From the NCBI RefSeq assembly GCF_002797755.1, contig NZ_PGFI01000014.1, positions 186,001-250,000 of the forward strand: 64,000 nucleotides of DNA, given 5' to 3'. A program made the position numbers and the translations under genes. Positions 1-64,000 of the stretch are shown here, piece after piece (the stretch's first letter is position 1; each line of letters starts with the position of its first letter). Origin of the DNA: Brevirhabdus pacifica. GTDB lineage: Bacteria; Pseudomonadota; Alphaproteobacteria; Rhodobacterales; Rhodobacteraceae. The notes under the pieces are model-generated. The model worked only from the letters and a program-made list of their open reading frames with translations, was not told the DNA's origin and made no database searches.

Positions 1-163
1 CGATCCGACCTGGCGCGGCACGGATCACACCCGTGAACGGGTTCCGGTGGTTGCATCGGCCGACCGGAGCGGGCAGATCGGCCTGCACGGCTTCGTCGAT
101 GTGGCCGCGACGGTGGCGGCCCATCTGGGTCTGTCGCAAACCGGACCCGGAAAGGCATTCTGA
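1..163 (+). CDS. deoB: Phosphopentomutase, C-terminal fragment
   Basis: The reading frame enters from outside the window and stops at TGA 161-163. The visible 53 residues begin DPTWRGTDHTRE and contain GLHGFVDV. This is the conserved end of phosphopentomutase, where the metal-binding Asp and His of the alkaline-phosphatase-like core lie. The enzyme interconverts (deoxy)ribose 1-phosphate and 5-phosphate, so it moves the sugar of salvaged nucleosides into central metabolism. The stop codon overlaps the next start by one base (TGATG), which points to translational coupling with the adenosine deaminase gene in a nucleoside salvage operon. Only the 3' end is present, so nothing can be said about the start or promoter. 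Confidence 0.88.
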   Translation, partial: DPTWRGTDHTRERVPVVASADRSGQIGLHGFVDVAATVAAHLGLSQTGPGKAF

Positions 164-1152
164 TGAGCATCCGTTCCCTGCCCAAGGCCGAGCTTCACCT
201 GCACCTCGAAGGTGCGGCGCCGCCGGCCTTCATCGCGGGCCTCGCCCGCGAGAAGAACATCGACATCGGGGGCATCTTCGACGCGCAGGGGCGCTATGCC
301 TACCGCAACTTCGTCGATTTCCTGCGCGTCTACGAGGCCGCCTGCACGACCCTGACCAGCCCGCGCGACTTCTACCGCCTGACCCGCGCCGTGCTGGAGG
401 AAAGCGCGGCCCATGGTGTGATCTACTCGGAATGTTTCCTGTCGCCCGACTTCTGCGGTGGCGGCGACCTGGCGGCATGGCGCGAATACCTGGCCGCGAT
501 CCGCGAGGCCGCCGAGGAGGCCCGCGCCAACGACGGCATCGTGCTGCGCGGTGTCGTCACCTGCATCCGCCATTTCGGACCCGAACAGTCCCGCCGCATC
601 GCCCATTGCGCTGCCGAGACCGCGGGCGACTGGCTGACCGGCTTCGGCATGGGCGGCGACGAGGGGCAGTACAGCGCGTCCGATTTCACCTGGGCCTTCG
701 ACGCGGCCCGCGAGGCCGGGCTGCGCCTGACCTCGCACGCGGGCGAATGGGGCGGGCCCGAAAGCGTCCGCGAGACGCTGGACCACCTGCGGGTGGAGCG
801 GGTCGGCCACGGCGTGCGCGCCCACGAGGACCCGGACCTGCTGCACCGCATCGCCGACGAGGGGGTCATGCTAGAGGTCTGTCCCGGCTCGAACGTGGCG
901 CTGGGGCTGTATCCCGACCTGGCCCATCACCCCATCGACCGGCTGCGCGAGGCCGGGGTCGCGGTATCGGTCTCAACCGATGATCCGCCCTTCTTCCACA
1001 CCGACATGACCGCCGAGTACGAGGGGCTGTGCCGCCACCGGGGATGGAGTGAGGATGACATCGCCGCCACCACCCGCGCAGCGCTCGACGCGGCGTTCTG
1101 CCCCGACGACATCCGCCAGAGCCTGATCCGCAAGCTGGAGCCCGAGACATGA
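163..1152 (+). CDS. add: Adenosine deaminase
   Basis: This 329-residue cytosolic zinc hydrolase converts adenosine (and deoxyadenosine) to inosine and ammonia. The zinc ligands are visible: the HxH pair H12/H14 in ELHLHLEG, H192 in SHAGEW, and D273 in STDDPP. E195 of the HAGE motif is the expected catalytic acid. VCPGSNVAL and the length also match the bacterial family. The ATG overlaps the deoB stop by one base, and the stop overlaps the upp start (ATGA at 1149-1152). It is therefore the middle gene of a deoB-add-upp purine/pyrimidine salvage operon. An adenine deaminase of the same superfamily is the main alternative, but deoB and upp as neighbours favour a nucleoside substrate. Confidence 0.88.
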
Positions 1153-1847
1153 GTGACACGCCCCCCAAGCCGACCAACGAAAAAGCCGCGCGCCCCTCGC
1201 AAAGCGGGCACCCGGACCATCCCAACCTGACCATCGCCGACCACCCGCTGGTGCAGCACAAGCTGACCCTGATGCGCGAGGTCGGCACGCCGACGGCCGT
1301 GTTCCGCCAGCTTCTGCGCGAGATCTCCCAGCTTCTGGCCTATGAGGTGACGCGCGATCTTGCGATGACCACGCGTCCCATCCAGACCCCGGTGTCGCCC
1401 ATGGAGGCGCCGGTCCTTGACGGGCGCAAGCTGGCGCTGGTGTCGATCCTGCGGGCGGGCAACGGCCTTCTGGACGGCATGCTCGAGCTGATCCCGTCGG
1501 CGCGGGTCGGCTTTGTCGGGCTTTACCGGGATGAGGCGACGCTGCTGCCGGTACAGTATTACTTCAAGGTTCCGGCCGACATCTCCGACCGGCTGGTGAT
1601 CGTCGTCGACCCGATGCTGGCGACGGGCAATTCCTCGGCCGCGGCGATCGACATGCTCAAGCAGGCGGGCGCGACCCAGATCCGCTTTCTCTGTCTCGTA
1701 GCCGCCCCCGAGGGGGTCGCGAAAATGGCGGAAATCCACCCTGACGTTCCGGTGATTACGGCCTCTCTCGATAGCCATCTCAACGAACAGGGCTATATTG
1801 TTCCGGGACTAGGGGATGCGGGCGATCGGATGTTTGGCACAAAATAA
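1149..1847 (+). CDS. upp: Uracil phosphoribosyltransferase
   Basis: The enzyme makes UMP from uracil and PRPP in pyrimidine salvage. The PRPP-binding loop [12 protein letters not shown] lies near residues 153-165, and the N-terminal [13 protein letters not shown] block is typical of Upp. At 232 residues it is about 24 longer than the usual 208-residue enzyme. The extra part is a Pro/Lys-rich N-terminal tail starting at the ATG that overlaps the add stop by four bases. That overlap supports this start, although an internal start nearer the conserved block cannot be excluded. It is the last gene of the deoB-add-upp set. The 68 bases that follow are AT-rich and lead into the next gene. Confidence 0.9.
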
Positions 1848-1915
1848 GCCAAGTTTTTAGTTTACTCCGCGCCAACAATCCCGCATGATTCGCACCATCT
1901 GACGGGGGTCGAGCA

Positions 1916-3220
1916 ATGAGAAATTACCGTGTGGCCGCCATGGTCGCCGCGCTGGCACTGGCCGGCATGACCGCAGGGGCCGCCACGGCGCAGGCCCAGA
2001 CGCTCAGGAACTCTTCCGGGCCGGCCGAGCGCCCGCCCGCCAGTTACACCGGCAAGCAGTTCGTCGACAGCAAGGGGTGCATCTACGTGCGCGCCGGCTT
2101 CGGCGGCAACACCACATGGGTTCCCCGCGTGGACCGCAGCCGCAAGGTTGTCTGCGGCGCCCGTCCAACCGCGATTGTCGGGGCCGAGAAGGTGGATCCG
2201 CCCGCCACCACCGTCAATCCCACCGTGACCGAACCGCCCCGCGCGGTCGTGCTGAAGCCGGCGCCCGTCGTCGTGCCCAAGCCCGTCGTCCGGCAGGTCG
2301 TGCGCAAGCCCGTCGCGGTCGCCAAGCCCAAGCCCAAATCCGCGCCCAAGCCCGCCCGCACCGTGGCCAAGCCCCGCGTCACCGCGCGCCCGGCCTGCGA
2401 CTACGGCCCGGCCTCCAGCGCCTATGTCAACAGCGGCACCCGCTACCCGGTGCGCTGCGGCCCGCAGGCCCAGCATCCGGCCGACGCGGTGCGTGCCCCC
2501 GTCAACCGGGGCCTCAACGACAACACCGGCATCGCCGTGAAGCCGCGCCTGAACGTGCGCGGCTCCAGCAAGGGGGCGGTCCCCGTCACCCGCTCGGCGA
2601 TCACCAACGACGTGGTCATCGCCCCGCCGCGCCCCGTCACCATTCCCCGGGGCTACAAGCGCACATGGGACGACGGCCGGCTCAACCCCAAGCGCGGCAT
2701 CGGCAAGCTGTCGGGTGAACTGGCCAGCAGCCTGATCTGGACCCGCACCGTTCCGCGCCGCCTGATCGACGCCACCACCGGCGAGGACGTGACCGTCCGC
2801 TACGGCTTCCTGCGCTATCCCTATGTCAGCTACGCCCAGCAGAAGCGGGCGCTTCTGGCCGAGGGCGCCCCGATCCACGAGATCGACGTGCAGACCCGCG
2901 CAGCCCCCAGAGTTACGACCCGCACCATCACACCGTCCGCTCGCGCGCGGACAACGAGGACCCCGTCCGAGACCGCCCGCACAACAAAGAATGCGGCGAA
3001 GTCAGGCCAAGCCGCACGGCTGGTCTCGGTCGGGGTCTATTCGGATCAGGCGACCATCGACCGCGCCGTCGCCCGGCTTCGCAGCATCGGGCTGACGCCC
3101 CGGCTGGGCCGGACCTCGGGCGGGACGATCGTCGCGGCTGGCCCCTATGCCCCGGACGATGCCGCCCGGGTGCTGGAACAGGCGCGTCGCGCCGGCTTTC
3201 CGGCGGCCAGTCTCAGATAA
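1916..3220 (+). CDS. Secreted SPOR-domain protein
   Basis: The 434-residue protein starts with a typical Sec signal peptide: Arg at residue 2, a hydrophobic Ala/Leu stretch, and an AxA-type site around residue 27. A long basic, Pro/Lys/Ala/Val-rich segment (about 100-160) has repeated Lys-Pro units, as in flexible periplasmic linkers. A conserved-looking middle region with paired Cys residues follows. The last 70 residues form a SPOR domain (LVSVGVYSDQATIDRAVARL and a closing Gly-Pro-Tyr strand). SPOR domains bind denuded peptidoglycan at division sites, so a periplasmic role in septal wall binding is likely. It is monocistronic, with an AT-rich upstream region and a downstream hairpin terminator. 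The middle region is not recognised. Confidence 0.75.
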   Translation: MRNYRVAAMVAALALAGMTAGAATAQAQTLRNSSGPAERPPASYTGKQFVDSKGCIYVRAGFGGNTTWVPRVDRSRKVVCGARPTAIVGAEKVDPPATTVNPTVTEPPRAVVLKPAPVVVPKPVVRQVVRKPVAVAKPKPKSAPKPARTVAKPRVTARPACDYGPASSAYVNSGTRYPVRCGPQAQHPADAVRAPVNRGLNDNTGIAVKPRLNVRGSSKGAVPVTRSAITNDVVIAPPRPVTIPRGYKRTWDDGRLNPKRGIGKLSGELASSLIWTRTVPRRLIDATTGEDVTVRYGFLRYPYVSYAQQKRALLAEGAPIHEIDVQTRAAPRVTTRTITPSARARTTRTPSETARTTKNAAKSGQAARLVSVGVYSDQATIDRAVARLRSIGLTPRLGRTSGGTIVAAGPYAPDDAARVLEQARRAGFPAASLR

Positions 3221-3252
3221 ACCCAAGCATAACAGGCAAGGTGCAGCGACTT

Positions 3253-3281
3253 GGGGCGGGAGCAATCCCGCCCCCTTGTCG
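3253..3281 (+). terminator. Rho-independent terminator after the SPOR gene
   Basis: An 8-bp perfect stem GGGGCGGG/CCCGCCCC with a 6-base loop is followed by a T-containing tail (CTTGTCGTTCT). It lies 32 bases past the SPOR gene stop and would end that transcript before the convergent gene on the other strand. Confidence 0.65.
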
Positions 3282-3344
3282 TTCTGGAGGGGCGGTATGT
3301 GGCACTGCGCTGGACGCCCACGGGTGGCTGCGGCGGTTGCGCCC

Positions 3345-4358
3345 TCAGCTGCAAATGCCTTGCAGCCGGATCCAGTCGGCATCGCTCATCAGCGGCTCTG
3401 CCAGGCGGTCGCGGAAGGGATCGCCCTCGATCAGGGGCAGGGTGGTGGTGCCGGTTTCGTCCTGCGCCAGGGCGTAGGGGGTGGCCGGCACGCCCGTCGC
3501 CTCGAACGTGGCCAGCAGCCGTTCGTCCGACAGGGGCGCGGGGCGCGAGGCAAGCAGCGTCTCGGCATAGCTTTCAAGGGTGGCGTCGCTGACCTCGCCC
3601 GTGGTCAGCAGGCGCAGGGTCGGCCAGGCGCCTACCTCCTGCAGCAGCCGGTCCAGCGGATCGCGGTCGCGGGCGCGCAGCCCTTCGGCCAGGGCGTGGC
3701 CGGCCAGGACCTCGGGGCCGTCGTGATCCTCGACCACGTAACGGTTCAGCACGATCAGCCCGCCGGGCAGGTGCTGGGGCGTGCGCAGGTCGCCGCTGAG
3801 GATGATGATCCGGCCCCGGTCCAGCCCGGTCAGCCGGTCGCGCATCGCGGCCAGCACGGGTTGTGTCCCCGGTGAACGGCATTCCGAACCCGCCAGCGCC
3901 TCGACCTTGCGCAGCAGCGTCTCGCCGATGGCGGCGCGGGTGACCTCCGGGACCACGCGCACCGTGTGCTGGCGCAGGATGCCGGGAAGAAGGAAGACCG
4001 AGAAGATCAGCACCGCCGCCGTGATCGCGACAAAGCTCAGCAGCCGCACGCGCCCGGGCTGCGGTCGTTGCCGGCGCACGGCGCGGCGCACCTGCTCGAT
4101 GGCGTCGATGATCAGCTCCTCGTCCAGCTCCAGCAACTCGCCGGCCTCCTGGTCGGGGCTGAAGAGGGCAGGGCGCTCGCCGGGGTTGAGGCGGTTGACG
4201 GCGGCCAGCGACCAATGGGCCAGCGCCGTGTCGTTGAGATCCGAGATCACAAGGGAGGCGTTGCCGATGGACACGGCCACATCCCGCCGCTGCGCGCGCC
4301 GGTCGCGGCGCCACGTGCCCAGGCATTCAAGTTTCTCGTAGGCATCCAAGGCCGTCAT
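3345..4358 (-). CDS. Single-pass membrane protein with degenerate M48-like domain
   Basis: A 337-residue protein; I do not recognise a named family. It has an N-terminal cytosolic part of about 104 residues, one membrane segment near 105-126, and a C-terminal extracytoplasmic region. Residues 197-226 (LPGG, then VLNRYVVED, then AGHALAEG) resemble the LPGG...NRG...AHELGH core of M48 metallopeptidases. Where the zinc motif HExxH should stand it reads HALAE, so the catalytic Glu and second His are missing. It may be a pseudo-peptidase with a regulatory or binding role. The start at 4358 was chosen over an ATG 63 bases upstream because a GAG-type ribosome site precedes it and the extra residues look non-native. 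It is convergent with the SPOR gene. Confidence 0.5.
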   Translation of the reverse strand: MTALDAYEKLECLGTWRRDRRAQRRDVAVSIGNASLVISDLNDTALAHWSLAAVNRLNPGERPALFSPDQEAGELLELDEELIIDAIEQVRRAVRRQRPQPGRVRLLSFVAITAAVLIFSVFLLPGILRQHTVRVVPEVTRAAIGETLLRKVEALAGSECRSPGTQPVLAAMRDRLTGLDRGRIIILSGDLRTPQHLPGGLIVLNRYVVEDHDGPEVLAGHALAEGLRARDRDPLDRLLQEVGAWPTLRLLTTGEVSDATLESYAETLLASRPAPLSDERLLATFEATGVPATPYALAQDETGTTTLPLIEGDPFRDRLAEPLMSDADWIRLQGICS

Positions 4359-4521
4359 GCGGCGCACTGCTCTCGTTCGTTCATTGGCGGCAACTATAAC
4401 CCCGGCGACGTCGGGCGACAACGACGCGTCGGCGCCGCACAGGGCGCTTTCGCGTGAATTCTCGGGCGGGCCCGGACCAAGCCCGGACCAGGCCCGGGGC
4501 CGGGGGCAGGAGGGGGCGTGA

Positions 4522-6144
4522 TCAGCCGCCGGTCATCTTGCGAAGCTCGAACTTCTGGATCTTTCCGGTCGAGGTCTTGGGCAACTCGGTGAAGATGACC
4601 TTCTTGGGCACCTTGAACCCGGCCAGCCGGCCCTTCACGAAGGCGATGATGCCGTCGGCGTCGCCCTCGCGGCCCGGCTTCAACTCGACAAAGGCGCAAG
4701 GCACCTCGCCCCATTTCTCGTGGGCCATGGCCACCACCGCACAGAGCAGCACGTCTGGATGGTGCATCAGCGCGCTTTCCACCTCGACCGACGAGATGTT
4801 CTCGCCGCCCGAGATGATGATGTCCTTGGCCCGATCGGCGATCTGGATGTGCCCGTCGGGATGCAGCACCGCCAGGTCGCCCGAGTGGAACCAGCCGTCG
4901 GCCAGGGCCTCGCGCGTGGCCTCGGGGTTCTTGAGATAGCCTTTCATGATGGCGTTGCCGCGCATCGCGATCTCTCCTTGGGTCTTGCCGTCGCGGGGCA
5001 CCTCGTTGCCCTCGGCGTCCAGCACCGTGATCTCCTCCATCATCGGCATCAGCACCCCCTGGCGGGCGGCGCGGGCGCTGCGCTCCTCCTCGGGCAGGTC
5101 GTTCCATTCTGCGTTCCACAGGCACTCGGTCACGTGGCCGTAGCTTTCGGTCAGCCCGTAGACATGGGTGACGTTGAAGCCCAGCCGCCCGATTGCCGAT
5201 AGGGTGGCGGCGGGGGGCGGGGCGCCTGCGGTGAAAACCTCGACCGCGTGGGGCAGGGGGCGGCGCTCGTCCTCGGTCGCGTTGACCAGCATGTTCAGCA
5301 CGATGGGCGCACCGCCGAAATGGGTGACCCCCTCGTCGGCGATGGCGTCATGGATGGCGCGGGCCGTCACGTCGCGGCAGCAGACCAGCGTGCCGCCCAA
5401 CAGCGGAATCATCCAGGTGTGGTTCCAGCCGTTGCAGTGGAACAGCGGCACGATGGTCAGGTAGACCGGGTAGAGTGTCATGCGCCAGCTGGGCACCGTG
5501 CCCATGGTCATCAGATAGGCGCCCCGGTGGTGGTAGACCACACCCTTGGGCCGCCCCGTGGTCCCCGAGGTGTAGTTGAGCGCAAGGCTTTCCCACTCGT
5601 CCCCCGGCAGGATCCAGTCAAAGGCGGGGTCGCCCCCCTCAAGGAACGCCTCATAGGTCTCGTGCCGGCCCGAGGCGGGCCAGCCGGCATCCTCGTCCGG
5701 CACTTCGACCAGGCGGGGGGCGGGGCCGGACATGCGGGTGATCGCGGCCTCGGCCAGGGACAGGAACTGACTGTCGACCAGCAAGACGCGGGCGCCGCCG
5801 TGATCCAGGATGTAGGCGACGGTGTCATCCTCAAGCCGGGTGTTGATGGTGTTGAGGACGGCGCCGCTGGCGGGAACGCCGAAATGGGCCTCGGCCTGGG
5901 GCGGCACATTGGGCATCAGGGTGGCGACCACGTCGCCGGGGGCGACACCCGCGCGGTTCAGCGCCGAGGCCAGGCGGCTCGCCCGGGCGTGGTAGTCCCT
6001 GTAGCTGAGGCGTGTTTTGCCGTAGGCCACGGCCAGCCTGTCGGGGAATACCCGCGCGGCGCGCGCCAGGTGCGACAGGGGCGTCAGGGGCACGTGGTTG
6101 GCGCGGCATTTCTCCAGTCCCGTCTCGTCCGCCATCCAGCCCAT
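4522..6144 (-). CDS. Acyl-CoA synthetase (AMP-forming)
   Basis: A 540-residue adenylate-forming ligase that activates a carboxylic acid to its CoA thioester through an acyl-AMP. The ATP-binding P-loop YTSGTTGRPKG, the hinge motif DRAKDIIISGGENIS and the C-terminal catalytic Lys in PKTSTGKIQK are all present. The family covers medium- or long-chain fatty acids and related acids such as methylmercaptopropionate, so the substrate is not fixed by sequence. The open frame extends 85 codons upstream. The ATG at 6144 is preferred because GGAGGACAAG precedes it directly and family similarity begins there. It stands alone but lies a few kilobases from a beta-oxidation block, which would take its product. 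Confidence 0.82.
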   Translation of the reverse strand: MGWMADETGLEKCRANHVPLTPLSHLARAARVFPDRLAVAYGKTRLSYRDYHARASRLASALNRAGVAPGDVVATLMPNVPPQAEAHFGVPASGAVLNTINTRLEDDTVAYILDHGGARVLLVDSQFLSLAEAAITRMSGPAPRLVEVPDEDAGWPASGRHETYEAFLEGGDPAFDWILPGDEWESLALNYTSGTTGRPKGVVYHHRGAYLMTMGTVPSWRMTLYPVYLTIVPLFHCNGWNHTWMIPLLGGTLVCCRDVTARAIHDAIADEGVTHFGGAPIVLNMLVNATEDERRPLPHAVEVFTAGAPPPAATLSAIGRLGFNVTHVYGLTESYGHVTECLWNAEWNDLPEEERSARAARQGVLMPMMEEITVLDAEGNEVPRDGKTQGEIAMRGNAIMKGYLKNPEATREALADGWFHSGDLAVLHPDGHIQIADRAKDIIISGGENISSVEVESALMHHPDVLLCAVVAMAHEKWGEVPCAFVELKPGREGDADGIIAFVKGRLAGFKVPKKVIFTELPKTSTGKIQKFELRKMTGG

Positions 6145-6589
6145 CTTGTCCTCCGCCAGTTCCAGGGTGCGCGGGTCAGTATTGGGCACGAGGCCCGGAG
6201 GTTGCAACTGTCTTCGCCCACTCGCGCACCTGTTCTGAGAGGCCGAAAGCGCCGAGCTGTGGAGTGGAAATGGCGCCCGGTTCCGCCCCGAACCTTCCCG
6301 CGCGGGAGGCATTTTTTCCTGTCTATACAGGCGTTTTCGGGAACCATCGCCATAAGGTGATTGTTCGGTATGCAATCCATGAAGGGTGTCATGTAACAAG
6401 TTGCGGCGGCGCTCTGCGCCCCCTTGGTCGCGCCACGTTGCGATCTACCCAGGGCAGGAAATGCCCACCGTCATCCTTCGTGACATCCCGGCCGGGCGGC
6501 TGCCCGGCCTTTTGAAAAACTTCAAGCTCCCTGCCGGTGCAGTGAGCGGGCGAAACCGGAAGCCACTGCACGATAAAGGAGAACGTCCC
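6145..6589 (+). other. Intergenic region between divergent genes
   Basis: 445 bases with no convincing gene. An AT-rich part near 6310-6400 probably holds the promoters of the two divergent neighbours and contains a CCTGT-N4-ACAGG inverted repeat at 6318-6331. From about 6400 the sequence is GC-rich again and ends in a terminator-like hairpin at 6490-6513. A short open frame (ATG at 6461) runs into the downstream gene in phase but lacks family support. Confidence 0.5.
6490..6513 (+). terminator. Terminator-like hairpin in the leader of the DUF305 gene
   Basis: A perfect 8-bp stem GGCCGGGC/GCCCGGCC with a 4-base loop is followed directly by TTTT. It lies 76 bases before the next start codon and downstream of no annotated plus-strand gene. 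It would end a short leader transcript, so it is either an attenuator or the 3' end of a small RNA begun in the AT-rich region upstream. Confidence 0.6.
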
Positions 6590-7489
6590 ATGTCCTACTG
6601 GCGCTTTTTTGCGATGATCGCGACCTCGACCGTCGTGATGTTCGGTCTGATGTATCTCAACACCTACGCGCTGGAGCATCTCTTCTTCAGCGAGACCCGC
6701 AGCTACATGGCGCTTCTGATGGGGGCGGTCATGGCGGTCATCATGCTCAGCTTCATGCTGTCCATGTACAAGAGCACGATGGCCAACATCGCCATCTATG
6801 CCGGTTCGATCCTGGTCTTCGCCGTCAGCCTGTGGCTGGTCCGCAGCCAGACGACCGTCGGCGACGAAAGCTTCATGCGCGCCATGATCCCGCACCACTC
6901 GATCGCGATCATGGTGTCCGAGCGCGCCCAGATCTCTGACCCCCGCGTGCGCAAGCTGGCCGACGAGATCATCACCGCGCAGCGCAAGGAAATCGCCGAG
7001 ATGCGCTTCCTGATCGAGGATATCGAGAAGAACGGTGACGCCAAGGACCCCGAGCTTGGCAAGGACAAGAGCCCGACCGAGACCGGGACGGTCGAGAAGG
7101 CCATGGCCTCGGCCGAGCTGGCCAAGGTCGACGCCGAAGAGATGAAGCCTGAAGAGGTCACCACCGCCCTTGGGGCCGAGCCTGCCTGCGAGTTCCGCCG
7201 CACCAAGAACGGCAACCCCGTTCTGGCCATGGACGGGCAGCAGGGCGCGATCAAGCTGTCGGGCACGCTGATCCAGCTGGACGCCGACAAGCAGGCCAGC
7301 CGCGAGAACCTGGCCCAGGGCACCCGCCTGACCGCCGAGGGGACCGAGATCACCGTCGCCCCGCTGGCCGATGGCGATTGGGTCGAGGAGACGACCGGCT
7401 TCGAGCGCGCCAATGCCGAGATGCTGTTCCACCTCGACCAGGGTCTGACCGTCGGCTATCGCGGCTTCCTTCTCTGCCGCGCGGCCTGA
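6590..7489 (+). CDS. Membrane-anchored DUF305 protein
   Basis: A 299-residue protein with three predicted membrane segments (about 5-27, 41-59, 66-86), then a DUF305 domain with the His pair H102/H103 in MIPHHSIAIMVSERA and helices rich in Glu, Arg and Lys (EIITAQRKEIAEMRF). DUF305 is a ferritin-like helical domain, often found in proteins linked to copper or other metals. The His/Met-containing helices would face the periplasm. Its C-terminal 120 residues are soluble and not recognised. The ATG at 6590 follows AAAGGAG, so this start was preferred to in-phase codons further upstream. The role is not known, and metal binding is an inference from the family. Confidence 0.65.
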   Translation: MSYWRFFAMIATSTVVMFGLMYLNTYALEHLFFSETRSYMALLMGAVMAVIMLSFMLSMYKSTMANIAIYAGSILVFAVSLWLVRSQTTVGDESFMRAMIPHHSIAIMVSERAQISDPRVRKLADEIITAQRKEIAEMRFLIEDIEKNGDAKDPELGKDKSPTETGTVEKAMASAELAKVDAEEMKPEEVTTALGAEPACEFRRTKNGNPVLAMDGQQGAIKLSGTLIQLDADKQASRENLAQGTRLTAEGTEITVAPLADGDWVEETTGFERANAEMLFHLDQGLTVGYRGFLLCRAA

Positions 7490-7520
7490 CGCCGGGATCC
7501 ACCCTGTAACGCCAAAGGCA

Positions 7521-7547
7521 CCCGCGGTCGATGACCGCGGGCGTTCT
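7521..7547 (+). terminator. Rho-independent terminator
   Basis: A 9-bp perfect stem CCCGCGGTC/GACCGCGGG with a 3-base loop, followed by CGTTCTT, sits 31 bases downstream of the DUF305 gene. Confidence 0.75.
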
Positions 7548-7613
7548 TGCATCAGGTCCGGCGCGTCGGGTGGGCCCGTGTTGTGCAGGCGAAGGCGGCG
7601 GGTATGGTGAGGG

Positions 7614-8261
7614 ATGATCATCTCGCCCGGGCTCCGCTATATCTTCGTTCACGTGCCCAAGACCGGGGGCACCTCGCTGGCGCTGGCGCTGGAAGCGCGG
7701 GCGATGGCCGACGACATTCTGATCGGCGACACGCCCAAGGCCCGCCGCCGCAGGCACCGCCTGCGCGGGGCGGTCAGCAACGGACGGATCTGGAAACACT
7801 CCACCCTGGCCGACATCGATCCCTGGATCAGCGCCGCCCAGATCGCCGAGTCCCGCGTCTTCACCATTGTCCGAAACCCATACGAGCGGGTGCTCAGCTA
7901 TTACCACTGGGCGCGGGCGCAAAGCTTCGACCACCCGGTGGTGCGCCTGGCCCGCGAGGTGGATTTCGCGACCTTCCTGCATGACCGCCAGGTCGGCGAC
8001 AGTTTCCGCAACGCGCCTTTCGCAAGCTACGTCACCGATGCACGGGGGGTGGAACGTTGTGACCTATACCTGCGGCTGGAACGAATCGACACAGACTTGT
8101 CCAAGCTTGAAAATCTGCTGGATCTGCGCCTGGCGCCGCTGCCTGTCGCAAACCGTTCGGACCGGCCCGCCGATCACCGCGCGGCTTACGGTCCGGCCGA
8201 GCGGCGGCGCCTTGAGGAGATCTGCAAACATGACCTCGAAAACTTCGACTACGACTTTTAG
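7614..8261 (+). CDS. Sulfotransferase family protein
   Basis: 215 residues. The N-terminal VPKTGGTS matches the 5'-phosphosulfate loop of PAPS-dependent sulfotransferases, and RNPYERVLSYYHW matches the 3'-phosphate motif of the sulfotransferase-2 (carbohydrate) type. These enzymes move a sulfuryl group from PAPS to a sugar hydroxyl or other acceptor, and in bacteria they often act on surface glycans or secreted material. The acceptor cannot be told. The ATG follows GGTGAGGG at close spacing. It is followed by an AT-rich gap and then the Hint-domain gene on the same strand. No glycosyltransferase is nearby to suggest a glycan substrate. Confidence 0.75.
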   Translation: MIISPGLRYIFVHVPKTGGTSLALALEARAMADDILIGDTPKARRRRHRLRGAVSNGRIWKHSTLADIDPWISAAQIAESRVFTIVRNPYERVLSYYHWARAQSFDHPVVRLAREVDFATFLHDRQVGDSFRNAPFASYVTDARGVERCDLYLRLERIDTDLSKLENLLDLRLAPLPVANRSDRPADHRAAYGPAERRRLEEICKHDLENFDYDF

Positions 8262-8426
8262 ACTAGTCGCATTAATGCCTCAGCCCGCAACAGTTAGGCC
8301 TTGTACCGTTGATATTCTCAAAATTGTAAACAATGTCCTCAATTCGCCCGGGTTGTGTCACACGGACTCCCTCAGGAAGATGTGTGCTGAAATTTCGCTG
8401 GGGGGCGATCAAGGTGATAAGAACGA
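8262..8426 (+). promoter_or_regulatory. AT-rich promoter region upstream of the Hint gene
   Basis: 165 bases, much lower in GC than the surroundings. It contains a palindrome ATTGT-AA-ACAAT at 8323-8334 and TTGTACC/TTGATATT elements. It probably carries the promoter of the Hint-domain gene. No short gene was seen here. Confidence 0.35.
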
Positions 8427-9155
8427 ATGTTCGAGGATGTACCGCAGGCTGCCGACCGGGCTCACGAGGGCGACTACGCCCGATATGGCCATGAAGTCGT
8501 GACACCACCCACGCCACACGGGGCCGGCTTTGCCGCGTCAGTCAGGCTGGCTACCCCACAGGGGTGGCGCCCGGCCCATGCCCTGCGCGCCGGAGACGAG
8601 GTGATAACCCTCGACGGCGGCACCCAGACCGTGCGCGAGATTTTCCGCCAGCCGGTCTGGAGCAGCACCGATGCCTGTCCCGCGAACCTGTGGCCCTACG
8701 TGGTGCCGGCCGGGGCGCTGGGCAACACCGGGGCCCTGACCCTGATGCAAGGCCAGCATGTGCTGTTCGAGGAGGACGCCGCACTCGAGATGTTCGGCGT
8801 CTTCTCGGTGGGCGTGCCCGTGACCGAGCTTGAGGGATATTTCGGCATTACCCGCCTCGCCCCCGTCGGCCGGCTGGAACTGGTCTACCTGATCATGGAC
8901 CAGAACGAGGTGCTGATCGCCGAGGGCGGCGCCATGATCCTGTGCCCAGCGGGCAAGTCCCGCGCCTCGGGCGACCGCGCCGGCCGTTCGCTGCTGTCGG
9001 ACGAATGGTCCGATCAGCCGGAAAGCACGGGCGAGGGGATCGACTACCCGGTCCTCCAGCCCGCCCATTGCGAAAGCCTGCTGGACGAGCTGGTTGACCG
9101 GGGTGGCATCGGCGGCACCTACATGCCCGAGCCGGATTACGCCGCGCTGCGCTGA
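8427..9155 (+). CDS. Hint-domain protein
   Basis: A 242-residue protein carrying the Hint (hedgehog/intein) fold in the form abundant in Rhodobacterales. Residues near 36-66 read VRLATPQGWRPAHALRAGDE followed by VITLDGG. The middle part contains LTLMQGQHVLFEE and ALEMFG, then VYLIMDQNEVLIAEGG. In many relatives this domain is at the C-terminus of secreted calcium-binding or adhesin-like proteins. Here it is almost the whole protein, with a short N-terminus and no signal peptide. The nucleophile that would begin a self-cleaving Hint domain is not evident (the strand reads ASVRL), so autoprocessing is doubtful. The last 19 bases overlap the convergent FadJ-type gene. Confidence 0.6.
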   Translation: MFEDVPQAADRAHEGDYARYGHEVVTPPTPHGAGFAASVRLATPQGWRPAHALRAGDEVITLDGGTQTVREIFRQPVWSSTDACPANLWPYVVPAGALGNTGALTLMQGQHVLFEEDAALEMFGVFSVGVPVTELEGYFGITRLAPVGRLELVYLIMDQNEVLIAEGGAMILCPAGKSRASGDRAGRSLLSDEWSDQPESTGEGIDYPVLQPAHCESLLDELVDRGGIGGTYMPEPDYAALR

Positions 9156-11332
9156 GCGTCGGCGCGGGCGTAAAAGCCCTTGCCCGACGCCGCGACTTCT
9201 TTCAGCAGATCGGGCACGGTGAAGCGTGGGCCGTGACGGCGGCTGAGGTCGTCGCAGATGTCGACCGCCTGCTGCGCGCCGATGATGTCCAGCCAGCTGA
9301 ACGGGCCGCCCGACCAGGGCGCAAAGCCCCAGCCCAGGATCGCGCCCACGTCGCCCTCGCGGATGTCCATCAGCACGTTCTCTTCCAGCGCACGCACGGC
9401 TTCCAGCACCTGGGCCATCATCAGACGGTGCTGCACCTCGGTCAGCTGCGGCTGGTCACCACCGGTGAACTTCTCGCGCAGCCCTTCCCAGATGCCCGTC
9501 CGCTTGCCCGCGTCGTCATAGGCGTAGAAGCCCGACTTGGACTTGCGGCCCAGACGGCCCTGATCGAACAGCCAGAACAGCACCTCGTCGGCCTCGTCGT
9601 TGTCATAGGCGTCGCCCATCGCGGCACGGGTGGCCTTGGCGATCTTGACGCCAAGGTCGATCGAGGTTTCGTCGTTCAGCTGAAGCGGCCCCAGCGGGAA
9701 GCCCAGCATCTTGGCGGCATTCTCGATCAGCGCGGGCTCGACCCCTTCTTTGACCATGCGCATCCCTTCGTTGATGTAGGGGATGATGCAGCGGTTTGCG
9801 TAGAAGAACCGCGCGTCGTTGACGACGATCGGGGTCTTGCGGATCTGGCGGACGAAATCCAGCGCCTTGGCCACGGCCCGGTCGCCGGTCTGCTTGCCGC
9901 GAATGATCTCGACCAGCAGCATCTTGTCCACGGGGCTGAAGAAGTGGATGCCGATGAACTGCTCGGGACGGCTTGAGGCCTTGGCGAGCGAGGTGATCGG
10001 CAGGGTCGAGGTGTTGGAGGCGAAGATGCAATCCTCGGGGATCACGGCTTCGACCCTGGCGGTGATCTCGGCCTTGACCTGCGGGTCCTCGAACACGGCC
10101 TCGACGATCAGGTCACAGCCCTTCAGCGCCTCGATCTCGGTGGTGGCGGTGATGCGGTCCAGCACTTGGGTCTTGCCCTCGGCCGTAACCTTCTTGCGCG
10201 AGATGCCCTTGTCCAGGATCCCCTCGGAGTAGGATTTGCCACGGTCGGCGGCGGCCTGGTCCTGGTCGATCAGCACGACCTCGATGCCGGCATTGGCGGC
10301 GACATAGGCAATGCCCGCCCCCATCATGCCCGCGCCCAGCACGCCCAGCTTCCTGACGCGCTGGTCGGCCACGCCCTCGGGACGGTTGGCACCTTTCTCA
10401 AGCGCCTCCTTGTTGATGAAGAGCGACCGGATCATCGCCTCGGACGAGGGGTTCATCAGGATGTTGGTGAACCAGCGGGCCTCGATCTTGAGGGCGGTGT
10501 CGAAGGGGACCATCGCGCCTTCGTAGACCGCACCCAGCAGGGCCTTGACCGCCGGGTAGGCGCCCTTGGTCTTGCCGTTGATCATCGCCGCCGCACCGAC
10601 GAAGGTCATGAAACCCGCGGGGTGGTAGGGGGTGCCGCCGGGCATCTTGTAGCCCTTGGCGTCCCACGGCTTAAGAATGTCGGCATCCTTGGCCGACAGC
10701 ACCCACTCGCGGGCCGCAGCCAGCGGATCGGCGACCACCTCATCGACGAGACCCGCGGATTTGGCCTTGGCGGGCTCCATCAGCTTGCCTTCGACAAGGA
10801 AGGGGGCGGCCCCCATCGCGCCCAGCTTGCGCACAAGGCGGGTGGTGCCGCCGGCGCCGGGGAAGATGCCGACCTTGATCTCGGGCAGGCCGATCTTGGC
10901 CTTGGGATTGTCGGCCACGAAGATGCGGTGACAGGCCAGCGGTATCTCAAGCCCGATGCCAAGCGCCGTGCCCGGCAGGGCGGCGGCGACGGGCTTGCCG
11001 CCCTTGTTGGTCTTGGGATCCATGCCCGCGCGTTCGATCTTACGCAAAAGCTGGTGGATCTGCATGATGCCGTCGAAAAGCCCGCGGGCAGGCTGATCGC
11101 CCGCGCTTTGCTTCATCTTGGCGATGATGTTCAGATCCATGCCGCCGGCAAAGCTGTCCTTGCCCGAGGTCAGCACGATGCCCTTGACCGCGTCGTCGGC
11201 GAAGGCCTGATCGAACAGCGCCTCAAGATCCGCGAAGCCCTGCTGGTTCATGACGTTCATCGACTTGTCGGCCACGTCCCAGGTGATGATGGCGACGCCG
11301 TCGGCGTCGGTTTTCATGGTAAAATCGCTCAT
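9137..11332 (-). CDS. fadJ: Multifunctional enoyl-CoA hydratase/3-hydroxyacyl-CoA dehydrogenase
   Basis: 731 residues. An N-terminal crotonase domain (about 1-190) has the hydratase glutamates at E129 (ALGIGLEI) and E151 (LPEIKVGI). A Rossmann NAD domain follows (LGVLGAGMMGAGIAY, near 330) and then the C-terminal 3-hydroxyacyl-CoA dehydrogenase halves. It hydrates enoyl-CoA and oxidises 3-hydroxyacyl-CoA in fatty-acid beta-oxidation, in complex with or beside the thiolase encoded 12 bases upstream. AAGGAG precedes the ATG. The gene ends a minus-strand operon and overlaps the convergent Hint gene by 19 bases. FadB and FadJ types cannot be separated confidently by eye. Confidence 0.9.
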   Translation of the reverse strand: MSDFTMKTDADGVAIITWDVADKSMNVMNQQGFADLEALFDQAFADDAVKGIVLTSGKDSFAGGMDLNIIAKMKQSAGDQPARGLFDGIMQIHQLLRKIERAGMDPKTNKGGKPVAAALPGTALGIGLEIPLACHRIFVADNPKAKIGLPEIKVGIFPGAGGTTRLVRKLGAMGAAPFLVEGKLMEPAKAKSAGLVDEVVADPLAAAREWVLSAKDADILKPWDAKGYKMPGGTPYHPAGFMTFVGAAAMINGKTKGAYPAVKALLGAVYEGAMVPFDTALKIEARWFTNILMNPSSEAMIRSLFINKEALEKGANRPEGVADQRVRKLGVLGAGMMGAGIAYVAANAGIEVVLIDQDQAAADRGKSYSEGILDKGISRKKVTAEGKTQVLDRITATTEIEALKGCDLIVEAVFEDPQVKAEITARVEAVIPEDCIFASNTSTLPITSLAKASSRPEQFIGIHFFSPVDKMLLVEIIRGKQTGDRAVAKALDFVRQIRKTPIVVNDARFFYANRCIIPYINEGMRMVKEGVEPALIENAAKMLGFPLGPLQLNDETSIDLGVKIAKATRAAMGDAYDNDEADEVLFWLFDQGRLGRKSKSGFYAYDDAGKRTGIWEGLREKFTGGDQPQLTEVQHRLMMAQVLEAVRALEENVLMDIREGDVGAILGWGFAPWSGGPFSWLDIIGAQQAVDICDDLSRRHGPRFTVPDLLKEVAASGKGFYARADAQRSAA

Positions 11333-11344
11333 GTCCCGGACTCC

Positions 11345-12556
11345 TTACACGCGTTCGATGATGGTGGCCGCGCCCATGCCGGACGCGATGCACAGGGTGG
11401 CAAGGCCGATGTTCTTGTCGGCCCGCTCCATCTCGTCGAGCAGGGTGCCGATGATGATGGCGCCGGTCGCCCCCAGCGGGTGGCCCATCGCGATGGAGCC
11501 GCCGTTGACGTTCAGCTTGTCGTGGTCAACGTCGAAGGCCTGCATGAAGCGCAGCACCACGGACGAGAATGCCTCGTTCACCTCGAACAGGTCGATGTCA
11601 CCGATGTTCATGCCGCTGTCGCGCAGGATCTTTTCGGTCACGGGCACGGGGCCGGTCAGCATGATGGTGGGGTCGGTGCCGATCTTGGCGGTGGCGCGGA
11701 TGCGGGCGCGGGGCTTGAGGCCATGCACCTCGCCGAATTCCTTCGAGCCGATCAGCACGGCGGCGGCCCCGTCGACGATCCCCGACGAGTTGCCGGCGTG
11801 GTGGATGTGGTTCACCCGCTCCAGATCGGGGTATTTCATCAGCGCGACCTGATCGAAGCCGGGCATCATCTCGCCCATCTCCTTGAACGAGGCTTTCAGC
11901 CCGCCCAGCGACTGCATGTCCGTCTCGGGGCGCATGTATTCGTCATGGTCCAGAATCGGCAGGCCGTTGATGTCGCGCACGGTGATGATCGAGCGGTCGA
12001 ACCGGCCCGCGTCCCACGCCGCCTTGGCGCGGCGCTGGCTTTCAACAGCAAAGGCATCGGCGTCGTCGCGGCTGATGCCGTAACGGGTGGCGATGATGTC
12101 GGCCGAGATGCCCTGAGGCACGAAATAGGTCTTCATCGCCACGGTGGGATCGGCGGCGATGGCGGCGCCGTCGCTGCCCATTGGCACGCGGCCCATCATC
12201 TCGACCCCGCCGGCGACATAGGCCTGACCCGCGCCGCCCATCACCTGATTGGCGGCCAGGTTCACGGCCTCCATGCCGCTGGCGCAGAAGCGGTTGATCG
12301 ACAGGCCCGGCACGCTTTCATCGAAATCCGAGGCCAGCACCGCCGTGCGGGCCAGACATCCACCCTGTTCGCCGACCTGGGTGACGTTCCCCCAGATGAC
12401 ATCCTCGACCGCGCTGGTCTCGAGGTTGTTGCGGTCCTTCACGGCGTTCAGCATGTCGGCCGAGAGGCGGACCGAGGTCACCTCGTGCAGCGCGCCGTCC
12501 TTGCGGCCCTTGCCGCGCGGCGAGCGCACGGCGTCATAGATAAAGGCATCAGCCAT
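11345..12556 (-). CDS. fadA: Acetyl-CoA C-acyltransferase (thiolase)
   Basis: 403 residues, the usual thiolase length. The nucleophile is C91 in NRFCASGMEA. The second active-site elements are H359 in GHPLGATGA and C389 in CIASGMGAA. It cleaves 3-ketoacyl-CoA to acetyl-CoA and a shortened acyl-CoA, completing the beta-oxidation spiral with the downstream multifunctional protein. GAAGGAG precedes the ATG. Its first eight bases overlap the end of the small membrane protein gene, which shows co-transcription with the GST-membrane protein pair. Confidence 0.9.
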   Translation of the reverse strand: MADAFIYDAVRSPRGKGRKDGALHEVTSVRLSADMLNAVKDRNNLETSAVEDVIWGNVTQVGEQGGCLARTAVLASDFDESVPGLSINRFCASGMEAVNLAANQVMGGAGQAYVAGGVEMMGRVPMGSDGAAIAADPTVAMKTYFVPQGISADIIATRYGISRDDADAFAVESQRRAKAAWDAGRFDRSIITVRDINGLPILDHDEYMRPETDMQSLGGLKASFKEMGEMMPGFDQVALMKYPDLERVNHIHHAGNSSGIVDGAAAVLIGSKEFGEVHGLKPRARIRATAKIGTDPTIMLTGPVPVTEKILRDSGMNIGDIDLFEVNEAFSSVVLRFMQAFDVDHDKLNVNGGSIAMGHPLGATGAIIIGTLLDEMERADKNIGLATLCIASGMGAATIIERV

Positions 12557-12929
12557 AGAAGACTCCTTCGAAAACCAGAATGACCCCGAAAAGCAGCAGG
12601 CAGGCGACGATCATCGCCCCCAGCGCAAGGGGCAGTTTCAGATACAGATACGGAACCAGAGCCGCGCCTGCGGGCAGGGCGCGGGGCAGAAGCCAGCCCG
12701 CCAGCGCCACAAGGACGGCGGCGATCAGGCCCAGCTGGAAGAAGGCGGCAAAGCTCATGCCGAACAAGGCGAACCACCCCGCCAGTGCTGCCACCGCGTC
12801 GCCGAAGGGCGAGGGCAGGGCAGGCTGGCCGCGCCCTTCGGGGCTGGCGGCCACGCGCAGCAGAAGGCGCGCGGCGGTCACAAGCGCCAGACCGGGCAAC
12901 AGCCACAGGAGGGTGGTCTCGCGGGTCAT
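12549..12929 (-). CDS. Small membrane protein of the beta-oxidation operon
   Basis: 126 residues, almost wholly hydrophobic, with about four membrane segments and no recognised catalytic motif. The ATG at 12929 overlaps the GST stop (ATGA), and the 3' end overlaps the thiolase start by eight bases. A longer frame starting at 12974 would run 45 bases into the GST gene and is rejected for that reason. Translational coupling on both sides says it is expressed with the fatty-acid genes. Its function is unknown. Confidence 0.6.
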   Translation of the reverse strand: MTRETTLLWLLPGLALVTAARLLLRVAASPEGRGQPALPSPFGDAVAALAGWFALFGMSFAAFFQLGLIAAVLVALAGWLLPRALPAGAALVPYLYLKLPLALGAMIVACLLLFGVILVFEGVFYG

Positions 12930-13555
12930 TTCGGTGGGAACGCCCGCTGCATCATGTCGTAAGGGTGCTTCCACCCCGGCACGGCAGAGATACGGTCAAG
13001 CCAGGCGTCGATGTTGGGCCAGTCTTTGCGGTCGAAGCCGAAGGGCTCGGGGTAATAGAGATAGCTGCAGCAGCTGAGGTCGGCCATCGTCAGGCTCTCG
13101 CCGGCCATCCATTCGCGCCCCTCAAGATGCCCATCCAGAACTTGGTAGGCGGCCTTCAGACGGCCCTGCTGAAAGGCGATCACCTCGGCCGGGCGCTTGT
13201 CCTCGGGCAGGAAGTTCATCAGGAAACGGGTATTGCCGGTGATGGACGAGAACTTGTGGTTGTCCCACAGAACCCAGCGCAGCACCTCGTAACGGTCCTC
13301 GGGCGCGCCGGCCAGTTTGCCGGTCTGGTCCACCACATATTGCTGGATCACGCCCGACTGGGTCAGTTTCAAATCGCCGTCGATCAGCACCGGCACCTCG
13401 CCCATCGGGTTCAGGGCGCGGAATTCGGGGGTGCGGGCCTCTCCGGCGAAGAAATCGACGTGGACGGGTTCCCAGTCCATGCCCGAAAGTTCCAACGCCA
13501 GCGCGGCCTTGTAGGCGTTGCCGGATTCTCCGAAGCAGTAGAGTTTTGCAGTCAT
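12926..13555 (-). CDS. Glutathione S-transferase family protein
   Basis: 209 residues with an N-terminal thioredoxin-like domain. MTAKLYCFGESGNAYKAAL carries the GST-type substrate start with Ser/Asn near the thiolate position, and GEVPVLIDGD is the cis-Pro motif that binds the glutathione backbone. The all-helical C-terminal domain follows, with SLTMADLSCCSYLYY as the N-capping region. Its place in the operon upstream of thiolase suggests conjugation or isomerisation of a reactive acyl or enone intermediate, but no specific reaction can be given. The ATG at 13555 starts family similarity; an in-frame ATG 87 bases upstream would collide with the preceding small gene. Confidence 0.75.
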   Translation of the reverse strand: MTAKLYCFGESGNAYKAALALELSGMDWEPVHVDFFAGEARTPEFRALNPMGEVPVLIDGDLKLTQSGVIQQYVVDQTGKLAGAPEDRYEVLRWVLWDNHKFSSITGNTRFLMNFLPEDKRPAEVIAFQQGRLKAAYQVLDGHLEGREWMAGESLTMADLSCCSYLYYPEPFGFDRKDWPNIDAWLDRISAVPGWKHPYDMMQRAFPPK

Positions 13556-13622
13556 CTCGGTCGTATCTCCCAATCTTTCCCCTGCGCCTTCCGGCCGGGG
13601 CGTATCGCATGTGTCGGTTGCC

Positions 13623-13835
13623 CTAGCGGCGCCTCTCGCCAAGCTCGGCCTTGAACAGGCGCAGGCGGTGCGAAAGGTTGTCGGCGTCCATCACGCTGTT
13701 GAAATGCTCGAACAGGAACGACAGGGCCTCCCCCTCCTCTAGCTCGGCTTCCTTGGCGAAGCGGCGCATGTTGCGATAGGCATCCTCGGTCATTGCGATA
13801 TTGGTTCGGCGCGTCAGACGCAGACGTTTGGCCAT
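13623..13835 (-). CDS. Small conserved-looking cytosolic protein
   Basis: 70 residues, highly charged. It begins MAKRLRLTRRTNIAMTEDAY and ends in an Arg-rich tail. An N-terminal basic strand followed by two helices resembles a ribbon-helix-helix DNA-binding fold, but I cannot assign a family. It has good coding character and lies in the same direction as the genes on both sides (67 bases before GST). It may be a small regulator of this operon. Confidence 0.45.
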   Translation of the reverse strand: MAKRLRLTRRTNIAMTEDAYRNMRRFAKEAELEEGEALSFLFEHFNSVMDADNLSHRLRLFKAELGERRR

Positions 13836-13899
13836 GTGGGACTCCGGGCTGTGGGGCGGTGTCCGCGCAGGCTGTCACATCTGTCGCCCTGTCGCCAGA

Positions 13900-13937
13900 G
13901 GCCCGGACGGGGGGCCGTTCTGCTCCCCGTCCGGCCC
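13900..13937 (-). terminator. Hairpin after the acyl-CoA dehydrogenase gene
   Basis: A 13-bp nearly perfect GC stem (GGCCCGGACGGGG against CCCCGTCCGGCCC) with an 11-base loop lies just past the dehydrogenase stop on the minus strand. There is no clear T tract, so it may be a weak terminator or an mRNA-stabilising stem. Confidence 0.45.
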
Positions 13938-13941
13938 CCGA

Positions 13942-15720
13942 TCAGAAGGCGTCGGCCTCCAGCGCCATGACGGTGTCGGCGCCGCTTTGAATGCGGGCCA
14001 GATGCATCCCCGTCGCCGGCAACTGCCGCGCCATGTAATAGCGCCCGGTCGCCAGCTTGGCGTTCAGGAAGTCGGTCTCCGAGGCACCGGCGTCCAGACC
14101 CTCCAGCGCCGCCTTGCCCATCCGCGCCCACATCAGACCAAGGCAGACATGCCCGAAGAGATGCAGGAAGTCGGTCGAGCCGGCCAGCGCGTGGTTCGGG
14201 TTCTTGGCCGCGGTCTGCATGAAGTAGGTGGCCGCCGCCTGCAGGTCCTTGGACGCGGCTTTCAACGGATCAAGGAAGTCCTTGGCCAGACGCTCTTCAT
14301 CCTTGTTCTCGGCGATGAAGGTCTTCACCAGATCGAAGAAGGCCATGACATGCTTGCCGCCGTCCAACGCCAGCTTGCGCCCGACCAGATCCAGCGCCTG
14401 CACGCCGTTGGCGCCTTCGTAAATCATGGCGATACGGGCGTCGCGGGCGAACTGGGACATGCCCCATTCCTCGATGTAGCCATGCCCGCCAAAGACTTGC
14501 TGGGCCTGCACCGTCATGTCGAAGCCCTTGTCGGTCTGGAACCCCTTGATGACCGGCGTCAGCAAAGAGATCAGGCCGTCGGCCTCGGCATCGCCGGCCC
14601 GGTGGGCGCGGTCGATCAGATGGGCCCCCCAGAAGGTCAGCGCGCGCGCCCCTTCGACAAAGCTTTTCTGGTCCATCAGGCTGCGGCGGATGTCGGGATG
14701 CACGATGATCGGATCGGCGGGACCGTCGGGGTTCTTGGCCCCGGTCACGTCACGGCCCTGAAGCCGGTCCTTGGCGTAGGCCACGGCGTTCTGATAGGCC
14801 GCCTCCGCCTGGGCATAGCCCTGAAGGCCGACGCCCAGCCGGGCCTCGTTCATCATGGTGAACATCGCCCGCATGCCCTTGTCGGCCGTCCCCAGCAGAT
14901 AGCCGGTGGCCCCGTCGTAGTTCATCACGCAGGTGGCGTTGCCGTGAATGCCCATCTTCTCTTCGAGGTTGCCACAGGTGACCGCGTTGCGATCGCCAAG
15001 GCTGCCGTCCTCGTTCACCATGAACTTCGGCACGATGAAAAGCGAAATGCCCTTGATGCCCGCGGGCGCGCCGGTGATCCGGGCCAGCACCAGATGGATG
15101 ATGTTGTCGGCCATGTCATGCTCACCGGCCGAGATGAAGATCTTCTGGCCGGTGATGCGGTAGCTGCCGTCGTCCTGCGGTTCGGCCTTGGAGCGCATGA
15201 GCCCAAGGTCGGTGCCGCAATGAGGCTCGGTCAGGTTCATGGTGCCGGTCCACTCGCAGGTCACCATTTTCGGCAGATAGGTCTGTTTCTGCGCGTCGGT
15301 GCCGTGGGCGTGGATCGCGGAATAGGCACCGTGGGTCAGGCCCTGATACATATTGAAGGCCATGTTGGCCGACACGAAGATCTCGCCCACTGCGGTGCCC
15401 AGCAGATAGGGCATGCCCTGACCGCCATATTCGGGATCGCAGTCCAGCGCGGTCCAGCCGCCTTCGCGCAGCTTGTCGAACGCCTCGGAAAAGCCCTTGG
15501 GCGTGCGTACGACGCCGTTTTCCAGGGTGCAGCCCTCGTGATCGCCCACCGGATTCAGCGGCGCCAGCACGTCCGAGGCCAGCTTGCCGGCCTCTTCCAG
15601 AACGGGGGCGGTGAAATCGGCCTCCAGATCGTCATAACCGGGGATGTCGGTCTCGGTGACCTTGAGGACATCGTGAAGCAGGAACTGCATGTCCCGGACG
15701 GGCGCCGTGTAGGATGGCAT
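13942..15720 (-). CDS. Acyl-CoA dehydrogenase (DmdC type)
   Basis: 592 residues, the length of the DmdC/AidB-like branch that carries an extra C-terminal domain, rather than the usual 380. The FAD acyl-CoA dehydrogenase core is seen in [16 protein letters not shown] (flavin and substrate loop), in [13 protein letters not shown], and in the C-terminal [13 protein letters not shown], which includes the region of the catalytic Glu. It oxidises an acyl-CoA to the enoyl-CoA. In DmdC the substrate is 3-methylmercaptopropionyl-CoA, but many homologues act on ordinary acyl-CoAs. The start at 15720 follows GAAAGG and fits family length; an ATG 27 bases upstream lacks a site. It lies downstream of a MerR gene in the same direction. 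Confidence 0.85.
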
Positions 15721-15787
15721 TTGGGTGCGACCTTTCTTGGAATTCAACTTGGACGTGGCGCCCGCCCCGCAGGGGCGGCGCGCGGGT

Positions 15788-16186
15788 TCACTCGGCGGCG
15801 GCCTGCTGGCGCAGCGCGTTGATCATCTGGTCACCCCAGTTAAGCTGCTCCTGCAGCTCCTCGATGGCGATGGTGAGCTCGTCGCGCTGGGCGATCATCG
15901 CCGCAAGGCGTTCGCGCCCGACGGCGCAGGTGCGCGTCAACTGGGTGATCTGCTGATCGTCGAGATCGTAGAGCGACAGAAGCTGCCGGATCTCTTCAAG
16001 ACTGAAGCCAAAACGCTTGCCGCGCAGGATCAACTTCAGACGTGCCCGGTCCCGCTTGCTGAACAGGCGTTTCTGCCCATCGCGCAGCGGCGAAAGAAGT
16101 TCCTTGGCCTCGTAGAACCGCAGGGTGCGCGCGGTGACGCCGAAGGCATCGCACATCTCGCGGATGGTAAGATATTCGTCTGTCAC
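15788..16186 (-). CDS. MerR-family transcriptional regulator
   Basis: 132 residues. The winged-helix MerR DNA-binding domain occupies 1-75 ([20 protein letters not shown], then [14 protein letters not shown]), followed by a long coiled-coil dimerisation helix (about 80-120). No Cys-rich metal loop is present, so the effector is likely an acyl-CoA or other organic ligand, as in LiuR-type regulators of branched-chain and fatty-acid catabolism. It directly precedes the DmdC-type gene and is probably autoregulated from the palindromes upstream. A second MerR gene of very similar design lies 229 bases further upstream on the same strand. Confidence 0.85.
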
Positions 16187-16414
16187 TGGAAAATTCCCCT
16201 TCAGTACCGATTACAGCCCGAGGATTGAGGGAATTCGAACGTAAATCAAGACAAGGTTGACGCGAACGTCAGGCGACGTCACGTCACGTTTACGCTTACG
16301 TAAGGTTATGGCGTTGCGAGGCCTGCCGCCGGTCCAGATCAGCGGCCCGCGCGGCGGGGAATGGCACCTCGGATGCTGGTAAAACCACTCGGGGGTGGGT
16401 GCCCCCGGCGCGTG
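16187..16414 (-). promoter_or_regulatory. Putative MerR operator region
   Basis: 228 bases without a gene. It contains two palindromes of ACGT type: TGACG-N4-CGTCA at 16258-16271 and a perfect CTTACGTAAG at 16295-16304 (within TTTACGCTTACGTAAG). These resemble the TTTACGTnnACGTAAA-like sites known for LiuR-family MerR proteins. They lie upstream of the first MerR gene and past the end of the second. Confidence 0.4.
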
Positions 16415-16783
16415 CTAGCCGATCCGCTTGGCGGTGTCGTCGCGCATCCGTTCCAGCTCGGCGATGGTCTCGGCCAGCTCGTTCTGCTGGCGGCGCAGCT
16501 CCTCGAGCTGCTCGGAGGCGATGTCCACCCAGGCCCGAAGCTGCGCGTCGGTGCCTTCTTCTTCGTAGATCAGAAGGAAACGTCGAATCGTCTCGAGGGA
16601 GAAACCGAAGCGGCGCCCCCGCATGATGAGAGTCATCCGCGCCTCTTCGCGCGGGCCATAGAACCGGTTGCGCCCCTGCTTCTGGGGGGTCAGCAGTTCG
16701 ATATACTCGTAATACCGTAGCGTTCGCGGTGTGACGTCGAATTTCGCGCACATCTCCTTGAACGATAAGGGTGATCCGCTCAT
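16415..16783 (-). CDS. MerR-family transcriptional regulator (second copy)
   Basis: 122 residues: a MerR winged-helix domain (LSFKEMCAKFDVTPRTLRYY, then RNRFYGPREEARMTL) and a C-terminal coiled coil rich in Glu and Arg. It parallels its neighbour motif for motif (RGRRFGFSLETIRR against [14 protein letters not shown]), so the two probably arose by tandem duplication. The ATG at 16783 is used because the ATG 12 bases upstream lies inside the GGGAGGGAG ribosome-binding sequence itself. No metal-binding cysteines are seen. It likely controls fatty-acid or related acyl-CoA genes. Confidence 0.82.
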   Translation of the reverse strand: MSGSPLSFKEMCAKFDVTPRTLRYYEYIELLTPQKQGRNRFYGPREEARMTLIMRGRRFGFSLETIRRFLLIYEEEGTDAQLRAWVDIASEQLEELRRQQNELAETIAELERMRDDTAKRIG

Positions 16784-16926
16784 GCTCCCTCCCATGTGTA
16801 GAACAAGAGTGCACTAATGTCCTGCCCATTGGAAGGTAGCGCCAGAAACGGATATGGCCAATCCTCATAACCCAAGGGGCGACTCGGTCTGCCTGATCGG
16901 GGCGTGGCTGGCCGAAAGGAAGCGAA

Positions 16927-17424
16927 ATGAACGACGAAGACCGGATGCAGCGCCTGGCCCGGCAATTCATCGAGGCGATCCCATATTCCAAGGCCCTCTC
17001 GATCACCCTGGACGAGATCGGAGAGGGCGCGGCAGTGCTGTCGATGCCCTATGATCCGGCGCTGGTCGGCGATCCGCAGACCGGGGTGATCCATGGCGGC
17101 GCGGTCTCGGCGCTGATGGATACTTGCGGCGGGGCGGCGGTCATGGCGCACCCCTCGGGACCGATGGCGACCGCGACCATGGACCTGCGCATCGACTACA
17201 TGCGCGCGGCAACGCCAGGCCAGCGGATCACGGCGCGGGCCGAATGCTATCACATCACCCGCTCGGTCGCCTTTGTGCGGGCCGTGGCCCTGGACGAGGA
17301 CACCGACCGCCCGGTCGCGACCGCCAGCGGCGCCTTCACGGTCGAGCACAGCCGCCCCGCCCGCAAGGATGAGGCACGGCTGAACATCGACATGCAGACG
17401 GACACGCAGAAGGGGGGCAAATGA
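16927..17424 (+). CDS. PaaI-family hotdog thioesterase
   Basis: 165 residues, single hotdog fold. The motif GVIHGGAVSALMDTCGG (about 57-73) contains the HGG turn and the Asp/Thr positions used by PaaI-type acyl-CoA thioesterases. The enzyme hydrolyses an acyl- or aryl-CoA to free CoA, and the substrate is not predictable. AAGGAAG precedes the ATG. Its stop overlaps the next start (ATGA at 17421-17424), so the two thioesterases are co-expressed and may form a heteromer or act on different chain types. Confidence 0.8.
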   Translation: MNDEDRMQRLARQFIEAIPYSKALSITLDEIGEGAAVLSMPYDPALVGDPQTGVIHGGAVSALMDTCGGAAVMAHPSGPMATATMDLRIDYMRAATPGQRITARAECYHITRSVAFVRAVALDEDTDRPVATASGAFTVEHSRPARKDEARLNIDMQTDTQKGGK

Positions 17425-17924
17425 TGCCGCGAAGCAGACCCGAACCGATGCAGATCGTCAAACAGCGCCGGGACACGGCGCTGGCCACGCTGGTCGGTGG
17501 CGTGCCCTTCGTGGGGTTCCTCGGCATCCGCTTCGACCGTCGGGGGGACGAGCTTACGGCGCTGCTGCCCTTCGCCGAGACGCTTATCGGCAACCCGGCG
17601 CTGCCGGCGCTACATGGGGGCGTCACGGCGGCCTTCCTGGAGGTCGCCGCCATTATCGAGCTGAGCTGGTCGATCCTGTGGGAGGATATCGAGAACGGCC
17701 GCCCGCTGGATGCCTCCATGACGCCGCCGGCCCTGCCGCGCACCATCGACTTTACGGTGGATTACCTGCGTTCGGGCCTGCCGCGCGATGCTTATGCGCG
17801 GGCCCGGGTCGTGCGTTCGGGACGGCGCTATGCCAGCGTCCACGTCGAGGCGTGGCAGGACAACCGCGACCGGCTTTTCGCCCAGGCCACGGGGCATTTC
17901 ATGATGCCGGCCCGCGACACGTGA
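17421..17924 (+). CDS. PaaI-family hotdog thioesterase (second)
   Basis: 167 residues, hotdog fold of the same family as the gene just upstream but clearly diverged. PALHGGVTAAFLEVAAI (about 55-71) has the HGG turn, with Glu where the usual acidic residue stands. DFTVDYLRSGLPRDAYARA is the central strand pair. It probably hydrolyses acyl-CoAs or partners the first thioesterase. It is coupled upstream by ATGA and lies ten bases before the MATE gene, giving a three-gene operon. Confidence 0.75.
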   Translation: MMPRSRPEPMQIVKQRRDTALATLVGGVPFVGFLGIRFDRRGDELTALLPFAETLIGNPALPALHGGVTAAFLEVAAIIELSWSILWEDIENGRPLDASMTPPALPRTIDFTVDYLRSGLPRDAYARARVVRSGRRYASVHVEAWQDNRDRLFAQATGHFMMPARDT

Positions 17925-17934
17925 CCGGCCGGGC

Positions 17935-19278
17935 ATGAGCGCGTCATCCCCGCCGGGCGGGACCGGCCGGGCCATAACCCACAGGCGTGTGCTGGCCATC
18001 GCCGTTCCCATCGTGCTGTCCAACGCGACGGTACCGATCCTGGGCGCGGTCGACACTGGCGTTGTCGGACAGATGGGTCTGGCTGCGCCCATCGGCGCGG
18101 TCGGCATCGGCGCGATCATCCTGACCGCCATCTACTGGATCTTCGGCTTTCTCCGGATGGGCACGGCGGGGCTTGCCAGCCAGGCCGAGGGGGCCGGGGA
18201 CCGGGCCGAGGTTTCGGCGCTGTTGGCGCGGGTCCTGCTGATCGGCGGGGCGGCGGGGCTTGCCATCATCGCGCTGCAATACCCGCTTTATGCCGCCGGT
18301 TTCGCGCTCTCGCCCGCCTCGGCCGAGGTCGAGGGGCTGGCGCGGCAATACATGGCGATCCGGGTCTGGTCCGCCCCCGCCGCCATTGCCCTTTACGGCA
18401 TCACCGGGTGGCTGATCGCGCTGGAGCGGACGCGCGGCGTGCTGGTGATCCAGCTTTGGATGAACGGGCTGAACATAGCGCTGGACCTGTTGTTCGTGCT
18501 GGGGCTGGACTGGGGCGTTGGCGGCGTGGCCCTGGCCACGTTCCTGGCCGAGTGGACGGGGCTTGCGCTGGGCCTCTGGCTTTGCCGGGACGGGATCGCG
18601 GGCGGGGTCTGGCGCGACGTGGGCCGCATCTTCGATCGGGCGCGGCTGCACCGGATGGCGTCGGTGAACCTCGACATCCTTCTGCGCTCAGTCCTGTTGC
18701 AGGCGGCCTTCGTCTCGTTCCTGTTCTTCGGGGCCGATTTCGGCGACGTGACCCTGGCGGCAAATCAGATCCTGCTACAGTTCCTGCACATCACCGCCTA
18801 TGCGCTGGACGGCTTTGCCTTCGCCGCCGAGGCGCTGGTCGGCCAGGCCCTGGGGGCGGGTAACCGGGCGCGGCTTCGGCGGGGCGCTGTCCTGACTTCG
18901 CTCTGGGGCGGGGTGGCGTCGCTGTTGCTGGCGGCCGCCTTCGCGGTCTTCGGCGGACGGATCATCGAGGTGATGACCACCGCCCCCGAGGTGCGCGCCG
19001 AGGCGCTGCTCCATCTGCACTGGATGGTGCTGGCGCCGCTGGCGGGGCTGGCGGCCTGGATGCTGGACGGAATTTTCATCGGCGCGACCCGCACCCGCGA
19101 CATGCGCAACATGATGCTGGTGTCATTCGTGGCCTACGTGGTGCTTGTGGCGACGCTGATGCCGCTCTTCGGCAACGCCGGCCTGTGGGCGGCGATGCTG
19201 CTGTTCTTCCTGGTGCGCGGCGTGACGCTGGGCCTGAGATATGGCGCGCTGGAAAGGCTGGCGGCGCAGCGGGGCTAG
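17935..19278 (+). CDS. MATE-family efflux transporter
   Basis: 447 residues with twelve predicted membrane segments in two homologous halves. The first begins HRRVLAIAVPIVLSNATVPI and continues with GAVDTGVVGQMG, typical of DinF-type MATE exporters. These use Na+ or H+ gradients to expel cationic drugs, dyes or metabolites from the cytoplasm. It follows the thioesterases by ten bases and is probably co-transcribed. The substrate is unknown. The gene is convergent with pyrD, with only 25 bases between the two stops. Confidence 0.85.
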   Translation: MSASSPPGGTGRAITHRRVLAIAVPIVLSNATVPILGAVDTGVVGQMGLAAPIGAVGIGAIILTAIYWIFGFLRMGTAGLASQAEGAGDRAEVSALLARVLLIGGAAGLAIIALQYPLYAAGFALSPASAEVEGLARQYMAIRVWSAPAAIALYGITGWLIALERTRGVLVIQLWMNGLNIALDLLFVLGLDWGVGGVALATFLAEWTGLALGLWLCRDGIAGGVWRDVGRIFDRARLHRMASVNLDILLRSVLLQAAFVSFLFFGADFGDVTLAANQILLQFLHITAYALDGFAFAAEALVGQALGAGNRARLRRGAVLTSLWGGVASLLLAAAFAVFGGRIIEVMTTAPEVRAEALLHLHWMVLAPLAGLAAWMLDGIFIGATRTRDMRNMMLVSFVAYVVLVATLMPLFGNAGLWAAMLLFFLVRGVTLGLRYGALERLAAQRG

Positions 19279-19303
19279 GCCCGCCGCGCCCCTGCATGGA
19301 ACA

Positions 19304-20392
19304 TCAAAGAAGCCATTCGTCCCGACCGGTGCCGACGGCCTCGGCGACGCTGGCAAAACCGCGCTGCTCCAACAGACGGTCCAGACCGGTCGCGATTTCG
19401 CGCGCCAGCGACAGGCCGCCATAGACCATGGCGGTGTAAAGCTGCACCGCCGTAGCACCCGCGCGGATCTTGGCCAGGGCCTGTTCGGCGGTGGAGATGC
19501 CGCCGACGCCGATCAGCGGGATATTCCCCTCGGTCAGGTGCGACAGGTGGGCAAGCACCCGCGTCGATTTCTCGAAAAGGGGGGCACCCGAGAGGCCGCC
19601 ACGCTCGTCCCGGTGGGGGCTGCGTAGCCCCTCGCGATCAAGGGTGGTGTTGGTTGCGATGATGCCGTCGATCGCCACCTCGCGGGCGACGCGGGCGATG
19701 TCGGCCAGCTCCTCCGCCGTCAGGTCGGGCGCGATCTTCAGGAAGACCGGCACCCGCCGTTCCAGCCCGTCGCGCACCGCCAGCACCTGCGACAGCAGGG
19801 CGGCCAGCGCCTCGGCCCCCTGTAGATCGCGAAGCCGCTCGGTGTTGGGCGACGAGACGTTGACGGTGGCGAAATCCACATGGGCCCCGCAGGTCGCCAG
19901 CACACGGCCGAAATCGGCGGCACGGTCGGCGCTGTCCTTGTTGGCACCCAAATTCAGGCCGACCGGAACGCCTGCGTCCGTGGCCGCCGGCCGGGAAGCC
20001 TCCAGGCGCCCGGCAATGACCTCGGCCCCTTGGTTGTTAAAGCCGAAGCGGTTGATCGCGGCACGATCCTCGGGCAGGCGGAAGAGGCGCGGGCGCGGGT
20101 TGCCGTCCTGGGGCCGGGGGGTGGCGGCGCCCAGCTCGACAAAGCCGAAGCCGGCGCGGGCCAGGGCCGGGATCGCCTGGGCATTCTTGTCGAACCCCGC
20201 CGCAAGCCCCACCGGGTTGGCCAAGTCCATTCCCGCCAGCCGCACCCTGAGCCGGTCCGAGGTCACGGGACCCGCGTTGCCGGTCAGCATCCCCGACAGG
20301 CCGCTTTCCAACGCCCGGATCGACAGGCCATGGGCCAGTTCGGGATCGATCCGCCGCAACAGCGGCAGCCCCAGGCGTTCGGTCAGGCTCAT
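19304..20392 (-). CDS. pyrD: Dihydroorotate dehydrogenase (quinone), class 2
   Basis: 362 residues. An N-terminal amphipathic helix ([20 protein letters not shown]) docks this type on the inner membrane. Then comes the FMN barrel with [24 protein letters not shown], the active-site strand [11 protein letters not shown] and the phosphate loop IGVGGIST. It oxidises dihydroorotate to orotate with ubiquinone, the fourth step of UMP synthesis. The ATG at 20392 overlaps the stop of the upstream DUF952 gene by four bases. A much longer in-frame opening upstream overlaps that gene and is not used. Confidence 0.92.
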
Positions 20393-20727
20393 GTCATCTC
20401 CGCCGGAAAATGGTGCTGTCCGTCGCGCTCGGGCAGGGGGCGGTGCCACAGCACGTCCGTCAGTTCGAGCGGTCGGTAAAGATGCGGGAAAAGGGCGCCG
20501 CCGCGAGAGGGCTCCCAGCGCAGGGACTCGCCAAGGCGGTCGGCATCGACCGCCGCCAGCACCAGCTCGCCCGCACCTGCGAAATGCTTGGCCGCGGTCT
20601 CCTGCGCCTGTTCGGCGGTCGAGAAATGGATATAGCCATCGGCCAGATCGACAGGCGCGCCATCGGTACGGCCATCGCTGGAAAGCGCCTGCCACTCGGC
20701 GGGGCGGAAGATCTTGTAAATCAGCAT
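20389..20727 (-). CDS. DUF952 family protein
   Basis: 112 residues. The family signature is clear: [15 protein letters not shown], then [20 protein letters not shown], and [20 protein letters not shown]952 proteins have an ADP-ribosyltransferase-like fold with conserved His and Ser-Thr, but no established reaction. It is translationally coupled to pyrD (ATGA overlap), as commonly seen in alphaproteobacteria. The start is taken at the first Met of the family motif, though the ribosome site there is weak. Confidence 0.75.
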
Positions 20728-20866
20728 GGCAAGGTGATGCCGCCATTGCCCGGGCGGGTCAAGCGGCAGGCGTGGGGTGGTCGGGGGGCACGATCTGAAA
20801 CTTTGACACGCTGCCGCTTCCCCGGCACTCTTCGCCCATGTCGCAACCCACCGAAGGGGAATCCCC

Positions 20867-22432
20867 ATGTTCTGCCGTTTGCTGCTGAGCGCCTCTGCAC
20901 TGACCCTCTCTGCGGGCCTGGCCCAGGCCGATATGACCTTGACCATCCTGCATACCAACGACTTCCACTCCCGGTTCGAGCCGATCTCGAAATACGACTC
21001 GGGCTGCAGCGCCGAGGACAACGACGCGGGCGAATGCTTCGGCGGCTCGGCCCGTCTTGTGACCGCCGTCGAGGAGGCGCGCGGCAGGGGCGAGAATGTT
21101 CTGCTGGTGGATGGCGGCGACCAGTTCCAGGGCACGCTTTTCTACACCCGTTACAAGGGCAAGGTCGCGGCCGAGATGATGAACAAGCTGGGGTACGACG
21201 CGATGACCGTCGGCAACCACGAGTTCGACGACGGCCCCGAGGTCCTGCGCAGCTTTGCCGAGGCGGTGGAGTTTCCGATCCTGATGTCCAACGCCGACAT
21301 CTCGGGTGAGCCGCTGCTTTCGGACGTGATCCGCAAGTCGGTCGTGATCGAGAAGGGTGGCGAGAAGATCGGCCTGATCGGCCTGACGCCCCGGGACACG
21401 GACGAGCTGGCAAGCCCCGGCAAGAACGTGATCTTCACCGACCCTACCGAGGCCGTCCAGGCCGAGGTCGATCGGCTTGAGGAAGAGGGGGTCAACAAGA
21501 TCGTCGTGCTCAGCCACTCGGGCTACGAGACCGACAAGCGTATCGCCGAGGCGACGACCGGCGTCGACGTGATCGTGGGCGGGCACTCCAACACCCTTCT
21601 GTCCAACAGCGACGAGAAGGCCGCCGGCCCCTATCCGACCACCGTCGGTGACACGGCCATCGTGCAGGCCTATGCCTACGGCAAGTACCTGGGCGAGCTG
21701 ACGGTCACCTTCGACGACGCGGGCGCGATCGTATCGGCCAAGGGCGATCCGATCATCATTGACGGCAAGGTGGTCGAGGATGCCGACACCAAGGCACGCA
21801 TCGCCGAGCTGGCCGCCCCGCTGGAAGAGATCCGCCAGAAGGTGGTGGCCCAAGCGGCGGAACCGATCGAAGGCGGGCGCGAGGTCTGCCGCGTGCAGGA
21901 ATGCGCCATGGGCAACCTGGTTGCCGAGGCGATGCTGGACCGGGTCCGCGACCAGGGGATCCAGGTGGCCTTTGCCAATTCGGGCGGGATCCGCGCCTCG
22001 ATCGACGCGGGCGACGTGACCATGGGCGAGGTGATGACCGTGCTGCCCTTCCAGAACACGCTGTCGACCTTCACGGCCTCGGGGCAGGTGCTGCTCGACG
22101 CGCTGGAGAATGGTGTCAGCCAGGTCGAGGAGGGCGCCGGGCGCTTCCCGCAAGTCGCGGGGCTCAGCTTTACCTGGGATCCGGCCGGAGAGCCGGGATC
22201 GCGGGTGCGCGAGGTTCTGGTCGGGGGCGCGCCGCTCGATCCGGCGGCGACCTACGGCATCGTGACCAACAACTACGTCCGCAATGGCGGCGACGGTTAC
22301 AAGATGTTCACCGACGCGGCGGACGCCTATGACTTCGGGCCCGATCTTGCGGACGTGCTGGCCGAGTACATGGTCGCCAACGCGCCGGTCGCGCCCAGCA
22401 CCGATGGCCGCATCAAGCGCGCGGGCGAATAG
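20867..22432 (+). CDS. Periplasmic 5'-nucleotidase / UDP-sugar hydrolase family
   Basis: 521 residues. A Sec signal peptide (about 1-21) precedes the two-domain structure of the UshA/5'-nucleotidase family. Dimetal ligands are seen in HTNDFHSRFE, DGGDQFQGT, GNHEFDDG, LSHSGYETD and GGHSNT. The C-terminal nucleotide-binding domain contains NSGGIRASI and the stacking region near NNYVRNGGDGY. It removes phosphate from extracellular nucleotides so that nucleosides and phosphate can be imported, which fits the salvage genes at the start of the window. It is monocistronic and divergent from the DUF952-pyrD pair, with promoters in the 139 bases between. Confidence 0.85.
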   Translation: MFCRLLLSASALTLSAGLAQADMTLTILHTNDFHSRFEPISKYDSGCSAEDNDAGECFGGSARLVTAVEEARGRGENVLLVDGGDQFQGTLFYTRYKGKVAAEMMNKLGYDAMTVGNHEFDDGPEVLRSFAEAVEFPILMSNADISGEPLLSDVIRKSVVIEKGGEKIGLIGLTPRDTDELASPGKNVIFTDPTEAVQAEVDRLEEEGVNKIVVLSHSGYETDKRIAEATTGVDVIVGGHSNTLLSNSDEKAAGPYPTTVGDTAIVQAYAYGKYLGELTVTFDDAGAIVSAKGDPIIIDGKVVEDADTKARIAELAAPLEEIRQKVVAQAAEPIEGGREVCRVQECAMGNLVAEAMLDRVRDQGIQVAFANSGGIRASIDAGDVTMGEVMTVLPFQNTLSTFTASGQVLLDALENGVSQVEEGAGRFPQVAGLSFTWDPAGEPGSRVREVLVGGAPLDPAATYGIVTNNYVRNGGDGYKMFTDAADAYDFGPDLADVLAEYMVANAPVAPSTDGRIKRAGE

Positions 22433-22450
22433 GCCGGGACAGGCGCGAAG

Positions 22451-22485
22451 AAAAAGGCCGCGCCTTGGTATTGCCGGGGCGCGGC
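22451..22485 (-). terminator. Terminator of the LysM gene
   Basis: An 8-bp GCCGCGCC/GGCGCGGC stem followed, on the minus strand, by CCTTTTTCTT. It lies 8 bases past the LysM gene stop, between convergent genes. Confidence 0.7.
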
Positions 22486-22492
22486 ATGTGGA

Positions 22493-23518
22493 TCAGCCGG
22501 GGCAGCGTTCCAGGTTGGTCTGGAACTGGTTTCCGGTGACGGTCATCCCGGCCCCTGCGAAGGGCGCGACCAGGTAGCTGCGCGCATCGCTCTCGGCGCC
22601 GCAGCGGACCTTCACTCGCAGGGCCGCGCCTTCGGCCTCGATCCCGTCGATCGCGCAGACCAGGCCGTTGTTGCGCATCTCGGTCGGCGTGAAGGCCCAA
22701 GAGGTCTCGATATTGCCGCAGCTTCCTCCGACCTCCTGCCACAGGCCGATGACATCCCGCGAATAGCTTTCGGGCGCCACCGGGGCGGCGGGCGCCTCGG
22801 GTGCTTCGGGGGCGGGCTCGGTCACCGGGGCTTCGGGCGCGGCGGCGGTGCGCGGTGCCTCGGGCGCTTCCGGCGCCGGATCGGGCGCGGCGAACCCCTT
22901 GTCGGTGCTCGAGATGATGACGTCGCCCTGGCCGGGGGCCAGTTCCTGTTCCGTGTTGCCGTCCAGAGTAGCGGTGCTGGTGACCGTGGTTCCGCGCGCA
23001 TTGGCGGTGGCCGCCGGGGCTGAGGCGGGGACTGAGGCAGGCGCGGGCGGTTGGGCGGTGTCTTCCGCGGGGACTTCCACGGTGACCTCGGCTGGGGTGT
23101 CGGTCGATTGCGCGGGCGGGGCGGGCTCCGCCTGGGCCTTCTCGGCGGCGGCGGTGCCCGTCGGACCGATCATCAGCGATTCGCCGATCCGCAGGTCCAG
23201 GTCGCTGCCGATGTCGGGGTTGGCCAGCAGCAGAAGCGATTCCTCGATCCCGCAGCGGGCGGCGATGCTGGCGATGGTGTCGTCGGGCTCGATCGCCTCG
23301 TAAAGCCCGCAATCCTGGGCGGGCGCGACGGGGCCGGGGGTGGGGGCTGGCTGGGCTGCGGCCCCCACGCCCGCGGCGGCCAGGGCCTTGGGGCTGCCCG
23401 GGGCGGCGATCAGCTTTGGCCCCGGTGACACGACCGGGGCGGTCTGGGCCAGGGCCGGGGCCGCGAGCGTGGTCAGCAGAAAGGCCCCGACCAGGTAGCT
23501 GTGAGACGTGCTGCGCAT
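22493..23518 (-). CDS. Secreted LysM-domain protein
   Basis: 341 residues. A Sec signal peptide (LVGAFLLTTLAAPALAQ, near 9-25) is followed by one LysM domain at about 70-125 (DTIASIAARCGIEESLLLLA, then IGESLMIGP). A long Ala/Pro/Glu-rich low-complexity linker (about 130-260) comes next. The Cys-containing C-terminal domain (about 260-341) is not recognised. LysM binds peptidoglycan, so this is a wall-associated periplasmic protein. The ATG at 23518 directly begins the signal peptide and is preferred to an ATG 36 bases upstream. It is monocistronic with its own terminator. Confidence 0.72.
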   Translation of the reverse strand: MRSTSHSYLVGAFLLTTLAAPALAQTAPVVSPGPKLIAAPGSPKALAAAGVGAAAQPAPTPGPVAPAQDCGLYEAIEPDDTIASIAARCGIEESLLLLANPDIGSDLDLRIGESLMIGPTGTAAAEKAQAEPAPPAQSTDTPAEVTVEVPAEDTAQPPAPASVPASAPAATANARGTTVTSTATLDGNTEQELAPGQGDVIISSTDKGFAAPDPAPEAPEAPRTAAAPEAPVTEPAPEAPEAPAAPVAPESYSRDVIGLWQEVGGSCGNIETSWAFTPTEMRNNGLVCAIDGIEAEGAALRVKVRCGAESDARSYLVAPFAGAGMTVTGNQFQTNLERCPG

Positions 23519-23663
23519 GGAAAATCCCGGGTTGTTGCAAAGCCAAACCTGCAAGTGGCACGGGCGGTTCCCGCCGGTGGAGAAGCACCCGACATGCGCG
23601 CCTTGCGCGGCCCGCTCGCCATGGTCCTCCGCGCCGGGGTGATCCGGCCGGGGGCACCCATGG

Positions 23664-23692
23664 AAAAGGCCCGGCGGATCGCTCCGCCGGGC
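23664..23692 (-). terminator. Terminator of the nhaA transcript
   Basis: A perfect 10-bp stem GCCCGGCGGA/TCCGCCGGGC with a 4-base loop. On the minus strand it is followed by CTTTTCC, just past the nhaA stop. Confidence 0.7.
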
Positions 23693-23735
23693 CCGGTCGG
23701 CGTGGCCGCAAAGGCCCCGCCCGATGAGTGTCGGA

Positions 23736-25010
23736 TCACTCGGCCGGCTGCGCGGCCTCCGCCATCCGGTTGGACTTGAACACCTTGCCCATGATGAGCG
23801 AGATGCCGGCCGCCCCGAAGGACATCAGCGCGCCCATCTTGGCGGCGTCCTGGATGTCGCCCGGCGGGAAGGCCACCGCCGCCACGAAGAGCGACACGGT
23901 AAAGCCGATGGCCGCCACACAGCCCAGCACGAACAGGTCCGAGGTCTTCATGCCGACCGGCAGGCCAAAGCCCATCACCCGCGCCCCGATCCAGCCGAAG
24001 AGCAGAATGCCGAAGGGCTTGCCCACGATCAGGCCGGCCAGCACCAGCCAGGTGGCGTCGCCGATGGCCGAGAATTCCACGCCCGCGTTCATCAGGCCAA
24101 AGCCCAGCAGGATCACCTCGACCGGGCGTTTCAGCATGTGCTCGATGTGGTTGAGCAGGTCGGTAAGATGCTTCTCGGCGTCCGCGAAGATACCGTAATC
24201 GACATCAGCGTGCGGAATGGCGGGCACGATCGGCAGAAGGCCCAGGGCCGGGTGGATGCCGGCCTTGTAAAAGCCGTACCAGCTAAGCGCGCCGGCGATA
24301 GCATAGGGCCAGAACGAGATCGTTTTGCGGAAGAAGGTCGAGACGGGGCGCGCCTCGTTCCCCCGGTCCAGGCGGCGCGGCAGCCAGTTGGCCAGCACGT
24401 AGACACCGACGCCCGCGGCGACTGACAGCAGCAGCCAGACGGGGGCCAGGTCGCCCTGGGGGTAGAAGACCGCAAGGATGATCAGGCCGGCCGCGTCATC
24501 GGCGATGGCCAGAAGCAGCAGGAAACCGACCGCCGGGTGACCCGCGCCGAAGACCATGCGGCCCACGAGGTACGAAAAGGCGATGTCGGTCGCGGTGGGG
24601 ATGGCCCAGCCGTTGGCCAGGGCGGCCATCTTGCCGACCATCAGCGCGCCCAGCAGGTAGACGCTGACCGGGCCCAGCATGCCGCCGGCGGTGGCGATCA
24701 GCGGGGTCAGGGCCTTCTTGCCGCGCAACGAGCCCTGCTTGAGGGCGACGGCTTCCCAGACTTCCTTGCCGGCGAGGGCGAAGAAGAAGGCCATCAGCAG
24801 GTCGTTGACCAGCCAGTGCAGGGTGATCGAGCGGGTCACGTGGCCCGAGCCGTCATCGTGCAGCGCACCGATGAAGCTGTCCTTGACCAGCTCGTATTCT
24901 ACGAAGTGATGATACGCCTCGGGCGACGTATTCGCCCAGATCAGGGCCACGACCGCCCCGCAGATCAGCAGAAGCGAATACTCCTGCACGAAATTCCACA
25001 CCTTGCCCAT
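23736..25010 (-). CDS. nhaA: Na+/H+ antiporter NhaA
   Basis: 424 residues, about twelve membrane segments. Family motifs are clear: GWAIPTATDIAFSYLVGR (with the Asp of helix IV) and AIADDAAGLIILAVFY, whose Asp pair is the ion-binding site equivalent to D163/D164 of the E. coli protein. It exports Na+ for entering protons, for pH and salt homeostasis, which suits a marine bacterium. The ATG at 25010 follows GGGAGGGCTCTA. It lies 47 bases downstream of a quinone oxidoreductase gene in the same direction and may be the last gene of the SCS-like operon. A terminator follows. Confidence 0.92.
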   Translation of the reverse strand: MGKVWNFVQEYSLLLICGAVVALIWANTSPEAYHHFVEYELVKDSFIGALHDDGSGHVTRSITLHWLVNDLLMAFFFALAGKEVWEAVALKQGSLRGKKALTPLIATAGGMLGPVSVYLLGALMVGKMAALANGWAIPTATDIAFSYLVGRMVFGAGHPAVGFLLLLAIADDAAGLIILAVFYPQGDLAPVWLLLSVAAGVGVYVLANWLPRRLDRGNEARPVSTFFRKTISFWPYAIAGALSWYGFYKAGIHPALGLLPIVPAIPHADVDYGIFADAEKHLTDLLNHIEHMLKRPVEVILLGFGLMNAGVEFSAIGDATWLVLAGLIVGKPFGILLFGWIGARVMGFGLPVGMKTSDLFVLGCVAAIGFTVSLFVAAVAFPPGDIQDAAKMGALMSFGAAGISLIMGKVFKSNRMAEAAQPAE

Positions 25011-25057
25011 TAGAGCCCTCCCATATCGTCCTGTGGTTCGCAGCCTGCCCATGCCCG

Positions 25058-26062
25058 TCAGGGCAACAGCAGGATCTTGCCGTGATGCCTGGCCGCTTCC
25101 ATCATCTCATGCGCCTCGGCCGCCTGGTCCAGCGGCAGCTTGGCATGGGTGACAGCGCGCAATCTCCCCTGCGCGAAAAGGGGCCAGACGGTTTCCCGAA
25201 GTGCGCTGGCGACGACCGACTTGAAAGTGTCGGGCCGCGAGCGCAGTGTCGAGCCGGTCAGCGTCAGCCGCTTGAGCATCATCGGCATCAGGTCGATCTC
25301 GATCTTCGAGCCGGCGTTGAATGCGATGCTGACGATGCGCGCGTCATGGCGGCTGGCCTTGATGTTGCGGGCAACGTAGTCGCCCCCGATGATATCCAGA
25401 ATGATGTCGGCGCCGCCGGCCTCGCGCAGGATCGCCACGAAATCCTCGTCGTGGAAATTGATCGCGCGGGTGGCGCCCAGATCGGTGCAGAACTGGCACG
25501 CCTCGGCCGAGCCTGCGGTGGTGAAGACATTCAGCCCCATGGCCGCGCCCAGCTGCACCGCAGTCGATCCGATGCCGCCCGATCCGCCGTGGACCAGGAA
25601 GTTGCCGTCCTTGGGGATGTCGTGACCGTGGAAGATGTTGCTCCAGACCGTGAAGAAGGTCTCGGGCAGGCCGGCCGCGTCCTCTTCGGACATCCCTTGG
25701 GGGATGGGCAGGCAGTGACTGGCGTCGACGGCCACATACTCGGCATAACCGCCGCCGTTGGTCAGGGCGCAGACCCGGTCGCCGGTGTTCCAGCCGGTGA
25801 CATCGTCGCCGAGGGCCACGACCTCGCCCGACACCTCGAGGCCCAGCAGGTCAGAGGCGCCCTTGGGCGGCGGGTAATGGCCGCGGCGTTGCACCATGTC
25901 GGGTCCGTTCACGCCGGCGGCGGTCACCTTGATCAGGACCTCGTGGGCGGCCGGCGTAGGGACCGGACGCTCGGCGGTTTGCAGGACTTCGGGCTTGCCC
26001 GGCTCGCGGGCCTCGATCACCTTCATCTTCGCGGGCAGGTCCGCAGGGGTCTTGGATGCCAT
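25058..26062 (-). CDS. Zinc-free quinone oxidoreductase (MDR superfamily)
   Basis: 334 residues, medium-chain dehydrogenase fold without the structural zinc cysteines. The N-terminal catalytic domain is followed by the NAD(P)H domain with VHGGSGGIGSTAVQLGAAMG (about 150-170). It resembles PIG3/zeta-crystallin quinone reductases that reduce quinones or enones with NADPH. Its start at 26062 lies 24 bases from the end of the SCS-alpha-like gene, so it belongs to that operon. A second Met at residue 13 (MKVIEAREPG) is a possible alternative start. The natural substrate is unknown. Confidence 0.8.
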   Translation of the reverse strand: MASKTPADLPAKMKVIEAREPGKPEVLQTAERPVPTPAAHEVLIKVTAAGVNGPDMVQRRGHYPPPKGASDLLGLEVSGEVVALGDDVTGWNTGDRVCALTNGGGYAEYVAVDASHCLPIPQGMSEEDAAGLPETFFTVWSNIFHGHDIPKDGNFLVHGGSGGIGSTAVQLGAAMGLNVFTTAGSAEACQFCTDLGATRAINFHDEDFVAILREAGGADIILDIIGGDYVARNIKASRHDARIVSIAFNAGSKIEIDLMPMMLKRLTLTGSTLRSRPDTFKSVVASALRETVWPLFAQGRLRAVTHAKLPLDQAAEAHEMMEAARHHGKILLLP

Positions 26063-26086
26063 GGGCCTCTCGTCTCGTTTCGGTTG

Positions 26087-26965
26087 TCAGCCCTTGTTCA
26101 GGGCTTTCTGGATGCTTGGCACGACATCATCGGTGTCGCGCGCGACAATGGCGCCGGCCTTGCGCAGCAGGTCGGCCTTTTCCTCGGCGCTGGCGGCACC
26201 CAGCAGCGACAGGGTGCCGGCATGGCCCATCCGGCGCTGGGCCGGAGCGTGGCGGCCAACGACCAGCACGACGACCGGCTTGCCGTAATCGACCGATGCC
26301 AGATATTCGGCGGCCTCTTCCTCTTCGCGGCCGCCGATCTCGGCGATCAGCACCACGGCGCGGGTGGCGTCATCCTCGCGGAATTTCTCAAGGCAGCCAC
26401 GAAAGCCCAGGCCGTGGACCGCGTCGCCGCCAATGCCCACAGTGGTCGATTGTCCCAGCCCGGCGCGGCTGCACTGGGCCAGCACCTCGGACGTCAGCGA
26501 GGCCGAGCGCGAGGCGATGCCGATCGGGCCGGGCTGCGCGTCGCGGGTGGGCATGACGCCGATCTTGCAGGCGTCGGGCGTCAGGATACCTTGGGAATTG
26601 GGGCCGATCAGCACGCTGTCGGAGCCTTCCAGCGCCTGTTTCACGCGCACCATGTCATGGACGGGCACACGCTCGGTGACGCAGACGATGACGCGGATCC
26701 CGGCCTCGATCGCCTCCAGCATGGCCTCGGCGGCATGGTGGGCGGGGACCATCACAAGGCTGGCGTCGGCGCCGGTGGCTTCGCGGGCCTCGGCGACGCT
26801 GTCGAACATCGGCAGGCCCAGGTGCCGGGTGCCGCCCTTGCCGGGGCGGACGCCGCCGACATAGTTCGAGCCGTAGCGCACGGCCAGGTCGGTGTAGAAC
26901 GTGCCCGAGCGGCCGGTCATGCCCTGAACGATGACCTTGGTGTCGGCATCAACCAGAATAGCCAT
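26087..26965 (-). CDS. Succinyl-CoA synthetase alpha-like subunit (divergent paralogue)
   Basis: 292 residues with the CoA-binding Rossmann domain (TGRSGTFYTDLAVRYG, PGKGG) and the phosphorylated active-site His, H248 in RMGHAG, so a working nucleoside-diphosphate-forming acyl-CoA ligase is likely. It is not the housekeeping subunit, which lies at 36389-37270. Conserved positions differ: GPNSQG replaces GPNCPG, SRSASLT replaces SRSGTLT, and VPAHHAAE replaces the VPPPFAAD segment. Similar paralogues act on malate, citrate or sulfoacetate. The start overlaps the beta-subunit stop by one base (TGATG). Context (formate dehydrogenase divergent, oxalate genes further on, shared operator) suggests a short carboxylic acid. 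This is inference. Confidence 0.75.
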   Translation of the reverse strand: MAILVDADTKVIVQGMTGRSGTFYTDLAVRYGSNYVGGVRPGKGGTRHLGLPMFDSVAEAREATGADASLVMVPAHHAAEAMLEAIEAGIRVIVCVTERVPVHDMVRVKQALEGSDSVLIGPNSQGILTPDACKIGVMPTRDAQPGPIGIASRSASLTSEVLAQCSRAGLGQSTTVGIGGDAVHGLGFRGCLEKFREDDATRAVVLIAEIGGREEEEAAEYLASVDYGKPVVVLVVGRHAPAQRRMGHAGTLSLLGAASAEEKADLLRKAGAIVARDTDDVVPSIQKALNKG

Positions 26966-28140
26966 CACTTGCCCCCCTTCTGAGCCAGTTCCACGGCCCG
27001 GCGAACGGCTTCGCCAAGGGTGTCGCGGGATTCGAACGGCAGGCGCCGATCCTTCAGCAGCCGGGTCGCCCAATCCGCGCTCTGGCCCGCAAGCCGGGCC
27101 ACGATGGGCAGTTTCCGCTCGGACCGGGAATAGGCGAAGGCCACGCCCTCGGCGACGGTGTCGCAGGCGGTCATGCCGCCGCCATGCACGTTGAGCAGGA
27201 TGATCCGCACCTTGGGATCGGCCAGCAAAAGCTCTACCCCGCGGGCGATCTGGAAGCTGGTGGCGGTGGTGCGGATATCCATGAAGTTGGCGGGGGCGCC
27301 GCCGGCGTCAATCAGCATGTCGTTGGTCGCAAGCCCCAGGCCCGCGCCGTTCACGACGACGCCGATATTGCCGTCCAGCTTAACCAGATTGATTTCGTTC
27401 TGATGGGCGACGCGTTCATCGGCGGACCAATCGTTGCGGCCGCGCAGGGCCTCGAACTCGGGGTGCCGGAAACTGGCGTTGTCGTCCAGGATGACCTTGG
27501 CATCCACCGCGATCCAGTCGCCTTGGGCGGTCAGGGCCAGCGGGTTGATCTCGGCCAGGGTCATGTCGTTGTCGACGAAGGCGCGGGCGGCGTTCTGCAC
27601 CATCTCGGCCGCGCCCTCGACAGATTTGCTGGGAAACCCGGTGTCGGCCAGGAAGGCTGCGATGGTCTCGGCCGGGGTCTTGGCGCCCTTGGGCATGGAC
27701 AGGCTGTCGACGACGCCGGGGTCCCGGCGCGCGGTCTTCTCGAAATCCACCCCGCCCGTGGTCGAGGCCAGCAGCGTCGGCTGCCCCGAAGAGGGGTCGA
27801 TCACCAGCGCGACGTAGTAATCCTCGGCAATATCGACGGCGGCCTCCACATAGACCGAGGCGACCGTCTCCCCCGCGCTGGAGGTCTGTTCGGTGACAAG
27901 GGGCTTGCCGATCATGCGCTCGGCCTCGTCGCGGACCGAGGTCGGGGTGGCCGCGAAACGCACGCCGCCGGCCAGGCCGCGCCCGCCGGCGCCGATCTGG
28001 GCCTTCACCACGTATTTCTCGGCGCGAATCTCGCGGCAGCGCTGTTCGGCCTCCTCGGCGGTGCGGGCAAGCCGGCCGTCGGGGATTCGCACGCCGTATT
28101 GCGCCAGAAGCTCTTTGGACTGATGCTCGGAAAGGATCAT
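26965..28140 (-). CDS. Succinyl-CoA synthetase beta-like subunit (divergent paralogue)
   Basis: 391 residues. An ATP-grasp nucleotide domain (KELLAQYGVRIPDG, VVKAQIGAGGRG, the Mg-binding AEINPLALT) and a C-terminal ligase domain make this the nucleotide-binding partner of the alpha-like gene. In the acid-binding region it departs from the housekeeping subunit at 37275-38468: FMDIRTTAT instead of FLDVGGSAT, and LNVHGGGMTACD instead of [11 protein letters not shown]. The substrate is therefore probably not succinate. It is the first gene of a minus-strand operon (beta-alpha-quinone reductase, perhaps nhaA), divergent from a LysR gene, with a 17-bp inverted repeat at 28184-28200 upstream. Confidence 0.75.
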   Translation of the reverse strand: MILSEHQSKELLAQYGVRIPDGRLARTAEEAEQRCREIRAEKYVVKAQIGAGGRGLAGGVRFAATPTSVRDEAERMIGKPLVTEQTSSAGETVASVYVEAAVDIAEDYYVALVIDPSSGQPTLLASTTGGVDFEKTARRDPGVVDSLSMPKGAKTPAETIAAFLADTGFPSKSVEGAAEMVQNAARAFVDNDMTLAEINPLALTAQGDWIAVDAKVILDDNASFRHPEFEALRGRNDWSADERVAHQNEINLVKLDGNIGVVVNGAGLGLATNDMLIDAGGAPANFMDIRTTATSFQIARGVELLLADPKVRIILLNVHGGGMTACDTVAEGVAFAYSRSERKLPIVARLAGQSADWATRLLKDRRLPFESRDTLGEAVRRAVELAQKGGK

Positions 28141-28183
28141 TGCACTGTCCCCGTGAATCCGGTTTTGATGATGGCGCGACCGT

Positions 28184-28200
28184 TGGTATCTGGTACACCA
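28184..28200. promoter_or_regulatory. Putative GntR-type operator upstream of the SCS-like operon
   Basis: TGGTAT-N5-ACACCA, 44 bases before the beta-like start codon. It contains the 10-mer TGGTACACCA, one base from the TGGTATACCA palindrome typical of FCD-type GntR regulators. Near-identical elements occur at 39132-39148 and 39557-39566. Confidence 0.45.
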
Positions 28201-28349
28201 AAAGCCCGGTACCCGTCAACGACCGCCCATCGCCGGCTTCCGGGCAGGGGCCCGGCGGCCGGACCAAGGTGCGGCCGCGAACCGGCACAGGGGTTTTTTC
28301 ACGCTTTGGCCGCGCGGGCCAGAGCCTTTCGGACAGGAGCGTGGCGAAA

Positions 28350-29234
28350 ATGCTGGAACTTAGGGACATGCAGCTTTTGCTGTCGCTGGCGCGGCACAAG
28401 CATTTCGCGCGTGCCGCCGCGGTCTGCGGAATCTCGCAACCCGCCTTCTCGATGCGGATCCGCAATCTCGAGGATCAGCTTGGCCTGTCGATTGTCAAGC
28501 GGGGCAACCGGTTCCAGGGTTTCACAGAGGAGGGCGAGATCGTCCTGCGCTGGGCCCGCCGGATCACCGATGACGCCCGCGCCATGGAACAGGAGATCCT
28601 GTCAGCCAAGGGCACGATCACCGGTACGCTTACACTGGGCGTCGTTCCGACAGCGCTGGCCTATGCCTCGCGCCTGCCGGCGATGGTGGCGAAGGTGCAT
28701 CCGGGGATCATGATGCGGCTGCGCTCGGCCTCATCGCTTCAGATCCAGCAAGGGATTGAGGACGGCAGCATCGATGCCGGCATCACCTATTCCGACGGGG
28801 TGTCGGCGGATGTGCTGGATCTGCTGCCCCTCTATGAGGAAACCTATGTTCTGGTAGCTCCCCGGTCGATGGCGCCACGGGCGCGGGGCACCGCCACCTG
28901 GGCCGAGGCGGCGGCGCTGCCGCTGACGCTGCTGGTGCGCGACATGCAGAACCGCCGAATCCTGGACCGCCACTTCGCCGAGATGAACCTGCACCCGCAG
29001 GTGCTGTCCGAGAACAACGCCTTCACCTCGTCGCTGGTCATGGTGAACGAAGGGTTCGCCGCCACCATCGTGCCCCAGGCGCTCATTGCGTCCTTAGGCG
29101 AAATTCAGAACGCCGTCGCGCTGCCTCTGGTCGAGCCCGAATTGACGAAATCCATCTGTCTGGTCGCCGCCGTGCGCCATCAGGGTCTGGCGACGGTGCA
29201 GGCCCTGCAACGGATCCTTGGGCGCGAGGCGTGA
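28350..29234 (+). CDS. LysR-family transcriptional regulator
   Basis: 294 residues. The N-terminal winged helix-turn-helix is typical of LysR (MLELRDMQLLLSLARHKHFA, CGISQPAFSMRIRNLEDQLG) and is followed by the periplasmic-binding-protein-like effector domain. The gene precedes the formate dehydrogenase genes in the same direction and is divergent from the SCS-like operon. LysR genes beside NAD-type formate dehydrogenase clusters (fdsR type) commonly control them, so formate- or C1-dependent control is a fair inference. The ATG at 28350 is used; a GTG nine bases upstream lies too close to the CAGGAG ribosome site. Confidence 0.82.
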   Translation: MLELRDMQLLLSLARHKHFARAAAVCGISQPAFSMRIRNLEDQLGLSIVKRGNRFQGFTEEGEIVLRWARRITDDARAMEQEILSAKGTITGTLTLGVVPTALAYASRLPAMVAKVHPGIMMRLRSASSLQIQQGIEDGSIDAGITYSDGVSADVLDLLPLYEETYVLVAPRSMAPRARGTATWAEAAALPLTLLVRDMQNRRILDRHFAEMNLHPQVLSENNAFTSSLVMVNEGFAATIVPQALIASLGEIQNAVALPLVEPELTKSICLVAAVRHQGLATVQALQRILGREA

Positions 29235-29263
29235 TAAGGTATTCTTATGCAACCTGTCTAAAT

Positions 29264-29273
29264 TCAAATTTGA
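29264..29273. promoter_or_regulatory. Palindrome upstream of the formate dehydrogenase genes
   Basis: A perfect TCAAATTTGA palindrome in an AT-rich stretch between the LysR gene and the first formate dehydrogenase gene, 54 bases before its start codon. It has the T-Nx-A symmetry of LysR sites and may be the operator or overlap the promoter. Confidence 0.35.
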
Positions 29274-29327
29274 TGATGTCTTTGGCTTATGTAATTTTCT
29301 GCATCAAGATAGGGAGGAGTTACCGCA

Positions 29328-31028
29328 ATGGCACCGCTTGATGATCGCAAAGGCGTCTGGAAATCGGCCCCTGGCAAGGGCCGCAAGACCCCCAAGGGCC
29401 GCCAGGTCGAAGACCAGGCGCTGGAGGAGGTCCGCGCGCTGCTGGGCGACCGCCCCCGGCGATCCGATTTGCTGATCGAATTCCTTCACCTGATCCAGGA
29501 TCGCTATAACCACCTGTCCGAAGGGCATCTGCGGGCCCTGGCCGAGGAAATGCGCATGGCGCAGGCCGAGGTCTACGAGGTTGCCACCTTTTATGCCCAT
29601 TTCGACGTGGTGAAGGCTGGCGAGACCGCGCCGCCCGATCTGACCATCCGCGTCTGTGATTCGCTGTCCTGCGAGCTGGCGGGCGCGCAGGAGCTGATCG
29701 CCAAGCTGACCGAGCAGTATAACGGTGGCCGCGAGGTGCGCGTGCTGCGTGCCCCTTGCATGGGCCGCTGCGACACCGGCCCGGTGCTGGAATTGGGCCA
29801 CAAGCATATCGATCACGCCACACCCGAGCTGGTCGCCCGCGCGGTCGAGTCCCGCGACACCCACGCCGTGATCCCCGAATACGAGACCTTCGAGACCTAC
29901 CGCGGCGACGGCGGCTATGCCATGCTGGAAGAGCTTCGCGCAGGCTCCAGCACCCCCGACGAGGTGCAGGACATGGTGCTTGCCTCGGGCCTGCGCGGTC
30001 TGGGCGGCGCGGGCTTCCCCTCGGGGCGGAAATGGTCCTTCGTGCGCATGAACGACGGCCCCCGCTATCTGGCCGTCAACGGCGACGAGGGCGAGCCCGG
30101 CACCTTCAAGGACCGCTACTACCTTGAGCGGACGCCTCATCCCTTCCTTGAAGGCATGCTGATCGCCGCCTGGGCGGTCGAGGCCGAGAAATGCTTCATC
30201 TACATGCGCGATGAATACCCCGCCGTGCTTGAGATCCTGCGCCGCGAGATCGAGGCGCTGGAACAGGCCGGTCTGGTCTCCGAGGGATATATCGACCTGC
30301 GCCGCGGCGCCGGCGCCTATATCTGCGGCGAGGAAAGCGCGATGATCGAGTCGATCGAAGGCAAGCGCGGCCTGCCGCGTCACCGCCCGCCCTTCGTGGC
30401 GCAGGTCGGCGTCTTCGACCGTCCGACGCTGGTCCACAATGTCGAGACGCTTTACTGGGTTTCCAAGATTGTGCGCAACGGGCCCGAGATCCTGTCGTCG
30501 CATGAAAAGAACGGCCGCAAGGGGCTTCGGTCCTATTCGGTCTCCGGTCGGGTGCGCGAACCGGGTGTGCATCTGCTCCCGGCCGGGTCTACCATTCTGG
30601 ACGTGATCGAAGCCGCCGGCGGCATGCAGGACGGCCATACGTTCAAGGCCTATCAGCCGGGTGGCCCCTCGTCGGGACTGCTGCCTGCCTCGATGGATGA
30701 CATCCCGCTGGATTTCGACACGCTGCAACCCCATGGCAGCTTCATCGGATCGGCCGCCGTGGTGGTCCTGTCCCAGCACGACAGCGCCAAGGATGCCGCC
30801 CTGAACATGCTGCGGTTCTTCGAAGACGAAAGCTGCGGTCAGTGCACCCCCTGCCGCACGGGCTGCGAAAAGGCGGTCAAACTGATGGAGGCCGACACAT
30901 GGGATCAGCCCCTGCTGGAAGATCTGTGCACCGTGCTTGGCGATGCCTCGATCTGCGGTCTGGGGCAGGCGGCGCCGAACCCGATCCGTCTGACCATGAA
31001 GCATTTCCCCGAGGACATCAGCCAATGA
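29328..31028 (+). CDS. NAD-dependent formate dehydrogenase, fused gamma/beta subunit
   Basis: 566 residues. Residues about 25-180 are a NuoE/FdsG-like thioredoxin fold with a [2Fe-2S] site (VCDSLSC, then APCMGRC). Residues about 185-566 are NuoF/FdsB-like, with the FMN/NADH region (GLRGLGGAGFPSGRKW, NGDEGEPGTFKDR, GAGAYICGEESAMIES) and the [4Fe-4S] cysteines in SCGQCTPCRTGC. It passes electrons from the molybdenum subunit to NAD+. FdsG and FdsB are usually separate proteins, so this is a natural fusion. GGGAGGAG precedes the ATG. The catalytic subunit gene follows after 72 bases. Confidence 0.88.
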   Translation: MAPLDDRKGVWKSAPGKGRKTPKGRQVEDQALEEVRALLGDRPRRSDLLIEFLHLIQDRYNHLSEGHLRALAEEMRMAQAEVYEVATFYAHFDVVKAGETAPPDLTIRVCDSLSCELAGAQELIAKLTEQYNGGREVRVLRAPCMGRCDTGPVLELGHKHIDHATPELVARAVESRDTHAVIPEYETFETYRGDGGYAMLEELRAGSSTPDEVQDMVLASGLRGLGGAGFPSGRKWSFVRMNDGPRYLAVNGDEGEPGTFKDRYYLERTPHPFLEGMLIAAWAVEAEKCFIYMRDEYPAVLEILRREIEALEQAGLVSEGYIDLRRGAGAYICGEESAMIESIEGKRGLPRHRPPFVAQVGVFDRPTLVHNVETLYWVSKIVRNGPEILSSHEKNGRKGLRSYSVSGRVREPGVHLLPAGSTILDVIEAAGGMQDGHTFKAYQPGGPSSGLLPASMDDIPLDFDTLQPHGSFIGSAAVVVLSQHDSAKDAALNMLRFFEDESCGQCTPCRTGCEKAVKLMEADTWDQPLLEDLCTVLGDASICGLGQAAPNPIRLTMKHFPEDISQ

Positions 31029-31100
31029 TCCGCGTCTCCTCGCCCACCGCCATGACATGCCCGGCCCCCGCGCCGGCGCCCCGCCAAAAGGACGTTTCCC

Positions 31101-33896
31101 ATGCTTGATGCGAACTCCACCAAAACCGTCACCTTCACCCTGAACGGCAAAGAGGTCACCGTCCCTGACGGCTGGACCATCTGGGAAGCCGCGCAAGGCC
31201 GGGGCCTTGTCATCCCGCATCTGTGCCACAAGCCCGAGCCGGGCTACCGCCCCGACGGCAACTGCCGGGCCTGCATGGTCGAGGTCGAGGGCGAGCGCAC
31301 GCTGATCGCCTCCTGCATCCGTCCCGTCTCCGAAGGCATGGTCGTCAAGACCGACAGCGAACGGGCCGAGAAATCGCGCAAGCTGGTGATGGAGCTTCTG
31401 GCCGCCGACCAGCCCAAGCGTGATCTGGCCCATGACGCCAGCTCGCATTTCTGGAAGATGGCCGAGCTGAACGGCGTCGAGGAAAGCCGCTTCCCGGCCA
31501 TCGAACACACCCGCGTGCCGCTGCTGGACGACAGCCATGTCGCCATGCGCGTCAACCTTGATGCCTGCATCCACTGCAACCTGTGCGTCCGCGCCTGCCG
31601 CGAGGTTCAGGTGAACGACGTGATCGGCATGGCCGGGCGCGGCCACGACGAAAAGATCGTCTTCGATATGGACGACCCGATGGGTGCATCGAGCTGTGTC
31701 GCCTGTGGCGAATGCGTTCAGGCCTGTCCCACCGGCGCGCTGCTGCCCGCCACCGTGGTCGACGAGAACCAGATCGGCGACACCGAGGATTACGACCGCG
31801 AGGTCAATTCCGTCTGTCCCTATTGCGGCGTCGGCTGTCAGCTGTCGTTCAAGATCAAGGACGACAAGATCAAGTACGTCGAGGGTCTGAATGGCCCCGC
31901 CAACGAAAACCGCCTGTGCGTCAAGGGCCGCTTCGGCTTTGACTACGTGGCCCACGGCCACCGCCTGACCAAGCCCATGATCCGGCGCGAGGACGCGCCC
32001 GAAAAGGGTCTGAACGTCGATCCGGCCAACCCCTGGACCCATTTCCGCGAAGCCACCTGGGAAGAGGCGCTTGATGTCGCCGCCGGCGGCATGGCGAAGA
32101 TCCGCGACGAGAAGGGCGGCAAGGGCATCGCCGGCTTCGGCTCGGCCAAGTGCTCCAACGAAGAGGCGTATCTGTTCCAGAAGCTGATCCGTCAGGGCTT
32201 TGGCCACAACAACGTCGACCACTGCACCCGTCTGTGCCACGCCTCCTCGGTGGCGGCCCTGATGGAAAACGTGGGCTCGGCCGCCGTGACCGCCACCTTC
32301 AACGAGATCGAGAACGCCGATGTCGCCATCGTCATCGGCGCCAACCCGACCGAAAACCACCCCGTCGCCGCGACATACTTCAAGCAGTTCGCCAAGCGCG
32401 GCGGCAAGCTGATCGTGATGGATCCGCGCGGACAGGGCCTGAAGCGGCACGCCTCGCACATGCTGCAATTCCGTCCGGGTGCCGATGTCTCGATGCTGAA
32501 CGCGATCATGAACGTGATCGTCGAGGAAGGTCTTTACGACCAGCAGTATATCGAGGCCTTCACCGAGAACTGGGACGCGATGAAATCCCACCTCAAGGAT
32601 TTCACCCCCGAGAAGATGGAAGAGATCTGCGGCATCCCCGCCGCCACCTTGCGCGAAGTGGCCCGCGAGTTCGCCAACGCCCGCGCCGGCATGATCTTCT
32701 GGGGCATGGGCGTCAGCCAGCACATCCACGGCACCGACAACTCGCGCTGCCTGATCAGCCTCGCGCTGATGTGCGGCCACGTCGGCCGCCCCGGCACCGG
32801 CCTGCATCCGCTACGCGGTCAGAACAACGTGCAGGGTGCCTCGGACGCCGGCATGATCCCGATGTTCCTGCCCGACTATCAAAGCGTCGAGGATGACGGC
32901 GTGCGGTCGGCCTTCAAGGACATCTGGAAGCAGGGCGATGTCGACAGCCAGCGGGGCCTGACCGTGGTCGAGATAATGGATGCGATCCACGACGGCCAGA
33001 TCTCGTCCATGTATATCTTGGGCGAAAACCCGGCCATGTCGGACCCCGACGCCGGCCACGCCCGCGACGCGCTTGCCAAGCTGGAGCATCTGGTGGTGCA
33101 GGACATCTTCCTGACCGAAACCGCCAACTATGCCGACGTGATCCTGCCCGCCAGCGCATGGGCCGAAAAGACCGGTACCGTGACCAACACCAACCGTCAG
33201 GTGCAGATGGGCCGCCCCGCCGTGGCGCCTCCGGGCGAGGCGCGCGAGGATTGGGCGATCACGGTCGATCTGGCCAAGCGGCTGGGGCTGGACTGGAGCT
33301 ACACCCACCCGCGCGAGGTCTTCGCCGAGATGAAGCTGTCGATGAAATCGCTGGAGAACATCACCTGGGACCGTCTGGAAACCGAGAACGCGGTGACATA
33401 CCCGTCGCTTTCGGCCACCGATCCGGGCCAGCCCATCGTCTTCTCCGACGGCTTCCCCCGGTCCGAAGGGCGGGCAAAGTTTACCCCCGCCAGCATCATC
33501 GCCCCCGACGAGGTGCCCGACACCGAGTTCCCGATGATCCTGACCACCGGCCGGCAGCTTGAGCATTGGCACACCGGGTCGATGACCCGCCGCGCCACGG
33601 TGCTGGACGCGGTCGAGCCCGAGGCCAACGCCTCGATGCATCCACGCACCCTGCGCCGTCTGGGCATCGAGCCGGGCGAGAAGATGACGATCGAGACGCG
33701 CCGCGGGTCGATCAGCATCATGGCCCGCGCCGACCGGGCTGTGTCCGAGGATATGGTCTTCGTGCCCTTCGCCTATGTCGAGGCCGCCGCCAACATGCTG
33801 ACCAACCCCGCGCTGGACCCCTATGGCAAGATCCCCGAGTTCAAGTTCTCGGCCTGCCGGGTTTCGAAGGCGACGCAGGAGATCGCGGCCGAGTGA
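31101..33896 (+). CDS. fdsA: Formate dehydrogenase alpha (molybdenum) subunit
   Basis: 931 residues. The N-terminus is NuoG-like with a [2Fe-2S] domain (CHKPEPGYRPDGNCRACM). Ferredoxin-type [4Fe-4S] motifs follow (CIHCNLCVRACREV, CVACGECVQACPTGA), then the cluster beside the cofactor (CPYCGVGCQL). The bis-MGD domain has the metal-binding Cys followed by His in DHCTRLCHASS, so this is a cysteine rather than selenocysteine enzyme. It oxidises formate to CO2 in the cytoplasm and, with the fused subunit upstream, reduces NAD+. No fdsC/fdhD or fdsD gene follows, unlike classical fds operons, so maturation proteins must be encoded elsewhere. It serves the formate made by the oxalate pathway genes. 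Confidence 0.9.
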   Translation: MLDANSTKTVTFTLNGKEVTVPDGWTIWEAAQGRGLVIPHLCHKPEPGYRPDGNCRACMVEVEGERTLIASCIRPVSEGMVVKTDSERAEKSRKLVMELLAADQPKRDLAHDASSHFWKMAELNGVEESRFPAIEHTRVPLLDDSHVAMRVNLDACIHCNLCVRACREVQVNDVIGMAGRGHDEKIVFDMDDPMGASSCVACGECVQACPTGALLPATVVDENQIGDTEDYDREVNSVCPYCGVGCQLSFKIKDDKIKYVEGLNGPANENRLCVKGRFGFDYVAHGHRLTKPMIRREDAPEKGLNVDPANPWTHFREATWEEALDVAAGGMAKIRDEKGGKGIAGFGSAKCSNEEAYLFQKLIRQGFGHNNVDHCTRLCHASSVAALMENVGSAAVTATFNEIENADVAIVIGANPTENHPVAATYFKQFAKRGGKLIVMDPRGQGLKRHASHMLQFRPGADVSMLNAIMNVIVEEGLYDQQYIEAFTENWDAMKSHLKDFTPEKMEEICGIPAATLREVAREFANARAGMIFWGMGVSQHIHGTDNSRCLISLALMCGHVGRPGTGLHPLRGQNNVQGASDAGMIPMFLPDYQSVEDDGVRSAFKDIWKQGDVDSQRGLTVVEIMDAIHDGQISSMYILGENPAMSDPDAGHARDALAKLEHLVVQDIFLTETANYADVILPASAWAEKTGTVTNTNRQVQMGRPAVAPPGEAREDWAITVDLAKRLGLDWSYTHPREVFAEMKLSMKSLENITWDRLETENAVTYPSLSATDPGQPIVFSDGFPRSEGRAKFTPASIIAPDEVPDTEFPMILTTGRQLEHWHTGSMTRRATVLDAVEPEANASMHPRTLRRLGIEPGEKMTIETRRGSISIMARADRAVSEDMVFVPFAYVEAAANMLTNPALDPYGKIPEFKFSACRVSKATQEIAAE

Positions 33897-34203
33897 CGGC
33901 CCTGGCCCGCGGCGCCCGAGACGTCCCGAAAGGGGCGAAAAGGGGCGCCGCGGGGCGCAAAAACCCGTGAAACCGCGCTGCGGCGTATAGACGCGCCAAG
34001 GGCGTGCTGATATTTAAAAGATCACTCTCGGGATCCGGACCCGATGAGAGCCCCGTCGGCCCTTGGGAGGGCGGCCGACGGGGCTTCATTATTCCCGGCA
34101 CGCCACACATTTTCGGATTTTGACATGCAGCGCGCCGGGGTGATCCCGGTCGCGCGGCGCTGTCGCATTCCCCGGTCGCTCAGCCCAGTCGCTCGGCCCT
34201 ATG
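33897..34203. other. Intergenic region after fdsA
   Basis: 307 bases between convergent genes. It has a short AT-rich patch near 34010, an imperfect CTCTCGGG...CCCGATGAGAG repeat at about 34023-34050, and the terminator at 34049-34094. No gene was seen. Confidence 0.5.
34049..34094 (+). terminator. Terminator of the formate dehydrogenase operon
   Basis: A 12-13-bp stem AGCCCCGTCGGCC/GGCCGACGGGGCT is followed by TCATTATT. It is the strongest hairpin in the region and would end the fds transcript. Confidence 0.75.
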
Positions 34204-35496
34204 TCAGCCGCCCAGCGATGCCTTCATCCGCGCCTCGGGGAAGCAGGTGGCAGGGCGGCCTTGGGCCTCCTGCCAGCGGCCGATGCTGCGGCGGGTCTTG
34301 AAACCCGGCAGCCCGTCGGCCCCGCCCACGTCATGGCCCATCTTCTCCAGCGCGCGCTGCATCGACGCCACATCCGAACGGTATAGCCCGCCGACCTTGC
34401 CCCAGCGCCCGGTGAAATCCCCCGATCCATACTGGATCCGGTCACCCACGTGGCCCACGAACAGCGCGTAGAGGTCGCTCATGTTGTAATCCTTGAGGAC
34501 GTAGAAATTGGGCGTCACCACGAAGGCCGGGCCGCTTCGCCCGGCCGGCATCAGCAAATAGCCCTCGCCGCGCAGCTCATGTTCGGGGAAGGGCTTGCCA
34601 GACACGCGGGTGATCCCCATCGCCGCCCACTGGGCGATGGGCCGACCCTGGTCCGGCCCCTCCAGCGTGCAGGAGACCGAGGCCGGCACCTCCACCTCGA
34701 AGCCCCAATCGCGCCCGGCCACCCAGCCGTGCCGCTGCAAATAGCGCCCGATCGAGGCGATGGTGTCGGCTTCGGAGTTCCAGATATCGGCGCGCCCGTC
34801 GCCATTGCCGTCGGCGGCATGTTCCAGAAAGCTCGACGGCATGAACTGGGGCTGTCCCAGGGCGCCGGCCCAGCTGCTTTTCATGCCATTGGCGCGGACG
34901 TGTCCGGCCTGGGCAATGCGCAGGGCGGCCACCAGCTCCCCCGCGAAATAGTCGGCGCGGCTGGACATGAAGCCCTTGGTGCCCAGCACCTCGAAGGCAT
35001 TGTAGGGGATCTTGACGCGCCCGTAGCCGCTTTCGCGGCCCCAGATCGCCAGGATGATACGCCCAGGCACGCCGGTGGCGGCGGCGGTGCGCGACAGGGC
35101 GCGGGCATGGCGCCCCGCCATCTGCCGGCCGATCACCGTCGCCCCGTCGACAGAGCCGCGATTGAAATACTTGCCGGGGCTGCCGAATTCGGCCTGGCGC
35201 TGCTGCTTGGGGGTGCTGGGCCGGGTGCCGGGCGGCACAAGGTCCGGCAGCTTCCAGTTCAGCGAGACGCCCCGGAACGCCGCCTCGAACGTCGCGCGCG
35301 ATACGCCCTGGGCCCGGGCCTTGGGCCAGATGCTCTGTTCCAGCCAATCACGGAACTGCCTCTCCACCGCGGCGCGGTCCTGGGCCGCGGCGGGCTGCGG
35401 CACGGTGGTGGCGCCCAGCGACAGCGCCAGCGCCAGGGCGGGCCCGGCAATCAAAGCAGCAAGGCGGGCGGGTCGGGGATGGGGGCGATTTTGCAA
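34204..35496 (-). CDS. Lytic murein transglycosylase with peptidoglycan-binding domain
   Basis: 430 residues. A signal peptide (hydrophobic 11-38) is followed by an MltB-type transglycosylase domain with catalytic Glu E155 in IWGRESGYGR and GALGQPQFMPSS. An EF-hand-like loop (DGNGDGRADIWNSE) comes next, as in Slt35. The C-terminal PG_binding_1 domain covers about 365-425 (SDVASMQRALEKMGHDVGGA). It cleaves the glycan backbone to 1,6-anhydro-muropeptides in the periplasm. No ATG fits the signal peptide. TTG at 35496, preceded by GAGAG, is the best start, and the longer frame upstream lacks protein character. Confidence 0.8.
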   Translation of the reverse strand: MQNRPHPRPARLAALIAGPALALALSLGATTVPQPAAAQDRAAVERQFRDWLEQSIWPKARAQGVSRATFEAAFRGVSLNWKLPDLVPPGTRPSTPKQQRQAEFGSPGKYFNRGSVDGATVIGRQMAGRHARALSRTAAATGVPGRIILAIWGRESGYGRVKIPYNAFEVLGTKGFMSSRADYFAGELVAALRIAQAGHVRANGMKSSWAGALGQPQFMPSSFLEHAADGNGDGRADIWNSEADTIASIGRYLQRHGWVAGRDWGFEVEVPASVSCTLEGPDQGRPIAQWAAMGITRVSGKPFPEHELRGEGYLLMPAGRSGPAFVVTPNFYVLKDYNMSDLYALFVGHVGDRIQYGSGDFTGRWGKVGGLYRSDVASMQRALEKMGHDVGGADGLPGFKTRRSIGRWQEAQGRPATCFPEARMKASLGG

Positions 35497-35689
35497 GGGA
35501 CACTCTCGGGTTGACGGGGTGGGGCCTGACGGCGCCCGGCAGGCACAGGCTGACACGTCGGCGCGCCCGGCAAAAGCCCCGGTGCGGCAAAGGCGGCCGT
35601 GTCGGTGGATCACCGCCCGCGACGATTGGCAGGGGCGGGCCGATGGGATACCAAACGCGCGGGCGGAACAGGACCCGGGAACCAGACGC

Positions 35690-36229
35690 ATGGCAGCAGA
35701 CGACGGCACCACAGGCACGCCACCGGCGGGCACGGAGTACCGCGACACGGTGCCCGAAGCCCCCGACACCAGCACCGAACACCGGATCTTCATCGCCACG
35801 ATCCTCGCCAAGGCGCTGCTGGCCGTGGTCCAGATCTCGACCGCCGCGGCGCTGCAACTGGGCATTGCCGCCAAGCTGCCGCCGCTGCTGCGCTGGCTGG
35901 TGGAAAAGGAGCTGTCGGAGGATCCCAAGGATTTCGTCGCGGCCCGGGTGCTGTCCTGGCTGGGCAACGCGCCGCCTGCGGACCTGACCTTCTACAAGAT
36001 CTACTTTCTCAGCCACGGGCTGCTGCACCTTGTGGTCGTCGCCGCCATCCTGCGCGGTGCCCGCTGGGCCAGCCACGCCGCGATCCTGGTGCTGGGCGGC
36101 TTTGTCGCCTATCAGATGTGGGAATGGTTCGCCGTCGGCGGCCGGATGCTTCTGGTGCTGAGCGCCATCGATCTTGCGGTGATCTTCCTGACCCTGCGCG
36201 ACGAACAGCGCAAGCGGCGGTTGGGGTAG
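35690..36229 (+). CDS. DUF2127 family membrane protein
   Basis: 179 residues. A hydrophilic N-terminus (about 1-30) is followed by about four membrane segments with the DUF2127 pattern KALLAVVQISTAAALQLG, then FYKIYFLSHGLLHLVVVAAI and AYQMWEWFA. The function of the family is unknown. It is divergent from the transglycosylase gene. The start follows GGGAACC at moderate spacing and is not certain. Confidence 0.65.
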   Translation: MAADDGTTGTPPAGTEYRDTVPEAPDTSTEHRIFIATILAKALLAVVQISTAAALQLGIAAKLPPLLRWLVEKELSEDPKDFVAARVLSWLGNAPPADLTFYKIYFLSHGLLHLVVVAAILRGARWASHAAILVLGGFVAYQMWEWFAVGGRMLLVLSAIDLAVIFLTLRDEQRKRRLG

Positions 36230-36284
36230 GGGCCAGTTAGGCCGAACCAGCCGATCCGAACCAAAGCTTCCCATCCCTCACCAT

Positions 36285-36323
36285 CACAAAAAACCCCGCC
36301 GGCTCTTGGGAGCACCGGCGGGG
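36285..36323 (-). terminator. Terminator of sucCD
   Basis: A perfect 9-bp stem CCCCGCCGG/CCGGCGGGG, followed on the minus strand by TTTTTTGTG. It lies 65 bases beyond the sucD stop. Confidence 0.8.
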
Positions 36324-36388
36324 AATGACGGGCGGCTTCGGGGCCGCCGGGGCCGGGGGGCGGGGACCGCCCTCCGGTATTTCTTGGA

Positions 36389-37270
36389 TCAGCCGATGGC
36401 CTTCAGAACGGCTTCGCCCAGGCCGGCGGGGCTTTCGGCGACAACGATGCCGGCCGACTTCATGGCCTCGATCTTGTCATCCGCACCGCCTTTGCCGCCG
36501 GCGACGATGGCGCCTGCGTGGCCCATGCGGCGGCCCGGAGGGGCCGTGCGACCGGCGATGAAGCCTGCGACGGGCTTCTTGCGTCCGCGCTTGGCTTCGT
36601 CTTTCAGGAACTGGGCGGCCTCTTCTTCAGCCGAGCCGCCGATCTCGCCGATCATGATGATCGAGTGGGTGTCGTCGTCGGCCAGGAACCATTCCAGCAC
36701 GTCGATATGCTCGGTCCCCTTGATGGGGTCGCCGCCGATGCCGACACAGCTGGACTGACCCAGACCCACATCGGACGTCTGCTTGACGGCCTCGTAGGTC
36801 AGCGTGCCCGAGCGCGAGACGACGCCGACGGTGCCCTTGCGGTGGATGTGACCGGGCATGATGCCGATCTTGCATTCGCCGGGGGTGATGACGCCGGGGC
36901 AGTTGGGGCCGATCAGGATGGTGTCGGTGCCCTCAAGCGCCCGCTTGACGCGCATCATGTCCAGCACCGGGATGCCTTCGGTGATGGCGACGACCAGCGG
37001 GATCTTGGCGTCGATGGCTTCCAGGATCGAATCGGCCGCGAAGGGGGGCGGCACGTAGATCACGGTGGCGTTGGCGTCGGTCGCGGCCATGGCCTCGTGG
37101 ACCGAGTTGAAGACCGGCAGGTTCAGGTGCTGCTGGCCGCCTTTGCCGGGGGTGACGCCGCCGACCATGTTGGTGCCGTAGGCGATCGCCTGCTCGGAGT
37201 GGAAGGTCCCCTGAGAGCCGGTGATGCCCTGGCAGATGACGCGGGTGTTCTTGTCTACGAGTACGGACAT
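36389..37270 (-). CDS. sucD: Succinyl-CoA synthetase alpha subunit
   Basis: 293 residues, canonical subunit of the TCA-cycle ligase that converts succinyl-CoA, phosphate and NDP to succinate, CoA and [21 protein letters not shown] binds CoA, GPNCPG is intact, and the phospho-His is H251 in RRMGHAGAI. It lies 4 bases after sucC. Comparison with the second alpha-like subunit at 26087-26965 shows which positions have changed there. The usual mdh and sucA neighbours are not adjacent in this window. Confidence 0.95.
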
Positions 37271-37274
37271 GCTG

Positions 37275-38468
37275 TTACCCCTTCACCGCTTTGACGATCT
37301 TGCGGGCGGCGTCGCCCAGGTCGTCGGCGGCAATCACGTTCAGGCCGCTTTCGTTGATGATCTTCTTGCCTTCTTCCACGTTCGTCCCCTCGAGGCGGAC
37401 AACCAGCGGAACCTGAAGGCCCACTTCCTTGACGGCCTCGACCACGCCCTCGGCGATGACGTCACAGCGCATGATGCCGCCGAAGATGTTGACCAGGATG
37501 CCTTTGACGTTGGGATCCGAGGTGATGATCTTGAACGCCTCGGTCACCTTCTCGGTGGTGGCGGAGCCGCCCACGTCGAGGAAGTTGGCAGGCTCGGCGC
37601 CTTCCAGCTTGATGATGTCCATGGTCGACATGGCCAGGCCCGCGCCGTTGACCATGCAGCCGATCTCGCCGTCGAGGGCGATGTAGTTCAGGTCGTATTT
37701 GGAGGCGGCGAGTTCCTTGGGATCTTCCTCGGTCTCGTCGCGCAGCTGGGCGATGTCCTGGTGGCGGTAGATGGCGTTGCCGTCAAAGCCCATCTTGGCG
37801 TCGAGGCACATCAGATCACCCTTGTCGGTCACGACAAGCGGGTTGATCTCGAGCATCTCCATGTCCTTGTCGTTGAACAGCTTGTAGAGCGTGCCCATCA
37901 GCTGGACGCACTGCTTGACCTGCTGACCTTCGAGGCCGAGGGCAAAGGCGATGCGGCGGCCGTGGAAGGCCTGGTAGCCGGCGGCGGGATCGACGCTGAA
38001 CGACAGGATCTTGTCGGGGGTGGAGGCGGCGACCTCCTCGATGTCCATGCCGCCCTCGGTCGAGCAGACGAAGGCGATGCGGCTGGTCTGGCGATCCACC
38101 AGCAGCGCAAGGTAGAGTTCGCGCGCGATGCCCGAACCGTCCTCGATGTAGATGCGGTTGACCTGCTTGCCGGCGGGGCCGGTCTGGTGGGTCACCAGGG
38201 TGCGGCCCAGCATCTTCTTGGCCTCGGTGGCGGCTTCCTCGACGGATTTGGTGATGCGCACACCACCCTTCTCGCCGGCGTCAGCTTCCTTGAACGATCC
38301 CTTGCCGCGTCCGCCGGCGTGGATCTGTGCCTTGACGACCCAGACGGGTCCGTCCAGCTCGCCCGCGGCGGATTTGGCGTCTTCGGCCTTCAGTACGGGC
38401 CGACCGTCGGCGACCGGCGCGCCATAGTCGCGCAGCAGCCTCTTGGCCTGATATTCATGGATGTTCAT
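37275..38468 (-). CDS. sucC: Succinyl-CoA synthetase beta subunit
   Basis: 397 residues. It has the N-terminal ATP-grasp ([42 protein letters not shown]) and the C-terminal ligase domain with FLDVGGSAT and [11 protein letters not shown] for the carboxylate and phosphate. AAAGGGAGG precedes the ATG. It forms the housekeeping enzyme with sucD. An isochorismatase-family gene lies upstream on the same strand, 72 bases away, and sucCD may also have its own promoter in that gap. Confidence 0.95.
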
Positions 38469-38540
38469 GTCGAGTGTGACCTCCCTTTACTGGATCTGTC
38501 CCTGATGTGCGTAATCCACGGTGTTCTCATCCTCGTCCGG

Positions 38541-39083
38541 TCATTTGACCAGCGGCAATATCTGGCGGAAAGCGTCGGTGCCGGCCCGGCCGAGCCACTC
38601 GAACACCACCATCTCGGTGGTGACGATGCCGGCGCCGCCGGCGCTGAGACGCTCGATGCAGGCGGTTTCGCTTTCGAGGGTGCGCGAGGCGGTGGCGTCC
38701 GAGACCACGAAGACCTCGAAACCGTCCTCCATCAGGCTGGCGGCGGTCTGGACGACGCAGATATGTGCCTCCATCCCGGCAAGCACGACCTGACGGCGGC
38801 CGCTTTCGGCCACGGCGTCGCGGATCGCCTCATCTTCCATGCAGGAGAAATGCAGCTTCTCGAAGATCGGGACACCGTCCGAAACCTTCGCGATGCCGGG
38901 CACGGTGCGGCCCAGCCCCTCGGGGTATTGTTCGGTCAGCAGGACGGGCACGTCCATCGCGCGGGCGGCGGTAATAAGGGTCGCGGCGTTGCGGATGGTG
39001 CGGGCGGGGGCCTGCATGGCGGGGACAAGCCGTTCCTGCATGTCAATGACGATCAGGATAGAGTCGGCGGCGCGGATAAGCAC
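38541..39083 (-). CDS. Isochorismatase-family cysteine hydrolase
   Basis: 180 residues, with the cysteine hydrolase triad D14 (VIDMQERL), K77 (FEKLHFSC) and C109 (AGMEAHICVVQ). The family includes isochorismatases, nicotinamidases and other amide hydrolases, and the substrate is open. Start: the GTG at 39083, preceded by GGGGAT, fits the family N-terminus; no ATG is available at a sensible position. A perfect TGGTAT-N5-ATACCA repeat lies 49 bases upstream and is shared with the oxalate GntR gene and the SCS-like operon. An amidase releasing a short acid such as oxalate from an amide is therefore conceivable, but this is only inference. Confidence 0.75.
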   Translation of the reverse strand: MLIRAADSILIVIDMQERLVPAMQAPARTIRNAATLITAARAMDVPVLLTEQYPEGLGRTVPGIAKVSDGVPIFEKLHFSCMEDEAIRDAVAESGRRQVVLAGMEAHICVVQTAASLMEDGFEVFVVSDATASRTLESETACIERLSAGGAGIVTTEMVVFEWLGRAGTDAFRQILPLVK

Positions 39084-39131
39084 GATGGATCCCCGTTTGA
39101 TTCGATGCGCACGGACGCCAGCAGCACCCGT

Positions 39132-39148
39132 GGTATTCCAGATACCAA
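39132..39148. promoter_or_regulatory. Putative GntR operator upstream of the isochorismatase gene
   Basis: A perfect inverted repeat TGGTAT-N5-ATACCA that also contains TGGTATTCCA. The same architecture occurs at 28184-28200 and, less perfectly, ahead of gntR. Confidence 0.5.
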
Positions 39149-39201
39149 CTTCGGCCCGGCGCATCAAGAGTGGTCGCGTCAGCAGCCTTTCGCAGGCGCA
39201 G

Positions 39202-39238
39202 AAAGGTGTATCCCATTCGCGTAGGAATGGGAACCTTT
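39202..39238. repeat. Long hairpin of unknown role
   Basis: A stem of AAAGGT/ACCTTT plus CCCATTC/GAATGGG, separated by a small internal loop, closes on a 6-base loop. No T tract follows on either strand, so it is not a typical terminator. It may be an operator, a structured RNA or a processing signal. Confidence 0.45.
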
Positions 39239-39556
39239 GGCTGGTTGTTTAAGAGGGGTCAGGAGGCTCTCAAGGGCCTCGGCCGCCAGGCGGGGCAGGG
39301 TGCGGCAATGGGGAAGAATCGCCTGTGTGCACATCGAAATTGTCAGGTTTTTAGGGCGCAATCGGGTAGGTAAAGCGGTGTTCCGCATCAGTGACAGCCG
39401 TTCCGCTATCGGGTCCGAGGCAAGAAAATTCACCCCCATCTTCGACGATATTTTCCCCGTGATAGTGGGATTTCCGGCCCCCGCCTGCGGGTCGGGCCAG
39501 CACCGGGCTCCCCAAAGGCACCTGTGACATGTTGTCAGCGCTGGTTGTGTGGTCTA

Positions 39557-39566
39557 TGGTATGCCA
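39557..39566. promoter_or_regulatory. Putative autoregulatory operator of gntR
   Basis: TGGTATGCCA, inside a looser TGGTCT-N5-ATGCCA, 49 bases before the chosen gntR start. It matches the TGGTAnnCCA elements ahead of two other transcription units. Confidence 0.4.
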
Positions 39567-39614
39567 ACGAACCGGGATTCGGTTTCGTCAGATTTTCAGG
39601 GGCCGCCTTTTCTC

Positions 39615-40313
39615 ATGAAGCTCAAGCCGATCGCAACCAAGTTCACGCTGAAGGATCATATCTATGACCTTCTCCGCGACGCGATTGTCGAGATGAATAT
39701 CTACGAGGAAGGCGCCAACCTGCGGCTGGACGAACGCTCGCTGGCCGATCAGCTGGGCATCTCCCGCACGCCGCTGCGCGAGGCGCTGGTGCGCCTTCAG
39801 CAGGACGGTTTCGTCGACATCCAGGCCCGCAAGGGCGTGTTCGTCCTGCGCAAGACGCTGGACGAGATCCTCGAGATGATCGTCGCCTGGGCCGCGCTGG
39901 AAAGCATGGCCGCGCGACTGGCCGCCACCGACGCCTCGGACGCCGATCTGGGCAAGCTGCGCAAGCACGCGATGCGCCACTCGGCCAGCGCCGCTCGCGC
40001 CGACCTTGCCGAGTACTCGGACGCCAACATCCAGTTCCACGAGTTGATCCTGGAGATGTCGGGCTGTTCGCTTCTCAAGACGATGGCCGACGGTCTTTTC
40101 GTTCACATTCACGCCGTGCGCCGCCGCGCGCTGGAAGAAGGGGACCGCGCCACGCGCTCGGTCGTCGACCACATGAGCATCATCGAGGCGCTGGAGGCCC
40201 GCGACGCGGAGCTCGCGTCGCAACTGGTGCGCGACCACACGATGCGACTGCATGCCCACGTCCGCCGGGCATGGTCGCGGATCGAGACACAAGCCCGAAA
40301 CCGTTCAACCTAA
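39615..40313 (+). CDS. GntR-family (FCD) regulator of the oxalate cluster
   Basis: 232 residues. An N-terminal winged helix of GntR type (DHIYDLLRDAIVEMN, LDERSLADQLGISRTPLREAL) is followed by an all-helical FCD ligand domain with metal-binding His/Asp positions (DANIQFHELI, and VDHMSIIEAL near the end). FCD regulators bind organic acids, so an oxalate- or related acid-responsive regulator of the genes starting 66 bases downstream is likely. The start was set at 39615 because upstream in-frame Met codons place the TGGTATGCCA operator inside the gene. A stem-loop separates it from oxc. Confidence 0.8.
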   Translation: MKLKPIATKFTLKDHIYDLLRDAIVEMNIYEEGANLRLDERSLADQLGISRTPLREALVRLQQDGFVDIQARKGVFVLRKTLDEILEMIVAWAALESMAARLAATDASDADLGKLRKHAMRHSASAARADLAEYSDANIQFHELILEMSGCSLLKTMADGLFVHIHAVRRRALEEGDRATRSVVDHMSIIEALEARDAELASQLVRDHTMRLHAHVRRAWSRIETQARNRST

Positions 40314-40320
40314 TCCGAGA

Positions 40321-40349
40321 CTGCTGCGGTCATATGGGGGCCGCGGCAG
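40321..40349 (+). terminator. Stem-loop between gntR and oxc
   Basis: A 9-bp stem CTGCTGCGG/CCGCGGCAG (one G-U pair) with an 11-base loop starts 7 bases after the gntR stop and ends 30 bases before oxc. No T tract follows. It may lower read-through from gntR or protect the oxc message. Confidence 0.4.
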
Positions 40350-40379
40350 ACCACAACGCTCCTTGGGAGGAAGATCAAA

Positions 40380-42128
40380 ATGTCCGCAACCGTGCAAAGC
40401 CTCGACGTCGCCGCAAGTGAAGCAAACGCTCCGCAGGAGCTGACCGACGGCTTTCATCTTGTCATCGACGCCCTCAAGCTGAACGATCTGAACACGATCT
40501 ACGGCGTGCCCGGGATCCCGATCACCGACCTGGGCCGCCTTGCCCAGGCCCAGGGAATGCGCGTCATCTCCTTCCGTCACGAGCAGCACGCCGGCAACGC
40601 CGCCGCGATCGCGGGCTACCTGACCAAGAAGCCGGGGGTCTGCCTGACCGTTTCGGCGCCGGGCTTCCTGAACGGCCTGACCGCCCTGGCCAACGCCACC
40701 ACCAACTGTTTCCCGATGATCCTGATCTCGGGCTCGTCCGAGCGTGAGATCGTCGATCTCCAGCAGGGCGACTACGAGGAGATGGACCAGCTGGCGATCG
40801 CCAAGCCGCTCTGCAAGGCCGCCTTCCGGGTGCTGCACGCCGAAGACATCGGCATCGCCGTCGCCCGCGCCATCCGCGCCGCCGTCTCGGGCCGCCCGGG
40901 CGGTGTCTACCTGGACCTGCCCGCCCAGCTCTTTGCCCAGACGATGGACGAGCTTGAGGGTCAGAAATCCCTGGTCAAGGTCATCGACCCGGCCCCCGCC
41001 CAGATCCCCGGCCCCGAGGCCGTGGACCGCGCCATCGACCTTCTGAAGGGCGCCAAGAAGCCGCTCATCATCCTTGGCAAGGGCGCCGCCTATGCCCAGG
41101 CCGACGACGCGGTGCGCGAGCTGGTCGAGAAAAGCGGCATCCCCTACCTGCCCATGTCGATGGCCAAGGGCCTGCTGCCCGACACCCATCCCCAGTCCGC
41201 AGGTGCCGCCCGTTCGCTGGCCCTGAAAGAGGCCGACGTGGTGGTGATGATCGGCGCGCGCCTGAACTGGCTTCTGTCCCACGGCAAGGGCAAGACCTGG
41301 GGCGAGCCCGGCTCGAAGAAATTCATCCAGATCGACATCGAACCGCGCGAGATGGACAGCAACGTCGAGATCGCGGCACCGCTGGTCGGCGACGTGGAAT
41401 CCTGCGTCAACGCTCTGCTGGACAAGATGGGCGACGACTGGTCGGCCCCGCCCGCCGAGTGGACCGACGCGATCCGCTCCAAGGTCGAGGGCAACGTGGC
41501 CAAGATGGCCAACAAGCTTCAGAACAACAACAACCCCATGGACTTCCACGGGGCCCTGGGCGCGCTGAAGACCATCATCAAGGAGCGCCCCGATGCGATC
41601 CTGGTGAACGAAGGCGCCAACACCCTCGATTTCGCCCGCTCGATCATCGACATGTACAAGCCCCGCAAGCGGCTTGACGTGGGTACCTGGGGCATCATGG
41701 GGATCGGCATGGGCGCAGCCGTCGCCGCCGCCGTCGAGACCGGCCAGCCCGTGCTGGCCGTCGAGGGCGACAGCGCCTTCGGTTTCTCGGGCATGGAGGT
41801 GGAGACGATCTGCCGCTACGACCTGCCGGTCTGCATCGTGATCTTCAACAACAACGGGATCTACCGGGGCACCGACGTGAACCCGACAGGCGGTTCCGAT
41901 GTGGCGCCCACGGTCTTCGTGAAGAACTCGCGCTATGACCTGATGATGCAGGCCTTCGGCGGCGTCGGGGTCACGGCGACCACCCCAGACGAATTGTCGC
42001 GTGCGGTAAACGAGGCAATGGACTCGGGCAAACCCACCCTTATCAATGCGGTCATTGACGAGAACGCCGGCACTGAAAGCGGGCGCATCGGCAACCTCAA
42101 TCCGCAAAGCGTGGTGAAGAAGAAGTGA
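40380..42128 (+). CDS. oxc: Oxalyl-CoA decarboxylase
   Basis: 582 residues, thiamine-diphosphate enzyme converting oxalyl-CoA to formyl-CoA and CO2. The N-terminal [15 protein letters not shown] and the cofactor-activating Glu E68 in [12 protein letters not shown] fit the family. The C-terminal ThDP/Mg motif [14 protein letters not shown], with NNNGIYRG, closely matches the Oxalobacter enzyme. GGGAGGAAG precedes the ATG. It is the first enzyme gene of the operon. Its product formyl-CoA is used by Frc, which transfers CoA to the next oxalate, and possibly by the formyltransferase at 43512-44393. Confidence 0.93.
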
Positions 42129-42168
42129 CGCACCACGCGCAATCAGCTTTTACGAACAGGAGCGCACC

Positions 42169-43446
42169 ATGAAAGCCCTTGAAGGCGTCAAGATCCTTGA
42201 CTTCACCCACGTCCAGTCCGGACCGACCTGCACCCAACTTCTGGCCTGGTTCGGCGCCGACGTCATCAAGGTCGAGCGTCCCGGCGTGGGCGACGCCACC
42301 CGCAAGCAGCTGGTGGACGTCCCCGGCGCGGACAGCCTCTATTTCACCATGCTCAACCACAACAAGCGTTCGATCGAGCTGAACTCGAAGAACGAGACGG
42401 GCAAGGAGGTGCTGACGCGCCTGATCGAGGAATGCGACGTCATGGTCGAGAACTTCGCCCCCGGCGCGCTGGACCGCATGGGCTTCACCTGGGAGCGTAT
42501 CCAGGAGATCAACCCGCGCATGATCCTGGCCTCGATCAAGGGTTTCGGCCCCGGCAAGTACGAGGATTGCAAGGTCTACGAGAACGTCGCCCAATGCGCC
42601 GGCGGCTCGGCCTCGACCACCGGTTTCCGTGACGGCCCGCCCCTGGTGACCGGCGCGCAGATCGGCGACTCGGGCACCGGCCTGCACCTCTGCCTCGGGA
42701 TCGTCACCGCCCTGTTCCACCGCGAGAAGTCTGGCCGCGGCCAGAAGGTCTCGGCGGCGATGCAGGACGGCGTCATCAACCTCTGCCGGGTCAAGCTGCG
42801 CGACCAGCAGCGCCTGGAGAAGGGCCCGCTGACCGAGTATTCGCAGTTTGGCGAAGGCGTCGAGTTCGGCGATGCGACCCCGCGCGCCGGCAACGACTCG
42901 GGCGGCGGTCAGCCGGGCCGGATCCTCAAGTGCAAGGGCTGGGAAACCGATCCCAACGCCTACACCTACTTCATCACCCAGGCAGCCGTCTGGGAGCAGG
43001 TCTGCGATGTCATCGGCGAGCCCGAGTGGAAGACCAAGGAGGGCTATGCCACTCCGAAGGACCGCCTCGACAAGCTCAACGAGATCTTCGAGCGGATCGA
43101 GCAGTGGACGATGACCAAGACCAAGTTCGAGGTCATGGACATCTGCAACCCGCTGAACATCCCCGTCGGTCCGATCTTGTCGACCAAGGAGATCATCGAG
43201 GACGAGGGCCTGCGCAAGACCGGCACCATCGTTGACGTCGATCACCCCGAGCGCGGCCGCTACACCAGCGTCGGCTGCCCGATCAAGCTGAGCGACAGCC
43301 CCGTCGAGGTGACCCGGTCGCCGCTGCTGGGCGAGCATACCACCGAGATCCTGCAACAGGTTCTGGGCTACTCGGGCGAGGATCTTGACCGCGTGGTCAA
43401 GTCGGGCGCCGTCGGCGAGCCGAAAAAATCGATCGCCGCTGAATAA
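42169..43446 (+). CDS. frc: Formyl-CoA:oxalate CoA-transferase
   Basis: 425 residues, class III CoA-transferase. Similarity to Oxalobacter Frc is strong throughout: [14 protein letters not shown], the catalytic Asp D167 in [11 protein letters not shown], the Gly-rich loop [15 protein letters not shown] that closes over the active site, and the CoA-binding N-terminus. It moves CoA from formyl-CoA to oxalate, giving oxalyl-CoA and formate. CAGGAG precedes the ATG, 40 bases after oxc. Together Oxc and Frc form a catalytic CoA cycle that needs an initial CoA thioester as a primer, which leaves a possible role for the SCS-like ligase. The conserved Gly loop argues against the broader yfdE-type acetyl-CoA:oxalate transferase. 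Confidence 0.92.
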
Positions 43447-43461
43447 AAGAAAATCCGCCGG

Positions 43462-43489
43462 GCGCGACCGGCCACATATCGGTCGGCGC
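43462..43489 (+). repeat. Intercistronic hairpin frc/formyltransferase
   Basis: CGACCG/CGGTCG stem extended by GCG/CGC with a one-base bulge and a 9-base loop, in the 65-base gap between frc and the formyltransferase gene. No T tract. It probably modulates mRNA stability between the two halves of the operon. Confidence 0.4.
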
Positions 43490-43511
43490 GCTCGGACAAG
43501 GGAGGAAAGAG

Positions 43512-44393
43512 ATGCGTATTGTGGTTCATGGCCAGCAGGCCTTTGGCAAGGCTGTTCTGGAACGTCTTCTGGAACGCGGCGAGGATGTCGTCGCGGTGTG
43601 CTGCGCCCCCACCAAGGAAGGCAAGCCCGAGGATCCGCTGGTGGAATTCGCCCGCGAGAAGGGCCTGCCCGTGCATCAGCCGGCGTCCTGGAAGACCCCC
43701 GAGGCGCTGGAACTGATGAAAAGCTTCAACGCCGACATCTGCATGATGGCCTACGTGCTGCTGTTCGTCCCCGAGGAGGTGCGCGACGCCCCCACCTACG
43801 GCACGTTCCAGTATCACCCCTCGCTCTGCCCGATGCACCGTGGCCCCTCGTCGATCAACTGGCCCATCGCCATGGGATCGACCATGACCGGTCTGTCGAT
43901 CTTCTGGCCCGATGACGGCCTCGATGAAGGCCCGATCATGCTGCAGAAGACCTGCGAGATCGGCCCCGACGAGACCCTTGGCGATGTCTACTTCAAGAAG
44001 CTCTTCCCGATGGGCGTCGACGCCATGATCGAGGGGCTGGAGCTGGTGAAGGCCGGCGTCATCATCAAGCACGACCAGCGCCTCGAGGACGGGTCCTACG
44101 AAAGCTGGTTCGGCAAGGATGCCGCCACCATCGATTGGTCCAAGCCCGCGCAGGAGGTCTACAACATCATCCGCGCTGCCAACCCCGCACCGGGCGCACG
44201 CGCCACGATCAAGGACACCGAAGTCCAGATCTACGACAGCGCGCTGCTGGAAGGTGACGGAACCCCCGGTGAGGTGGTGTCCGCCACCGACGAGGGCATC
44301 ACGATGCAGGCCGACGGCGGCCGCATCCTGATCAAGCGCCTGCGTCCCGTCGGCGGCGACAAGCAGCCTGCGGGTGCCTGGTACCAGGGCTGA
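43512..44393 (+). CDS. Formyltransferase, 10-formyl-THF dehydrogenase hydrolase-domain type
   Basis: 293 residues. It aligns with the N-terminal hydrolase domain of 10-formyltetrahydrofolate dehydrogenase rather than with ordinary Met-tRNA formyltransferase: HGQQAFGKAVLERLLERG, GTFQYHPSLCPMHRGPSSIN and SIFWPDDGLDEGPIMLQK. The catalytic His (H102) and Asp (D138 in GLDEG) are conserved, while the usual Asn is Gln (Q100). The last 90 residues resemble the OB-like C-terminal subdomain. In the animal enzyme this domain hands the formyl group to a phosphopantetheine arm. Here the gene sits between frc and fhs, so formyl-CoA, itself a phosphopantetheine thioester, is an attractive donor. Formyl-CoA:THF transferase activity is inferred; hydrolysis of formyl-THF is the alternative. 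GGGAGG precedes the ATG. Confidence 0.75.
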   Translation: MRIVVHGQQAFGKAVLERLLERGEDVVAVCCAPTKEGKPEDPLVEFAREKGLPVHQPASWKTPEALELMKSFNADICMMAYVLLFVPEEVRDAPTYGTFQYHPSLCPMHRGPSSINWPIAMGSTMTGLSIFWPDDGLDEGPIMLQKTCEIGPDETLGDVYFKKLFPMGVDAMIEGLELVKAGVIIKHDQRLEDGSYESWFGKDAATIDWSKPAQEVYNIIRAANPAPGARATIKDTEVQIYDSALLEGDGTPGEVVSATDEGITMQADGGRILIKRLRPVGGDKQPAGAWYQG

Positions 44394-44491
44394 TCCGCGG
44401 GGAGTTGCGGATCCACGACCAGGGCGGCCGCGGCGAAATTCGTCGCGACGCGCCAACGACATAACGACATAAATTTTATGGGAGCCACCTG

Positions 44492-46159
44492 ATGTCCGAC
44501 ATCGAAATCGCCCGCAAGGCCAACAAGAAGCCCATCCAGGAAATCGGCGCAAAGCTGGGTATCTCTTCCGACGACCTGCTGCCCTACGGTCACGACAAGG
44601 CCAAGATCTCCGAGTCGTTCATCAAGTCGGTGCAGGACCGCAAGGACGGGCACCTGATCCTGGTGACGGCCATCAACCCGACGCCGGCGGGCGAGGGCAA
44701 GACCACGACCACCGTGGGCCTGGGCGACGGTCTCAATGCCATCGGCAAGAAGGCGGCGATCTGTATCCGCGAGGCTTCGCTGGGCCCCTGCTTCGGCATG
44801 AAGGGCGGCGCCGCGGGCGGTGGTTACGCCCAGGTGGTCCCGATGGAGGACATGAACCTTCACTTCACCGGCGACTTCCACGCCATCACCAGCGCCCACA
44901 ACCTGCTGGCCGCGATGCTGGACAACCACATCTACTGGGGCAACGAGCAGGAAATCGACATCCGCCGCGTCGCCTATCGCCGCGTCATGGACATGAACGA
45001 TCGCGCCCTGCGCCAGATCGTCTGCAACCTGGGCGGCGTCGCCAACGGCTTCCCGCGTGAAAGCGGCTTCGACATCACCGTGGCCTCCGAGGTCATGGCG
45101 ATCCTGTGTCTGGCCACCGATCTGGCCGACCTGGAAAAGCGCCTGGGCGACATCATCGTGGCCTACCGCCGCGACCGCACCCCGGTCTACGCCCGCGACA
45201 TCAAGGCCGACGGCGCCATGACCGTCCTGCTTCAGCAGGCCATGCAGCCCAACCTGGTGCAGACGCTTGAGAACAACCCCGCCTTCGTCCACGGCGGCCC
45301 CTTCGCCAACATCGCGCATGGCTGTAACTCGGTCGTGGCCACCACCACCGCGCTGAAGGTCGCCGACTACGTCGTGACCGAGGCCGGCTTCGGCGCCGAC
45401 CTGGGTGCCGAGAAGTTCTTCGACATCAAGTGCCGCAAGGCCGGGCTGAAGCCCGAGGCCGTGGTGATCGTCGCCACCGTCCGCGCCATGAAGATGAACG
45501 GCGGCGTGGCCAAGGACGACCTGGGCGCCGAGAACGTCGACGCGGTCAAGAAGGGCTGTGCCAACCTGGGCCGCCACATCGAGAACGTGAAGCAGTTCGG
45601 CGTGCCCGCCGTGGTCGCCATCAACCACTTCGTCACCGACACCGACGCCGAGGTCGAGGCCGTCAAGGAATACGTCCGCAGCCAGGGCTCCGAGGCGATC
45701 CTGTGCAAGCACTGGGCCAAGGGTTCCGCGGGCATCACCGACCTGGCCGAGCACGTGGTCAAGATGATCGAAGGCCGCTCCGCACAGTTCGCTCCGCTCT
45801 ACCCGTCGGAGATGGGGCTGTTTGAAAAGATTGAAACAATTGCAAAGCGCATCTACCGTGCTGACGAGGTTCTGGCCGACAAGAAGATCCGCGACCAACT
45901 CAGGGAATGGGAGGCCCAGGGATATGGCGACTTGCCCGTCTGTATGGCGAAGACGCAATACTCTTTCACCACCGATCCCAACCGCCGCGGGGCACCCAAC
46001 GGTCACAGCCTTCCAGTCCGCGAGGTCCGTATCTCGGCAGGGGCAGGGTTCGTCGTCGTCATCTGCGGCGAGATCATGACCATGCCCGGACTTCCGCGCA
46101 AACCCTCCGCCGAGAATATCTGCATCAACGATGACGGATTGATCGACGGTCTCTTCTGA
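44492..46159 (+). CDS. fhs: Formate-tetrahydrofolate ligase
   Basis: 555 residues, the family's normal length. The ATP-binding loop [20 protein letters not shown] (61-80) and the formyl-phosphate region are intact, and the C-terminus reads [12 protein letters not shown] as in known enzymes. It makes 10-formyl-THF from formate, ATP and THF, feeding C1 units to purines, serine or oxidation. It lies in the oxalate operon, where formate is released by Frc. The 98-base gap upstream contains a short direct repeat (ACGACATA twice) and GGGAGCCACCTG before the ATG. Confidence 0.93.
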
Positions 46160-46170
46160 GGAGCTAGCAC

Positions 46171-47028
46171 GTGATCCGCAAGATTCTGGTACCGGTTCGA
46201 GGCGACGGGAAGGGCGACAACGTCCTTGCCCACGCCGCAGCCCTGGCCCACAGGTTCAAGGCCCATATCGAGGTGACCCACTGTCGCCCACGGCCCGAGG
46301 ATCTGATCCCCTACGGGGTTCCGATCCCCGACGCCCTGCGTCGGCAGCTGGTCCAGAACACCTATGCTCTTGCGGACCAGGAAGAGCAGGGTCTCAAGGA
46401 CGAGGTTCATGCGCTTGCGCAGAAGCTCGGCCTTGACGACACCGGCCAGAACATCGGCGAGCGTGCGACCGTCTCCTTCGTCGAAGAGGTCGGCCGCCAG
46501 CTGGACGTCATCAAGCGCCACGGCCGGCTGGCAGACGTGATCTGCGTCGCCAAGCCGGACCGTGACCGCAACCTGGGCACGAACACGCTGAAGGCGGCGC
46601 TGTTCCACTCGGGCCGGCCGGTGCTGATGTGCCCGCCGGTGGAGACCCCGCCGACCGAGCTGGGCAAGGTGGTGACCATCGCCTGGAACGGTTCGTCCGA
46701 GGCCGCGCGCGCCCTTTCCGAGGGCATGCGAATCATCTGCAGCGCCGACCGAATCGGCATCCTGAGCACCGGCAAGGACGCCGGTCCGGGCACCTCGGCA
46801 GAGGATCTGGTGGCATACCTTCGTCTACATGGTGTGACCCCGGAACTCGTCACGTTCGAGGCGTCCCGCTCCATCGGACAGGATTTGCTGTCTCAAAGCG
46901 CGATATTCGGCGCTGATGTAATGATTATGGGGGCTTATGGCGACAGTCACGAGCGCGAAACCCTCTTCGGAGGCAACACGCAGACGGTGATTGATCGCGG
47001 CAATATGCCCGTGTGGATGAGCCACTAG
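46171..47028 (+). CDS. Universal stress protein family, two-domain
   Basis: 285 residues with two UspA-like halves. The first (IRKILVPVRGDGKGDNVLAHA) starts with the usual strand but lacks a complete nucleotide motif. The second ends with MIMGAYGDSHERETLFGGNT, the G-x2-G-x9-G-(S/T)-type ATP loop variant (GAYGDSHERETLFGGNT). It starts with GTG, 11 bases after fhs, behind GAGGAG, so it is co-transcribed with the C1 genes. It may help the cell with acid or formate stress. That role is inferred from context only. Confidence 0.75.
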   Translation: MIRKILVPVRGDGKGDNVLAHAAALAHRFKAHIEVTHCRPRPEDLIPYGVPIPDALRRQLVQNTYALADQEEQGLKDEVHALAQKLGLDDTGQNIGERATVSFVEEVGRQLDVIKRHGRLADVICVAKPDRDRNLGTNTLKAALFHSGRPVLMCPPVETPPTELGKVVTIAWNGSSEAARALSEGMRIICSADRIGILSTGKDAGPGTSAEDLVAYLRLHGVTPELVTFEASRSIGQDLLSQSAIFGADVMIMGAYGDSHERETLFGGNTQTVIDRGNMPVWMSH

Positions 47029-47162
47029 ACCCCGGGACAAATAGAAATTCATCAATAATGATAGGAAGGGAGGAAACAGGACAGAAACGAGCACAATGAA
47101 CTGAAAGAGCAGAAAACTGCCGTCGGTTCGCAATCAAAACCAACCTTGGGAGGAATACCAAT

Positions 47163-48125
47163 ATGTCCATTACCAAACGGACTTTCATTGCACTGGCTGG
47201 CGCAACCGCGCTGACCGCAACCTTTGCCAACTCGGCAGCGGCCTTCGAGCCCACGAAGCCGATCGACTTCGTCATCATGGCCGGTGCCGGCGGTGGCGCG
47301 GACCAGATCGCCCGCTTCATCCAGTCGGTCGCCGAGAAGAAGAAGCTGACGGTTCGTCCGCTCGTCCCGAACAACAAGGGCGGCGGCTCCGGTGCAGAGG
47401 CTCTGATCGCGCTGAAGGGCGCCTCGGATCCCGACCACACCATTCTGGTGACCCTGAACTCGTTCTTCACCACCCCGCTGCGCCAGGAAAACCTGGGCAT
47501 CGACGTGACCACCTTCACCCCCGTCGCCATGATGGGCGTCGACCCCTTCGTGCTGTGGGTCCACAAGGACAGCGGCATCACCGACTTCGACCAGTGGGTC
47601 GCGAAGGTGAAAGAGGGCGGCTACGTCATGGGCGGCACGGGTAAAGGTCAGGAAGACAGCCTGGTCATCACCTGGCTCGAGCAGAACTTCGACCTCGACA
47701 TCAAGTACATCCCCTACAAAGGGGGCGGTGCCGTCGCCAAGGACCTGGCCGGTCAGCAGATCATGGCCTCGGTCAACAACCCTGCCGAGACCAAGGGCTT
47801 CTACGCCTCGGGTGACGTGGTTCCCCTGCTGGCCTTCTCGGACGAGCGCATGCCGGCATTCCCGGATGTTCCGACCGTCAAGGAACTTGGCAAGGACTTC
47901 AGCTACTACAACCAGCGGGCCGTCGTTGGCGCGCCGGGCATGTCTGACGACGCTGCCAAGTACTACCAGGACCTGTTCCAGACCATCTACGACACCGAGG
48001 AATGGCAGGGCTACATGGAGTCCGAGAGCCTTTCGCCCCTCTGGATGAACCCCGAGGAGCAGAAGGAATACTGGAACACCCAGATCGAAAATCACAAGGA
48101 ACTGCTCGCGAAGATGGGCGAATAA
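47163..48125 (+). CDS. Tripartite tricarboxylate transporter substrate-binding protein
   Basis: 320 residues, with a Sec signal peptide (FIALAGATALTATFANSAAA) and a Bug/TctC-type periplasmic binding fold starting FEPTKPIDFVIMAGAGGGADQI. TctC proteins bind carboxylates in the periplasm through a conserved Gly-rich loop (GAGGGAD) and hand them to TctAB. The location directly after the oxalate catabolic genes suggests the ligand is oxalate or a related small acid. TTGGGAGGAATACC precedes the ATG, the same leader sequence as for oxc. The upstream gap (47029-47162) is AT-rich and may hold an extra promoter. Confidence 0.85.
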   Translation: MSITKRTFIALAGATALTATFANSAAAFEPTKPIDFVIMAGAGGGADQIARFIQSVAEKKKLTVRPLVPNNKGGGSGAEALIALKGASDPDHTILVTLNSFFTTPLRQENLGIDVTTFTPVAMMGVDPFVLWVHKDSGITDFDQWVAKVKEGGYVMGGTGKGQEDSLVITWLEQNFDLDIKYIPYKGGGAVAKDLAGQQIMASVNNPAETKGFYASGDVVPLLAFSDERMPAFPDVPTVKELGKDFSYYNQRAVVGAPGMSDDAAKYYQDLFQTIYDTEEWQGYMESESLSPLWMNPEEQKEYWNTQIENHKELLAKMGE

Positions 48126-48160
48126 CCCACGCGCGTTAACGGTACTTTAGGGAGGCTGAG

Positions 48161-48664
48161 ATGCGGCTTGGAGAATTGGTAACGGCAGGTGTCCTGGCCG
48201 TCCTGTCCATTTACATGATGTGGAAGAGTACCGAACTGGACATCGGGTACATCAGCGGTGAAGGACCGGGGGGCGGGGCATGGCCGTTCTGGCTCTCGGC
48301 CATCATGCTGATCTGTACCGTGATGATTTTCTACAAAGGGGTAAGGCGGCTTTCGCCGCCTTCCCAATCCGACGAACCCGTTCTCGATGCCGAGGGGCGC
48401 AAGATGCTGCTCCAGGTCTTCGGGGGGATCTTCGTCTTTGTCGCGCTGGTCGGGATCTTCTCGATGTATGTCGCGATGGGAATGTTTCTCTTCTATTACC
48501 TTTGGTTCCTCGGCCGACATACGCTGCGCCTGTCTCTGACGCTTACCGTCGTGACGCCCGTAATCTTCTTCTTCTTCTTCGAGGCGCTGATGCGCATCAC
48601 CCTGCCGAAGGGGATGGAGTTCATGGAGCCGATCTACAACTACCTGAACACCATCATCTACTGA
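48161..48664 (+). CDS. Tripartite tricarboxylate transporter small membrane subunit (TctB)
   Basis: 167 residues with four membrane segments, the TctB design: a first helix (about 5-24), GEGPGGGAWPFWLSAIML as the second, and two more helices at about 95-120 and 125-145. It forms the membrane complex with the large subunit. It lies 35 bases after the binding-protein gene and 37 before tctA-like. Confidence 0.82.
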   Translation: MRLGELVTAGVLAVLSIYMMWKSTELDIGYISGEGPGGGAWPFWLSAIMLICTVMIFYKGVRRLSPPSQSDEPVLDAEGRKMLLQVFGGIFVFVALVGIFSMYVAMGMFLFYYLWFLGRHTLRLSLTLTVVTPVIFFFFFEALMRITLPKGMEFMEPIYNYLNTIIY

Positions 48665-48701
48665 TGGCGCGGGTCACGAGCGATATACAGGACTGATTAC
48701 A

Positions 48702-50222
48702 ATGGAAATCCTTGCACTACTGACAAGTGGCCTGCTGGAGGCACTGGAACCGCTGAACCTGCTCCTCATCGTGATTGGTGTCACGCTGGGACTGTTCATC
48801 GGGGCGATGCCCGGCCTCGGTTCGGTCAACGGGGTGGCGATCCTGCTGCCCATCACCTTCCTGGTGCCGCCGGCATCGGCGATCATCTTCCTGGCGGCGA
48901 TCTACTACGGCGCCATGTACGGCGGGGCGATCAGCTCGATCACCCTGGGCATCCCCGGCGCATCGACCGCGGTTGCCACCACCTTCGACGGGCGACCACT
49001 GGCGATGAAGGGCCGGGCAAGCCTGGCACTGGTCACCGCGGCCATCGCCTCCTTCGTGGGCGGCACCGTCTCGATCATCCTCTTCACCGCCTTCGCACCG
49101 ATGCTGGCATCGGTCGCGCTGAGCTTCGGCAACCCCGAGATCTTCGCGCTGATGCTGCTGGCCTTCGCCACCTTCGTCGGCCTTGGCGGTGACGACATCC
49201 CCAAGACCATCCTGTCGATCTGCTTGGGCCTCGTCTTTGCGGCCGTCGGCTTCGACGAGATCTCGGGCGAACCGCGTCTGGTGTTCTTCGGCATCCCCGG
49301 CTTCCTGCACGGGATCAACTTCCTGGTGCTGGCGATCGGTGTCTACGGTATCGGCGAGATGCTTTGGACCATCGACACGACCCGCGGCAAGATCACCACG
49401 ACCGAGGCGAAGATGAGCGTCAAGGGCGTGTTCGCGGACGCCAAGGAAGGCATCACCCAAGGCTGGCGCGGCACTTCGATCGGGTCGTTCCTGGGCTTCT
49501 TCGTGGGGATCCTTCCCGCGGCTGGCGCGACCCCCGGTTCGCTGATGTCCTACGGCGTGGCCAAGCTGACCTCGCGCGATCCCGGCTCCTACGGCAAGGG
49601 CAACCCCGACGGCGTGGCCGCCCCCGAGGCTGCCAACAACTCGGCATCGACCGGCTCCATGCTGCCGATGCTGACGCTGGGCATCCCCGGTTCGCCCACC
49701 ACGGCGATCCTGCTGGGCGGCATGGTGATCTGGGGCCTGACCCCGGGCCCGCGCCTCTTCACGGACGAGCCTGCCTTCGTCTGGGGCCTGATCGGTTCGT
49801 TCTACGTGTCGAACTTCTTCGCCCTGGTCATCAACCTGTCCTTCATCCCGCTGTTCATCTGGATGCTGCGGATGCCCTTCACGATCCTTGCACCGATGAT
49901 CTTCGTGCTTTCGATCGTGGGCGGGTATGCGGCGACCAACGACATGCACGATGTCTGGCTGATGATCGCCTTCGGTCTTGGCGCCTTCTTCCTGCGCAAG
50001 TTCGACTACCCGCTGGCGCCTGCGGTGCTGGCCATCGTTCTCGGCCCCATCGCCGAGCCGACGCTGCGCCAGTCGCTGCTGCTGTCCTCGGGTGATCCGT
50101 CGATCTTCTTCACCCGGCCGATCGCAGGCCCGATCACGGTGATCGCGATCATCCTGATCCTGCTGCCGCTCTTCGGCATGATCCGCGACCGGGTCCGCCG
50201 CCGCGAGAAGCCGGCGACCTGA
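48702..50222 (+). CDS. Tripartite tricarboxylate transporter large membrane subunit (TctA)
   Basis: 506 residues, about eleven to twelve membrane segments, with the repeated TctA signature seen in GLFIGAMPGLGSVNGVAILL (near 26-45) and in GFFVGILPAAGATPGSLMSY. It is the ion-coupled pore of the importer and completes the TctCBA set. A terminator 45 bases downstream closes the oxalate operon, which supports transport and catabolism being one unit. Confidence 0.9.
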   Translation: MEILALLTSGLLEALEPLNLLLIVIGVTLGLFIGAMPGLGSVNGVAILLPITFLVPPASAIIFLAAIYYGAMYGGAISSITLGIPGASTAVATTFDGRPLAMKGRASLALVTAAIASFVGGTVSIILFTAFAPMLASVALSFGNPEIFALMLLAFATFVGLGGDDIPKTILSICLGLVFAAVGFDEISGEPRLVFFGIPGFLHGINFLVLAIGVYGIGEMLWTIDTTRGKITTTEAKMSVKGVFADAKEGITQGWRGTSIGSFLGFFVGILPAAGATPGSLMSYGVAKLTSRDPGSYGKGNPDGVAAPEAANNSASTGSMLPMLTLGIPGSPTTAILLGGMVIWGLTPGPRLFTDEPAFVWGLIGSFYVSNFFALVINLSFIPLFIWMLRMPFTILAPMIFVLSIVGGYAATNDMHDVWLMIAFGLGAFFLRKFDYPLAPAVLAIVLGPIAEPTLRQSLLLSSGDPSIFFTRPIAGPITVIAIILILLPLFGMIRDRVRRREKPAT

Positions 50223-50267
50223 TCCCCAAAGGACCCCGGGACCGTCCCACAGGCCCCGGATAACAAA

Positions 50268-50304
50268 GGGCCCGCGGCAGAGATGCCGCGGGCCCTTCTG
50301 CTTT
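50268..50304 (+). terminator. Terminator of the oxalate operon
   Basis: A perfect 12-bp stem GGGCCCGCGGCA/TGCCGCGGGCCC with a 4-base loop is followed by TTCTGCTTT. This is one of the strongest terminators in the window. Confidence 0.85.
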
Positions 50305-50336
50305 CGGGGGCAATCCGTATCCGGCGGGGGCGGGGC

Positions 50337-50783
50337 CTAGTTCGCCTCGGCTGCCCGCGTGGCCTTGCCGACGAGGGCGAGGAACTGATCGTATTCCGCC
50401 GCTGACAGGCCGGGCAGAATATCGCGCTGCAACTCCTGCACCACGGGCAGCAGGTGGCTGAGCGTGGCCTGGCCCTGGGGCGTCAGACGAACGACGCGCG
50501 CCCGCTTGTCCTCGGGGCTGACCTCGCGTGAGATGAGGCCCTTTTGCTCCAGCCGGTCGACGACACCGCCGATCGTGGCGCGGTCCTTTGCAATCATCTC
50601 GGCAAGGCGGGCCTGATCGATACCTGGCCGCGCGGCAAGGGCGTCCAGTGCCGCGAACTGCACAGGGGTCAGGTCCGATCCCGCGTCCTTGATCCGCTGT
50701 GCGAAGATCTGCGTGGACAGTTGATGCAAGCGGCGGATCAGGTGACCCGGCAGGGTGGGGCTGATCGGTTGATCATCGCTCAT
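50337..50783 (-). CDS. mobR: MarR-family regulator of 3-hydroxybenzoate monooxygenase
   Basis: 148 residues, MarR winged helix (VQFAALDALAARPGIDQARLAEMIAKDRATIGGVVDRLEQKGLI, seen in shorter blocks) with the wing EDKRARVVRLTPQG. It is divergent from a MobA-type monooxygenase gene, the arrangement of mobR-mobA in Comamonas, where MobR is the repressor released by 3-hydroxybenzoate. The ATG at 50783 follows AAGGAG; an ATG 30 bases upstream is less likely. The symbol rests on context and fold, not on a demonstrated ligand. Confidence 0.75.
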   Translation of the reverse strand: MSDDQPISPTLPGHLIRRLHQLSTQIFAQRIKDAGSDLTPVQFAALDALAARPGIDQARLAEMIAKDRATIGGVVDRLEQKGLISREVSPEDKRARVVRLTPQGQATLSHLLPVVQELQRDILPGLSAAEYDQFLALVGKATRAAEAN

Positions 50784-50850
50784 TGCTGGCTCCTTCAGAC
50801 AACCCATCGACATATACCCAGAAATGGTAAGTGAGCATATCGAACTTTGT

Positions 50851-50886
50851 TGACGCCTGGCATGGCATTTTAGTATGTATACATAT
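50851..50886 (+). promoter_or_regulatory. Probable mobA promoter with MarR operator
   Basis: TTGACG (50851-50856) is followed, with an 18-base spacer, by TATGTA (50875-50880). The latter lies in a perfect 12-bp palindrome TATGTATACATA (50875-50886), a plausible MarR binding site that would block the -10 element. Confidence 0.5.
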
Positions 50887-50911
50887 CAAAACTCCATTGG
50901 AGGCCCGGAGC

Positions 50912-52801
50912 ATGCAATACCATCTCGACGGATTTCACGCCGGGGATCCCGACCTGCACGATCCGGCCCCCGGGCGGGAGACGGCCCAGGGGCCGCTACC
51001 CGAAAATGTCGACGTGCTGATCGTCGGCTGCGGTCCGGCAGGCCTGACCCTGGCGGCCCAGCTTGCGGCCTTTCCCGACATCACCACGCGCATTGTCGAG
51101 CAGAAGGAGGGCCCGCTGGAGCGGGGCCAGGCCGACGGCATCTCGTGCAGGTCGATGGAGATGTTCCAGGCCTTCGGATTTGCCGACACGGTGATGCGCC
51201 AGGGCTATTGGGTGAACGAAACGACTTTCTGGAAGCCTGACGCCGAGAACCCCGCCCACATCGCGCGCACGGGCCGTATCCAGGATGTCGAGGACGGGCT
51301 ATCTGAGATGCCCCACATGATCCTGAACCAGGCGCGGGTGCATGACATGTACCTCGAACTGATGCGCCGGTCGCCCTCCCGGCTGGTGCCCGACTACGGC
51401 TGGAAGCTGACAGGGCTGTCGGTCGACGAGGGGGCAGGCGACCACCCCGTTACCGTGCAGCTGGATCCGACCGACGGCGGCCCCGCCCGAACCGTAAGGG
51501 CGCGCTACGCGGTCGGCTGCGACGGCGCGCGCAGTACGGTCCGGCGGGCGATCGGGCTGGAGTTGAAGGGCGACTCGGCCTCCCAGGCCTGGGGGGTCAT
51601 GGACGTTCTGGCCGTGACCGACTTTCCCGACATTCGCTTCAAGACGCTGATCCAGACCACGGGGGAGGGCAACATCCTCATCATCCCGCGCGAAGGCGGC
51701 TACCTTGTCCGGCTTTACATCGAACTGGACAAGCTTGCCCCCGGCGAAAGGATCGCGGGCCGCAACTTCAGCAAGGATCACCTGATCGCCGCCGCGAAAC
51801 GCATCTTCGCCCCTTACTCCTTTGAGGCCAAGGAGGTGGTCTGGTGGTCCGTCTACGAGATCGGTCAACGCCTGACCGACCGCTTCGATGACCTGCCGGA
51901 GGCAGCCGCCGCCGATCGGCTTCCCCACGTCTTCATCGCTGGAGATGCCTGCCACACCCACAGCCCGAAGGCCGGCCAGGGCATGAACGTCTCCATGGGC
52001 GACGCCTTCAACCTGGGCTGGAAGCTGGTGTCGGTGCTGCAGGGGCGCGCGGGGCCAGACCTGCTTTGCAGCTATTCGGCGGAACGGCAGGCCGTCGCCG
52101 CCGACCTGATTTCCTTCGACCGCGAATGGGCAAGCATCCTGAGCGAGCGCCACGAGAGCGGCGGGGAGGAGACGCCGAAGTTCCAGCGCTATTTCGTCGA
52201 GCACGGACGCTACACCGCCGGCTTGTCCGTGACCTATCCCCCGTCGCGTCTGATCGGCCCGGCCACGTGGCAGAACCTGGCCCGAGGTTTCGAGATCGGA
52301 TCGCGGTTCCACTCCGCCCCGGTGATGCGCCTGGCCGATGCCAAGCACATGCACCTGGGTCATGTCATCAAGGCCGATACCCGCTGGCGCCTGTTTGCCT
52401 TCTGCCCGGATGAGGATGTGAACCACCCCCGCAGCGCCACCCGGCAGCTGCTGACAATGCTGGCAGAAGACCCCTCATCGCCCTTTTTCAATGCGGTATC
52501 TTCGGGCCAGGACATCGACGCCGAGGCCGATCTGCGCGTGATCTTTCAGCGCCGCCTGGAGTTGGAGGGCAAGGAGTTGCCGGCATTTCTTCAGCCGCGC
52601 AAGGGGCGCTATGGCCTGATAGACTATGAAAAATGCTTCTGCGCGCTGCCGGACGACGACATCTTCGAAACCCGTGCCATCGACCGCGACAGCGGCTGCG
52701 TAGTTATCGTGAGGCCCGACCAGCACGTGGCGCACATCCTTCCTTTCGACAAGGGGGCCGAGGTTTCAGCCTTCCTTGCCGGGGCCATGGGCCGGACCTG
52801 A
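50912..52801 (+). CDS. mobA: 3-Hydroxybenzoate 4-monooxygenase
   Basis: 629 residues, FAD aromatic hydroxylase of the phenol 2-monooxygenase type with a C-terminal thioredoxin-like domain. The sequence follows Comamonas MobA closely: MQYHLDGFHAGDP, VDVLIVGCGPAGLTLAAQLA, AWGVMDVLAVTDFPD, and the second FAD motif GDACHTHSPKAGQGMN. It converts 3-hydroxybenzoate to protocatechuate with NADPH and O2. The start at 50912 follows GGAGGCCCGGAG and matches the MobA N-terminus; a longer frame upstream runs through the promoter. It links the aldehyde-producing genes downstream to the protocatechuate pathway, which is not in this window. Confidence 0.87.
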   Translation: MQYHLDGFHAGDPDLHDPAPGRETAQGPLPENVDVLIVGCGPAGLTLAAQLAAFPDITTRIVEQKEGPLERGQADGISCRSMEMFQAFGFADTVMRQGYWVNETTFWKPDAENPAHIARTGRIQDVEDGLSEMPHMILNQARVHDMYLELMRRSPSRLVPDYGWKLTGLSVDEGAGDHPVTVQLDPTDGGPARTVRARYAVGCDGARSTVRRAIGLELKGDSASQAWGVMDVLAVTDFPDIRFKTLIQTTGEGNILIIPREGGYLVRLYIELDKLAPGERIAGRNFSKDHLIAAAKRIFAPYSFEAKEVVWWSVYEIGQRLTDRFDDLPEAAAADRLPHVFIAGDACHTHSPKAGQGMNVSMGDAFNLGWKLVSVLQGRAGPDLLCSYSAERQAVAADLISFDREWASILSERHESGGEETPKFQRYFVEHGRYTAGLSVTYPPSRLIGPATWQNLARGFEIGSRFHSAPVMRLADAKHMHLGHVIKADTRWRLFAFCPDEDVNHPRSATRQLLTMLAEDPSSPFFNAVSSGQDIDAEADLRVIFQRRLELEGKELPAFLQPRKGRYGLIDYEKCFCALPDDDIFETRAIDRDSGCVVIVRPDQHVAHILPFDKGAEVSAFLAGAMGRT

Positions 52802-52857
52802 CCCGCGCGGCCGAAAGGATACGGCCCGCGGGCAGGGCCCTGAGAGGTGTCCAGCTT

Positions 52858-53832
52858 CTACGGGATGTCTATCGTCGGTGAGTGGCAGAGCGTGTGCCAG
52901 CGGGCGCCGCACTCGGCTGCCGCGCGCGCGATCTCGTCAGGGATCTCGCTGTAGGGCGGGCGCACAGGACCGCAGTTGCAATAGCCGGCGGCGTTGATCC
53001 GGGCCTTTTCAATCTGGATGTTATAAAGCGCGAAGATCTCGGGGTCGCCCATGTAAGGCTTGAGAGGCGCGTTGGCCCATTTCAGGGCCGCATCGATGCG
53101 CGCGATGGCCGACTGATCCCGGTCCTCGACCGCCTTCATGAGGGCCTTCGCCGGGCGGGGACCCATACCTGCCGCAGTGGCCCAGCATGCGGTTGTGGTG
53201 GCCGGAGATTGTTCGTGGAACTGTGTCAGGGTGGACTCGTTTGGCATGATGTGGATCCTGCCCTTGGTCGCCTTCATGAGACTGGTCAGATCACGCGGGC
53301 GCGAATATTTCGCAGCCGTCACAGTGGGCGCGCTTTCGGAGATGGCGGACCAGAATTCGTCCGGAAACTCGTAGCGGAAGGCGCGTTTGTTGGCATAGAC
53401 CATGACCGCGATGTCGGGAAAGCTTCGGGAGATTTCGGTGAAGAAACCCACGGCCGTGCGCGTTGAGGCCGGTTGCCACATGGGCAGGCCGAGCAATGTG
53501 CCTTCGACACCCAGATCGGTGAGGAAGGAAAGCCGCTCCCCCACCGTGGCAGAGCCCAGCGCCGATGCTCCCATGATCACCGGGATCCGTTTGGCGACGG
53601 TTTCGACCACGCAGCCGGCAAAGGTGCGATAGTCGGTTTCGGACAGGGTGGCGCATTCGCCGGTCGTGCCAAGCGTGATGAGTCCGTCGACACCGTCGTC
53701 GATCAGCCGGTTCAACAGGCGCTCTGTCTCGGCGGTGTCCACCGTATTGCGGACAGTCATGTCTTCCGCGCCCGGAATGGCCGGCGTCGGGATGATGGCA
53801 TAAAGCCCCCGGTAGTCAGCGGCCTGCATCAT
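52858..53832 (-). CDS. Hydratase-aldolase (NahE/PhdJ family)
   Basis: 324 residues of the DHDPS/N-acetylneuraminate lyase superfamily. The branch is that of trans-o-hydroxybenzylidenepyruvate hydratase-aldolases: LGTTGECATLSETDY, the carbonyl-binding VYANKRAFRYEFPDEFW, Schiff-base Lys K175 in VTAAKYSRPRD, and the end YNIQIEKARINAAGYCNCGPVRPPY. The family adds water to an arylidene-pyruvate and cleaves it to an aromatic aldehyde and pyruvate, as in naphthalene or phenanthrene breakdown. Its start overlaps the SnoaL-like gene by four bases, in one operon with the Rieske oxygenase. The aromatic part of the substrate is unknown. Confidence 0.85.
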   Translation of the reverse strand: MMQAADYRGLYAIIPTPAIPGAEDMTVRNTVDTAETERLLNRLIDDGVDGLITLGTTGECATLSETDYRTFAGCVVETVAKRIPVIMGASALGSATVGERLSFLTDLGVEGTLLGLPMWQPASTRTAVGFFTEISRSFPDIAVMVYANKRAFRYEFPDEFWSAISESAPTVTAAKYSRPRDLTSLMKATKGRIHIMPNESTLTQFHEQSPATTTACWATAAGMGPRPAKALMKAVEDRDQSAIARIDAALKWANAPLKPYMGDPEIFALYNIQIEKARINAAGYCNCGPVRPPYSEIPDEIARAAAECGARWHTLCHSPTIDIP

Positions 53833-54308
53833 GTTCCCTTCCCCTTTTCCTGATCGTAATGCGTGACCCGCTGGCGATCGACCATCAGCGCGCGGCTTGC
53901 CTTTCTGGCGAAAAGCCAGCGCCCCTCCCGTTTCACCAGCTGGTCGGTGTGGCGCAGAATGCCAAGCGGCAGAACCACCGGTGCGGGGCCATCTTGGGGG
54001 GATCGCCCTTCGTGGCGATAGAGCGTGACATACTGGACCGTCTCGGCGGAATCGGGCCCGGTCAGGGTTACGCGCAGATTCGTCACGACATGCGCGGTCA
54101 GCCAGTCGCTCCGCTCGGCCATCGTCTCCCGGATGCGGTCGCGGCCGACAAGCTCGGTGCCAAGCCGCACCCAGACCCCATCGACATCAAAGAGATCGCA
54201 CAAGTCGTCATAGCGCTTCTCATCAAGGTATCCGTAGAAGTTCTGCACCAGCCTTTCGCATCGCGCGATTTCCAGAAGGGCGGCGTCGTCATCGGCGGGC
54301 GCGCTCAT
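53829..54308 (-). CDS. SnoaL/NTF2-like protein, probable oxygenase small subunit
   Basis: 159 residues, cone-shaped alpha-beta fold of the SnoaL/ring-hydroxylating dioxygenase beta kind (ARCERLVQNFYGYLDEKRYD, DLFDVDGVWVRLGTELVG, WLFARKASRALMVD). It overlaps both the oxygenase alpha stop (ATGA at 54305-54308) and the aldolase start, so the three products are coupled. It is likely the beta subunit or an accessory partner of the Rieske protein upstream. An independent isomerase/hydratase role is possible. Confidence 0.7.
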   Translation of the reverse strand: MSAPADDDAALLEIARCERLVQNFYGYLDEKRYDDLCDLFDVDGVWVRLGTELVGRDRIRETMAERSDWLTAHVVTNLRVTLTGPDSAETVQYVTLYRHEGRSPQDGPAPVVLPLGILRHTDQLVKREGRWLFARKASRALMVDRQRVTHYDQEKGKGT

Positions 54309-55642
54309 TTGGTAAAGACCAGGGCGCCGGCCTCGTCACGGATCAGCCCTGCGCCATTCTCGGACGAGGGCAGGTTCTCCGCCCCCAGGACGATCTCTTC
54401 GGGCGACAGGAATCCCTTGAACGTGTCGGTCCGGACAACGCCGTCGGTATCCGCTTCGATCGGTTTCGGCATCCTTCCCTTCTCGATCGCGGCAAGGCCT
54501 TTGCGGAAGATGCGGCGCAACAGGGCGACCCCCGTGTCCGACGAGCCGAGGTTCTCATACTGGCGTTCGGGGATGACGCCCTGAGATTCCTGCAGGACAA
54601 GATCCTCTACCGGCGGCAGGCCCTCCCAGCCCGAGTACTTCCGGTTGTCGTATTCCTTCTTTTCGCCGATCCCGGTCGTGCCCTCCGCCAGGCCGCGCGC
54701 ATTCGCATGGGCGCGGGGATAGAAGGTCGATTTGAAGTTTCCTTCGCGCAGAAGGGTGAAGCGGATGATTTCGAAGCTTTCGTCGTCGATGATCCGCAGC
54801 ATGCCGCCGGATTCGCGACGATCGTCGGTGAAGTCTGGCGGCAGCCCGGCCGAGATCCCCCCGAACCGGTAGGTGTAGGGAAAGCAGATGCTCCAGGTGT
54901 TTACATACCTGCGGTCCGCGTTGTCGGTCGGATGCACGAGCACGCTTTTCATGCCGTAGCCGGTTTCGAAATTGGCGTGCTGGATGTTGCGCCACTCGGT
55001 ATTCACGCTCATGTCGCAATAGGGCGCTACATCGTCCGGAACGACGCCGGGTGCCAGCATGTGCAGCACGTAAACGTGCCCCATGTCCGCAAAATTTTCC
55101 ATGAAATTAAGGTAGTTGTAGTTGCGGACATCTCCGCGTTCCAGAACGACCTCACCATCCTCGCGCGAAAGGATATCAAGCTTGGGAAGGGGCGGGGGCG
55201 TCTCGCGATCCTCTCCGAAATATCCCCAGACGACGCCCGCCCAGTCCTGGACGGGGTACCAGGTCTGACGCACTTCCTTGCACATGGGGCTGTCTTCCGG
55301 CTCCAGCGGCATCTCGGTACAGGTGCCGTCGCTGTCGAACGTCCAGCCATGATAGGAGCATTTCAGCCCGTGCGGATGGATCTGGCCGTATTCCAGCGAA
55401 GCGCAACGGTGAGGGCATCGGCGCAGCAGCAGCCCCGGCTCACCCGAGGGCTTGCGGAAAGCAACCAGGTCTTCGCCCAGCATGCGGACGGGGTAGGGCA
55501 GATCCTTCAGATCCTCGGACAGGCAGACAGGGTGCCAGTAATGGCGCAGCAGCTTTCCGGCCGGGGTGTCCTTGCCGGTTCTGGGGTAGTCTGCCAAAAA
55601 CTCGCCATGCTTGGTTTTCTGGGACGGTGCCTCGACGTTCAT
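54305..55642 (-). CDS. Rieske aromatic-ring-hydroxylating oxygenase, large subunit
   Basis: 445 residues, phthalate-dioxygenase-like in length and layout. The Rieske [2Fe-2S] ligands are C76/H78 (CPHRC) and C95/H98 (CSYHGW). The mononuclear iron site is ENFADMGHVYVLH, with D186, H189 and H194 the bridging Asp and two His. It inserts O2 into an aromatic ring to start catabolism, with electrons from a ferredoxin, probably the Rieske protein encoded divergently at 56422-56748. The ATG follows GGAGGAG. A perfect inverted repeat lies 39-56 bases upstream, at 55681-55698. No cis-diol dehydrogenase of the usual type is in the cluster. Confidence 0.87.
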   Translation of the reverse strand: MNVEAPSQKTKHGEFLADYPRTGKDTPAGKLLRHYWHPVCLSEDLKDLPYPVRMLGEDLVAFRKPSGEPGLLLRRCPHRCASLEYGQIHPHGLKCSYHGWTFDSDGTCTEMPLEPEDSPMCKEVRQTWYPVQDWAGVVWGYFGEDRETPPPLPKLDILSREDGEVVLERGDVRNYNYLNFMENFADMGHVYVLHMLAPGVVPDDVAPYCDMSVNTEWRNIQHANFETGYGMKSVLVHPTDNADRRYVNTWSICFPYTYRFGGISAGLPPDFTDDRRESGGMLRIIDDESFEIIRFTLLREGNFKSTFYPRAHANARGLAEGTTGIGEKKEYDNRKYSGWEGLPPVEDLVLQESQGVIPERQYENLGSSDTGVALLRRIFRKGLAAIEKGRMPKPIEADTDGVVRTDTFKGFLSPEEIVLGAENLPSSENGAGLIRDEAGALVFTK

Positions 55643-55680
55643 CGCGCGCTTCTCCTCCGAAAGGCTGACAGTTAAATGTA

Positions 55681-55717
55681 GTCCGCTATATTGCGGACGA
55701 AATTTGAACGGAGTCAA
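55681..55717 (-). promoter_or_regulatory. Promoter and operator of the Rieske oxygenase operon
   Basis: A perfect inverted repeat GTCCGC-N6-GCGGAC (55681-55698) lies in front of the oxygenase gene. On the minus strand a TTGACT (55717-55712) is positioned 17-19 bases from AT-rich -10-like sequence inside the repeat (CAATAT/AATATA). A MarR protein binding here would occlude the promoter. Confidence 0.5.
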
Positions 55718-55743
55718 GCTGGATTCGGGGGAGGGCCTGGGGG

Positions 55744-56274
55744 TCACTCGTTATCGAGTGCCTGTTCGATGTTTTTGCGGATCTGAATCAGCGCGGCCTT
55801 GATTTGCGACAGAAGCTCGGGATCGATACCCTTGACCGCGGTCTCGGTGACTTGGCTGGCTATCGGGACCAGCAGCGACTTCAGCTGCCGACCTGCGCCG
55901 GTAAGGTAGACACTTGTCTTGCGCCGGTCCGTCGGATGCTGGCGCCGCACGATCAGTTTCTGGCGCTCCAGCGTGGCCATGGCGGTGGCCGTGTTTGACG
56001 TCATCATCCCGGCGCGTTTGGCCACTTCGGCCTGTGTCAGGCCGTCCTGCTCCCATAAAACGCGCAGAAAATACCACTGGCTGAGCGATACGCCATGCTG
56101 TGCGATCCGATCCTCGAGCAGCCGGGAGAAGCCTCGGTGCCCCACGCGAAGCATGTAGGCCAGGCTTTGATCGCGGGTGGAGGGAAGCGTGCCCTGATCT
56201 TCCGATTTCAGGGCGTGGTCATGCTCGGTTTCAAGCAGGTCAGGGGCAGCGTCGTTATCCCGATCGTTCGTCAT
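55744..56274 (-). CDS. MarR-family regulator of the aromatic cluster
   Basis: 176 residues. The MarR core (GHRGFSRLLEDRIAQHGVSL, TQAEVAKRAGMMTSNTATAM, wing PTDRRKTSVYLTGAG) is flanked by a charged N-terminal tail of about 40 residues. It lies between the Rieske operon, which it precedes in the same direction, and the divergent transport/degradation operon, so it probably represses both in the absence of the aromatic substrate. The ATG at 56274 follows GAGGAGTG; an ATG 57 bases upstream has no site. Confidence 0.8.
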   Translation of the reverse strand: MTNDRDNDAAPDLLETEHDHALKSEDQGTLPSTRDQSLAYMLRVGHRGFSRLLEDRIAQHGVSLSQWYFLRVLWEQDGLTQAEVAKRAGMMTSNTATAMATLERQKLIVRRQHPTDRRKTSVYLTGAGRQLKSLLVPIASQVTETAVKGIDPELLSQIKAALIQIRKNIEQALDNE

Positions 56275-56328
56275 GTCCACTCCTCTTCGTCCTCCAGGGT
56301 CACGTCGCGACCCTTCTCTTGCAGTATC

Positions 56329-56387
56329 CATACCCTATGCGAAGGCAAGGAAAAACGTTTGACTCAAATCAACCTATACGCATACTA
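56329..56387. promoter_or_regulatory. Promoter region of the divergent aromatic operon
   Basis: CATA-N3-TATG inverted repeat at 56329-56339, a TTGACT at 56359-56364 and, 16 bases on, CATACT/ATACTA as a -10 element overlapping a near-palindrome TATACGCATA (56375-56384). These fit a plus-strand promoter for the ferredoxin-transport operon with MarR sites around it. Confidence 0.4.
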
Positions 56388-56421
56388 GCCGTTATCGAAC
56401 GATCTATTAAGGGGGCATCCC

Positions 56422-56748
56422 GTGGGTTGGCACAAGGTCATGACGGTTGGCGATCTTGCTTCGGAAGAGGCCAGAAGGGTCAGTATCCGCGGCGAGGATA
56501 TCGCGGTCTTCAACCTTGAGGGCGAATTTTTTGCGACCCAGGACCGATGCCCGCATGCGCAAGCAAGCCTGTCGGAGGGAATAGTCGATGACGATTGTAT
56601 CGAGTGTCCCCTCCACCAGGCGAATTTCCACATCCCGACCGGCGCCTGCCAAGGCGGGCCCGTGGATGTGGATCTGAGGGTGTATCCCTGTCGGATAGAA
56701 AACGGGGAGGTTTTCGTCGAGCTCAGGGAGGACGCGAGGGCAGGCTGA
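56422..56748 (+). CDS. Rieske-type ferredoxin
   Basis: 108 residues, a stand-alone Rieske [2Fe-2S] protein with ligands C43/H45 (CPHAQASL) and C62/H65 (CPLHQANFH). It resembles the ferredoxins (NahAb/BphF type) that carry electrons to ring-hydroxylating oxygenases, so it most likely serves the Rieske oxygenase encoded divergently. No ferredoxin reductase gene is present nearby, so one must be shared from elsewhere. It starts with GTG behind AGGGGG. It is the first gene of the plus-strand operon. Confidence 0.82.
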   Translation: MGWHKVMTVGDLASEEARRVSIRGEDIAVFNLEGEFFATQDRCPHAQASLSEGIVDDDCIECPLHQANFHIPTGACQGGPVDVDLRVYPCRIENGEVFVELREDARAG

Positions 56749-56822
56749 CTGCACCTGGCGGCCGAGGAAACTCGGCAGGGTCCGCCGCGGCAGACCCATA
56801 AACACAACAGGGAGGACACGAC

Positions 56823-57770
56823 ATGAAATTCAAACTGGGCGGCCTGATACTGGCCGGAGCGATCAGTCTTTTGGCCCTGCCTGCCCCCGCCGAGGTGCTG
56901 AGCGTTGCCTCCACGCGGAAGGTCATCATCGACAATCTGCCGTTCTTCGTGGCCGATCACATCAAGTCCTTCGAAAAACAGGGGCTGGAGATCGAGTTGA
57001 CCCATTTTCAGGGCGGCAGCGAGGTCGTCCGCGCCGTCACGGGCGGCGCCGCAAGCATCGCGATGGTCGCAACCAGCGCGGCAATCATCGCAAACGGGCG
57101 TGGCGAGAAGGTGCGCCTGATCTCAAGCTGGACGGCGCCGGGATACGGCATCGTCTACATCGTACCTACCGACTCCGAGATCAAAGAGGTCAAGGATTTC
57201 GCCGGCAAGTCGGTCGGCATCAGCCGCCCGGGTTCGGTATCCCACACGGGCCTGTTGCCGGCACTCAAGGCGGCGGGGGTCGAGGACAGCGTGACCGTGG
57301 TGCCTGTCGGCAGTCCCGGTGACAGCTGGGCCGCCGTTCGCAACGGTCGTGTGGCGGCTTCCTGGCATAGCGCGCCATATGTGCTTGATCTGGTCGACAG
57401 CGGCGAGGCCCGGATCATCTTCGACATCTCCGAGTATCTGAAGGAATATGCCCAAGGCTCGTTGGTCGCGAATGAGGCGTTCATTCAGGAAAACCCCGAA
57501 ACGGTCCGCAAATTCCTGGTGGCGGTTCGCGAAGCCGCCGAGTTCATCGGGTCCAACCCCGAAGAGGCCGCAAAGATCGGCTCGGAAGCGATGGGCGTCC
57601 CGTTGGAACAGATCCAGCGCATCATCTCGGAGGCGCCAAAGGATTTCTTCAAGGTGGGACCCATCCCCACGGCCAATTTCGAAGGCTCCCTTGCCGAGGC
57701 CGTAAGCACCGGGGCCCTCAAGACCCCGCCCACGATCGAAGATGTCAGCGACTTCAGTCTGCTTGATTGA
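56823..57770 (+). CDS. ABC transporter substrate-binding protein, NMT1/TauA family
   Basis: 315 residues. The signal peptide (LILAGAISLLALPAPAE) is followed by a two-lobed NMT1/SsuA-like binding fold (VIIDNLPFFVADHIKSFEKQ, FAGKSVGISRPGSVSH, ATSAAIIANG). Family members bind sulfonates, nitrate, thiamine precursors or aromatic acids such as phthalate. Given the catabolic genes around it, the ligand is probably an aromatic acid or arylsulfonate. GGGAGGACACGAC precedes the ATG. No lipobox Cys is seen, so it should be a free periplasmic protein. Confidence 0.8.
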   Translation: MKFKLGGLILAGAISLLALPAPAEVLSVASTRKVIIDNLPFFVADHIKSFEKQGLEIELTHFQGGSEVVRAVTGGAASIAMVATSAAIIANGRGEKVRLISSWTAPGYGIVYIVPTDSEIKEVKDFAGKSVGISRPGSVSHTGLLPALKAAGVEDSVTVVPVGSPGDSWAAVRNGRVAASWHSAPYVLDLVDSGEARIIFDISEYLKEYAQGSLVANEAFIQENPETVRKFLVAVREAAEFIGSNPEEAAKIGSEAMGVPLEQIQRIISEAPKDFFKVGPIPTANFEGSLAEAVSTGALKTPPTIEDVSDFSLLD

Positions 57771-57837
57771 TCCCGAAAGGCACATGCCTGCCCGTCACCG
57801 CTTTTGACGGGCAGGCTTCAACCCATCGGAGTCGACC

Positions 57838-58602
57838 ATGCTTCAGTTCCGCGTGTCCCCGAACCTTCTGTCTATCCTGCTGATCCAGGCGGCCGCATTG
57901 GTGGCTGCCGCACTCGCAATGAATGCGCTTGGGGGGATCTTTCCCTTTCTGCCCGGCCCGACCCACATCGTCGAGGAAGGGGCGCAACTGCTGATCCGGC
58001 CCGAGATCCTCCAGGATTTCGGCGTGACGCTTCTCGAGGCGAGCTTCGGGCTTCTGATCGCCGCCGGTATCGGCATCTCTCTGGGGCTCGTCATCGGCAG
58101 TAGCGCGGCGCTTGTCAGTTTTGCCAACCCCTTGATCCTTGCCTTGTACTCGGTTCCCAAGATCGTCTTCCTGCCCATCCTGATGCTCATTTTCGGAACC
58201 GGAATGGGCCCAAAGATCGCCAATGCCGCCGTGCATGCCGCGTTTCCCATTCTGCTGAACACGCTGGTGGCGACACGCGATACGACCGTCCGGCATGAAA
58301 AGCTGGGCCAATCCTTGTGCATGACGCGGCTGCAGTTCGCGACCAAGATCCTGCTTCCGGGGATCGTGCCACCCGTCTTCGGCGCGATACGTCTGGGGGT
58401 CGGGCTGTCGTTCATGGGCGCCCTCTTGGCCGAGCTGTTTCAATCAGAAGCAGGTGTCGGTCACCTCGTTCACGATCTTTACAATTCGGGCAACATCGCA
58501 GGGATGCTCGCCATCATCCTGGCGGTCCTGGTCATCATCGTCTCGCTGAACGGAATTATGGCGGCGGTCGAAAACCGGTTCAGCCGGTGGAGGGAAATAT
58601 GA
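57838..58602 (+). CDS. ABC transporter permease (first)
   Basis: 254 residues with six membrane segments and the EAA-type coupling loop (NTLVATRDTTVRHEKLGQSL, where the aromatic/sulfonate importers have it). It belongs to the TauC/SsuC type. Its stop overlaps the ATPase start (ATGA at 58599-58602). A second, clearly different permease follows the ATPase gene, so the transmembrane part of this importer is probably a heterodimer. Confidence 0.82.
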   Translation: MLQFRVSPNLLSILLIQAAALVAAALAMNALGGIFPFLPGPTHIVEEGAQLLIRPEILQDFGVTLLEASFGLLIAAGIGISLGLVIGSSAALVSFANPLILALYSVPKIVFLPILMLIFGTGMGPKIANAAVHAAFPILLNTLVATRDTTVRHEKLGQSLCMTRLQFATKILLPGIVPPVFGAIRLGVGLSFMGALLAELFQSEAGVGHLVHDLYNSGNIAGMLAIILAVLVIIVSLNGIMAAVENRFSRWREI

Positions 58603-59369
58603 GCGTCAGTGTATCCATCGAGAATGTATCGAAGACCTTCGGTGTTCCGGGCACGGAATTCGTGGCGATCAAACAGGCCGACGCTCAGATCCAGCCGGGG
58701 GAGTTCGTGTCCATCCTCGGCCCCTCGGGATGTGGGAAAAGCACCCTTCTGGACATGGTCGCGGGCCTCGCCACGCCGTCGCGCGGCACCGTGTCGATCC
58801 ACGGGCAGCCTGTCACCGGACCCGACGAGCGGATGGCCATGGTGTTTCAGCAGATGTCTTTGCTGCCGTGGCGCACCATCCAGGCCAACGTCGAATTCGG
58901 GCTGGAAGTCCGTGGCGTGGGAGAGGCGCAGCGGCGTCGGACGGCACGCGAGATGATCGACCTCGTGGGCTTGAACGGGTTCGAGGAGAAATATCCCTCC
59001 CAGCTGTCGGGCGGAATGAACCAGCGTGTCGCGATCGCGCGTGCCCTTGCGCTGGATCCGGAAATTCTGCTGATGGACGAACCCTTCGGCGCGCTTGATG
59101 AACAGACGCGCCGGATCATGGGCATCGAGCTTCTGCGGATCTGGGACAAGAGCGGCAAGACGATCGTCTTCGTGACCCATTCGATCAGCGAGGCGATCCA
59201 GCTTTCCGACCGGATACTCCTCATGTCGTCGCGGCCGTCGACCATCCGCGAGATCATCGACGTTCCCCTGGCCCGCCCCCGCTCCATTGAGGATCTGTCT
59301 TCGGAAACCGCCCGCGATATCGAGTTGCGCGTCTGGAAGGTGCTGCTGGAAGAAACGGGGGCGAAATGA
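58599..59369 (+). CDS. ABC transporter ATP-binding protein
   Basis: 256 residues, with a complete nucleotide-binding domain: Walker A GPSGCGKST (about 41-49), Q-loop FQQMSLLPW, signature LSGGMNQR, Walker B EILLMDEPFG and the switch His in FVTHSISEA. It is of the SsuB/TauB type. It overlaps the permease genes on both sides by four bases (58599-58602, 59366-59369), so it powers that importer. Confidence 0.9.
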   Translation: MSVSVSIENVSKTFGVPGTEFVAIKQADAQIQPGEFVSILGPSGCGKSTLLDMVAGLATPSRGTVSIHGQPVTGPDERMAMVFQQMSLLPWRTIQANVEFGLEVRGVGEAQRRRTAREMIDLVGLNGFEEKYPSQLSGGMNQRVAIARALALDPEILLMDEPFGALDEQTRRIMGIELLRIWDKSGKTIVFVTHSISEAIQLSDRILLMSSRPSTIREIIDVPLARPRSIEDLSSETARDIELRVWKVLLEETGAK

Positions 59370-60178
59370 GCAAGCCGACAATGGCGACCACCGGCAGCCT
59401 TCTTGCAGGTCACCGCGCCTTTCCTCGCAACTCCAAGCGTTCGCAGAAATTGGGCCAGCTCATCTTCGTGGTCGGCTTTTTCCTGATACTCGAATTGCTG
59501 GTGCGATCCGGCATCCTCAACAGGCTGATCATCGCCGAACCCAGCCGCGTGCTTCTGCGTCTCTGGCAGGATCTGTTCACCCAGGAACTCTGGACAGCCT
59601 TTCTGGTCACGTTCTGGGAAGTCGGCGTCGCGCTGGTCATGAGCCTGCTGGTGGGTCTGGTCGGAGGGGGGCTGCTTTATCATTACAGCACGGTGCGCAA
59701 GGCGCTTCAGCCCGTTCTGGTGGGCTTCTATTCCGCGCCTGCCATTCTGCTTTACCCCGTGTTCATGACTCTGTTGGGCCCCAACAGCCTGATGATCATC
59801 ACCATGGCGACGATCATGGGCGCCGTGCCGATCAGCGTGAACCTGGCAATCGGCTTCGGCGGCATCGATCCGATCCTTCTCAAGCTTGGCCGCAGCCTGA
59901 ACCTCAGAGGGCCTCGCTTGATGGGCAAGATCCTCATTCCGGCCGCGACCCCGGTTCTGTTCGCGGGGTTCCGCATGGGCCTGACCTTCGCCCTCATCGC
60001 CGTGATCGGCCTGGAGTTTCTGACCTACTCGGGCGGTCTCGGACGCCTGATCTCGTGGCGATATTCAATCTTCGACAGCGAAGGCGTTTACGCCGCCATC
60101 GCCATCGTCTGCTGCCTGGCCATGGCAGTGAACTACGCGCTCGGAGTGATGGAACGCAGGATCGTCAACCGGTTCTGA
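59366..60178 (+). CDS. ABC transporter permease (second)
   Basis: 270 residues. A longer cytosolic N-terminus (about 1-30) is followed by six membrane segments, with the coupling loop GFGGIDPILLKLGRSLNLRG. It differs clearly from the first permease in length and sequence. Taken with the single ATPase gene, this makes a heterodimeric channel likely, whereas most transporters of this family use one permease twice. The next gene starts after a short gap. Confidence 0.82.
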   Translation: MSKPTMATTGSLLAGHRAFPRNSKRSQKLGQLIFVVGFFLILELLVRSGILNRLIIAEPSRVLLRLWQDLFTQELWTAFLVTFWEVGVALVMSLLVGLVGGGLLYHYSTVRKALQPVLVGFYSAPAILLYPVFMTLLGPNSLMIITMATIMGAVPISVNLAIGFGGIDPILLKLGRSLNLRGPRLMGKILIPAATPVLFAGFRMGLTFALIAVIGLEFLTYSGGLGRLISWRYSIFDSEGVYAAIAIVCCLAMAVNYALGVMERRIVNRF

Positions 60179-60210
60179 TGAACCCCACCATAGACCTGGA
60201 GAGCCCTTCA

Positions 60211-61680
60211 ATGCTCAAGAAGCAGAACTATCCCGTCAGCACCAAAATGCTGATCGACGGCGAACTTGTCGCCAGCGAGTCGGGGGCCGAGCTGGTCTCG
60301 ACCGACCCGGCGGACGAAAGCGAGCTGGGCCGGGTACCCGCAGCGACAGCGGCCGATGTGAACCGCGCCGTTGCAGCCGCCGAACGGGCCCAGCCCGAAT
60401 GGGCAAGGATCGGCCCCGTCGCACGGGGTGCCTATCTGCGCAAGCTGGCCGCCGCCCTGCGCGAACGCGCGGACGAGGTTTTGGAACTGGAAGTGCGCGA
60501 CACAGGCAACACCATCACCAAGATGGCGGCGGATGTCGGGCAGGCCGCTGATACCATGGATTATTTCGCGGGTCTGGCGACCGAGCTGAAGGGCGAGACG
60601 ATCCCCGCCAGCTCCGAGCATCTGCATCTGACACTGCGCGAGCCCTATGGTGTCGTCGGGCGCATCGTGCCGTTCAATCATCCGATCAAGTTCGCCGCAC
60701 ACGCCATTTCGGCGCCTCTCATCGCCGGCAACACCGTCGTGGTCAAGCCGCCCGAGCAAAGCCCGCTGTCGGCCGCACTCTTGGGGGAGCTGTGCCGCGA
60801 CATCCTACCCGCGGGCTGCGTGAATATTCTGACCGGGAACGGCATGCCCACGGGCGATGCGATCGTGCGCCATCCATCCATCAAGCGGATTGCCTTCACC
60901 GGTTCGGTCCCGACGGGCCGCGCGATCCAGATGGCGGCGGCGGAATCGGGGGTCAAGAACGTGACCCTTGAACTGGGTGGCAAGAACCCCCTCATCGCCT
61001 TTCCCGACATGGACCCGGCCAAGATCGCCGAGGTGGGCCTCGCCGGCATGAACTTCTCGTGGCAGGGGCAATCCTGCGGATCGACCAGCCGGCTGCTTCT
61101 GCATGAAGATATTCACGACGAGGTGGTGGAACGCCTGCTGGAGGCAGTCGCACGGATACGCGTGGGACATCCGCTGGATCCCGCCTCGCAGATGGGGCCG
61201 CTCAATTCCCGGCGCCACTACGAGCGGGTGCAGTCGATGATCGCCAAGGGCAACGAAGAGGGCGCGCGCCTGCGCTTCGGCGGGCAACGTCCCCCCGGCA
61301 AGGAGTTTGAGCGGGGATACTGGCTGCAACCTACCGTTTTCTCGGATGTCGAGGCGGGCATGACCCTGGCCCGCGAAGAGATCTTCGGGCCGGTCCTGTC
61401 CATTTTCAAATGGCGGACTGAAGAAGAGGCCTTCGACCTTGCCAACAGTACGGAATACGGGCTTACGGCGTCGATCTGGACCAATGACATCAAGACCGCG
61501 ATGCGCGCCGTCCGGCGTGTCAAATCCGGCTACATCTGGGTCAACGGCGCTTCGGGCCATTTCTACGGCACGCCCTTCGGCGGCATGAAGTCCAGCGGCA
61601 TCGGCCGCGAGGAGGGCCTGGGCGAATTGCTGAGCTACACCGAGACCAAGACCGTGCATTTCATGGGCGCGTTTGCCTGA
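60211..61680 (+). CDS. Aldehyde dehydrogenase
   Basis: 489 residues of the NAD(P)-dependent ALDH superfamily. The cofactor region VVGRIVPFNHPIKFAA, the general base Glu in VTLELGGKNPL and the nucleophile Cys in WQGQSCGSTSR are all present. The hydratase-aldolase would supply an aromatic aldehyde, so the likely reaction is its oxidation to a (hydroxy)benzoate, which MobA could then hydroxylate. The ATG at 60211 follows CTGGAGAG. An ATG at 60178 overlapping the permease stop has no ribosome site but remains an alternative that adds 11 residues. Confidence 0.85.
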   Translation: MLKKQNYPVSTKMLIDGELVASESGAELVSTDPADESELGRVPAATAADVNRAVAAAERAQPEWARIGPVARGAYLRKLAAALRERADEVLELEVRDTGNTITKMAADVGQAADTMDYFAGLATELKGETIPASSEHLHLTLREPYGVVGRIVPFNHPIKFAAHAISAPLIAGNTVVVKPPEQSPLSAALLGELCRDILPAGCVNILTGNGMPTGDAIVRHPSIKRIAFTGSVPTGRAIQMAAAESGVKNVTLELGGKNPLIAFPDMDPAKIAEVGLAGMNFSWQGQSCGSTSRLLLHEDIHDEVVERLLEAVARIRVGHPLDPASQMGPLNSRRHYERVQSMIAKGNEEGARLRFGGQRPPGKEFERGYWLQPTVFSDVEAGMTLAREEIFGPVLSIFKWRTEEEAFDLANSTEYGLTASIWTNDIKTAMRAVRRVKSGYIWVNGASGHFYGTPFGGMKSSGIGREEGLGELLSYTETKTVHFMGAFA

Positions 61681-61706
61681 GGCCGCTGTAGACGAAGGAG
61701 GATGCA

Positions 61707-62654
61707 ATGCAGAACCCCCAAGTATCGTCGATCCGGCACGTCGAACTGGCGGTGCCGGATCTGAAGGCCGCCACCGATTTCTATTCCGTGGTCTGGGGGC
61801 TTCGACCCGTTGCCTCCGATGCGCCCGGGCAGCTGTTGCGTGCGGCGGGGGGAGAGCACCATATCCTGCGCCTGGTCGAAGGGCCGACGGCACAGCTGCG
61901 CGGCGCAGGTTTTGCCGCGCCCGATGCGGCAACGGTTCATGCGCTGCACGCCCGGGCCGCTTCGTTTGGCGTCAAGATCCGTTCGGCCCCGCATCAGCTA
62001 CCTGCCGGGCTGGGCGGTGGTTTCGGCTTCGTGCTGGAAACCCCCGATGGTCTGCCGCTGACCATCTCGTCCGACATGCAACCGGTCGCGGGAAACCTCG
62101 AGCTTTCGGGGGTTCCCCACAAGCTGGCGCATGTCGTGATCAACAGCGCGGACGTGGACAGCCAGTTCTCGTTCTTCTGCGACACGCTGGGGTTCAAGCT
62201 CAGCGACAGCAATGGCCGGCTTGAGTTCATTCGCTGCAATGCCGATCATCATTCCGTGGCGCTTGCGCGTGCGACGGGCATGTCTCTGAACCACATGGCG
62301 TTCGAGCTTCCGGATATCGAGAACCTCATGCAGGCGTCCGGAAGGGTGAAGCTGCGCGGGCACGAGTTGGACTGGGGCGTGGGACGCCACGGGCCCGGCA
62401 ACAATGTGTTTTCCTATTTCGTGGATCCAATGGGCTTCGTGGCGGAGTTCACGACCGAAGTGCAGCAGATCGACGAGGCGTCCCACGTGCCGCAGGACGC
62501 CGAATACTGGAGCACGGCCGTGATCCGTCCCTGCCGCTGGGGGATGGCCATGTCGCCCTCGCCACGCGCCCGCAAGGCCATGGCAGGGGATTACCAGAAC
62601 CAGCTCCTGACCCAGGCAAGTTGCGACGAGCTGATCGCCAGGAAGCTTTCGTGA
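61707..62654 (+). CDS. Extradiol ring-cleavage dioxygenase (VOC family)
   Basis: 315 residues with two vicinal-oxygen-chelate domains. In the second domain the iron ligands fit H142 (HKLAHVVIN), H196 (LNHMAFEL) and E247 (FVAEFTTE), with the acid-base His pair H181/H182 and Tyr Y237. This is the 2,3-dihydroxybiphenyl/catechol 2,3-dioxygenase type I layout, which opens an ortho-diol next to the hydroxyls. The product of such cleavage of a bicyclic or side-chain diol would be the pyruvate-type substrate of the hydratase-aldolase. AAGGAGGATG lies before the ATG. The stop overlaps the next start (TGATG). Confidence 0.82.
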   Translation: MQNPQVSSIRHVELAVPDLKAATDFYSVVWGLRPVASDAPGQLLRAAGGEHHILRLVEGPTAQLRGAGFAAPDAATVHALHARAASFGVKIRSAPHQLPAGLGGGFGFVLETPDGLPLTISSDMQPVAGNLELSGVPHKLAHVVINSADVDSQFSFFCDTLGFKLSDSNGRLEFIRCNADHHSVALARATGMSLNHMAFELPDIENLMQASGRVKLRGHELDWGVGRHGPGNNVFSYFVDPMGFVAEFTTEVQQIDEASHVPQDAEYWSTAVIRPCRWGMAMSPSPRARKAMAGDYQNQLLTQASCDELIARKLS

Positions 62655-63541
62655 TGGATACCTCCAGCCCGCGCAGGATCGTCGTCACCGGAAGCAATGG
62701 CCAATTGGGACGGCAGGTGGTCCAGACGCTGGTAAATCAGGGCCACGATGTCCTGGGTCTTGACCGGACCGCGCCCCCGACAGCCACTCACAGGTCCTGG
62801 GTGGCCGACATCACCCAGCCCGGCGTCATCTATCAGGCATTGGACGGGGCCGATGCGGTCGTGCATCTGGCCGCGTGGATTGCCCCCGACCGGACGGACG
62901 ACGTGACGACCTATACCGACAATGTCGCGATGACCTACGCGGTGTTGCACGCGGCCCGGGCTTGCGGGCTGCGCCGCGCGGTTCTGGCATCCAGTATCGC
63001 GGCCTACGGTTTTCTTTATCATCCGGCCCCCGTCGCCCCTCAGGTTCTTCCCGTGGCCGAGGATCATCCACTGGCCCCTGTCGATCCCTACGGGTTATCC
63101 AAGGTGGCCGGCGAACAGCTGGGCGAGGCCTTTGCGCGGGACGCCCTTTCGGCGATCAGCCTGCGCCTGCCCGGCATCAATTACGATCCCGCCTTCGTTC
63201 GGATCAAATCCCTGATGTCCGACCCCGGCTTCCGCAAGCCCGGATTCTGGAGCTATGTGGACGTGCGCGATGCCGTGACGGCAGTCTGCCTCGCACTGGA
63301 CGCCGATCTCGAGGGGCACCGCGCCTACAATATCGCAGCCCCCACATCGAACATGCGCGAACCGACAGCCGCCCTTGCCGCCCGCTACTTTCCGGACGTT
63401 CCGATCAGGGCCGACAGCGACACGGAACGCTGGAGCGGAATAGATTCAGGCCGGGCCAGGCGCGAACTGGGGTTCACAGCCACCCATGTCTGGGAAAGCG
63501 TTCCTGAAGGCGCGGAAAGTGGGGGGCGAAAAATCGGCTAG
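62654..63541 (+). CDS. NAD(P)-dependent epimerase/dehydratase family SDR
   Basis: 295 residues, extended SDR fold: the dinucleotide motif VTGSNGQLGRQVV (about 10-22), VVHLAAW, and the catalytic Tyr-Lys pair in DPYGLSKVAGEQL, with the upstream Ser in LASSIAAYG. Family members oxidise or reduce sugars or hydroxylated aromatics. In this cluster it may take the place of a cis-dihydrodiol dehydrogenase or act on another intermediate. It is coupled to the extradiol gene by a one-base overlap and ends the operon. A two-way terminator follows. Confidence 0.72.
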   Translation: MDTSSPRRIVVTGSNGQLGRQVVQTLVNQGHDVLGLDRTAPPTATHRSWVADITQPGVIYQALDGADAVVHLAAWIAPDRTDDVTTYTDNVAMTYAVLHAARACGLRRAVLASSIAAYGFLYHPAPVAPQVLPVAEDHPLAPVDPYGLSKVAGEQLGEAFARDALSAISLRLPGINYDPAFVRIKSLMSDPGFRKPGFWSYVDVRDAVTAVCLALDADLEGHRAYNIAAPTSNMREPTAALAARYFPDVPIRADSDTERWSGIDSGRARRELGFTATHVWESVPEGAESGGRKIG

Positions 63542-63588
63542 GCCGGCGGGAACGGCTGGCCCGAGAGTGTCCGGGAAGCATCCGGGCG

Positions 63589-63620
63589 TTGGGGGGCAGG
63601 TGCCCCCCAACTCCGTTTTG
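63589..63620. terminator. Bidirectional terminator at the end of the aromatic cluster
   Basis: A perfect 11-bp stem GTTGGGGGGCA/TGCCCCCCAAC with a 2-base apparent loop, followed by TCCGTTTT on the plus strand. It separates the aromatic operon from the convergent transporter gene. Confidence 0.75.
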
Positions 63621-63628
63621 CGCCGAGC

Positions 63629-64000
63629 TTAGTCGCTCAACGCGCCTTCCTCGTCGCGGCGGGCGTGCATGCCGGCCTTGACCTTCCGGCCGATGATCAG
63701 CGGCAGGATGAAGCCGATCAGCGCGATGCTCCAAAGCCCGATCGACAGGGGGCTGTCGATCAGCGTGGTCCAGTCGCCGTTGTCGATGGTCACCGCCCGG
63801 CGCAGGTTGTTCTCCATCGCGTTGCCCAGAAGCGTGCCCAGGATGATCGGCACCAGCGGCACGTCCAGCTTGCGCAGCACCCAGCCCATCACCCCGAAGC
63901 CGATCATCACCAGCAGGTCGAAGGTCGACCCCGAGATGCCGTAGATGCCCACGAAGCTGACCATCGCCACGATCGGCATCAGGATGCGCGAGGGCACCAT
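63629..64000 (-). CDS. Tripartite tricarboxylate transporter large subunit (TctA), C-terminal part
   Basis: The last 123 residues of a TctA-type protein; the rest lies beyond the window. Membrane segments with SFVGIYGISGSTFDLLVMIG and LRKLDVPLVPIILGTLLGNAMENNLRRA match the end of the TctA at 48702-50222 (RKFDYPLAPAVLAIVLGPIAEPTLRQS), so this is a second importer of the family. It could belong to the aromatic cluster as a further uptake system, or be unrelated. Confidence 0.8.
   Translation of the reverse strand: MVPSRILMPIVAMVSFVGIYGISGSTFDLLVMIGFGVMGWVLRKLDVPLVPIILGTLLGNAMENNLRRAVTIDNGDWTTLIDSPLSIGLWSIALIGFILPLIIGRKVKAGMHARRDEEGALSD

Follow-up and report, generated by a model that had tools for sequence, protein, structure and literature searches.

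A stand-alone formyltransferase-like protein linked to formyl-CoA genes in an oxalate operon of Brevirhabdus pacifica: a candidate formyl-CoA:tetrahydrofolate formyltransferase

Why should an oxalate operon encode a folate-type formyltransferase? The question is raised by a gene of Brevirhabdus pacifica located between frc and fhs, which encode formyl-CoA:oxalate CoA-transferase (Frc) and formate-tetrahydrofolate (THF) ligase (Fhs), respectively. A first-pass annotation, made from the sequence alone, had proposed that the product of this gene (referred to here, together with its family, as FTL) transfers the formyl group of formyl-CoA, formed by oxalyl-CoA decarboxylase (Oxc), to THF and thereby saves the ATP used by Fhs. 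Features of the locus are summarized in Table 1. Their positions refer to the window, i.e. the whole 64,000-nucleotide stretch analyzed (contig NZ_PGFI01000014.1, positions 186,001 to 250,000). The gene order is GntR, oxc, frc, FTL, fhs, usp, tctC, tctB and tctA.

Table 1. Predicted genes of the oxalate locus and its flanks in the window
Feature	Position	Strand	Evidence
Second, divergent SucCD-like pair	26087-28140	-
NuoE/NuoF-like subunit, adjacent to the formate dehydrogenase alpha gene; same locus, different operon from FTL	29328-31028	+	PF01512, PF01257
Formate dehydrogenase alpha subunit	31101-33896	+	TIGR01591 749 bits, cut-off 666
sucCD, canonical succinate-CoA ligase	36389-38468	-
Isochorismatase-like hydrolase	38541-39167	-	YcaC-type match, below cut-off
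GntR/FCD-type regulator, first gene of the operon	39549-40313	+	PF07729, PF00392
oxc, oxalyl-CoA decarboxylase	40380-42128	+	TIGR03254 1020 bits, cut-off 739
frc, formyl-CoA:oxalate CoA-transferase	42169-43446	+	TIGR03253 706 bits, cut-off 504
FTL, stand-alone FDH-hydrolase-domain-like formyltransferase (293 aa, ATG start)	43512-44393	+	Pfam, NCBIfam, solved relatives, AF2 model
fhs, formate-THF ligase; homologue fused to FTL in L066 and L077	44492-46159	+	NF010030 940 bits, cut-off 652
Universal stress protein (usp)	46171-47028	+	PF00582
tctC, tripartite tricarboxylate-type transporter, binding protein	47163-48125	+	PF03401
tctB, transporter small membrane protein	48161-48664	+	PF07331
tctA, transporter large membrane protein	48702-50222	+	PF01970

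Family, fold and predicted active site of FTL

The FTL protein matches the Pfam domains Formyl_trans_N (88.9 bits) and Formyl_trans_C (66.1 bits) and no other domain. Its best solved relatives are hydrolase domains of 10-formyl-THF dehydrogenase (FDH, ALDH1L1; 4qpd, E = 4.4e-55), followed by solved Fmt proteins (best 5uai, E = 2.1e-35) and, more weakly, HypX (6j1h, E = 6.1e-11). By sequence it is far nearer to FDH than to HypX: it shares 37% aa identity with FDH (107/287), 33% with the Fmt of its own genome (93/286), whose two-domain architecture it has, and approximately 21% with the N-domain of HypX. Unlike FDH, FTL carries neither a phosphopantetheine carrier domain nor an aldehyde-dehydrogenase domain and sits in an oxalate operon; unlike HypX, it has no C-terminal enoyl-CoA hydratase-like decarbonylase domain. 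Together with the NCBIfam matches, these results uphold the first-pass description of the ORF as a stand-alone homologue of the FDH hydrolase domain.

Two better known members of the superfamily were considered and rejected. An ordinary Fmt is ruled out by the TIGR00460 score of 128.5 bits, below the cut-off of 201.5, and by a separate true Fmt (288.2 bits) encoded elsewhere in the genome. The PurU model TIGR00655 is absent among the five NCBIfam matches of FTL at E ≤ 1e-3, and a search of the B. pacifica genome for PurU at E ≤ 1e-60 gave no match.

An AF2 model of FTL (pLDDT 89) has the shared Formyl_trans fold and resembles FDH (4qpd, Z 27.2, rmsd 5.7, 286 residues aligned), Fmt (1fmt, Z 26.5), ArnA (Z 24.8) and the formyl-THF-binding fold of HypX (6j1e, Z 19.0). 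The Z scores of the predicted fold cannot tell FDH from Fmt (27.2 vs 26.5), so that the modelled fold does not establish function.

FTL residues H102, S104, D138 and Y196 correspond to H106, S108, D142 and Y200 of FDH, which agrees with the catalytic His and Asp named in the first-pass annotation. The replacement of Asn by Gln also noted there was found at Gln100; this position is Ile104 in FDH and Asn in the Fmt of the same genome, the catalytic Asn of the N-formyltransferase motif. Conservation was assessed in an alignment of 57 Frc-linked and 18 unlinked FTL members with zebrafish FDH and the B. pacifica Fmt; the 75 members comprise 42 from the own locus and 80 close loci (see below) and 33 from class-sample loci. 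All 75 have the FDH residue at the positions of His106, Ser108, Asp142, Arg114 and Tyr200. Phe89 is conserved in 55 of the 57 linked vs 9 of the 18 unlinked proteins, and the Ile104 position is Gln in 54 linked (Cys in the other three) and 17 unlinked members. The unlinked proteins carry most of the family-specific residues. Active-site roles of FDH residues H106, R114, D142, Y200 and F89 are described in PMC4388273. With the fold, folate pocket and His/Ser/Asp triad of FDH, folate binding by FTL is well supported as a prediction. The motif F99-Q100-Y101-H102-P103-S104 is invariant in all 42 aligned close relatives; this and the 80 relatives (the best of 374) sharing 69-86% identity indicate that FTL is not a chance ORF.

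Linkage of FTL to genes of formyl-CoA metabolism

A protein search of genome contigs yielded 374 FTL relatives, of which the best 80 were kept. Relatives occur in records labelled SAR116, Rhodobacteraceae, Kiloniellaceae, Hyphomicrobiaceae and Devosia, and also Gammaproteobacteria. The first-pass annotation had tied its proposal to the oxalate genes, and the homologues do not lie mostly away from them: in 78 of the best 80, an Frc gene of the same orientation lies no more than 1 kb upstream (spacing of 0-1000 bp in 77, an overlap of 12 bp in L076). In L055 and L077, Frc and FTL are separated by a short ORF, GIY-YIG-like as judged by eye. The two loci that deviate, L043 and L056, are sisters nested within the linked clade of the FTL tree, which is in effect unrooted (both outgroup branches exceed 5 changes per column); 704 bp of upstream sequence is available for L056, and both genomes encode an Frc over cut-off at another site.

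Upstream of FTL, a true Oxc is encoded at 61 of the 80 loci and a 2-hydroxyacyl-CoA lyase (HACL)-like TPP enzyme at 13. Four contigs end too early for typing (L024, L048, L057 and L072), with the end of an Oxc gene at the edge of L024 and a second Frc at that of L048; L043 and L056 make up the rest. Fhs follows within 600 bp downstream at 56 loci, is missing at 12 although more than 700 bp are available, and could not be sought on the remaining 12, too short, contigs. In L077 (8180-10816) and L066 (10001-12664) a single unbroken ORF encodes both FTL and Fhs, with both parts over the Pfam cut-offs, and in L071 the FTL ORF runs into the start of Fhs, where the contig ends. These three loci come from metagenome-assembled genomes; assembly error behind both complete fusions is possible, but unlikely. 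In L011 (8664-11107) Frc lies in two frames, and behind FTL only short fragments from the two ends of Fhs (N- and C-terminal) are found. FdhA and SucC are also broken on this contig of doubtful sequence quality, and an intact Fhs gene is present elsewhere in the genome.

The HACL-like enzymes (L045, L046, L047, L049, L050, L060, L069, L075 and L078-L082; e.g. L069:6927-8660) share 23-26% identity with the window Oxc, whereas the Frc proteins encoded beside them are 75-86% identical to the window Frc. For two of these enzymes the top NCBIfam match was the acetolactate synthase model NF004516 (443-450 bits, below the cut-off of 587), followed by the 2-hydroxyacyl-CoA lyase model NF058623 (353-360 bits, below the cut-off of 600). 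The best solved match is the 2-hydroxyacyl-CoA lyase 7pt3 (E = 5e-79), which we take to be the Actinomycetospora enzyme. A lyase of such a type yields formyl-CoA (PMC7176365). HACL-like enzymes were detected in 12 of the 18 Oxc-less FTL genomes of the class sample (see below) vs none of 15 FTL-negative control genomes, and in three of the eight genomes that lack FTL but have Frc or Oxc. Mapped onto the FTL tree, the OXC label requires 11 changes and the HACL label 10.

Because the adjoining Frc is so well conserved, the HACL-like enzyme could be another oxalyl-CoA decarboxylase or else a lyase, with formyl-CoA as the predicted product either way. Since Oxc is repeatedly swapped for this enzyme (13 of the 80 loci and the 12 Oxc-less genomes), oxalate was judged unlikely as the common factor behind the linkage, and we infer that this factor is probably formyl-CoA. 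If the HACL-like enzyme is a second oxalyl-CoA decarboxylase, the argument against oxalate falls and oxalate becomes possible.

Co-occurrence was analyzed in a class sample of 385 alphaproteobacterial genomes, B. pacifica included, with the FTL profile A1 (E ≤ 1e-60). FTL was found in 34 genomes, and Frc and Oxc scored over their cut-offs in 35 and 20, respectively. FTL and Frc occur together in 28 genomes (Fisher p = 3e-30, a value inflated by kinship), FTL alone in six (G071, G281, G288, G300, G359 and G366) and Frc alone in seven (G007, G060, G224, G239, G277, G283 and G361). At the level of families (approximately 171, an assumption based on the highest family label encountered), both genes occur in 16, FTL only in two and Frc only in five (p = 2e-16), and 16 of the 18 families with FTL include a genome having both. 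A weaker Frc-like match is present in five of the six FTL-only genomes; in G071 it is a 228-residue piece adjoining a HACL-like gene. FTL accompanies Oxc in 16 of the 20 Oxc genomes. As four Oxc genomes and seven of the 35 Frc genomes are devoid of FTL, it is dispensable for these pathways in general.

FTL adjoins Frc in 18 of the 34 FTL genomes of this sample. Of the 16 others, ten hold an Frc over cut-off elsewhere. Neighbours of the unlinked genes, listed for 10 of the 16 loci and named by eye, include acyl-CoA dehydrogenase, helicase and pterin dehydratase-like ORFs; at L143, FTL adjoins Fhs. The idea of an FTL role strictly bound to formyl-CoA is challenged chiefly by these unlinked members. 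Neither Oxc nor a HACL-like enzyme was found in six of the 34 genomes (G281, G288, G300, G312, G359 and G366); G312 is 79% complete and its Frc lies at a contig end.

In a phylum sample of 398 genomes, profile A1 matched ten, eight of them not encountered in the searches above. The order Oxc-Frc-FTL was seen at L148 and L149, Oxc-Frc-Frc-FTL at L151, L152, L168 and L169, and Frc-FTL at L153, while FTL is unlinked at L150. The four loci with tandem Frc paralogues, which are approximately 62% and 75% identical to the window Frc, belong to the 100% complete genomes G734, G519, G569 and G655. These are all the FTL-holding genomes of family f216, outside the class, in this sample. No match to Fhs (E ≤ 1e-50) was found in these four genomes or in G720, which carries L150, and PurU was found in all five. 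Since FTL is kept in genomes where no Fhs was found, it does not depend on Fhs. Among 27 class-sample and locus genomes, the Fhs search gave no match in three: G306, G071 and G391, the last of which carries L040.

Formyl exchange and competing explanations

FDH passes a formyl group from folate to a phosphopantetheine thiol, and CoA bears the same thiol. By analogy with this chemistry, we infer both the reaction and CoA as the second substrate: FTL is probably a reversible formyl-CoA:THF N10-formyltransferase, an assignment in which we have moderate confidence. (Formyl-)THF would be held in the FDH-type pocket and its formyl group exchanged with the phosphopantetheine thiol of CoA via His102, Ser104 and Asp138, much as the FDH hydrolase domain acts on its own phosphopantetheine arm. 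In this way, FTL would connect two pools: formyl-CoA, which Oxc or the HACL-like enzyme supplies and Frc consumes, and the one-carbon units of folate. Together with Fhs it would also link formyl-CoA to formate and ATP. The tie of FTL to formyl-CoA genes is real, and the support consists of fold, folate-site residues, linkage, co-occurrence, fusions and occurrence without Fhs. Formyl exchange is the simplest reading because FTL is stand-alone, tied to Frc and formyl-CoA-type TPP enzymes, and sometimes fused to a formyl-THF synthetase.

A close precedent exists in HypX: a review (PMC12134894, citing Schulz 2020) reports that its N-domain hands the formyl group of formyl-THF over to CoA. An earlier paper (PMC6802093) gives a structural basis and states that direct results were lacking in 2019. 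Exchange between folate and CoA would be common to both proteins, although HypX binds CoA constitutively and its net direction is opposite to that proposed in the first-pass annotation. FTL would belong with formyltransferases of the FDH/HypX kind, and the reverse half of its presumed reaction is already reported for HypX. The first-pass annotation knew of no described bridge from oxalyl-CoA to folate and did not mention HypX; a search of open-licence PMC literature likewise turned up no paper naming a formyl-CoA:THF formyltransferase of oxalate metabolism.

The direction of transfer requires separate consideration. Per oxalyl-CoA, Oxc makes one formyl-CoA, and each Frc turnover uses one as CoA donor, a need that the first-pass annotation overlooked. 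A net draw of formyl-CoA to folate would therefore starve Frc, and another means of oxalate activation would be needed, which weakens the case for a large ATP-saving assimilatory route. The proposed substrate pair is favoured by the linkage and co-occurrence with Frc, the Oxc swaps, the FTL-Fhs fusions and the HypX precedent, but the one-way direction proposed with it is not, the opposite being as compatible. Assimilation (formyl-CoA to formyl-THF) and priming (formate and ATP to formyl-THF to formyl-CoA) share our moderate confidence in formyl exchange about equally.

It is possible, though doubtful, that FTL serves priming only, a sub-case of formyl exchange in which Fhs and FTL act as a two-step ATP-driven formyl-CoA synthetase that would start and replenish the Oxc-Frc cycle. 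Frc's need for formyl-CoA fits this, as does the fusion of the two successive enzymes in L066 and L077; transfer from formyl-CoA to THF, however, is probably the downhill direction, and the four complete Fhs-less genomes keep FTL, where formyl-THF would need serine. How the cycle is primed is an acknowledged difficulty, and in E. coli YfdE (acetyl-CoA:oxalate CoA-transferase) was proposed as the answer (PMC3720670); its role would possibly be equivalent, but it is a class III CoA-transferase of unrelated fold and mechanism. The YfdE model NF008511 is over cut-off in none of 42 FTL genomes, but also in none of eight Frc/Oxc genomes without FTL and so does not discriminate; matches below cut-off occur in 37 of the 50, reaching 436 of the required 522 bits. 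HypX is reported to work in the formyl-THF to CoA direction. Tentatively, FTL and Fhs, sometimes as one polypeptide, might constitute a folate-channelled reversible formyl-CoA synthetase operating via bound formyl-THF, which would prime and buffer the Oxc-Frc cycle and other TPP-lyase pathways yielding formyl-CoA.

The closest solved relatives of FTL being hydrolase domains, a PurU-like, thiol-stimulated 10-formyl-THF hydrolase relieving the folate pool at high formate has to be weighed. Thiol-assisted hydrolysis was proposed for the isolated FDH domain (PMC4388273), and 37 of the 42 FTL genomes have no PurU match at E ≤ 1e-60. We consider this role unlikely, because a formyl-THF hydrolase fused to a formyl-THF synthetase would be a futile ATPase; moreover, the Fhs-less G519, G569, G655 and G734 possess PurU yet keep FTL beside oxc-frc, and the tie to Frc would be left unexplained. 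Co-occurrence with Frc is unaccounted for if FTL formylates an amine, sugar or protein from formyl-THF as a mere consumer of one-carbon units in the operon. Several characterised Formyl_trans proteins are indeed N-formyltransferases (Fmt, ArnA and FdtF), but no amine- or sugar-making gene is among the operon genes identified and the Asn of Fmt is replaced by Gln in nearly all linked proteins, making such an acceptor quite improbable. A formyl-CoA thioesterase or folate-dependent regulator of Oxc/Frc would fit the tie to formyl-CoA genes, but is very improbable given the preserved FDH-type folate pocket and catalytic triad; thioester hydrolysis would, in addition, be expected to break the Frc cycle.

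Should FTL indeed catalyse this exchange, it would form, to our knowledge, the first direct bridge between oxalate-derived formyl-CoA and the folate one-carbon pool. It would explain the start of the Oxc-Frc cycle, or the assimilation of oxalate carbon without glyoxylate, and would offer engineers of formate and formyl-CoA pathways a formyl-CoA/formyl-THF exchange enzyme.

Several flanking genes recur at other loci. A universal stress protein is encoded within 4 kb downstream of FTL at 24 of the 48 close loci with room. The canonical sucCD genes lie upstream of the operon on the opposite strand, separated from it by the isochorismatase-like gene, and a canonical-type sucC was found at 18 of the 80 close loci. 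The divergent SucCD-like pair, whose SucC is 36% identical to the other window copy, adjoins formate dehydrogenase and a gene identified by eye as LysR-type; it could encode a CoA ligase for a C1 or C2 acid. Resembling pairs occur near FTL in the unlinked L043 and at a few linked loci.
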